Notes under the pieces: generated by a model
Seen by the model: the letters and a program-made list of their open reading frames with translations, nothing else
Told to the model about the DNA's origin: nothing
Databases searched by the model: none
Assembly (NCBI GenBank): GCA_015485355.1
Contig: WFTQ01000038.1
Location: 1 to 36,228, forward strand
Origin: a bacterium
GTDB taxonomy: Bacteria; Calditrichota; Calditrichia; RBG-13-44-9; J042
Reading direction: 5' to 3'
Length of the DNA stretch: 36,228 nt
Program-made: the position numbers and the translations under genes
Shown: in pieces, positions 1-36,228 of the stretch
Numbering within the stretch: position 1 is the first letter of the stretch
How the letters are laid out: each line of letters opens with the position of its first letter

Positions 1-2
1 AG

Positions 3-839
3 GATATTTTACACTACATTGAAAAACGCAAGGCCGGAACCGCGGCACCAGCCGCCGCTCCCGCAGCCCCTCCCCCTCGGGAGACTGTTGTACCTCCGCC
101 CACCCCCGAAGCACCGGCCCAGAAATATGCCCAAAAGCGGGTGGAAATCATTCCCATGGATGCCATCCGTAAAAAGATCGCCGAGCACATGGTCAACAGC
201 AAAGCCACCTCCGCACACGTTTATTCGGTTTCCGAATGCGATTTTACCCCTATTCTGGAAATCGTACGCAAACACCGCCCCCGGTGGGAGAAAGAAGAAG
301 GGTTTAAACTGACCATCAATCCCTTTATTCTGTATGCGACGACCAAAGCGTTGCAGGATTTTCCCCGAATGAACAGCTCTGTGGAAGGGGACAATATTGT
401 GGTGAAAAAATACATCAATCTGGGTATGGCGGTGGCCACCGAGCGGGGACTGATTGTGCCTGTGCTGAAGAACGCCGAAGAAAAGAGTTTTCGGGGCATG
501 GCGAGGGGGGCGTATGAACTCGCCATTCGCGCTCGAGATAAGAAATTGACGCTGGACGACGTCCAGGATTCTACTTTTTCGGTGACCAATTACGGCGTTT
601 TTGGTAATATCTTTGGTCTGCCCATCATTAATCAGCCGAATGTGGGTATCCTCGGGGTTGGCGCCGTAAAGAAACGTCCCCTGGTTGTGGAAACCCCCCA
701 GGGCGACGCCATTGTCATACGCTCCATCGGGTATCTGACCCTCACCTACGATCATCGCATCATCGATGGCGACTATGGCGGGCGATTTCTTCAGCGAGTG
801 GTGCAGTACCTGGAAACGATCACCGAGGATATTCTTTGA
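3..839 (+). CDS. 2-oxoacid dehydrogenase E2 component, dihydrolipoamide acyltransferase (5' end outside window)
   Basis: This is the C-terminal part of the lipoamide acyltransferase core of a pyruvate or branched-chain 2-oxoacid dehydrogenase complex; it moves the acyl group from lipoamide to CoA. The reading frame is open from base 3, so the lipoyl domain(s) and start lie to the left. The first visible residues (DILHYIEKRK) look like the end of the peripheral subunit-binding domain. An Ala/Pro-rich linker of about 35 residues follows, then the catalytic domain from about base 130. The catalytic signature DHRxxDG is present, with the active-site His codon at 753-755 and the Asp at 765-767. 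Pyruvate and branched-chain versions cannot be told apart from this fragment. It lies 54 bases before lipA, whose product makes the lipoyl cofactor, so co-transcription is likely. Confidence 0.93.
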   Translation, partial: DILHYIEKRKAGTAAPAAAPAAPPPRETVVPPPTPEAPAQKYAQKRVEIIPMDAIRKKIAEHMVNSKATSAHVYSVSECDFTPILEIVRKHRPRWEKEEGFKLTINPFILYATTKALQDFPRMNSSVEGDNIVVKKYINLGMAVATERGLIVPVLKNAEEKSFRGMARGAYELAIRARDKKLTLDDVQDSTFSVTNYGVFGNIFGLPIINQPNVGILGVGAVKKRPLVVETPQGDAIVIRSIGYLTLTYDHRIIDGDYGGRFLQRVVQYLETITEDIL

Positions 840-893
840 TCCATTGGACCACGAAAAGGGGTCCGGAAAAACGAGGGAAAAGGAAAGCAGGCT

Positions 894-1868
894 ATGGCTT
901 CGAACGATCGTCGGCCGGAATGGTTAAAGGTTCGTTTTTCGGTAAACGAAAAATTTCGGGAATTGAAATCACTGGTCAGTGAGAACCGATTGCACACGGT
1001 GTGCCAGGAGGCCCGTTGCCCCAATCTAAGCGAATGCTGGGGGCGTGGAACGGCTACGATTATGATTTTGGGTGATGTATGTACCCGCTCTTGCGGTTTT
1101 TGCGCGGTTAAAACCGGGCGTCCGCCGGTCCTGGATGAGGACGAGCCCGAGCGGGTGGCCCGGGCGGTAGCCCAAATGGGGCTGAATCATGTGGTCATTA
1201 CCTCGGTGGATCGTGATGAACTACCGGACGGCGGTTCCACCATCTGGGCCCGCACTATCGAGGCCGTTCGTCAGGCCGCACCGGGCACCACGATAGAAGT
1301 TTTAACCCCGGACTTTAAAGGCAGGCGGGAGGATATTGCCCGCGTCATTAATGCCGGGCCGGACATTTTCTCCCATAACATGGAAACCGTCCGACGGCTG
1401 CACCGGCGGGTACGACCTCAGGCCAAATACGAGCGTTCCCTGTATGTGCTGGCAGTGGGCAAAGAGATGGGAGCAGTGACCAAAACAGGCATCATGGTGG
1501 GATTGGGCGAAACCCATGAGGAAGTGGTGGAATTGATGAAAGATGTGCGTGGGGTGGGAGTGGATATTTTCAACGTCGGGCAATATCTGCAGCCCACCAA
1601 ACGCCATTTGCCGGTGGAACGATTTGTCACTCCGGCGGAATTCAACGAGTTTAAACGCCTCGGTCTGCAAATGGGCTTTCGCCATGTGGAGTCCGGTCCC
1701 TTAGTCCGCAGCAGCTACCATGCAGAAACGCAGGTGGCACGGATGACCGTGGGGGGGATTGGCAGGGTGCAGCGTTCCCGGGGGCGACTTCTGAAAAATG
1801 ATGAAACCCCGGCAACAACTTCGGAATGTGGAATCCCCTTGACCCAAGCCGATAAAAGATTCAAATGA
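894..1868 (+). CDS. lipA: lipoyl synthase
   Basis: Radical SAM enzyme (324 aa) that inserts two sulfurs into the octanoyl group on E2 and GcvH lipoyl domains. Both iron-sulfur motifs are visible: the auxiliary cluster CX4CX5C (C37, C42, C48), which is the sulfur donor specific to LipA, and the radical SAM CX3CX2C (C63, C67, C70). The conserved RSSYHAE segment, whose Ser is the third-type ligand of the auxiliary cluster in this family, is near the C-terminus. The length is close to the family norm of about 300-320 aa. The ATG at 894 follows an AAGGAAAG ribosome-binding site at about 880-887. The gene follows the E2 gene closely, which fits a lipoate-dependent dehydrogenase operon. Confidence 0.98.
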   Translation: MASNDRRPEWLKVRFSVNEKFRELKSLVSENRLHTVCQEARCPNLSECWGRGTATIMILGDVCTRSCGFCAVKTGRPPVLDEDEPERVARAVAQMGLNHVVITSVDRDELPDGGSTIWARTIEAVRQAAPGTTIEVLTPDFKGRREDIARVINAGPDIFSHNMETVRRLHRRVRPQAKYERSLYVLAVGKEMGAVTKTGIMVGLGETHEEVVELMKDVRGVGVDIFNVGQYLQPTKRHLPVERFVTPAEFNEFKRLGLQMGFRHVESGPLVRSSYHAETQVARMTVGGIGRVQRSRGRLLKNDETPATTSECGIPLTQADKRFK

Positions 1869-1968
1869 AAACTCTTTTTTCCCCACCGGGATTTTTGTAT
1901 TTTAAAAGGAACTTTTTTGCGGCTGAACCGTGTTTCAATAACGGAAATTGGGTAAGGGTCTTTGACAG

Positions 1969-2354
1969 GGGGGCGAATTGGATTCGACGGGCAGTCGAAG
2001 GACGGTGGAACGGCATGCCGGGTTTTCTCGCTATCCCGTCCCGTAAGGGGTGGCTGAGGCCACAATATTAGCGAGAGCATCGGTAAAATGCCGACAACAA
2101 TTACGCTCTGGCTGCCTAATTCCAGGAGCAGCCCGTCCGCTGGAGCCCCTGCCTGCCGGGGCTTTAGCCGGGCGTTGCCAAAGGCAGGCCGGGGTCCGAA
2201 GTCGCCTGGGCTTCGGATCCTCGTTTCCGACCAGGCTCGCCATCGGGTAGCCCGCCTGACGGCTCACCGATGGTTAAATCCCGATGTCAGGCTAAGCATG
2301 TAGAAGTTCTATCGGCCTCCTGCCCGGACGCGGGTTCGATTCCCGCCGCCTCCA
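1969..2354 (+). ncRNA. ssrA: tmRNA (transfer-messenger RNA), tag ADNNYALAA
   Basis: One-piece tmRNA for rescuing stalled ribosomes. The 5' acceptor strand GGGGGCG (1969-1975) pairs with CGCCTCC (2347-2353), including the G3-U70 wobble read by alanyl-tRNA synthetase. It is followed by the characteristic GAATTGGATTCGACGG. The T arm is GCGGG-TTCGATT-CCCGC (2330-2346). The tag frame resumes at GCC 2090 and reads ADNNYALAA followed by TAA at 2117-2119, with A at position -4 of the resume codon as expected. After discriminator A2354 the DNA reads CAA, so CCA is not encoded and must be added after transcription. The region between the tag and the 3' half is GC-rich and fits the pseudoknot zone, but I did not fold it. 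The mature ends are inferred from the acceptor pairing. Confidence 0.96.
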
Positions 2355-2362
2355 CAAACACC

Positions 2363-2395
2363 GACGCCCCGTCAGATGGCGGGGCGTTGTTTTTT
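2363..2395 (+). terminator. Rho-independent terminator of ssrA
   Basis: An 8-bp perfect stem ACGCCCCG / CGGGGCGT (2364-2371 with 2380-2387) and an 8-base loop are followed by TTGTTTTTTT ending at 2395. It starts nine bases after the tmRNA 3' end. Confidence 0.9.
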
Positions 2396-2844
2396 GGGTG
2401 CGCCCAATGAGGCGTAATGACGTGGGGGCTGGTCTCATTGCGGGAAATGAACTCTCCAAAGATGGTGATAGTCGGGCTGCAGCTTCGGAGAACTGCTAAA
2501 CCATGACGCCAGATCGGTTGGTTGCCTCGGTCTTCTGCAAAAGAATCCGGCCGCTCATCCTCCCGATAGTCAAACAGGCTCCCCACCGCTTTGTGTGAGG
2601 CGGTTCGCATTGAATCATCGCGATTGACATGGTGCCTCCCGTTGCCTCTTGCATTCTCGGGAAAATGCAACCCGGGGTTAAGGGGGGCGGGCCGTCGTCG
2701 TCTGTGACACCTTAACTCCATCCCGCAAATACCAGGGTTTCCCTTTTCGTTCCATTTTCCGAATGTTCCCCTGCCATCCGTTTGAATTCGGTGGATGGCT
2801 GCGATTCAAATATTTAATACTGTGAACCAATTTTTTCTTTTCGC

Positions 2845-2873
2845 TTGACCCTTCTGTATTGGTTTTCTAATTT
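2845..2873 (+). promoter_or_regulatory. possible promoter of the kor-rnf operon
   Basis: TTGACC (2845-2850) matches a sigma-70-type -35 element in five of six positions. It is followed after 15 bases by TCTAAT (2866-2871) or after 17 by TAATTT (2868-2873). The spacing or the match is imperfect in each case. If real, it implies a leader of about 250 bases before korA. Confidence 0.25.
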
Positions 2874-3036
2874 TTTTGTGATGTAAGGCGGATGTCGCGG
2901 TTAGTACCGGCAATAAGGCAGTTTTTTTTATAGATCGACCAAAAGGGTAAAACAAAAAGGAGCCGTAAGTCCGTCTGTTGCCATCAAGATGGCCATAATC
3001 ATCGGTTTAGTTTTAATCCAATGGTTACGACAATAA

Positions 3037-3059
3037 TACAGCCGAGAGGATCGGCTGTA
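3037..3059 (+). promoter_or_regulatory. inverted repeat in the korA leader
   Basis: TACAGCCGA (3037-3045), a GAGGA loop and TCGGCTGTA (3051-3059) form a perfect 9-bp inverted repeat, 72 bases before the korA start. The sequence after it (AGCGTTTTAC) has no clear U-tract, so an operator or RNA regulatory hairpin is more likely than a terminator. The function is not known. Confidence 0.5.
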
Positions 3060-3131
3060 AGCGTTTTACTATACATGTGAAAAATATAACGATTGGCTAA
3101 ATCCATTGGCTCATAACTGGAAGGTACCATC

Positions 3132-5030
3132 ATGGCAGGATCAACCCCAACTCAGCAGGAAGCCCAGCCGGTGGTGAAAGAGAAAAAGATCATCGAACTG
3201 CCGGAACATATTGTCGAAATTGTCAGCGATTCTGGGGAGGGGGCCCAAAAGGCCGGACAAACCTTCGGGGCCATCTCGGCAAAAATGGGAAACGGCATCT
3301 GGACCGTGGAGATCATTCCCGCGGAAATTCAACCGCCGCCGCGCACCATTACCGGCGCCAGTGGTATCCGTATCCGACTGGGTTCCTTTTATGTTACTAA
3401 CGTTGGCGATGATGCCGATCTGATCGTTGCCTTCAACGAACAGGTTCTGTTAGGCCGCGTGGATACGGGCAATTTGAAACCCGGTGCCATTATTCTTCTG
3501 GAGAACATGTGGCGCACCCATAAGGACCCGGCGATTCGGGAGGCCTATGTTAAGACTTACGATCGTTTGGTCTCCGAAGGCTATAAGGTCATCGAAGTAC
3601 CGATGGAACAAGAGTGTTTAAAATACACGGTCAGTCCCCGTCGTGGTAAAAACATGTTTGTGCTGGGGATGTTGTGTAATCTGTATGAACGCGACTGGGA
3701 ACTGGCGCGTCGGGAAGTCCACAATCTGTGGATAAAGAAAGGTGAAAAGGTGGCCGAGTTGAACCTGAAGTTGTTTCAAGCCGGATATCAGTGGGCCGAA
3801 GAGCATCTGGATTTTAAATTCCATATCCCTTCTGCAGGGATCAGCGAACCTCAGGTGGTCATGAACGGCAATGTGGCGTTGGCACTGGGGATCATTGCCT
3901 CCGGGATGGAGGTCTGTGCCATGTATCCCATCACACCGGCCACCTCGGCTTCGCATTATTTAAGCGAAATTTTCGAGCATGTGGGGGGGATTGTTCATCA
4001 GGCGGAAGACGAGATTGCGGCGGTCGGTTTTGCCGTGGGGGCCTCTTATGCCGGGAAGTGCGCCGTCACCATCACCTCGGGACCGGGAATGTCTCTCAAG
4101 ACCGAAATTATTGGTCTGGCATCCATGATCGAGGTGCCTCTGGTGGTGGTCAATGTCCAGCGGGGTGGTCCCAGTACGGGGTTGCCCACCAAGGTGGAAC
4201 AGGGTGATCTGTTGGCGGCGCTGTTCAGCACCCATGGCGATGCCCCCAAGGTGGTCATAGCCTGTGCCACCATCGAGGATTGTTTCTATTCGGTCATCAC
4301 CGCCCGGAAAATTGCCGAGACCTTCCGCTTGCCGGTCATCGTGCTTTCGGATGCCAATTTGGCTACCGGGCAGCAGCCTTTTCCGCGGCCTAAATTTTCC
4401 CGGGATTGGGTGGCGCCGCCCATCGATCAGCGTCCGGTGCCCGACGGCACCCGGCCGTATGATTGGGACCCCCGGACGGGGCTTTCCCGGCGGATCATTC
4501 CCGGACAACCCAACGGCATGTATTCCTTGACCGGTCTGGCCCACGACCGGGAGGGCAAGGTGGCCTATGAGCCCTGGATCAATCAAGAGGGGGCCCGGTG
4601 CCGGAGCATGAAGCTGGCCGCCTTCCAGAAAACCTTAAAACCCCCAAAGGTTTTCGGCGATCCCGAAGGGGATTTGCTGATTGTGGGATGGGGTAGCACC
4701 AAGGGAGCCATCGAAGAGGCGGTCCTGCGAGTGCGTGAGAAGGGATATAAAGTGTCCGCACTGAATATTAAATTCCTGCAACCCATGGCTTCTGGAATCA
4801 AAGACATCCTCCAGCGCTTCAAGAAAGTGGTGTGCATCGAAATCAATTATTCCGATGATCCCGGCGAAGAATTGATCGACGAAAACAATCGCCGGTATTC
4901 CAATCTGGCCTGGTTGCTGCGGGCTCGCTTCCTGATTGATGTGGATAGCTGGTCCCGGGTGTATGGTCGACCCTATAAACCCGGCGAAATTGAACAGGTT
5001 ATTCTGGAAAAATTGAAAGAAATCAAATAA
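3132..5030 (+). CDS. korA: 2-oxoacid:ferredoxin oxidoreductase, fused gamma-alpha subunit (KorA type)
   Basis: Large subunit (632 aa) of a ferredoxin-dependent 2-oxoacid oxidoreductase, probably for 2-oxoglutarate. It works with KorB to oxidise the 2-oxoacid to its CoA ester, CO2 and reduced ferredoxin. Residues about 28-215 form the gamma domain (SDSGEGAQKAGQ at 32-43). From about 235 comes the alpha domain, with YPITPATSAS at 265-274, a conserved AEDEIAA segment and RGGPSTGLPTKxEQ. A C-terminal domain-II segment follows. This gamma-alpha fusion is the layout of the KorA family; substrate assignment from similarity alone is tentative. A GGAAGG ribosome-binding site precedes the ATG. It is the first gene of the cluster, 15 bases before korB, and no separate ferredoxin-like (delta) subunit is present. 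Confidence 0.93.
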   Translation: MAGSTPTQQEAQPVVKEKKIIELPEHIVEIVSDSGEGAQKAGQTFGAISAKMGNGIWTVEIIPAEIQPPPRTITGASGIRIRLGSFYVTNVGDDADLIVAFNEQVLLGRVDTGNLKPGAIILLENMWRTHKDPAIREAYVKTYDRLVSEGYKVIEVPMEQECLKYTVSPRRGKNMFVLGMLCNLYERDWELARREVHNLWIKKGEKVAELNLKLFQAGYQWAEEHLDFKFHIPSAGISEPQVVMNGNVALALGIIASGMEVCAMYPITPATSASHYLSEIFEHVGGIVHQAEDEIAAVGFAVGASYAGKCAVTITSGPGMSLKTEIIGLASMIEVPLVVVNVQRGGPSTGLPTKVEQGDLLAALFSTHGDAPKVVIACATIEDCFYSVITARKIAETFRLPVIVLSDANLATGQQPFPRPKFSRDWVAPPIDQRPVPDGTRPYDWDPRTGLSRRIIPGQPNGMYSLTGLAHDREGKVAYEPWINQEGARCRSMKLAAFQKTLKPPKVFGDPEGDLLIVGWGSTKGAIEEAVLRVREKGYKVSALNIKFLQPMASGIKDILQRFKKVVCIEINYSDDPGEELIDENNRRYSNLAWLLRARFLIDVDSWSRVYGRPYKPGEIEQVILEKLKEIK

Positions 5031-5045
5031 AGGAAGGTGTCTGGC

Positions 5046-6038
5046 ATGTTTGGATTAGACCTTGAACGTTTATTGGACGTGGAAGACGAGTATCGACGGC
5101 TGGAAGATTATCAGGGAAGCATGCCTCGTTGGTGTTCCGGTTGCGGGGATAATGCCATTTTAACGGCTGTACAACGCTTGCTGCGGGACGAGGGTATTCC
5201 TCCGGAAAAGGCGGTTTTTGTTTCCGGAATCGGTTGTTCCAGCCGTTTTCCGCATTACATGAATGCCTACGGATTCCACGGCGTGCATGGGCGAGCCCTA
5301 CCCATCGCCCAGGGAATCAAAATTCGTCGGCCGGATTTGCATGTGTTTGTGAACATGGGCGATGGAGATTGTTTCAGCATTGGCAGTGCCCATTGGATTC
5401 ATGCCATTCATTACAATATCAATATGCTGGCCATCGTTCACGACAATCGGATCTACGGACTGACGAAAAAACAGGTGTCGCCCACTTCCCCCAAAGGTTT
5501 AAAGACCAATACCACGCCTTATGGATCGTATATCGAAGGACTGAATCCCCTGACGGTCACTCTGGGGGTGACCAACGTCTCCTTTGTGGCCCAGGCCGTG
5601 GAATGGATTCCCGACCTGTTATACGCAGTGATTCGGCAGGCATTTCATCACCGGGGATTCTCCTTTGTACGGGTGTTGCAACGTTGCCCCACCTATCTGC
5701 CGGATATTTTCGATCCCTTTATTAACGATCCGCAAAATATTCTTATCCTGACCCACGAATCGGGGCTGCAGCTGGATGAGAGTCTGGCCAAAATTTACCG
5801 GAATCGGGTGGAACACGATCCATCCGACATCCATCGCGCCCGGGAAATCGCTTCCGATGAAAGCAAGGCCGTCGTGGGGATTTTGTACCGCAACGAACGT
5901 GTGGATGTGTATGACGAGATTCGTCGTCCTAAGCGGGTGACCACGCTGGAGATGCGTAAAGCGGTCCTGGAAAGAGAATTGGATAAATTTGCCGTTAATC
6001 CTGTGGGTGGAGACAATCACAATGAAAAGGAAGCATAA
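5046..6038 (+). CDS. korB: 2-oxoacid:ferredoxin oxidoreductase, beta subunit (KorB type)
   Basis: TPP- and [4Fe-4S]-binding subunit (330 aa) partnering KorA. The TPP/Mg motif GDGD is at residues 105-108, and the later DNRIYGLTKKQVSPTSP segment completes the cofactor site. The four expected cluster cysteines are visible: C30 and C33 (CSGC), C64 (GIGCSS) and C214 (QRCPTY). The enzyme core therefore looks intact, in contrast to the two PFOR-like proteins downstream. I chose ATG 5046 because AGGAAGG (5031-5037) sits eight bases before it; a GTG at 5037 would lie inside that site. The 3' end overlaps the next gene by 17 bases, indicating translational coupling. Confidence 0.95.
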   Translation: MFGLDLERLLDVEDEYRRLEDYQGSMPRWCSGCGDNAILTAVQRLLRDEGIPPEKAVFVSGIGCSSRFPHYMNAYGFHGVHGRALPIAQGIKIRRPDLHVFVNMGDGDCFSIGSAHWIHAIHYNINMLAIVHDNRIYGLTKKQVSPTSPKGLKTNTTPYGSYIEGLNPLTVTLGVTNVSFVAQAVEWIPDLLYAVIRQAFHHRGFSFVRVLQRCPTYLPDIFDPFINDPQNILILTHESGLQLDESLAKIYRNRVEHDPSDIHRAREIASDESKAVVGILYRNERVDVYDEIRRPKRVTTLEMRKAVLERELDKFAVNPVGGDNHNEKEA

Positions 6039-9000
6039 ATCGACCGCCGGGGCCTCGCAAGCCACTCCCTCCGGGGATGCCCTCCAACCGGTAGACAAGG
6101 TGTGGGATGTTTTCACTGCCGCGCTGGATCTTTCTGTGCAAACGGCGGAGATGATCGGAACGCGTCGGGATGAACCGACGGCATACGTCGTGTGGCTTTG
6201 GAACCGTTGGCGGGAGGAGAAACCGCCGCCTTATCCCTCGATGCCGGTCCGTTTTTTTACCACCCGGGGGATTTTTTCCACCGTGGAAGAGTTAGCGGGA
6301 CGCGCCCGGGCCGGCAAACGGGTGGCTTTTATCGGCACAGGCGATGTACTGCCCCGCTCCCGGGGAAACGATCGCCAGCCGTTTGTCATTCACTGGGTTT
6401 GGGATAACGATGTGCCCCTGGCACATCCCCCTTTCTTTCAGTGGGTTTGCCGCGATGTTCAACAATGGGCCGATTTGACCATTGTTTCCCGCAAACTGGC
6501 GGAGCTGGCGTTGATGCCCGGAGTGCTCACAATTTCTCAGCAAAAAGAGGCGATGCGGCTGGAGCCGATTCTTTCCCCGCCGGCACCTTTACTGCGGGAG
6601 TTTCTCGGGCAACCGGGGGACGACATTGTGTGCCCGGTGGCCTGGCAACGGAATATCTTTGGCCCCACCCGCCGGAGGATTCCGGAGGGTTTCGATTTTG
6701 CTTCCCTTGCTGCGCCCGTTCCCGATGAGGAGGAATTTTTTGTCCTGTTGCAGCAAGTGTTGGCGGACTTCCAGCGTTTGACCGAACGTCGGTATGCACC
6801 GGTGGATGCCGTCGGGGTCCAAGCGGCCGAGGTGGTGATCCTTACCGCCGGGGGCTTTTATGAACCTCTGCAACGGCGTTTAGGGGAATTGAGCGAAGCC
6901 GCCGGCACGAAGGTGGGAGCGATTCATTTAAACCTCATTCATCCTTTTCCCGGTCATTTGCTGGCCCATCATCTGAAGGGCAAAAAACTGGTTGTTTTGT
7001 TGATCCCCTCTCGGCAGGATCGAGCGGAATGTTTGTTGCGTTCGCTCCGGCTCAGTTTCGAAAAGGCCTTTGAGCGGGGAACGATCCAGGGGAAATCCGT
7101 GCCCCGGGAACTCTCTCGATGGCCGGCTTATCACCAGATTCACGATCGGCCTCGGGTGTTGGTGGTTCGGCAGAAAGGAAACCGGCTGAACGTGGATGCG
7201 CTGGCCCAGGCGTTGCCCGGGTGGTTACGCCGGCCGTTTGCTGCAGAAGGGTTGCAATTGCCGGAATTTTCCGGCGACCCTGCGGAAAAGACCGCTTCGG
7301 GGCGTGGGCGCAGAAAAAACGATCGTTTTACGGTACTCTACCGTTCCGAAACGGCCCTGTGGCAGGGGCGCATTTTTGCCACGGCGATCCGGAGGATCGT
7401 ACAGGCCGATTGCCGGGTTGTGGGGCCACCCCTTGCTCATCGGGCTCATATTCATCTGGGTCGGCCGGGGAGTATTCCGATGGAAGAGACCGGCCCGATA
7501 GATGCCATTATTTCTCCGGAATGGCTGTTCGGTCAAATAACCGAAGACCTTGGCCGGTTGCGGAAAGGGGGGGTTTTGCTCTTGCAGGGTGATGCCGGGG
7601 AACCGGAGCGCTTGTGGTCTCATCTTCCCCGGTCCGCGCGCCGTCAATTGCTGGATGGCCACTATCGGGTATATACAATCGATGCCATCGCCGGGGCTCG
7701 GGAAAATCCGTCCGGTGCCGAGGAGGCCTGGATGGCCTGGGTGTATTTAGGAGCATTGCTGAAGATCGTCTTTCAACATTACGAAGAGTATAAATGGCTT
7801 GCAATTTCTGAAAAACAATTGAAGGGTGTGATAAAGTCGCTTGAAGCGAACGCCTCTCGGGCACTGCTGTACGGCTGGCAACAGGTTCGTCGGGTCGATC
7901 CAGAAGAGTGGGAGCCGTTTAGCGAACCCATTGCTTTAACGGACGAAGGTCCTCAGATTCGGGAACCTGCCCGGGATGGGGAACCGAGCGAAAAAAAGTT
8001 GGAGGCCCGACGGTTTCAAGCGTATTTAACCTTTCATTTTACAGGGAGACGGCCTCGGGAAGCGTCTCAACCCTTCCGCAACAGCAGCCTTATCCCGGTA
8101 CTGTTGCATCCGTTTCGCAATTTGCTGAACATTCGTTTTCATTTTCCGGTGTGTCTGGTCCAGGATCCAGACCGGTCGGTTCGACCTTTGCAGGACATTT
8201 TCGACGATTTGATCGAACAGAACCGTCCGGATGGGGAGGCCGGGGAGCAATTCCGTCGGGATGTGTTGCGATTGGAAAAGGCCATCAAACAACAGATCGC
8301 CACAGGCACCCGGGCCACGTTGACCCGGTTATGGGAAATGGCCGCGGAATCCATTTTGCAGGAAGCACCGATTTCCCCGGAGCGCAAAGAAACTTTAATC
8401 CAGAACTGGCAAACCGCCCGCCGGGCATTAAGGGTAGATGGACTGGTGCTGGATTGTCGACCCGATGCGGCCCTGCTGCTCTATCGCCACATCTGGAATG
8501 TCCATCGGCGGCTGCAGGTGAAATCTTTTGCCGACGAGCTGGATGGTTACATGGTGCGTTTATCGGACATATTGAAAAGCGATGAGCAGAAGAGCCCGGA
8601 GGCCGTGAAGCCGGAAACATTGAAAGCCTCTGTGGGTGCTGCCTTTCAGGAGGATTTGGATTTTGAACAACTGTCCCACATTCTGGAGGCAACGGCCGCC
8701 GAAGGCGAGTCTTTATCACCCCGGCGTCGCTGGCGTATCCGGGCTACCCTGGCAACGCTAAAAAAATATCGTCCGCTGTTTTACCCGGAGCCCCTGCCGG
8801 CGGAATCCCAAGAAGACATCTGGAACGAAAACGGTAGTTTCTTCCCCATTGTAGCCCCCGATACAGTGGATAACCTGGCCCGGGCTTTAGGCGCATATGA
8901 GGCCCAGATGCACAACGTGGTCGAATTTTTCCGGGCCGTGCATATCGCTCGCTTGGAGGTGGAGAATCGCTATCGGGAAGATCGGCACGATGCCTTCTTC

Positions 9001-10401
9001 CGAGACTTTACCTTTGAGTATTTGACCCGGGAAGAACGGCAATTGATACCTCCTTTGCTCATTTACCTGCGGGCGGAGTTGCTGAATGAACTCAACCGGG
9101 AAATGGTGCTGGAATGGCTCTCCACCGACTATCCGGTTAAAATCATGCTGGAGGTTCAGGACCTTTGGGATGGGGCGACCTCGGTACAGGAAACGCCCTG
9201 CTTATCGAACTGGGCCTTGCGGATAGCTCGCATGGCAATAGGTTTGAATCGTGCCTATGTCTTTCAGGCCAGCATTGCCAATGTAGAGGCATTGCAAAAG
9301 GCTTTGTGGGAGGGATTGGCTTATTCCGGTCCCGCGTTATGGAGTGTGTGGATCGGTCGGCCGCAGTGGTATCCGGCGTTATCGCCTTATCTGGTTGCGG
9401 CCGCCGCTCAGGAAGCCCGGGGTTTTCCGGTGTTGACTTTCAACCCCTCCGCGGGCGATACCTGGGCGGATTGTTTTTCCCTGGAAGGCAATCCCGATCC
9501 CGAAAGCGACTGGCCTGAAACCGAATTTTCCTATAAGGGGCGGGATGGGGAAACGCTCACCCAAAAGCTTCCCTTTACCTTTGTCGATTGGCTCAGCACC
9601 CACATGTTGTTCCGGCATCATTTTCTGGTATTGCCGCCAGGCATTCAGGATTCCCGATTTATCCCTCTGGCCGAATACTGGCGGTTGTCGGAAGAGGAGC
9701 GGCTGCAGAGGGTTCCCTATATTTTAATGGTTGATGAGGGCCGTTGTCTGCAGCGGGTGGTCATCACCCGTCCGATGGTGGAAGCCGCACGGATGGTTCT
9801 GGCCGATTGGCACATGTTGCAGGAGATGGGTGGGATTCGCAATTCCCACGCCCTGCGGCTTTTGGAGGTGGAGCGGTCCCGTTTACGACGGGAGATGGAA
9901 GCGGAGGTACAGGCAATCGAGCAGCGTTTTCGGTCTGAGATGGAAAAGACGCTGGGCGAGGTTGCCCGAGATATCGTTTCCAACATTGCGGCGGGATTGT
10001 TGGGTCAGGCCGCCGGCCCGGTGGCCCCGTTAGCGGGACTACCGCAGGAGGTGGAAGCTCCCCCAGAGATGCCGTCGCCCTCTTCCGAGGAGACTGCGGA
10101 AGCGGAGGCTTCCGCGGAGGCGGCGGTGGAAGAAGAGGAAGAAGCCCTGCGATTTGACGATCCTTTTATCGAAACGCCCCGCTGCACCAGTTGTGGAGAG
10201 TGCATAACGATCAACAATCGGCTGTTCGCTTATAATGACAATAAACAGGCGTATATCGCAGACCCGGATGCGGGTTCCTACCGAGAGCTGGTCCTGGCAG
10301 CGGAAAAGTGTCCGGTCCATATCATTCATCCCGGTAAACCGCGTAATCCCGATGAGCCGGGTTTGGACGAACTTGTCAAACGGGCGGAACCGTATTTGTA
10401 G
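6022..10401 (+). CDS. giant degenerate PFOR-like protein A with C-terminal single-cluster ferredoxin domain
   Basis: A 1459-aa protein that follows the domain order of pyruvate:ferredoxin oxidoreductase but has lost its active site. Residues about 15-210 resemble PFOR domain I, about 265-375 domain II, and about 433-560 the gamma-like domain III. About 620-940 is unrecognised helical sequence where PFOR would carry its internal ferredoxin domain; no CxxCxxCxxxC motif remains there. About 950-1150 corresponds to the TPP domain but lacks GDG and TGGQ. A coiled coil (about 1253-1323) and a Glu/Ala/Pro-rich linker (about 1330-1380) lead to a ferredoxin domain with C1388, C1391, C1394 and C1430, enough for one [4Fe-4S] cluster. 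I chose ATG 6022 because GGTGGAG lies nine bases upstream; an earlier start at 5989 has no such site. It is a paralog of the protein at 11271. Non-catalytic electron-carrying or scaffold role is inferred. Confidence 0.85.
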   Translation: MKRKHKSTAGASQATPSGDALQPVDKVWDVFTAALDLSVQTAEMIGTRRDEPTAYVVWLWNRWREEKPPPYPSMPVRFFTTRGIFSTVEELAGRARAGKRVAFIGTGDVLPRSRGNDRQPFVIHWVWDNDVPLAHPPFFQWVCRDVQQWADLTIVSRKLAELALMPGVLTISQQKEAMRLEPILSPPAPLLREFLGQPGDDIVCPVAWQRNIFGPTRRRIPEGFDFASLAAPVPDEEEFFVLLQQVLADFQRLTERRYAPVDAVGVQAAEVVILTAGGFYEPLQRRLGELSEAAGTKVGAIHLNLIHPFPGHLLAHHLKGKKLVVLLIPSRQDRAECLLRSLRLSFEKAFERGTIQGKSVPRELSRWPAYHQIHDRPRVLVVRQKGNRLNVDALAQALPGWLRRPFAAEGLQLPEFSGDPAEKTASGRGRRKNDRFTVLYRSETALWQGRIFATAIRRIVQADCRVVGPPLAHRAHIHLGRPGSIPMEETGPIDAIISPEWLFGQITEDLGRLRKGGVLLLQGDAGEPERLWSHLPRSARRQLLDGHYRVYTIDAIAGARENPSGAEEAWMAWVYLGALLKIVFQHYEEYKWLAISEKQLKGVIKSLEANASRALLYGWQQVRRVDPEEWEPFSEPIALTDEGPQIREPARDGEPSEKKLEARRFQAYLTFHFTGRRPREASQPFRNSSLIPVLLHPFRNLLNIRFHFPVCLVQDPDRSVRPLQDIFDDLIEQNRPDGEAGEQFRRDVLRLEKAIKQQIATGTRATLTRLWEMAAESILQEAPISPERKETLIQNWQTARRALRVDGLVLDCRPDAALLLYRHIWNVHRRLQVKSFADELDGYMVRLSDILKSDEQKSPEAVKPETLKASVGAAFQEDLDFEQLSHILEATAAEGESLSPRRRWRIRATLATLKKYRPLFYPEPLPAESQEDIWNENGSFFPIVAPDTVDNLARALGAYEAQMHNVVEFFRAVHIARLEVENRYREDRHDAFFRDFTFEYLTREERQLIPPLLIYLRAELLNELNREMVLEWLSTDYPVKIMLEVQDLWDGATSVQETPCLSNWALRIARMAIGLNRAYVFQASIANVEALQKALWEGLAYSGPALWSVWIGRPQWYPALSPYLVAAAAQEARGFPVLTFNPSAGDTWADCFSLEGNPDPESDWPETEFSYKGRDGETLTQKLPFTFVDWLSTHMLFRHHFLVLPPGIQDSRFIPLAEYWRLSEEERLQRVPYILMVDEGRCLQRVVITRPMVEAARMVLADWHMLQEMGGIRNSHALRLLEVERSRLRREMEAEVQAIEQRFRSEMEKTLGEVARDIVSNIAAGLLGQAAGPVAPLAGLPQEVEAPPEMPSPSSEETAEAEASAEAAVEEEEEALRFDDPFIETPRCTSCGECITINNRLFAYNDNKQAYIADPDAGSYRELVLAAEKCPVHIIHPGKPRNPDEPGLDELVKRAEPYL

Positions 10402-10414
10402 GAGTGGGCGGGGA

Positions 10415-11281
10415 ATGGATATCGTCACAGCCATTGGATTCATAGCCGTATTGAGCGTTTTTTTAGCCGTTGCGCTGGCTATTGCCAACAGCAAGTTGAA
10501 AGTGCAGGAAGACCCCCGCATTGGCCGCGTGGAGGAAATGTTGCCCGGCGCCAATTGCGGCGCCTGTGGTTTGCCGGGTTGTCGGGCGTTTGCCGAAAAC
10601 GTGGTGGCGGGAAAAATTTTACCCGGCCAATGCCCCGTAGGGGGGCCGGAAACCGCCCGCATGGTGGCGGAATACCTGGGGGTGGATGCCGGACAAACCG
10701 TCAAGAAAGTGGCCCGATTATTGTGCGCGGGAAACCGAGAAGTGGCTCCCCAGATTGCCGAATATGACGGTTATCCTTCCTGCAGAGCCGCTGCCGCGGT
10801 TACCGGAGGATTTAAAGGGTGCGTTTACGGCTGCCTGGGGTTGGGCGATTGTGTGGCATCCTGTACCTTCGATGCCATGTTTATGGCTCCCAATGGATTA
10901 CCGATGATCGACGTGGAAAAATGCACCGGATGCGGCGATTGTGTTCGTGCCTGTCCCAAAGGTATCATCGAACTGTATCCCATCTCCCAGCATTTGATAG
11001 TGCAATGCAAGTCCCTTTTGGCCGGCGATGATGCCTTGGCGGTATGCGAGGTGGCCTGTACGGGTTGTGGCATTTGCGCCGCCGATGCCCCGGAAGGGTT
11101 AATCACCATGCAACACCATCTCCCCATTGTCCATCAGGATCGATTGAGTCTGGAAACAGAGCTGGCGACTCTGCGCTGCCCCACAGGCGCCATTACCTGG
11201 GTGGAGGGCCAGCAATTTCCCGAATTATTTTACCCGCTCAAAACCGCTAAACAGAAAGCGAAGGCGAGCCGTGTGGTTTAA
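10415..11281 (+). CDS. rnfB: Rnf electron transport complex subunit B
   Basis: Membrane-anchored iron-sulfur subunit (288 aa) thought to receive electrons from ferredoxin and pass them into the Rnf complex. Residues 3-24 form one hydrophobic anchor. The four-Cys motif C48, C51, C56, C73 is the N-terminal RnfB cluster. A ferredoxin module has C136, C140, C146, C150 and C170, C173, C176, C180. The last module keeps C215, C218, C221 and C255, but the fourth Cys is A225 and the whole second CxxCxxC is gone; these are exactly the ligands of one cluster. This is the long RnfB type seen in clostridia-like Rnf. ATG 10415 lies 13 bases after the preceding gene. Its 3' end overlaps the next start by 11 bases. 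Its position first and apart from the other rnf genes is unusual. Confidence 0.95.
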   Translation: MDIVTAIGFIAVLSVFLAVALAIANSKLKVQEDPRIGRVEEMLPGANCGACGLPGCRAFAENVVAGKILPGQCPVGGPETARMVAEYLGVDAGQTVKKVARLLCAGNREVAPQIAEYDGYPSCRAAAAVTGGFKGCVYGCLGLGDCVASCTFDAMFMAPNGLPMIDVEKCTGCGDCVRACPKGIIELYPISQHLIVQCKSLLAGDDALAVCEVACTGCGICAADAPEGLITMQHHLPIVHQDRLSLETELATLRCPTGAITWVEGQQFPELFYPLKTAKQKAKASRVV

Positions 11282-14200
11282 GAAAAAAAGAGCTCTGAAT
11301 GACCGTGTTCCTTTTCCGGGTACCTGGGATGCCCTGGATGGTCATGGGGCCGTCTGGCAGGTGGAACGGATCGCCAGTCAGGCCATCCAGGTCCACAACA
11401 TTCCCAATACGGCGCAGCTGGTTCGGCAACTTCAGGAGGTTCCGGATTGGGATCGGGTACTGGTGTTTAAATCCACCGCCGATAGCCGTATCCTATCGGG
11501 CCTTACCGTGGGTACGGCCCTGGTCGGCTTGCGCTCGGTGGCCTTTACCAGCGGCGTTGGGCTTGCGGAAATGCAATCCTCGCTGGATGCAGCAGTCGGT
11601 AAACGGCTCTCTTTTGTTCTTCACTTAACCAGCCGGGCTCTGGGTCGGCATGCCGAAACGCTGTGGCCGGGCCACGATGACTATCATGCCCTCTCCCGCA
11701 GTGGCTTGTTCCAGCTCTTTGCCAAGAATGTGCAGGAGGCGGCCGATTTCACGCTCATCGCCCATCGCATAGCCGAATTGGCGTTGAATCCCGGATTGGT
11801 GGCTCAGGACAGCTTTCTGACCAGCCATTCGATACAGCCCGTGCGTTTGCCGGAACCCGAGGCGGTCCGGTGCTTTCTGGGGGATCCCGGAGACTGGATC
11901 GATTGTCCTACACCGGCGCAAAAGTTGCTCTTCGGAGAAAAGCGACGGCGCATTCCGGAATGGTTCACTATCGACCGGCCTTTAGGAATCGGCATTGTTC
12001 AGGACCGCGAAAGTTTCTTTCGGGCCGTTGCGGGCCAGCAGCCTTATTTCTGGCAACATGTGGCCCCCATTGCCGATCAGGTGTTCGAGGAATTCGCCCG
12101 GTTGACCGGAAGAAGATACGCACGCATCCAGACCTATCGGCTGGAAGACGCCGATTATGTGCTCGTGGCTCAGGGTTCTCTGGTCGAAGAGCTGGAGAGG
12201 CTGGCCGATGTTCTTCGCCGCCGGAAAAAATGGAAAGTCGGTGTCCTGAATGTCAGCATGTTTCGGCCTTTTCCCGGGGATCGGATTTCCCATCTGTTAA
12301 AGGGGAAGAAGGGCGTGACGGTATTCGAAAGAGTGGAGCCGGCGCTTGCCCAGGACCCTCCGTTACTCGGTGAAATTCGGGCCGCCCTGGACCGGGCCGT
12401 GGAAAATGGCCGACAGAAAAACGCAACCCTTCCTTACCCCGATTACGCCGTGTATCAACGTCCCGCGGATCGCCCCCTGTTTTATTCCGCTGTATATGGT
12501 GTGGGGTGCGGCAATCCCGCCTTCGAGCAATTATCAGCGGCGGTGGAGAACATGGTGGACCGAGACCCGCCGCAAAGGCAATATTACTTGGGGGTTCGTT
12601 TCCGTCAGCCGAATTTACGTTTTCCGATTCTGGAACGGGTTCAGCAAATGCTGGATCGGGACTATCCGGATAGAGAAAAATGGGGCCTTTTTGCTACCGC
12701 ATCGGTTTCCGAGACGGTGCGGGATGAACCGCGCCAATCTTTTCTGTGGTTAACGGTTACGGGAACGGGTGGGACCCGCGTGGGAGGGATACTGGCTCGG
12801 GCCTTATTTAAGGGGGCCGATTGGCCGATTCGAACGCTGCCGGAGTATCACCTCCATCAAAGCATTCCTTGTACCAAATATTTCCTGGAACGCCCCCTGG
12901 AAGCGTCCGGAAGTGCACCGGTTGATGGTGGACTTCAGGGGCTGGTGGTGCAGGATGTTTCCCTTGTAACCGCGGTGGATGCTCCGGAGCGCCTGGTCCA
13001 GAATGGTTTTCTGATCGTCCACTGGGAGGGTGCCCCGGAGGCGTTGTGGTTTCAGTTGCCGGAGCGGGTACGCAAGAGCATTCAACAACGCCGGTTGCGG
13101 CTGTTTGCAATCAATGCCCGAGGCGTTGCCCGGGATGTGGCGTCCGATGACCATTTGGAAGGCCCGTTGATGAATCATGCCCTGGCAGGGGCGTTTCTGC
13201 AAGTTGCGCCGCAAATTTCTTCGGAGAGTCGCCCGGCCGTACTCGAGGCCTACCGGAAAGAGCTGGAGGCGGCATACGGCAGGGGTCCTGTTCTGGTTCA
13301 CGAAAGTCAACAGGCGGTGCAACAGGGTATGGCGAAGGTGGAGGCGGTCGAATGGACCTCCCTGCCGCCCGTGGAGGATGTGGTGCTGGGCGAACCCCCG
13401 GCTCCCTGGACGGTTCGGGAAACGCGCCGGTTCGACGCCTCGCTTTTTGACCTGACGCACTTCTGGGAAACGGTCGGATTTTTTTACAAAACCCACCGAG
13501 AGGATCAGACGTTGATCACGCCTCAGCTGGCCATTGGTACCCTGCCGGCCCGGAGCAGCGCCTTTCGGGATTTCACGCCTTCTCGGAAAACCCTTCCGCA
13601 TTGGATATCCGAGCGATGCACCGGATGCGGTTGGTGCTGGACGCTGTGTCCGGAGGGGGCGCTGCCGGCCACGGTTCAAAACCCTGCCGCTATGATAGAA
13701 ACGGCGTTGCAGCAGACGGCGGCGCAGGGAAAACCATTGCTGCAACTTCCGCGCTTGAAGGATAACCTGGCAAAACTGGCCTATAAACTTTTTCTCAAAG
13801 ATGAATTGCACCGGTACCTGACGCTGGGGGAGTTGCTGGAAGATGCCTTCCGGCGGTTGTTGGAGCTGATGCAACCTCCCGATCAGCAAAAGAGCGAGCT
13901 GGAACAGGAGTTCCAGCAATTTCGGGAGGGTATACGTCATTTGCCCATCGTCCGCACCCAACCCTTCTTTGATCAGCCGCATGCCGCCCAAAAAGGAAGT
14001 GGTCTTTTACTCACCCTTGGGGTGAATCCGGACGCTTGCAAATCCTGTGGTTTGTGCACCGCGGTGTGTCCCGAACAAGCTCTGGAAATGTTGGAACAAA
14101 CCGATCGGGATGTCGCGCGCTACCGGCAAAATTGGCGATTTTTAATGGAGCTCCCCGATGTGCCGCTGGCTACAATAGCCGGTTTTCTTCGGGAGGAGGC

Positions 14201-16007
14201 GCCGGAAACTTATGGGTATCTGCTGTTGAACCGCCGGGTGTATCATGCGGTGATCGGGGGGGACAATGCGCCTCCGGCCAGCGGTTCAAAAGTTGCCCTG
14301 CGTCTGGTAGCCGCAGCGGTGGAATCTGTGATGCAGGCTCGGGTTGAGCCGCTGTTACGGCGCATTCAGACCATGATGGAGCAGCTGGAAGCGCGGGTGC
14401 AGGGCCAGGTCAGCCGGTCTCTGAAAATCAACGATTTTGAACAATTTGCGCACAAATTGAGTGCCCTGGAAAAGCGCAAAGTGGATCTGGAAACGTTGGC
14501 GGCGCTGATTCAGGCGGAAAACCAAGCCCCTCCGGTGGTGGACAAAGAGCCGCTGGAGCGACTGGCCACGACGCTCAATACCCTGAAAGAATTGAAAGCG
14601 CTCTATCAACAGGGGGCCGCCGGAGACGGTCGGGCCCGGTTGGCCATGGCGGTGGATGCGGATAGCGTGGCCTTCTGGAGCGGTCTGTATCCTTACAATC
14701 CTTTTCCTTTCCCCTGGGTGCATCATCGGTGTGGGGAGGCCCCCGCACTGGCCGAAGGCCTGGTGGAAGGAGTGACCCGTAAGATGTTGGCGACATTTCG
14801 AACCTTGCGCAAGGCCCGCTGGATTCTGGAAGACACCTATGACCCCCGAACGCACGACAAAGAGTTGGCCCGCTTGGATTGGGAACACCTGACCGAAGAA
14901 GAAAAGCAGTTGGTACCCCCTGTTGTGGTCGTGGGAAGCGAGGGGACCCTGGGCGAGGCGGGTCTGGCAGGGTTGTCCCGCATCTTGCAGCGCTCCCTTC
15001 CTATCAAGATAGTGGTGTTGGATACCCAGGGATATGCCGCCACCGGAGGACAGCCCGGCGCTGGTGGTTTTGCCAGTCAGGGGAAAGACCAGGGGTTCCG
15101 CCGCCAGGAATTGGCCCTGATGGCCCTGGCGTTTCGTCAGGCCTTTGTGCTGCAGGGCAGTATCGGTTACCCGGGCCTGCTCTTGAAGCAATTGCGACGC
15201 TCTCTGGCATTCGACGGTCCGGCACTCGCCGTCATTTACACACCGGAACCCGGTGCCCACGGCCTGTTGCCGGAAAAGGTGCTGGAGCAGGCCCGCCGCG
15301 CCGTCCTTACCCGCACGTTCCCGATCTGGACCTACGATCCCTCCATCCCCGGGGAATTCCAGGCCCGGATCGACCTATCCGCCAATCCAGAGCCGGAAAG
15401 GGATTGGGTGCAGGTCACCGAAATGACCCGCAGTGGAGAAAAACACGGTGCGGAAGTCACCCATTACCTTACCTTTGCCCATTGGGCCGTTCATGAAGTT
15501 CGCTTCCGACCGCAGGTCAAATACCTGCCGCAAAAGGAATGGCATCGGGACCTGGTGCCTCTGGTGGAATACCTTCAGAAACCTTTGCAGGAGCGGGAAG
15601 GGCTGGAACCGTATATTGAAGTGGTGGATGAAAAGGGACGGTTGTTGCGGGTGGTGGTGAGCCCGCAAATGGTTCGCGATACGGAAGATCGATTGCAACA
15701 CTGGCGTTTATTGCAGGAATTGGCCGGTTTGCGTTCCAGCCGGGTAGACCGGATTCGACAGCAGCTGCGGGAAGAACTGGAACAGGAATTTCAGCAACAA
15801 CGGGAGACGCTGGAAAGGGAATACCGCAGGAGAATGGCCGAGCTGGACCAAAAGCACGAGCAGATTTACCGCTCCCGATTGACCCAACGGTTGCTGGAAT
15901 TGAGTGGGTACGGCCGGGATGCTCAGAAGTTAAAGCAAACCCTGCAGGCGTTTGCCGAAAGGGTCCGGAGGAATGGGCGTGGTGACGAAAAAGACTCGGA
16001 GGCTTAA
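11271..16007 (+). CDS. giant degenerate PFOR-like protein B with two ferredoxin motifs and C-terminal coiled coil
   Basis: A 1578-aa protein with full PFOR domain order but a damaged catalytic centre. Domain I is about 1-210, domain II about 290-390 and the gamma-like domain about 402-640. A ferredoxin domain has C783, C786, C789, C793 and C923, C926, C929, C933, separated by an insertion of about 130 residues. The TPP domain is about 1140-1340. There, the family CSGCGE motif reads HHRCGE (C1154 kept, first Cys now H1151), GDG reads SEG (1223-1225) and LDTEVYSNTGGQ reads LDTQGYAATGGQ (1250-1261). In domain I the catalytic Glu of EMQSEAG aligns with Ser, while the SRAL arginine (R122) is kept. 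Residues about 1480-1570 form a charged coiled coil. The GTG start overlaps rnfB; its ribosome-binding site is weak (AAGGCGAG). Electron relay or scaffold between KorAB and Rnf is my inference. Confidence 0.88.
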   Translation: MWFKKKRALNDRVPFPGTWDALDGHGAVWQVERIASQAIQVHNIPNTAQLVRQLQEVPDWDRVLVFKSTADSRILSGLTVGTALVGLRSVAFTSGVGLAEMQSSLDAAVGKRLSFVLHLTSRALGRHAETLWPGHDDYHALSRSGLFQLFAKNVQEAADFTLIAHRIAELALNPGLVAQDSFLTSHSIQPVRLPEPEAVRCFLGDPGDWIDCPTPAQKLLFGEKRRRIPEWFTIDRPLGIGIVQDRESFFRAVAGQQPYFWQHVAPIADQVFEEFARLTGRRYARIQTYRLEDADYVLVAQGSLVEELERLADVLRRRKKWKVGVLNVSMFRPFPGDRISHLLKGKKGVTVFERVEPALAQDPPLLGEIRAALDRAVENGRQKNATLPYPDYAVYQRPADRPLFYSAVYGVGCGNPAFEQLSAAVENMVDRDPPQRQYYLGVRFRQPNLRFPILERVQQMLDRDYPDREKWGLFATASVSETVRDEPRQSFLWLTVTGTGGTRVGGILARALFKGADWPIRTLPEYHLHQSIPCTKYFLERPLEASGSAPVDGGLQGLVVQDVSLVTAVDAPERLVQNGFLIVHWEGAPEALWFQLPERVRKSIQQRRLRLFAINARGVARDVASDDHLEGPLMNHALAGAFLQVAPQISSESRPAVLEAYRKELEAAYGRGPVLVHESQQAVQQGMAKVEAVEWTSLPPVEDVVLGEPPAPWTVRETRRFDASLFDLTHFWETVGFFYKTHREDQTLITPQLAIGTLPARSSAFRDFTPSRKTLPHWISERCTGCGWCWTLCPEGALPATVQNPAAMIETALQQTAAQGKPLLQLPRLKDNLAKLAYKLFLKDELHRYLTLGELLEDAFRRLLELMQPPDQQKSELEQEFQQFREGIRHLPIVRTQPFFDQPHAAQKGSGLLLTLGVNPDACKSCGLCTAVCPEQALEMLEQTDRDVARYRQNWRFLMELPDVPLATIAGFLREEAPETYGYLLLNRRVYHAVIGGDNAPPASGSKVALRLVAAAVESVMQARVEPLLRRIQTMMEQLEARVQGQVSRSLKINDFEQFAHKLSALEKRKVDLETLAALIQAENQAPPVVDKEPLERLATTLNTLKELKALYQQGAAGDGRARLAMAVDADSVAFWSGLYPYNPFPFPWVHHRCGEAPALAEGLVEGVTRKMLATFRTLRKARWILEDTYDPRTHDKELARLDWEHLTEEEKQLVPPVVVVGSEGTLGEAGLAGLSRILQRSLPIKIVVLDTQGYAATGGQPGAGGFASQGKDQGFRRQELALMALAFRQAFVLQGSIGYPGLLLKQLRRSLAFDGPALAVIYTPEPGAHGLLPEKVLEQARRAVLTRTFPIWTYDPSIPGEFQARIDLSANPEPERDWVQVTEMTRSGEKHGAEVTHYLTFAHWAVHEVRFRPQVKYLPQKEWHRDLVPLVEYLQKPLQEREGLEPYIEVVDEKGRLLRVVVSPQMVRDTEDRLQHWRLLQELAGLRSSRVDRIRQQLREELEQEFQQQRETLEREYRRRMAELDQKHEQIYRSRLTQRLLELSGYGRDAQKLKQTLQAFAERVRRNGRGDEKDSEA

Positions 16008-16116
16008 AACGTGGACGCCCGGGTCGGGAGGCATCAGTGGACCGCCGCTGAGGATGATCGGGCACGCGTTCCGTCGGGTGAATAGGGAAACAAAACCCCG
16101 TTAATGCGAGTGAAGG

Positions 16117-17472
16117 ATGGAACGGTTGCTGTTTAGAGAAAAACGAACTTTTAAGCACGGGATTCATCCCCGCGATTATAAGCATTTTACCAGGGACCTA
16201 CCCATCGAGCGGATGCCGTTTGTGAGGGAATACGTGCTGCCTCTCAGCCAGCACGCCGGGGCGCCTTCCCGGCCGGTGGTAAAGCGGGGGGAGCGTGTTT
16301 TTCGGGGGCAATTGATTGCCGAACCAGCCGCCTTTGTTTCCGCCGCGCTTCATGCTCCGGTAACCGGTGTGGTTGCGGCCGTCGAACCCCGGGAACATCC
16401 CGCCGGAAAGATGGTGGATGCCATTGTCATCCAGCGGGACCCGCATTCGCCGCAGACCCTGTTCAATGAACATCCCATTGATTGGAGTGCTTTGACGCCC
16501 TCGGAGCTGCTGGAAATCATCCGCCTGGGAGGATTTGTGGGACTGGGCGGTGCGGCTTTCCCTACACATGTGAAATATGCCATTCCCGAAGGCAAATATG
16601 CCCGATTCTTTTTTGTAAATGCCGCCGAGTGCGAGCCCTTTTTGACCACCGATTATCGCATCATGCTGGAACGCTACCCGCATATCTTTTCGGGTATTCG
16701 GGTGATTCTGAAAATCTTGGGTTCCGAAAAGGCCTATATCGGCGTAGAAGATAACAAACAGGAAGCCATCGCCCTGCTTCGGGAAACCATGCCTTCCGAT
16801 TTGCCCTGCGAAGTCGTTCCGCTGAAAACCAAATATCCCCAGGGTGCCGAAAAGATGCTCATCGAAGCGGTGCTGCATCGGGAAGTTCCCAGCGGACGCC
16901 TGCCCATCGACGTGGAAGTGGTGGTCAATAACGTCGGTACCGTGGCCGCCATTGGAGAACTGTTTGCGTACAATCAACCGTTGATTGAACGGGTTGTTAC
17001 CATCACCGGACCGGGAATTCACCGTCCCGCTAACTTGCTGGTACCCATCGGAACGCGGTTGAGTGACGTCATTGCCCATTGCGGCGGAATGAAAGACAAC
17101 GTGCGTCAGGTGCTCTTTGGGGGTCCCATGATGGGGATGCCTCAGCGTTCCCTGGATGTGCCTATCATGAAGGGGACTTCCGGAGTGCTGTTCCTGACCG
17201 ACGGTGAAGTGGTTCCCCGCCGGGAATATCCCTGCATTCATTGCATGAAGTGTGTAGACGCGTGTCCCATGTACCTGAATCCCAGTCTGCTGGGAATGCT
17301 GGCCCGGGTCCGACGGTACGAGGACATGCTGGAGCATTATATCATGGATTGTATTGAATGCGGGTCGTGTTCCTACGTTTGTCCCTCGAACATCCCGCTG
17401 GTTCAACGGTTTCGGGTGGCCAAGGCTTTGTTACGCGAGAAAATGGCCAGAGAGAGGGCGGTGCAAGGATGA
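16117..17472 (+). CDS. rnfC: Rnf electron transport complex subunit C
   Basis: Peripheral subunit (451 aa) carrying the NAD(H)/FMN site of the Rnf ion pump. The FMN-binding type motif GLGGAAFP is at residues 142-149, an SLBB-type region lies in the middle, and two [4Fe-4S] motifs are near the end: C373, C376, C379, C383 and C412, C415, C418, C422. Length fits the short bacterial RnfC without long C-terminal repeats. There is a 109-base gap after the PFOR-like gene, the largest inside the cluster. The ATG 16117 directly follows GAGTGAAGG, so the ribosome-binding site is very close and the exact start is slightly uncertain. Its stop overlaps the rnfD start as ATGA. Confidence 0.96.
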   Translation: MERLLFREKRTFKHGIHPRDYKHFTRDLPIERMPFVREYVLPLSQHAGAPSRPVVKRGERVFRGQLIAEPAAFVSAALHAPVTGVVAAVEPREHPAGKMVDAIVIQRDPHSPQTLFNEHPIDWSALTPSELLEIIRLGGFVGLGGAAFPTHVKYAIPEGKYARFFFVNAAECEPFLTTDYRIMLERYPHIFSGIRVILKILGSEKAYIGVEDNKQEAIALLRETMPSDLPCEVVPLKTKYPQGAEKMLIEAVLHREVPSGRLPIDVEVVVNNVGTVAAIGELFAYNQPLIERVVTITGPGIHRPANLLVPIGTRLSDVIAHCGGMKDNVRQVLFGGPMMGMPQRSLDVPIMKGTSGVLFLTDGEVVPRREYPCIHCMKCVDACPMYLNPSLLGMLARVRRYEDMLEHYIMDCIECGSCSYVCPSNIPLVQRFRVAKALLREKMARERAVQG

Positions 17473-18494
17473 AAGCTCGAGAACCCAGGCTGTTGCTGAC
17501 CACCTCTCCGTTTATAAAGTCCCCCCAGGATACCCGTTTTATCATGTGGCAGGTGAATTACGCCCTGGTGCCGGTGATCCTGGCCGGTATTTATTATTTT
17601 GGCCTCAATGCGGTTCTAATCATCTTGGTGTCGTTAGCGGGTGCGCTTTTGCCCGAGTGGCTCTGGAGCCGTCGGCAATCCCATCCGGTCAACACGGTGC
17701 GGGATGGTTCGGCCGTGATCACCGGTCTGCTGTTTGCATTGACTCTGCCACCCGGCATTCCTTTATGGATGGCTTTCTTAGGGGGAACGGTTTCCGTTGT
17801 TTTGGGGAAGATCATCTTTGGGGGATTGGGATATAATATTTTCAACCCCGCCCTGGTAGGGCGGGCCTTTCTGCAAGCGGCGTTTCCCGTATCCATGACC
17901 ACGTGGATCCCCTACGCCACGCCGGAAAACGTCTTCCACATACGGGGGGATTTATTGACGTTTCCTTTCATGAAACCCCGGATGGATGCCCTTTCCGCGG
18001 CCACACCTCTGGCCCGCATGAAGTTCGAATCTCAGCTCACCCGTTTAACGGATCTGCTGCTGGGAAGCACGGCCGGTTCTCTGGGAGAGACGGCGGCCTT
18101 CATCATTATACTGGCGGGGGTGTACCTGGGACTGCGGGGAGTGATTAATTGGCGCATTCCGGTGGGAATTGTTGCCACCGTCTTTCTGCTGGCGGCTCTG
18201 TTACACTGGGTGGATGGGACCCGGTATCCGGCACCCTGGTTCCACGTATTTGCGGGCGGCTTGATGCTGGGTGCCGTGTTCATGGCCACGGACCCGGTCA
18301 CCTCCCCCATAACCCAGAAAGGGGTGTGGATTTTTAGCATCGGCGTGGGACTGCTGGTGGTAATCATCAGAATCTGGGGCGGTCTACCCGAGGGGGTCAT
18401 GTATTCCATCCTGTTGATGAACGCTGTGACGCCGCTAATCAATAAAATGGTGCGGCCGCGCATTTACGGAATGCGTGAAAAGAGTGGCCGTTGA
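17469..18494 (+). CDS. rnfD: Rnf electron transport complex subunit D
   Basis: Integral membrane subunit (341 aa) of the Rnf pump with a covalently bound FMN. Several hydrophobic segments are seen (for example about 28-62, 80-112, 195-235 and 245-315). The flavin-attachment region reads DALSAATPL, with the acceptor Thr at residue 179. The ATG at 17469 overlaps the rnfC stop (ATGA); a longer frame opening at 17358 lies within rnfC and is not conserved-looking. Homologous to NqrB, but in the rnf context. Confidence 0.96.
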   Translation: MKAREPRLLLTTSPFIKSPQDTRFIMWQVNYALVPVILAGIYYFGLNAVLIILVSLAGALLPEWLWSRRQSHPVNTVRDGSAVITGLLFALTLPPGIPLWMAFLGGTVSVVLGKIIFGGLGYNIFNPALVGRAFLQAAFPVSMTTWIPYATPENVFHIRGDLLTFPFMKPRMDALSAATPLARMKFESQLTRLTDLLLGSTAGSLGETAAFIIILAGVYLGLRGVINWRIPVGIVATVFLLAALLHWVDGTRYPAPWFHVFAGGLMLGAVFMATDPVTSPITQKGVWIFSIGVGLLVVIIRIWGGLPEGVMYSILLMNAVTPLINKMVRPRIYGMREKSGR

Positions 18495-18619
18495 CGCTCG
18501 ATCTTTTACCCGATTTTGGAAAAAGGCCCTTGGGGGGGAATGACAAACTCTGGGTGCAGGGCCGGAATCGATCGGTCGATCGTCTACCATTGAAAACTCG
18601 ACAAAAACATTATGGCCAT

Positions 18620-19333
18620 ATGATGCATATGCACGGAACGGGACATCATCATCCTTCGGCTGGAGAAGGCGGCGATGAGGTCAGCAGTTGGCGCATGATT
18701 CTCACCATGGGAACCATTGGATTGCTCGCGGGCTTATTGATTGTGGTCACCTATCAGTTGACCTTGCCCATCATCGAGCAAAACAAAGCGCAGTATCTTC
18801 AGCGGGCGATATTTGACGTCCTTCCCGGAGCCAGCCGGAAGCGCGCTTTTATTGTGGAAAAGGACGGCCGGTTACGGCCGGAACAGGGAAAAGAAAAGCA
18901 TGGGTACAAGGTGTACGCCGGATATGATCGGGAGGGCCGACTGGTGGGGATTGCCATCGAAGCGAAGGGCCAGGGATTCCAGGACGTGATTCAGCTGATC
19001 TATGGCTACGATCCGGAACGGGAGGTCATTGTGGGCATGAAGGTTCTGGAGAGTAAAGAGACCCCGGGTTTGGGCTCCAAGATCGAAACCGATCCGGAGT
19101 TCATCGCCAATTTCAAAGCGCTGGAGGTCAAGCTAAAGCCGGACATGAGCGATCTGGAACATCCGCTGGAAATGGTCAAGAAAGGGCAAAAAACAGCGGC
19201 CTGGCAGATTGAGGCCATTACCGGGGCCACCATCTCCTCCCGGGCCATCACCCACATTCTGTTAAAAAGCAGTCGGGAAATTCTCCCCCTGATCCGTAAA
19301 AACCTGGATATGTTAAAACAGGAAGCCCCATGA
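18620..19333 (+). CDS. rnfG: Rnf electron transport complex subunit G
   Basis: Subunit (237 aa from this start) with one N-terminal membrane segment at about residues 24-46 and a soluble FMN domain outside the membrane. The flavinylation motif TGATISS carries the acceptor Thr at residue 204. The start is uncertain. ATG 18620 lacks a clear ribosome-binding site but places the membrane segment as usual and gives an odd Met/His-rich start (MMHMHGTGHHHP). A TTG at 18491 would overlap the rnfD stop, like the other junctions here, but the 43 extra codons show weak third-position GC bias and do not resemble RnfG. The gene ends in a 4-base overlap with rnfE. No ApbE flavin transferase gene is in the window, though this protein and RnfD should need one. 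Confidence 0.92.
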   Translation: MMHMHGTGHHHPSAGEGGDEVSSWRMILTMGTIGLLAGLLIVVTYQLTLPIIEQNKAQYLQRAIFDVLPGASRKRAFIVEKDGRLRPEQGKEKHGYKVYAGYDREGRLVGIAIEAKGQGFQDVIQLIYGYDPEREVIVGMKVLESKETPGLGSKIETDPEFIANFKALEVKLKPDMSDLEHPLEMVKKGQKTAAWQIEAITGATISSRAITHILLKSSREILPLIRKNLDMLKQEAP

Positions 19334-19965
19334 TGAAAGCGGAACAGAACACCAGCATGGACATCCTGCTCAAAGGGATATGGAAAGAAAATCCCGTGTT
19401 TGTTCAGGTGCTGGGCATGTGCCCTGTGCTGGCGGTAACGAACTCGGTCATTAACTCCATCGTAATGGGTTTTGCCACAACCTTCGTTTTGGTAATGTCC
19501 AGCTTTTTTGTGTCCTTGTTTCGGAAGCTCATCCCCCGGCAGGTTCGCATCGCCAGTTACATCATGATTATCGCCACCTTTGTGACGGTCGCCGAATATA
19601 TTATCCAGGCGATTAGCCTGGAAGTCCACAAGAGTTTGGGCGCATTCATTTCCCTGATCGTGGTGAACTGTATCATTTTGGGGCGCGCCGAAGCTTTTGC
19701 CTCCAAATATCCGGTGAAAGAAGCGGTAATGGATGCCCTGGGTATGGGAGCGGGGTTTACATTGGCGGTTCTGAGTTTGGGGGTGGTGCGGGAATTGTTG
19801 GGCAACGGCACCCTGGCCGGAGTTTCCATTATGGGGCCGTCTTTTGAACCCTGGTCGATCATGATTTTGCCCGGGGGAGCGTTTTTTGTTTTAGGCGCCT
19901 GGTTGTTGTTTTTTAATTGGTTAAGGGAACGAGCCAAACGGCAACAGGAAAGGGTGATGGTATGA
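19330..19965 (+). CDS. rnfE: Rnf electron transport complex subunit E
   Basis: Integral membrane subunit (211 aa), homologous to NqrD, with about six hydrophobic segments. It forms the membrane core with RnfA. Family marks include NPVFVQVLGMCPVLAVT near the N-terminus and NCIILGRAEAFAS in the middle; the conserved cysteines (in GMCP and VNC) bind the intramembrane iron-sulfur centre shared with RnfA in this family. The start overlaps the rnfG stop and the end overlaps rnfA (ATGA), so translation is coupled. Confidence 0.97.
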   Translation: MMKAEQNTSMDILLKGIWKENPVFVQVLGMCPVLAVTNSVINSIVMGFATTFVLVMSSFFVSLFRKLIPRQVRIASYIMIIATFVTVAEYIIQAISLEVHKSLGAFISLIVVNCIILGRAEAFASKYPVKEAVMDALGMGAGFTLAVLSLGVVRELLGNGTLAGVSIMGPSFEPWSIMILPGGAFFVLGAWLLFFNWLRERAKRQQERVMV

Positions 19966-20543
19966 CCGGTGAATCGTTATCGTTTATCTTTATTAATGCC
20001 GCCCTGATCAACAATTTTGTCCTGAGTTCTTTTCTGGGCATCTGTCCGTTTCTGGGGGTGTCGGGTAAATTGAAAACGGCCGGTCCCATGGGGGCCGCGG
20101 TCACTTTCGTCATGTTCATTAGTTCCATTTTTGCCTATGCCATTCATCAAATCCTGTTGATCATCGAAGCGCCTTATTTGCAACTCATCTCTTACATCGT
20201 GGTGATCGCTTCCGCCGTGCAGCTGGTGGAAATGTTCATAAAAAAATTCAGTCCCGTGCTGTACCGGGCCTTGGGCATCTATTTGCCCCTGATTACGACC
20301 AATTGTGCCATTTTGGGGATGGCCTTGTTCCAAACCAATCGGGGCTATGATTTCATTCAATCGTTGATCTTTTCTCTGGGGGCCGGCGCCGGATTCAGCC
20401 TGGCGCTTATCATCATGGCCGGTATTCGGGAGGCATTGGATCTGGCCGATATCCCCGGACTGGTCAAAGGCACCGCATTAACGCTGATGATCGCCGGAAT
20501 TTTATCCATGGCTTTCATGGGTTTTGCCGGATTAGGGGGATGA
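19962..20543 (+). CDS. rnfA: Rnf electron transport complex subunit A
   Basis: Integral membrane subunit (193 aa), homologous to NqrE and paralogous to RnfE in inverted topology. Family marks are INNFVLSSFLGICPFLGVS at the N-terminus and TNCAILGMAL, each with the conserved Cys. About six hydrophobic segments. I chose ATG 19962, which overlaps the rnfE stop and follows an AGGAAAGGG site; an earlier in-frame GTG (19917) lies inside rnfE. It is the last gene of the cluster. A GGGGG/CCCCC inverted repeat covers its stop codon (20535-20551), but no terminator with a T-tract follows. Confidence 0.97.
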   Translation: MTGESLSFIFINAALINNFVLSSFLGICPFLGVSGKLKTAGPMGAAVTFVMFISSIFAYAIHQILLIIEAPYLQLISYIVVIASAVQLVEMFIKKFSPVLYRALGIYLPLITTNCAILGMALFQTNRGYDFIQSLIFSLGAGAGFSLALIIMAGIREALDLADIPGLVKGTALTLMIAGILSMAFMGFAGLGG

Positions 20544-20795
20544 GAACCCCCTCTACGGCGTTCTCCCGGTCAACGCCCCTTCTTTTTGTTCCTCTCTCTG
20601 GGTGCGCGGCACGAAAAGCCGCTGCCTGGCGGCGCGTTTCCCCAAGCCCCGGCGGTGCGCTGGAGCGATTCCCGGAGTACCAACAGCCTCAACGGCAAGT
20701 ATCGAAAGTGTCAACACGGGGCGTAAGGGATTTCCAATTGTTTCCCGGGTAAATTTTAATTATGATTCATGATGAATGAACCGAAGGAGGCAGGT

Positions 20796-21581
20796 ATGAA
20801 ACCACCAGTGGAACGACAGGTCGAACGGGGTATTATGACCCTTTCGTTCCGGCGTCCCGAGAAAAAGAATGCCGTGACCACGGAAATGTACCGCCTGATG
20901 ATCGAGGCCTTTGAGCAGGCCGAAAGGCAATCGCTGGTGCGGGTGGTATTGTTGCGGGGTGAAGGCGATGCTTTTACCGCAGGCAATGACCTGGAGGATT
21001 TCCGCAAATGGCCTCAAATGGCTCGGCATTCCGATGATTTGCCGGTGTTCCGGTTTATAAAAACGGTCGTTAATTTCCCCAAACCCCTTGTAGCGGCCGT
21101 AAAAGGCGTGGCTGTGGGATTGGGCGGCACCCTTCTTCCTCATTGTGATGTGGTGGTGGCGGGTCAATCGGCCCGGTTCAGTCTGCCTTTCTCGCGCTTG
21201 GCCGTGGTCCCCGAGTTTGGAAGCTCCTTTCTGTTACCCGCCGCGGCGGGTCATATGCGGGCCTCCCACTGGCTGATGCTGGGAGAAACGTTCGGGGTGG
21301 AAGAGGCCCGCCACCTGGGATTGGTTAGTGAAATTTGTGCCGATGAACAGGTGGACGCCGTCGCCCGTCAGCGGTGTGAACAGTTGGCGGCCTTGCCGGC
21401 CGGCGTTCTGCGCCGCATTAAATCCCTGATCCGCCCACCGGAATTCCTGGAACAACTGAATCGGGCCATCGATCGGGAATCTCGGATGTTTATGGAGTGT
21501 TTGCAAACGCCGGAACACGCCGAAGCCGTTCGGGCGTTTTTTGAAAAGCGACTCCCCGATTTTAAACGGTTTGAGGGATAA
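20796..21581 (+). CDS. enoyl-CoA hydratase/isomerase family (crotonase) protein
   Basis: Soluble crotonase-fold enzyme (261 aa) acting on acyl-CoA thioesters. The first oxyanion-hole segment (AGNDLEDF) and the second (GVAVGLGGTLLPHCDVV) are both visible. The segment LAVVPEFGSSFLLP has a single acidic residue in the position typical of delta3,delta2-enoyl-CoA isomerases rather than the two Glu of true hydratases, so isomerase activity is the better guess. AAGGAGG (20784-20790) five bases before ATG 20796 decides the start; in-frame ATGs at 20769 and 20772 lie upstream. The 252-base gap after rnfA suggests a separate transcript. Substrate unknown. Confidence 0.9.
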   Translation: MKPPVERQVERGIMTLSFRRPEKKNAVTTEMYRLMIEAFEQAERQSLVRVVLLRGEGDAFTAGNDLEDFRKWPQMARHSDDLPVFRFIKTVVNFPKPLVAAVKGVAVGLGGTLLPHCDVVVAGQSARFSLPFSRLAVVPEFGSSFLLPAAAGHMRASHWLMLGETFGVEEARHLGLVSEICADEQVDAVARQRCEQLAALPAGVLRRIKSLIRPPEFLEQLNRAIDRESRMFMECLQTPEHAEAVRAFFEKRLPDFKRFEG

Positions 21582-21613
21582 GAAACCCATGAAAATCTTT
21601 CTGCACTTCCATC

Positions 21614-22264
21614 ATGCCGTGGGAAAGTGAAAAGCAACTCCTTCGGGCGCTTTATCGGAAGCGAGCCAAGCATTACGATATTACGGCGAATTTCTATTAT
21701 CTCTTTGGATTTCGGGAATTTGCCTATCGAAAGAAAGCGGTTGCCGCCCTGGGTCTTTCTGCCGGGGATACGGTGGTGGAAATTGGCTGTGGCACGGGCT
21801 TGAATTTGTGCTATCTGCAGAAACAGGTGGGGCCCCGGGGACGGATCATCGGAGTCGATATGACCGATGAGATGCTTCGCCGCGCTCAACGCCGGATTCA
21901 AAACAAGGGCTGGACGAACGTGGAATTGATTCAAACCGATGCCGCCGAATACGAGTTTCCGGAAGGGGTACAGGGCATCTTGTCGACATTCGCCATCACG
22001 CTGATTCCGGAGTACGATCAGATTATTCGGAAAGGTGCCGAGGCTCTTCGGCCGGGAGGCCGATGGGTGGTGCTGGATTTAAAACTGCCCCCGCGGTGGC
22101 CTCGATGGTTGGTGCGTGCCGGGGTCGCGGTTTCCCGTCCCTTCGGCGTGACCCTGGATTTGGCCGAGCGTCACCCCTGGGAGAGCCTTGCCACCTATTT
22201 GCCCCGATATCAACAAATGGAGCTTTACGGAGGATTGGCCTATATAGCCGTGGGTGAAAAGTAG
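21614..22264 (+). CDS. class I SAM-dependent methyltransferase
   Basis: Rossmann-fold methyltransferase (216 aa). Motif I, VVEIGCGTG, is at residues 54-62 and binds SAM. GVDMTDEML follows as the acidic-loop region, and the post-motif segment LRPGGRWVVLDL is also clear. The N-terminal part (RAKHYDITANFYYLFGFRE) resembles UbiE-like and lipid-headgroup methyltransferases, but the substrate cannot be named. Its gene begins 32 bases after the crotonase gene, so the two may be co-transcribed. Confidence 0.88.
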   Translation: MPWESEKQLLRALYRKRAKHYDITANFYYLFGFREFAYRKKAVAALGLSAGDTVVEIGCGTGLNLCYLQKQVGPRGRIIGVDMTDEMLRRAQRRIQNKGWTNVELIQTDAAEYEFPEGVQGILSTFAITLIPEYDQIIRKGAEALRPGGRWVVLDLKLPPRWPRWLVRAGVAVSRPFGVTLDLAERHPWESLATYLPRYQQMELYGGLAYIAVGEK

Positions 22265-22432
22265 AGTCCTTTGGGAAGAAAATCTTCTTCCTGCTTTCCA
22301 GGCAAGAAAGGGTGCATGCGTCCGAAAGGATTTGCTCCCTCCCCAACGGTGCTGGGAAAAATTTTATGGGGTGGAAACGGGTGCGGTCAGCCATTAAATT
22401 CCCGGAAAACAGATGAGCGAAAGGAAAGCGCG

Positions 22433-22807
22433 GTGGGCTTTTGTACGGCGATCAGCTGCATGGACGGGCGTATTCAATTGCCGGTCATTCAGTATCTGCA
22501 ACAACGATTTCGGGTGCCCTATGTGGATACCATCACCGAGCCGGGTCCCAATAAAATTCTGGCCGACCAGATACCTTCCGAGCAGGTTCACTCCATTTTA
22601 CAACGATTGCATCTTTCCGTCCACAAACATCAGAGTGTGGGCATTGCGATTGTAGGGCATCACGATTGTGCCGGAAATCCCTCCGATAAGAAGGAGCAAC
22701 ACCGGCATCTGCGCCGGGCGGTTCAGTGGATTCGCCGGCACTATCCCGGATTAGAAGTCATTGCGTTGTGGGTGGACGAACAGTGGTCCGTTCAGGAGCT
22801 GGAATAA
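22433..22807 (+). CDS. short beta-carbonic-anhydrase-like protein
   Basis: A 124-aa protein with the zinc-site pattern of beta-carbonic anhydrases: CMDGR (CxDxR) near residue 9 and GHHDC (HxxC) in the middle. It is far shorter than typical beta-carbonic anhydrases (about 180-230 aa) and lacks much of the usual sequence between and after the motifs, so hydration of CO2 is not assured. The GTG at 22433, with AAGGAA (22421-22426) six bases before it, is the best start; the frame stays open back to 22271 but that stretch does not look protein-like. Conserved small proteins of this kind are often annotated as carbonic anhydrase. Confidence 0.75.
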   Translation: MGFCTAISCMDGRIQLPVIQYLQQRFRVPYVDTITEPGPNKILADQIPSEQVHSILQRLHLSVHKHQSVGIAIVGHHDCAGNPSDKKEQHRHLRRAVQWIRRHYPGLEVIALWVDEQWSVQELE

Positions 22808-23152
22808 TCAACGCTCCGGGAAAGCGTTGCTTTCCCCCCGACGGATTGTCGCCGTGTCGGATAGTCCGGGGAAGAGAAAGGAGCATGGGGTGACGGTCGG
22901 AGTCCGGGATTCCTGCGTGATCGAGAAACATCGGAAAAATAAAAAATCCCATTGCTTTTTAGGCCTCCCTATTTAATATTCGCTTCTACGAAAATGTAAA
23001 GATCGAATTGGATGGAACAACTCGAATAAGATACACCGCAATCGTCTAACCCGAATATCCCCTGAACAAAAGGTATTTCCGCCTTTTTGCGGGAACGAGC
23101 ATCTTCATGGGGAAGCGTTATCGAGGTGCAAAAAATATGGTGGAGGGTGTCT
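22808..23152. other. 345-base gap before the AbgT-family gene
   Basis: Holds the weak hairpin just after 22807 and an AT-rich stretch (22935-23020), probably promoter sequence for the transporter gene, with no clear -35/-10 pair. A CCGC/GCGG hairpin with a T-rich loop lies near 23080-23095. I see no gene in it. Confidence 0.5.
22810..22828 (+). terminator. possible weak terminator after the carbonic-anhydrase-like gene
   Basis: AACGCT (22810-22815), a 7-base loop and AGCGTT (22823-22828), then GCTTTCCCC. It begins just after the stop codon. The T-tract is poor, so termination is uncertain. Confidence 0.3.
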
Positions 23153-24712
23153 ATGGCAAAGGAACGCACAGGTAAGAAAGGCGCCGATCAGGTAGAGAAA
23201 TCGGAACCGAAACGGATCGCCCGATTTTTGGGGATGGTCGAACGGGTGGGGAATGCCTTGCCGCATCCGGCCACCCTGTTTGCCCTGTTCGCCGCGGGGG
23301 TGGTTGTACTGTCCTGGATAACCGCACAGTTCGATCTCAGCGTGATCCATCCGGGCACCGGAGAAACCATAAGACCGGTCAATTTGCTTACGGTGGAAGG
23401 TTTGCACCGCATTATTACAGAAATGGTGGACAACTTTACGGGATTTGCCCCACTGGGAGTGGTATTGGTGGCCATGTTGGGCATCGGGATTGCCGAGAGC
23501 AGCGGATTGATCGGATCGGTGTTACGCCTGCTGGTGATCAGTGCTCCGCGGCGTTTGATCACCTTTGTGGTGGTTTTTAGCGGTGTGCTTTCCAATGCCG
23601 CCAGCGAAGTCGGCTATGTGCTCCTGGTTCCCCTGGGCGCCATCATTTTTCTGGCCATCGGACGCCATCCCATTGCCGGACTGGCGGCCGCCTTTGCCGG
23701 GGTATCCGGTGGGTACAGCGCCAATTTGGTGCTGGGAACCGTGGACCCTCTGCTGGCGGGCCTCTCTCAAGAGGCGGCGCAGATTGTGGATCCCAACTAT
23801 CTGGTGAACCCCGCCTGCAACTGGTATTTTATGATCGCCTCCACCTTTTTAATCGCGGCTACCGGCACCTGGGTGACGGAAAAAATTGTCATTCCCCGCC
23901 TGGGCGAATACCAAGGAAGTCAAAAACCAGAGGAATTGCGTCACCTGACCCCCGAAGAAAAACGCGGTTTACTGTACGCCCTGTTGGCCTCGCTGGTTCT
24001 CATCGCCTTGGTTGTCTGGGGATTGGTGCCGGAAAACGGTTTTCTGCGCAACCCCAATGACGGAAGCATCCTGCACTCGCCATTCATGAAGGGCATCGTC
24101 ACTTTCATTTTTATCAGTGCCGCCATCACCGGAATCGCCTACGGTATCGGCGCTGGAACCCTCCGCAATGATGCCGATGTGATGAAAGGCATGGGCAAGG
24201 CCATGGAACGGCTGGGTCTCTATCTCGTGTTGTGCTTTTTTGCCGCCCAATTTGTGGCTTATTTTAAATGGACCAATCTGGGATTGATCATCGCCGTCGA
24301 AGGAGCGCAATTGTTACGCGCCAGTGGACTGGGCGCCGTTCCCCTGATGATCGTTTTCGTCATCTTTTCGGCCTTCAGCAATATGTTCATGGGGAGTGCC
24401 TCGGCCAAATGGGCTATCCTGGCACCGGTGTTCATCCCCATGTTTATGCTGCTGGGGTTCGCTCCAGAGCTGGTTCAGGTGGCCTATCGAATCGGTGACA
24501 GTGTAACAAACATTATCTCCCCCATGATGTCCTATTTTGCCCTTATCGTCGCGTTTGTGGAGCAATATGAAGAAAATGCGGGAATCGGAACGGTGATCGC
24601 CACAATGTTGCCTTATACCATTGTCTTTTTACTGGCATGGATTGTTCTATTCAGCATCTGGATCCTGCTGGGCATTCCCGTGGGGCCGGGAGCGGATCTG
24701 TTTTTAAACTAA
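23153..24712 (+). CDS. AbgT-family transporter
   Basis: Inner-membrane transporter (519 aa) of the AbgT family, whose known members take up p-aminobenzoyl-glutamate or export sulfonamides. Many hydrophobic segments cover the protein (for example about 48-68, 110-135, 150-165, 170-185, 230-255, 290-310, 325-350, 375-390, 425-450 and 490-512). Family-typical sequences include [20 protein letters not shown] and [20 protein letters not shown], and SDAN-like polar breaks in the C-terminal half ([16 protein letters not shown]). GGAGG (23142-23146) six bases before ATG 23153 decides the start over an upstream opening at 23087. The direction of transport and substrate cannot be read from sequence. 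Confidence 0.92.
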
Positions 24713-24938
24713 ATTCGTTCCATAGGAGTGGTTCCGGGTGACCGGTCGGCCCCCGGGAAGCAGACTGGGTCACCTGCGAGGGAAGGAAGTCCGAAATTCC
24801 TCTCCGGTGTGGAAAATCGAAAGGCGGCAAACCGTGGATTCCCGGATGCCTCGGAGCAGCGGATCAGGAAGAAACAGAGAAGAACTTTTTTTTAAACCAT
24901 AGCCTGGCAACATCGAACCCTTTAACCCATGCCGGAAA

Positions 24939-25337
24939 ATGGTTGAACCGATTTACCGTTTGTTGAACGCTTTCTTTTTCCTGTTCCATAGTGGGTGGAT
25001 CGTGTTCAATCTGCTGGGATGGGCCTGGAAGAAAACGCGCCGGTGGAATCTGATCACGCTGGCGTTAACGGGATTGTCATGGTTCGGACTGGGAATCTGG
25101 TATGGATGGGGATACTGCCCGTCCACGGATTGGCATTGGCAGGTTCGTCGGGCGCTGGGCTATACCGATATGCCCCGTTCGTATATCCAGTTTTTATTGG
25201 AAACGCTCACCGGAATGGATCTGGAAGCCCGGCTGGTGGATGCCCTGACGATGATATGTTTCCTGATAGCTCTGCTCCTTTCAACCTATTTGAATATTCA
25301 GGATTACCGTCGCCGGGCGTGGGCAGGTGAACTTTAA
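24939..25337 (+). CDS. DUF2784-type membrane protein
   Basis: Small integral membrane protein (132 aa) with three or four hydrophobic segments (about 8-28, 38-57 and 97-118). The segments FHSGWIVFNLLGW and GIWYGWGYCPSTDWHWQVRR match the DUF2784 family, whose function is unknown. There is no good ribosome-binding site before ATG 24939, so the start may differ slightly. It stands alone 226 bases after the transporter gene. Confidence 0.8.
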   Translation: MVEPIYRLLNAFFFLFHSGWIVFNLLGWAWKKTRRWNLITLALTGLSWFGLGIWYGWGYCPSTDWHWQVRRALGYTDMPRSYIQFLLETLTGMDLEARLVDALTMICFLIALLLSTYLNIQDYRRRAWAGEL

Positions 25338-25556
25338 TGACGGTTTACAGGGTGGTTGCCGGCATCCCGTGAGGAGTGCGTGTTCCGGTATTTGGTGCCC
25401 CTACGCACCGGGAAGGCGTGGGCCGGGAGAATTCGCAAGGGGGCAATGATTGGTCTGCTTCGGCACGGCGCCCGGGGGTTACCCCTTCGTACGGGAAATA
25501 CCAATACCCGGAAATCCGAAACAGTCCGGGAAGATAAAAGAAAAGGGATACATTCA

Positions 25557-25572
25557 GGACAGAGGGCTGTCC
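25557..25572 (+). promoter_or_regulatory. inverted repeat over the ribosome-binding site
   Basis: GGACAG (25557-25562), loop AGGG, and CTGTCC (25567-25572) form a perfect 6-bp hairpin that ends at the base before ATG 25573 and includes the AGAGGG ribosome-binding site. Confidence 0.45.
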
Positions 25573-25779
25573 ATGGTCGTCAAAAAATTTTTCTTCACAG
25601 CGGGCCCGGTGTTTGTGATCGCTTTTTTGCTCACAGCAGGACTCACCTACGTTTACAGCTGGATTTTCCATGGAGCGGGTGCCTTTGATTGGGCTGTTTC
25701 CATCAGGCTGGGCATCATCCTTGCGATTGTCCTGGGCTTTCAGGCCGTGCGCGGGGAACGCCGCAGGTCACAAAGTTAG
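25573..25779 (+). CDS. small two-helix membrane protein
   Basis: A 68-aa protein with two predicted membrane segments (about 5-30 and 40-58) and a short basic tail (GERRRSQS). I do not recognise the family. The ATG at 25573 is preceded by AGAGGG (25561-25566), which lies within a perfect inverted repeat (25557-25572), so initiation could be controlled by RNA folding. A longer frame from 25450 is open but its extra residues look non-coding. It lies 200 bases before perR; a link to the stress genes is only positional. Confidence 0.55.
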   Translation: MVVKKFFFTAGPVFVIAFLLTAGLTYVYSWIFHGAGAFDWAVSIRLGIILAIVLGFQAVRGERRRSQS

Positions 25780-25896
25780 CACGAACCCTTCTGGAAGCCC
25801 TGCTTCCCCGGGGCGCGGCAGGGCATCACTCGGGACGGTCGATGGGGAAGCGGAGGCCAAGGCCGTTGCTCCGCGAAGAGGAAAAATAAAAATCGA

Positions 25897-25939
25897 TTGC
25901 TAATTAGGAGTAATTACTATATATTTCCGCCTCCTAATT
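25897..25939 (+). promoter_or_regulatory. perR promoter and candidate operator
   Basis: TTGCTA (25897-25902) and TATATT (25920-25925), 17 bases apart, form a plausible promoter. Over it lie the palindromes CTAATTAG and AGTAATTACT, and a wider inverted repeat AATTAGGAG (25902-25910) / CTCCTAATT (25931-25939). An AT-rich operator over the promoter fits PerR autoregulation, although it is not a close match to the Bacillus PerR box. Confidence 0.4.
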
Positions 25940-25979
25940 TTGAGGAGTTCTGAAAGGACACGATCCAGAGGATACCCAT

Positions 25980-26411
25980 ATGGAAATTGACATGAAGCGG
26001 TTGGAAGAAATTTTTCATCGCCACAATTTGAAAATAACGCCGCAACGGATAGCCATTTACAAGGAGCTGGTCAATTCCGAAGAACATCCTTCGGCAATGG
26101 TGGTGTATGAGCGGATAAAGAAAATCTATCCCAATGTCTCGCTGGACACGGTAAACCGAACCCTGCTCACCTTTGCCGAAATCGGCCTGGTTCGTATTGT
26201 GGAAGGGCGCGGCGATCCCAAGCGATTCGATCCGAACCTCCGCCAGCACCATCATTTCCGATGCGTTAAGTGCGGTAAGATTTACGATTTTTACAGCGAG
26301 GAGTACGATTCCCTGGAAATTCCCGTTGCCCTGAAACAAAAGTTCATCATCACTTCCAAACGCGTCAATCTGGAAGGCATTTGCGATCGATGCAAAGCTA
26401 AGCGAGGTTAA
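25980..26411 (+). CDS. perR: peroxide-responsive Fur-family repressor, PerR type
   Basis: Fur-superfamily DNA-binding metalloregulator (143 aa). An N-terminal winged helix (residues about 1-80, with KITPQRIAIYKEL) is followed by a metal-binding dimer domain. Structural zinc ligands are C95, C98, C135 and C138. The regulatory-site residues of B. subtilis PerR (H37, D85, H91, H93, D104) match H36, D84, H90, H92 and D103 here; the Asp at the second position is the mark of PerR against Fur, which has Glu. It should sense peroxide by iron-catalysed His oxidation and repress genes such as the neighbouring katG. A second in-frame ATG lies at 25992. An AT-rich palindromic region precedes it. Confidence 0.9.
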   Translation: MEIDMKRLEEIFHRHNLKITPQRIAIYKELVNSEEHPSAMVVYERIKKIYPNVSLDTVNRTLLTFAEIGLVRIVEGRGDPKRFDPNLRQHHHFRCVKCGKIYDFYSEEYDSLEIPVALKQKFIITSKRVNLEGICDRCKAKRG

Positions 26412-29094
<2,683 letters not shown>

Positions 29095-29101
29095 CAAACG
29101 G

Positions 29102-29130
29102 ACAGGCGCAGGCTGACCACCTGCGCCTGT
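29102..29130. terminator. hairpin between convergent katG and the T9SS protein gene
   Basis: ACAGGCGCAGG (29102-29112), a 7-base loop and CCTGCGCCTGT (29120-29130) form a perfect 11-bp stem between two convergent genes. There is no strong T-tract on either side, so it may act on both strands as a structural end or as a weak terminator. Confidence 0.65.
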
Positions 29131-29157
29131 ATAATAGGCGTCCGGATATCGGACCGG

Positions 29158-31719
29158 TCATTTTTGCAGAAGCATTTTACGCACCTGGGAAAATCCCCCC
29201 GCCTTTAGGTGATAAAAATACACCCCGCTGGGCAGGTGAGAAGCATCGAAGCGGTGGGAATAATATCCGGCTTTTTGCACGCCGTCGACCAGCACCTGAA
29301 CGGGTCGACCCAGCACATCGTACACCACCAGTTGTACTCTGGCACGGCGCGGCAGCTGGTAACGAATGGTGGTAACCGGATTGAACGGATTGGGATAATT
29401 CTGAAGCAACTGGAATCGTTCAGGCACACGATCGGGGCCCGTCGTTTCGGAAATGCCCGTGATACTGGAACCGATCACAATCCGCCGGGAATAAAGGGTA
29501 TCTCCGGAAGAATCGATCCGACATTGATACGTTCCATATTCTGCAGGAGTCACCTTCAGAATCGACAGCATCCAGTGGGTCGCCCCACTCGTGTTGCCGC
29601 TGTTTGTTAAGGGTAAGCCGTCTTTGAACCATTGATAACCGTTACCCCTGCGCATAGCATCAATCTTCAATGTAGCCTGGAAATTTGCCGAATCGGGTAT
29701 GGCTATCCGTTGAGTTTGGGTGCCTGTTAAATCGACCCTTTGGGCCTGCCAGAAGCCGTTGTTTTCCAGGTTGCCTTCCACAATAAACATTAAAGAATAA
29801 TTCCAGCTGTTGGGTAAAATATGACCGTTGTTGATCACATCACCCTTGACGATCATCTGGTAATTATTGTTATTCAAATCCCTGATCTTTAAGATTCCGT
29901 TGATCGTCAGTTCGTTTTCGAAAATGATATCGTATTCAACGTCCACCGTGTCCGCCAGGATAATATTGCGGTAAATCGCTTTGCTGACTCCGGAGGCGTT
30001 ATAGGAGAGGCGGGAATCGCCGCGGCAAAATAGGGTGTTCCCATTGCCTTCCAGTGTATCCACCCGGAAAATTGTGCCCTGGTTTAAATAGAGGCTATGA
30101 CCGGGTTGGAGAACCAGTTTTCCGATCTCGATGGTTCCCCCGTCAAAGTGGAGGGAGGTATCCGAGAGGACGACGGCGTTGGAGGCTTCCAGTCGATATG
30201 TACGGAAGACGACGTCCGGATGGATAAATAACCTGTGCGTCGCGGCACCGGTCAATTCTATGTAGTTCGATTCCCAATCTCCATTGCTTTGGAGATTCCC
30301 ATCGATGTAGAAAACGATGCCGTATCCCCAATTGTTTAAAGCAACCCTTCCCCGATTCTCAATATTGCCTTTCACAAAAACGTTGCGGTAAGTATTCGTA
30401 TAATCTTGCAGTTGAAGGGTACCTTCAATCACCACGGAATTCAGAAATTCAATATGGGCGTTTAAACGGGCGATTCCCGCGAATATGATGTCCTGGAAGA
30501 CCGGCTTGGTGGAGCTGCTGACGGCTCCGAACAACTGGGAGGCATCGTTACAGTGCAGTCGGTTGAAGTTGCCGATCAAGCTGTCCACCTGAAAGGTGGA
30601 ATTCAACTGGAGGTACAGATCATTTCCCGGTTGTAGGACCAATTTTTTAATTTGCACTTTGACGTCGTCGAAGCGCAAGGGGGACTCCGAAACCACGGTG
30701 ACACCGGGGGCATAAAAATTTCTGGGTGAAAAAGGATAATTCAAATCGGTAAAGAGGGTTCGGGTCCCCATTCCGGTTAATTTTATGGGATGACGGTTCC
30801 AAACCCCCTCGTTTCGAATGTTTCCCCCGCACTCCCAGAAGGGAGTGTAGCCCCAACTGTTTTCCAGTAACGCCCCTTGATTGATAACGTTTCCTGTGAC
30901 GGTGATGGTGCGGTCATAATTGATAAGGTCTTTAAACCTTAAAGTGTCTTCGATGACAATGTCGCCCTGTATGTGTAGATGCGTGTTGATGAGGGTTTCG
31001 CCCTTGATGCGGATGTCGTGAAAAATGGGTGTGCCGCGTGTCACCCCAAGATTAACAAACGATAACGAATCGCCCCCGATTGCATTTCCCTGAGCCAGGA
31101 TTTCGTCTACCTGCAAGGTGGAACCCTCTAAAAACCAGAAGGTGGTGAGCTCCTGAGTGGCGAAATCCTTCCGCAATTCCAACCTGCCAATGCGGATATG
31201 GACGTTGTATAAGAAGGCATCCCGATCCGAAACAATATGGGCGCTATCGGCCAGGACGGTTGAAGGGGAAAAATAGGAACCCGGTTCGGCCCGCAACAGG
31301 TGGGTCAGAGTATCTGTGAAATAAACGGTGTACGTGCGCCACTCCCCGGCGTTGATCAAGTCCCCGCCAATGTAAAAATAGAGAGGGGTTAAATTGCTTT
31401 TGCCGATCACTTTACCTTCATTGACCACATCCTGGGCTACATGCATCCGGGTTTCCGGAAGATTGGTCACGAGGGTCAGCTCCCCGTTGGGACGAATGGT
31501 TAAACTGTTGACGTAATAGTCCCCTCCAGCGTCCAGTTGCACCGGTCCGATCAGTACCACGTTATCCGCCGCCGAAGGAACTACCCCGTCCTGCCAGGTC
31601 GAAGGTGCCGACCAGGGTCCTCCCTGCAGGGTCGAATAGGTCTGCGCCCATAGGAAAGGATATCCCGTCAATAGTATGGTGAACATTATAACCATTTTCT
31701 TACTCGACATGGTAAACAT
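29158..31719 (-). CDS. secreted repeat protein with Ig-like domain and T9SS type A sorting domain
   Basis: An 853-aa exported protein of unknown function. A signal peptide ends near residue 26 (MVIMFTILLTGYPFLWAQ). Residues about 75-680 hold four copies of a ~175-aa repeat; the marker (NVINQG and variants) is at 97, 277, 452 and 627, each followed by a [Y/F]xxGGNLxNxGxW-type segment, which suggests a beta-helix or beta-solenoid. An Ig-like domain (about 692-750, with W and C in YQWFKDG and YQCRID) precedes the C-terminal sorting domain (768-853, LLQNYPNPFNP ... SGVYFYHLKAG ... KMLLQK). The latter directs type IX secretion and surface attachment. GGAGGG on the minus strand five bases before 31719 decides the start. 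It is transcribed toward katG. Confidence 0.9.
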   Translation of the reverse strand: MFTMSSKKMVIMFTILLTGYPFLWAQTYSTLQGGPWSAPSTWQDGVVPSAADNVVLIGPVQLDAGGDYYVNSLTIRPNGELTLVTNLPETRMHVAQDVVNEGKVIGKSNLTPLYFYIGGDLINAGEWRTYTVYFTDTLTHLLRAEPGSYFSPSTVLADSAHIVSDRDAFLYNVHIRIGRLELRKDFATQELTTFWFLEGSTLQVDEILAQGNAIGGDSLSFVNLGVTRGTPIFHDIRIKGETLINTHLHIQGDIVIEDTLRFKDLINYDRTITVTGNVINQGALLENSWGYTPFWECGGNIRNEGVWNRHPIKLTGMGTRTLFTDLNYPFSPRNFYAPGVTVVSESPLRFDDVKVQIKKLVLQPGNDLYLQLNSTFQVDSLIGNFNRLHCNDASQLFGAVSSSTKPVFQDIIFAGIARLNAHIEFLNSVVIEGTLQLQDYTNTYRNVFVKGNIENRGRVALNNWGYGIVFYIDGNLQSNGDWESNYIELTGAATHRLFIHPDVVFRTYRLEASNAVVLSDTSLHFDGGTIEIGKLVLQPGHSLYLNQGTIFRVDTLEGNGNTLFCRGDSRLSYNASGVSKAIYRNIILADTVDVEYDIIFENELTINGILKIRDLNNNNYQMIVKGDVINNGHILPNSWNYSLMFIVEGNLENNGFWQAQRVDLTGTQTQRIAIPDSANFQATLKIDAMRRGNGYQWFKDGLPLTNSGNTSGATHWMLSILKVTPAEYGTYQCRIDSSGDTLYSRRIVIGSSITGISETTGPDRVPERFQLLQNYPNPFNPVTTIRYQLPRRARVQLVVYDVLGRPVQVLVDGVQKAGYYSHRFDASHLPSGVYFYHLKAGGFSQVRKMLLQK

Positions 31720-31904
31720 GGCACCCTCCATAAGTTTTAATAGCTTTGTTATCAACCCTAAAAGGAATCCCTGAGCGATGGAGTGGTAATTCAGTGGCCG
31801 GTCCGACACAGATCAGGGGGTGCTGCGCCCAAAGTGTTCAAAAAAATTAAGAAGTAGACCCCCTCGCGCACAAAACAATGAGAAAAAAGCTTGCATTGGA
31901 TGCC

Positions 31905-31921
31905 CTGTTTTTCGAAAACAG
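31905..31921. repeat. 17-base palindrome CTGTTTT-TCG-AAAACAG
   Basis: Perfect 7-bp inverted repeat with a 3-base centre, in non-coding DNA about 190 bases before the start of the minus-strand T9SS gene. It could be an operator; no known site matches exactly. Confidence 0.45.
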
Positions 31922-32550
31922 AGACGATTGGTGCAAAAGCCCGGCTGACGAAATACAGAATTTTCATTTTTAAGACGTCCATATCGGGATCCAATTTTTC
32001 CTCATCTATCGGCACACATTCCATTGGTCTTTAAATAATTTATGAAAATAACGGCAGGTGAAGTGACGAAATTCAAAATATGATATAGAAATATTCATAG
32101 CCCGGAAGACGATGGAGAAAAAGAGACCGGTTTGCAGGCGCAAAAACGGATTGGATGTTGAAGGCGGGGAATGACCTTTCCGGGGTAAAGATGACGCTGA
32201 TTCTCTGAAATCGGCGTCCAATATCCGGCCTTTGCATTTCTCAGCCCTGTTACGAAAGAACGGCCGGGTGACCCGCCCCGCACGGCATTACAATGCCGGG
32301 AAAAAACCTGAAATTGGAGGAAAAAGTGCGGGTCCCTGAATGGGATCGCTATCGGGTCGCAGAAAGACGACCATCCGGTTGCCCACCGAGTTCCACACGG
32401 CGAAGATCGGACGTCCAACCCGCCGTCGAACATCCGGAAGCACTTTTCACCGGCTCCGGCGGATCGGAGGAACCCGATTGGGGGTCATCGATGGTATGCC
32501 CCTTATGTTCTTGGGGGGAAGACGCTCTGCGGTAACAAGGCATTCGATGT

Positions 32551-32586
32551 CGCCCCCCTGTTTGGGAACGTTTTCAAAGGGGGGCG
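32551..32586 (-). terminator. hairpin after the larger T9SS-protein gene
   Basis: CGCCCCCC (32551-32558) and GGGGGGCG (32579-32586) form a perfect 8-bp stem, and the TTTG/CAAA ends of the loop can extend the pairing. It begins seven bases after the minus-strand stop. No U-tract follows on the minus strand, so intrinsic termination is not certain. Confidence 0.5.
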
Positions 32587-32592
32587 GGTTCA

Positions 32593-35500
32593 TTATTGAA
32601 CGAGCAGCATCTTCCTGACCAATCGCCGGTCACCGGCTACCAATTCATAAAAATACAAACCGGAACTAACGGGCAATCCCTGTTGGTTTCGCGCATTCCA
32701 GCGAACGTCGTGCCACCCGGCCTTTTGTTTATGATTCACCAGGGAAGCGATGCGCCGACCCTGGACATCATAAATCGTCATGGTAACCCGACTTTGGCGG
32801 GGCAGGTAGTATCGGATGACGGTGCTGCCGTTGAAGGGGTTGGGATAATTTTGTTGCAGGACGAAGGTCCGGGGTGACGGCATGGTTTGGGGATCGGGAA
32901 TGCGGGTTACGGGAACGGAGGCGGTTGGTCCGCCGACGCCATAAATGCCGGTGCCCGATATCGAGAAGGCGACCACCGTGGAGTCGTATCCGGGCAATGG
33001 GGGGAGTGCCTCCCATCGGCCGGTGGTTTCGTCATAACGGTAGGGACGAAAGGTGTCCGGGAGCATGGAGGAATCCGGATCAATGGTGGCCAATTGGACG
33101 ATAAAAGCGGCCGGATGATTGAAGGCAAGCGGTTGGATGCTGCTGTCGGGCAGCGAAATGTGCCCCAGGGCATAAGCGGAGTGAATCACCGTGCTATCCA
33201 TTTGATTGACCGGATTGGGCGGCGGCAGGGGTAACAGGAAGAGTTGGGCACTGTCCTGAACGCCCGGGGTAAAATCCAGCGCTGCGGCGGGCAGCTGAAC
33301 CCCGTTGCCGTCCAACCAGGTCAAAGCAGTGTCGGAAGTATCCGTCACGATCGCATCGGCGATGTAATCGGGAACGATAATGGCATTGGCACAAATCACT
33401 CCCAGGGCTACGAAATCTACGGTCTGGGCATCCACAATGTTTTCCACTTCCATGATGCCCGGGGTGATGATGGGTTGGCCGGGGGCAATATCGGCCAGCA
33501 TTGCTTCGGGAAACCAATACGCCGACAGCGGGTACTGTTGGGTGACTTGAAAGAGGGAATCGGCGGGACGTTCATGAAAACCCCGCACTCGAAAACGAAA
33601 TGCATATATTTTAAACATCCGGGTCTCGCCATCCATAAAGTGCAGCGGGGTCAGCAACTCGGTTTGTAGATTATCCCCTAGCAAGGTGAAGGAACTTGTT
33701 CCCAGGCTCAGGCTGTTGTTGACATTCAGAATGGGGTCCAGAAGCTGCTGAGTGATAAAATCATTGACCTGGTTTTCTAATTCGGATTTGAATTTGTTCA
33801 TTAATTGGTCCTGATAATAGCGGCGGACCCCTTTTTCCAGGACATCGGTAACGGTTCCCTGAGCGGTAATGGGGAAGTTGGGATCGAAACTGGTGCCTGG
33901 TACATCTTGGATAAAGCCGGCGATGGCGTGGGCCACATTGGCGAATTTTTGACGAAAGTCCTGATAGGCCTGTTGAAGTTCCTCTTCCGAGGCCGAAGAG
34001 CTGCCGGCCAACTCCAGCAGGCGAATCCGGGCCTGCCGGGCTTCGACGGCTCGATCGGCCAAATCCCGCATGCTTCCCAGGGCTTTCAGGGGATTGAGAT
34101 CGGCCAGAATATCTTCCAAGGTCTTCCCGAAAATCAACTTCGAAATACTGGCGTCCAGGGGACTGTAGGCGATCCCTTCCAGCAGAATACTGGTTGAAGC
34201 CAGGGGTTCTTTGTAGCCCCCTCCCCAGGGATCTTTAACGGTTTTGCTCACATACAGGGTGACCGTTTTCTGGGTGTTCAGACTACGGGTGGGCGAAATG
34301 TAGGGAACCGTCACCCGACCCGGCTGCATGACGTAGCTTTTTAAATAGACATTGTTGGTTTCCACACCGAAAATGAAACCTTCGTTGACCGAAAACAGCA
34401 GTGTCGCCCCTCTGGGTACCGGCCGTCCCTGGGTATCGTACGCTTTCACCCGCGCCCGGGAGAAGATTTTGCCCGGTCCCAGGTACGAAGGCTCGAACTG
34501 GGCCGAAACGTCATAGGCGCTGGTTAGAATCGGTGCCTCCGAATCGCTGGTCTGAACCAGTTCGATTTTGAGGTATTCCGGCTGTTGAAAAGCCGGTTGC
34601 AGATAGGGATCGTTGTAATCCCCCCAGTGAGGCTTTTCGGCGCGCAAAGCCGCATAGGGGGGATCCACGGTTAACTGCACCGTCCCGTTCGCCCCGGTCC
34701 GCACGACCGCCCAATAGTTCTGATCCCCGCATTCGTTGGTGTGGTATTCAACGGGATATGGGGTGGATTGCTGGATGCGACCGTATACAAAAGGATCGCA
34801 GCCTACGCTGACGTCCCGGGTACTGATCGCGTTCTCCAGGGCCAGGGGAGTACCATTGGGAACCGGGCGTTCCAGATCGCTGAACAGCTCTACGGTGATC
34901 CGTGCCCGTTCCGAAAGGCTCTCGTTGGTGAATAGGTAACGGGTACCAAAAAGACTACCGACGGTTCGAAACCGAACGAGGGAGGGACCCACCAGCACCG
35001 GAAGGTGACCCGAGGAGAGCTCAAGCTCCCAAGAGAGTTGCCAATCATCCTTAGCAAGGTGAGCCGTGTGGACGCTCATTGATATCGTCCGGGCGTTTTC
35101 CCAGTCGGCAAAGGCCGCTTCTTTGGACGGGAAACGATCTTTATTGAGTTCGTACCAGATGTGCCAGGGTCTGTAGCTATTGTCCAATCCAACAATGGCG
35201 TTTCCGGTGTTAGGAGGCACATAGGTGAACTCGATTTCGCCGTTGTCATCGGTATGAAAGAAATAATGACGTTCTTCCGGAAAGCCGACCGAAGACGGTA
35301 TGGTGTCCCGATGAACGATTTCCGGGCCTTCCAGAGTGCCCCAGATATTTGGTCGATAAATACTGAGGCCCACCAATACCCCGGGCGGGACCACGCGGTG
35401 GGCGGCATCGTAAAATTTGGCTTGGATGCGGGTCGAATCTATCCGGGCGGCGTCATAAGCTTCGAAAACATAATGATCGCCATAGCGGCCATACACGGTG

Positions 35501-36015
35501 ATGTCGTACCGGCTGACACTGACCAGAAAGAAGGGTACCGTGCTATTGGCGGTGTCGATTAAATCTGAACCGCTCCGGCCGGCGGTGGTAGGATCGGTGG
35601 GATCCGAAAACCTCACCGCGAAGGCCTGGAGGTAAACCGTGGCACTATCTCCCGGAGGCACGGTTTTGCGTCCCGCGTATTGCGCGGTAACCTTTCCCTG
35701 GGCGTCGGTCCAGAAATAATAATCGTTTCTGTAGCTGGGATCGTAATCCACTTTAAACTGTCGGGCGCTGTAGAGGGTATCGGGCAGATATCCCGATGCA
35801 AGAAAAGTGCTGATGGCGATGGGAGTGTTTTCAGGTACCGGATTCCCGCTCGAGTCGAATACTGAAATGATCACCTCTGAGGTATAGTTTTCCAGATTCG
35901 CATGAGAAAAAACAGGAAGGGGACGAATTTGTACGATGACCCGGCTGGGCGTTGCGGCATGTAAAAAAGCGATCAGGAAGCAAGAAACAGTGAAAAAAGA
36001 AGCATATCTTCTCAT
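32593..36015 (-). CDS. large secreted protein with four Ig/invasin-like modules and T9SS type A sorting domain
   Basis: A 1140-aa exported protein of unknown function. The signal peptide is residues 1 to about 20 (ASFFTVSCFLIAFLHAA). Four beta-rich modules of the bacterial Ig/invasin type share the phrase D..G.PVP.GT.L: at about 45-135 (SGNPVPENTPIAI), 195-275 (AHRVVPPGVLVGL), 372-455 (LERPVPNGTPLAL) and 520-600 (QGRPVPRGATLLF). Residues about 625-765 are helical, and 995-1028 form a WEALPPLPGYDSTVVAF-type segment often found before a terminal domain. The type IX sorting domain is 1053-1140 (LQQNYPNPFN ... SSGLYFYELVAG ... KMLLVQ). The start at 36015 follows TGGAGGTC; an earlier ATG at 36045 has no ribosome-binding site. 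Adhesion or surface-layer role is possible but unproven. Confidence 0.9.
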   Translation of the reverse strand: MRRYASFFTVSCFLIAFLHAATPSRVIVQIRPLPVFSHANLENYTSEVIISVFDSSGNPVPENTPIAISTFLASGYLPDTLYSARQFKVDYDPSYRNDYYFWTDAQGKVTAQYAGRKTVPPGDSATVYLQAFAVRFSDPTDPTTAGRSGSDLIDTANSTVPFFLVSVSRYDITVYGRYGDHYVFEAYDAARIDSTRIQAKFYDAAHRVVPPGVLVGLSIYRPNIWGTLEGPEIVHRDTIPSSVGFPEERHYFFHTDDNGEIEFTYVPPNTGNAIVGLDNSYRPWHIWYELNKDRFPSKEAAFADWENARTISMSVHTAHLAKDDWQLSWELELSSGHLPVLVGPSLVRFRTVGSLFGTRYLFTNESLSERARITVELFSDLERPVPNGTPLALENAISTRDVSVGCDPFVYGRIQQSTPYPVEYHTNECGDQNYWAVVRTGANGTVQLTVDPPYAALRAEKPHWGDYNDPYLQPAFQQPEYLKIELVQTSDSEAPILTSAYDVSAQFEPSYLGPGKIFSRARVKAYDTQGRPVPRGATLLFSVNEGFIFGVETNNVYLKSYVMQPGRVTVPYISPTRSLNTQKTVTLYVSKTVKDPWGGGYKEPLASTSILLEGIAYSPLDASISKLIFGKTLEDILADLNPLKALGSMRDLADRAVEARQARIRLLELAGSSSASEEELQQAYQDFRQKFANVAHAIAGFIQDVPGTSFDPNFPITAQGTVTDVLEKGVRRYYQDQLMNKFKSELENQVNDFITQQLLDPILNVNNSLSLGTSSFTLLGDNLQTELLTPLHFMDGETRMFKIYAFRFRVRGFHERPADSLFQVTQQYPLSAYWFPEAMLADIAPGQPIITPGIMEVENIVDAQTVDFVALGVICANAIIVPDYIADAIVTDTSDTALTWLDGNGVQLPAAALDFTPGVQDSAQLFLLPLPPPNPVNQMDSTVIHSAYALGHISLPDSSIQPLAFNHPAAFIVQLATIDPDSSMLPDTFRPYRYDETTGRWEALPPLPGYDSTVVAFSISGTGIYGVGGPTASVPVTRIPDPQTMPSPRTFVLQQNYPNPFNGSTVIRYYLPRQSRVTMTIYDVQGRRIASLVNHKQKAGWHDVRWNARNQQGLPVSSGLYFYELVAGDRRLVRKMLLVQ

Positions 36016-36228
36016 ATGACCTCCAGAATATTTTATAATCTTCATTATTTTCGCTTTGAAATATAAGAACTTTATCCCAAATAAGGGGCTTTTTCGTTGC
36101 TGGATCTAACCCGGGGTGGGTTTGCCGGTGCTCTTTTTCGGAGGGTTTTTCGATGGATTGCTTCAGGGGGTAAGAGGGCCTGTTTTATGAACGCTTTTCC
36201 AGACAAAAGGGTCTGTTCAGGGTGAAAG

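Follow-up and report, generated by a model that had tools for sequence, protein, structure and literature searches.

Protein A, encoded in a 36,228-nucleotide stretch of Calditrichota DNA (GenBank assembly GCA_015485355.1, contig WFTQ01000038.1; hereafter the window), is, judged by its homology, motif content and predicted fold, a degenerate PFOR paralogue of the nearby protein B that lacks the TPP site, the middle clusters and the proximal cluster. The evidence from homology, motif loss, tail and linker lies far above chance. The position of its gene suggests that A carries electrons away from the neighbouring 2-oxoacid oxidoreductase. KorAB is intact without an adjacent ferredoxin gene, and A has a tethered ferredoxin in a tail that is its best conserved part; there is thus good support for A as the probable electron-output arm of KorAB.

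The gene belongs to a cluster at 3132–20543, all members of which lie on the same strand in the order korA, korB, A, rnfB, B, rnfC, rnfD, rnfG, rnfE, rnfA:

3132–5030, forward strand: KorA, a fused gamma-alpha 2-oxoacid:acceptor oxidoreductase subunit (TIGR03710, 517 bits, above the cut-off)
5037–6038, forward strand: KorB, the TPP/[4Fe-4S] subunit (6n2n_B, E 7e-51)
6022–10401, forward strand: protein A, a pseudo-PFOR of 1459 aa with a C-terminal ferredoxin
10418–11281, forward strand: rnfB (TIGR01944, above the cut-off)
11271–16007, forward strand: protein B, a pseudo-PFOR of 1578 aa that keeps two middle clusters
16117–17472, forward strand: rnfC, a conserved neighbour of B and of its relative B2
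17358–18494, forward strand: rnfD (ORF bounds; the real start is probably downstream)
18491–19333, forward strand: rnfG (ORF bounds; the real start is probably at about 18653)
19330–19965, forward strand: rnfE
19917–20543, forward strand: rnfA (ORF bounds; the real start is probably at about 19959)

Overlaps join korB to A (17 nt) and rnfB to B (11 nt), and gaps of 6, 16 and 109 nt separate korA from korB, A from rnfB and B from rnfC, respectively. The closest solved chain to KorA is that of the Magnetococcus OGOR (6n2n_A, E 3e-81), and in KorB the catalytic residues are intact, the CSGCG, GCSS, GDGD and RCPT motifs all aligning. The window KorAB is thus of the same two-subunit type as the Magnetococcus 2-oxoglutarate:ferredoxin oxidoreductase (6n2n), in which we know of no counterpart of A, the apparent third subunit. 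The two-subunit enzyme of Sulfolobus likewise has no counterpart of A, and archaeal two-subunit OFORs with solved structures lack an internal ferredoxin domain (PMC5020499); A would supply this missing domain. No ferredoxin subunit gene stands beside korAB in the operon. Elsewhere, the window genome encodes an ordinary PFOR on another contig and a second KorB paralogue that is 49% identical; an RnfC-based search found one Rnf.

The ORF of protein A runs from an ATG at 6022, preceded by an SD-like GGTGGAG, to a stop at 10401; a TTG at 5989 is merely an upstream in-frame start, counted from which the CxxCxxC motif at residue 1388 would be numbered 1399. Since a full-length orthologue (an ORF of 1465 aa, 58% identity) is encoded in another genome of this genus, A is no assembly artefact. 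The original prediction had called A a paralog of B, and BLASTP bears this out with two colinear blocks (E 9e-36 and 2e-35, 27–28% identity) that include the FLGxPGDxIxCP...RRRIPE and PYIxxVDE...RVV motifs it had quoted. It had also proposed a profile comparison against B and PFOR, in which a lack of detectable homology would have spoken against the idea. Homology to both was found: the TIGR02176 (PFOR) profile matches A at E 1.9e-10, its 39 bits lying below the curated cut-off of 911, and profile–profile alignment (hhalign) to B2, an intact relative described below, is colinear over A1–640 versus B2 15–642 (probability 100, E 8.8e-39) and covers A640–1459 versus B2 735–1645 with the tail included (probability 100, E 1.5e-75). 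An AlphaFold model of A, built on 13 relatives, is confident in the core (overall pLDDT 77, pTM 0.68), and the best Foldseek match of models of its two halves is PFOR (E 1.2e-24 for the N-terminal and 1.9e-4 for the C-terminal half). Colinear homology and fold together place A in the PFOR superfamily. Its parts can be assigned as follows:

6304–7011, forward strand: A residues 95–330, PFOR domain I–II-like (PFOR profile matches, motif alignment, fold)
7309–7851, forward strand: A residues 430–610, PFOR domain III (gamma/POR)-like (PF01558, weak at E 0.0012; BLASTP to B; fold)
7939–9846, forward strand: A residues 640–1275, colinear with PFOR domains V–VI (hhalign to B2, Foldseek, motif alignment)
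9847–9996, forward strand: A residues 1276–1325, long helix or coiled coil (helix at 637–688 of the model; 78% identity to the sister species)
9997–10158, forward strand: A residues 1326–1379, an acidic Pro/Ala/Glu-rich tether of 54 residues with a net charge of -13
10159–10398, forward strand: A residues 1380–1459, a single-cluster Fer4_13 ferredoxin domain (C1388, C1391, C1394, C1430)

Compared with PFOR (TIGR02176; Desulfovibrio africanus 1b0p/7plm, Moorella 6cin), A has similar folds of domains I–III and VI in colinear order, but it lacks the TPP/Mg site, the proximal cluster and the two-cluster domain and adds a tethered one-cluster ferredoxin at the C-terminus. The loss of the middle CxxCxxC motifs and of the TPP motif, as predicted, is evident throughout: residues 95–330 contain no equivalents of Thr31, Glu64 or Arg114 in the motif alignment; the two-cluster segment is deleted from residues 640–1275, where the TPP and cluster-A motifs are also gone; neither half of the TPP/Mg motif GDG...SNTGG is present in the aligned stretches; the proximal cluster cysteines of domain VI are missing from A and from B alike; and with the internal two-cluster ferredoxin domain absent, the sole CxxCxxC of A is the one at 1388.

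The predicted architecture of the C-terminus, a coiled coil followed by an acidic linker and a one-cluster ferredoxin, is also upheld. The Fer4_13 profile matches the tail above its cut-off (E 1.9e-6, 28.9 bits versus 24.5) and is present in all 13 A proteins examined with Pfam; the ligands C1388, C1391, C1394 and C1430, the last of them 36 residues past C1394, are confirmed and are invariant across the aligned A and B2 tails. The stretch at about 1325–1390 is modelled as disordered, with pLDDT mostly below 50. Identity to the sister species reaches 89% in the tail, the highest of any part of A, versus 65% in the core and 42% in the linker. A C-terminal domain devoid of a cluster would have counted against the original prediction; all four cysteine ligands are kept, and the tail is predicted to be occupied by a cluster. 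The best matches of the tail profile in the PDB are single-[4Fe-4S] ferredoxins I (1dax/1dfd/1fxr, D. africanus; E 1.1e-10), which together with 1dwl are its closest solved relatives; these are free proteins, whereas that of A is tethered. Ferredoxin I of D. africanus is a known partner of PFOR. The small ferredoxins PorD/KorD/OorD (TIGR02179) likewise form the electron exit of a 2-oxoacid oxidoreductase, the role that A would fill, but they carry two clusters, whereas the tail of A is a one-cluster Fer4_13 domain tethered to a pseudo-PFOR; TIGR02179 does not match A at E up to 1.

One claim about this domain did not survive, namely that it had moved from the middle of the protein to the end. 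In the intact relative B2, a protein of about 1640 aa, all the PFOR features that were checked are present: the two middle clusters with the cysteines of the proximal one, the GGDG and SNTGGQ motifs, the Thr31 and Glu64 loops and Arg114 (residues numbered as in D. africanus PFOR). B2 also ends in the same one-cluster ferredoxin as A. The middle clusters and the C-terminal ferredoxin thus occur side by side in one protein, and we rejected relocation. Since A is colinear with B2, it is A that lost the middle clusters and catalysis, while B lost catalysis and the tail; the TPP site and the proximal cluster are gone from B. A tree built from the domain VI block, with the ordinary PFOR of the window genome as root and marked by long branches, shows B as monophyletic (99/97) and likewise A (97/90) apart from one wrong ORF, nests both within B2 and unites the two at 100/100; B2_L124 is a wrong ORF and was disregarded. 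As placed by this tree, A and B are sister clades branching inside B2. We also considered whether the long N-terminal half of A had been copied recently from its neighbour B. This is unsupported: an N-terminal tree of poor resolution and long branches groups the N-termini of the three long A proteins in a single clade (100/98), which falls within A+B but outside the B of the window genus. The long form of A was found only in the family of the window (the window, G026 and G027, the last split across two contigs); A elsewhere measures 711–911 aa with the tail or, in one planctomycete and two Myxococcota where the tail is missing, about 500–525 aa.

The relatives fall into two operon types: type 1, korA-korB-A-rnfB-B-rnfCDGEA as in the window, and type 2, rnfB-B2-rnfCDGEA without Kor genes. 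Scanned with B2, GTDB contigs yielded at least 573 relatives, of which 80 loci were retained; among their 75 B2 ORFs longer than 1500 aa, the tail is found in 74 and SNTGGQ in all 75, and rnfC lies directly 3' in 63, with 7 at a contig or locus edge and 5 unclassified with a crude ORF caller. The matches listed include Bacteroidota, Gammaproteobacteria, Myxococcota, Planctomycetota, Acidobacteriota, Hydrogenedentota and Verrucomicrobia, cultured strains among them; the intact ancestor type, a PFOR encoded within Rnf operons, is widespread in bacterial phyla. A 75-aa ORF in G019:C2, at first taken for a stand-alone ferredoxin, was dropped: it adjoins rnfC, the B2 of that genome is truncated by a contig end, and the ORF most likely represents the lost end of that B2. 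A is rarer: at E 1e-20 it turned up in 4 of 297 genomes drawn evenly from the phylum to which G047, a Bacteroidota-labelled MAG, belongs, and two of these four had been found before. A scan of GTDB contigs with a single A sequence gave no matches. G208, from the even draw, has the full operon of the window type with a divergent B of 1372 aa. Algoriphagus kandeliae (L144) is a cultured relative that shares the gene set. All these assignments were made with a simple ORF caller on genomes several of which are incomplete.

The link between A and KorAB is close. A lies directly 3' of korB in 12 Calditrichota genomes (in a 13th, G033, the contig ends within A) and also in Bacteroidota, Acidobacteriota, Myxococcota and Planctomycetota, where it holds for most of the loci examined outside Calditrichota; the exceptions are L149, with two intervening ORFs, and L147, where korB was not seen. 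KorB of the window type (62–94% identity) occurs in 12 of 40 Calditrichota genomes, all 12 of which have A, and in none of the 27 genomes without A (Fisher p 2e-9, kinship of the genomes ignored); Calditrichota genomes that lack it have only a 41–51% paralogue or none. Outside Calditrichota most loci were picked via B2, which biases co-occurrence there. Gene linkage and the 12/12 co-occurrence in Calditrichota favour KorB as the electron donor to A, as had been conjectured. B or B2 is present in 12 of the 13 Calditrichota genomes with A, G029 having a type-2 rnfC at a contig edge, and the interleaved order A, rnfB, B is identical in Calditrichota and Bacteroidota. A is not found solely with Rnf: G237, also from the even draw, has KorA-KorB-A with the full tail of A and no RnfC homologue found at E 1e-20, which weakens the idea that A is an Rnf subunit in its own right.

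We consider it somewhat better than an even prospect that the catalytically dead A is an accessory subunit of KorAB and that A and B together hold KorAB next to Rnf. In support of this model, A has no catalytic motif while the adjacent KorAB has its own, A and B are sister clades, and the operon junctions are overlapping or short. A would descend from an Rnf-linked, ferredoxin-tailed PFOR, and KorAB would perform the 2-oxoacid chemistry, passing electrons from KorB, through its only cluster, to the one-cluster ferredoxin at the tip of the tether. A and B would each stand in for one half of a PFOR dimer and keep KorAB beside Rnf, so that the tethered ferredoxin could deliver to B or RnfB and thence through Rnf to NAD+, with ion pumping and without a diffusing ferredoxin; the reverse, in which NADH and the ion gradient drive reductive carboxylation, would be equally possible. 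In the window operon, A and B thus probably wire 2-oxoacid oxidation to Rnf. An assembled Kor–Rnf complex may be postulated from the interleaved genes and the sister relation of A and B, and binding of A to KorAB, docking to B or Rnf and the direction of electron flow are putative steps of this kind. The remaining Rnf genes of the operon correspond to the known complex (RnfABCDEG). In Acetobacterium woodii, ferredoxin is bound by RnfB, which has a flexible cluster domain that moves and a lysine/arginine-rich C-terminus that is a proposed "fishing hook" (PMC11889175); the C-terminus of the window RnfB is basic (KTAKQKAKASRVV) and the tether of A acidic, which is no more than suggestive. The fullest version, in which a duplicated tailed PFOR became a pseudoenzyme pair bridging KorAB to Rnf and thereby a membrane-bound, ion-pumping 2-oxoacid:NAD+ oxidoreductase with a tethered ferredoxin, we put forward tentatively, at rather less than an even chance.

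A simpler reading, to which we assign about a third of the weight, is that A is just the ferredoxin arm of KorAB and feeds a soluble ferredoxin or flavodoxin pool, Rnf sharing the operon for regulation while KorAB-A does not touch B or Rnf. KorA-KorB-A does stand apart from Rnf in six loci (L038, L054, L146, L154, L155, L163), and in four of these (L038, L146, L154, L155) as KorAB-A alone; as a tailed A is also kept in G237, where no RnfC was found, a Kor–Rnf complex is not required to keep A. What such an arm leaves unexplained is why rnfB and rnfC still flank a dead sister of A, and why Calditrichota and Bacteroidota share one interleaved order of A, rnfB and B. The sister itself might still be active: B, or the A/B pair, could oxidize another 2-oxoacid via a rebuilt active site with A as modulator, a proposal encouraged by the B of the window genus, the least degenerate one, in which remnants of GSEG or GDDG and of ATGGQ persist and an Arg occupies the place of Arg114. 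B has, however, lost the Thr31 and Glu64 loops, every cysteine of the proximal cluster and the asparagine of SNTGG, and other B proteins are far more eroded, those of L147 and L153 lacking any middle clusters, which makes the proposal improbable. Clusterless B proteins also imply that B is no obligatory wire, which fits a platform. Slightly more improbable still is that A has a structural role alone, as a scaffold or for docking, and that its tail is vestigial. The tail-less forms of about 500 aa in Myxococcota and one planctomycete, which adjoin korB, point in this direction, but their genomes hold a tailed B2, and the conservation of the tail in A, with its invariant cysteines, speaks against it.

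In the usual picture, ferredoxin-linked 2-oxoacid oxidation and Rnf are separate enzymes connected via a soluble ferredoxin pool. In this operon, a tethered ferredoxin and two scaffolds derived from enzymes would take the place of the pool, a testable case of electron channelling, which could protect low-potential electrons from side reactions or oxygen. A and B would also illustrate clearly how an active enzyme can become a pair of adaptors while its intact ancestor type persists in many genomes. To our knowledge, no characterized Rnf has a PFOR-like subunit. We found no description of PFOR/Kor–Rnf operons in open PMC papers, and a 2025 review of Rnf mentions neither PFOR, nor 2-oxoglutarate, nor a supercomplex (PMC12174285). 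In Endoriftia, the expression of a "PFOR-like" gene drops along with that of korAB (PMC11636981), and this gene may be a relative.

A catalytically intact PFOR with a ferredoxin tail, B2 (about 1640 aa), is encoded directly upstream of rnfC (loci L056-L135), an arrangement that is widespread and whose carriers include cultured Bacteroidota and Planctomycetes; no paper describing it was found among the open PMC papers searched. The B2 ORFs of L107 (3-5873) and L115 span about 1890-1960 aa versus the usual 1640, but these are ORF lengths, and the extra part may be real or upstream read-through.

Two homologues of the pseudo-PFOR B have lost both middle CxxCxxC clusters and still hold the position before rnfC:

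L147:11425-15909, B homologue
L153:11022-15473, B homologue

Directly behind korB, two Myxococcota and one planctomycete encode A-like proteins of about 500-525 aa that carry no ferredoxin tail:

L154:7834-9411, A-like protein
L155:7721-9214, A-like protein
L156:10094-11671, A-like protein

Near korA, one family of relatives encodes an RnfC-like 4Fe-4S protein (441-452 aa, motif CDQCSLCTEMC), which is followed by a 182-aa ORF:

L033:9998-11356, RnfC-like protein
L040:632-1957, RnfC-like protein
L044:1377-2735, RnfC-like protein
L051:3092-4429, RnfC-like protein

The korA of genome G021 (L051:5483-7384) comprises two separate ORFs, probably owing to a frameshift or assembly error.

The window itself further contains (protein assignments from translations read by eye):

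1969-2355, tmRNA gene, tag ADNNYALAA
2362-2389, strong terminator-like hairpin after the tmRNA gene
25980-26411, putative Fur/PerR-like regulator
26896-29094, putative catalase-peroxidase (KatG-like)
29158-31809 and 32593-36045 (minus strand), a pair of large proteins, each with an apparent sorting-type domain at its C-terminus (YQLPRRARVQLVVYDVLGRPVQ..., YYLPRQSRVTMTIYDVQGRRIA...)

The proximity of the putative regulator gene to the KatG-like gene suggests that the host may be exposed to oxygen, although the KorAB type of 2-oxoacid oxidoreductase is oxygen-sensitive.
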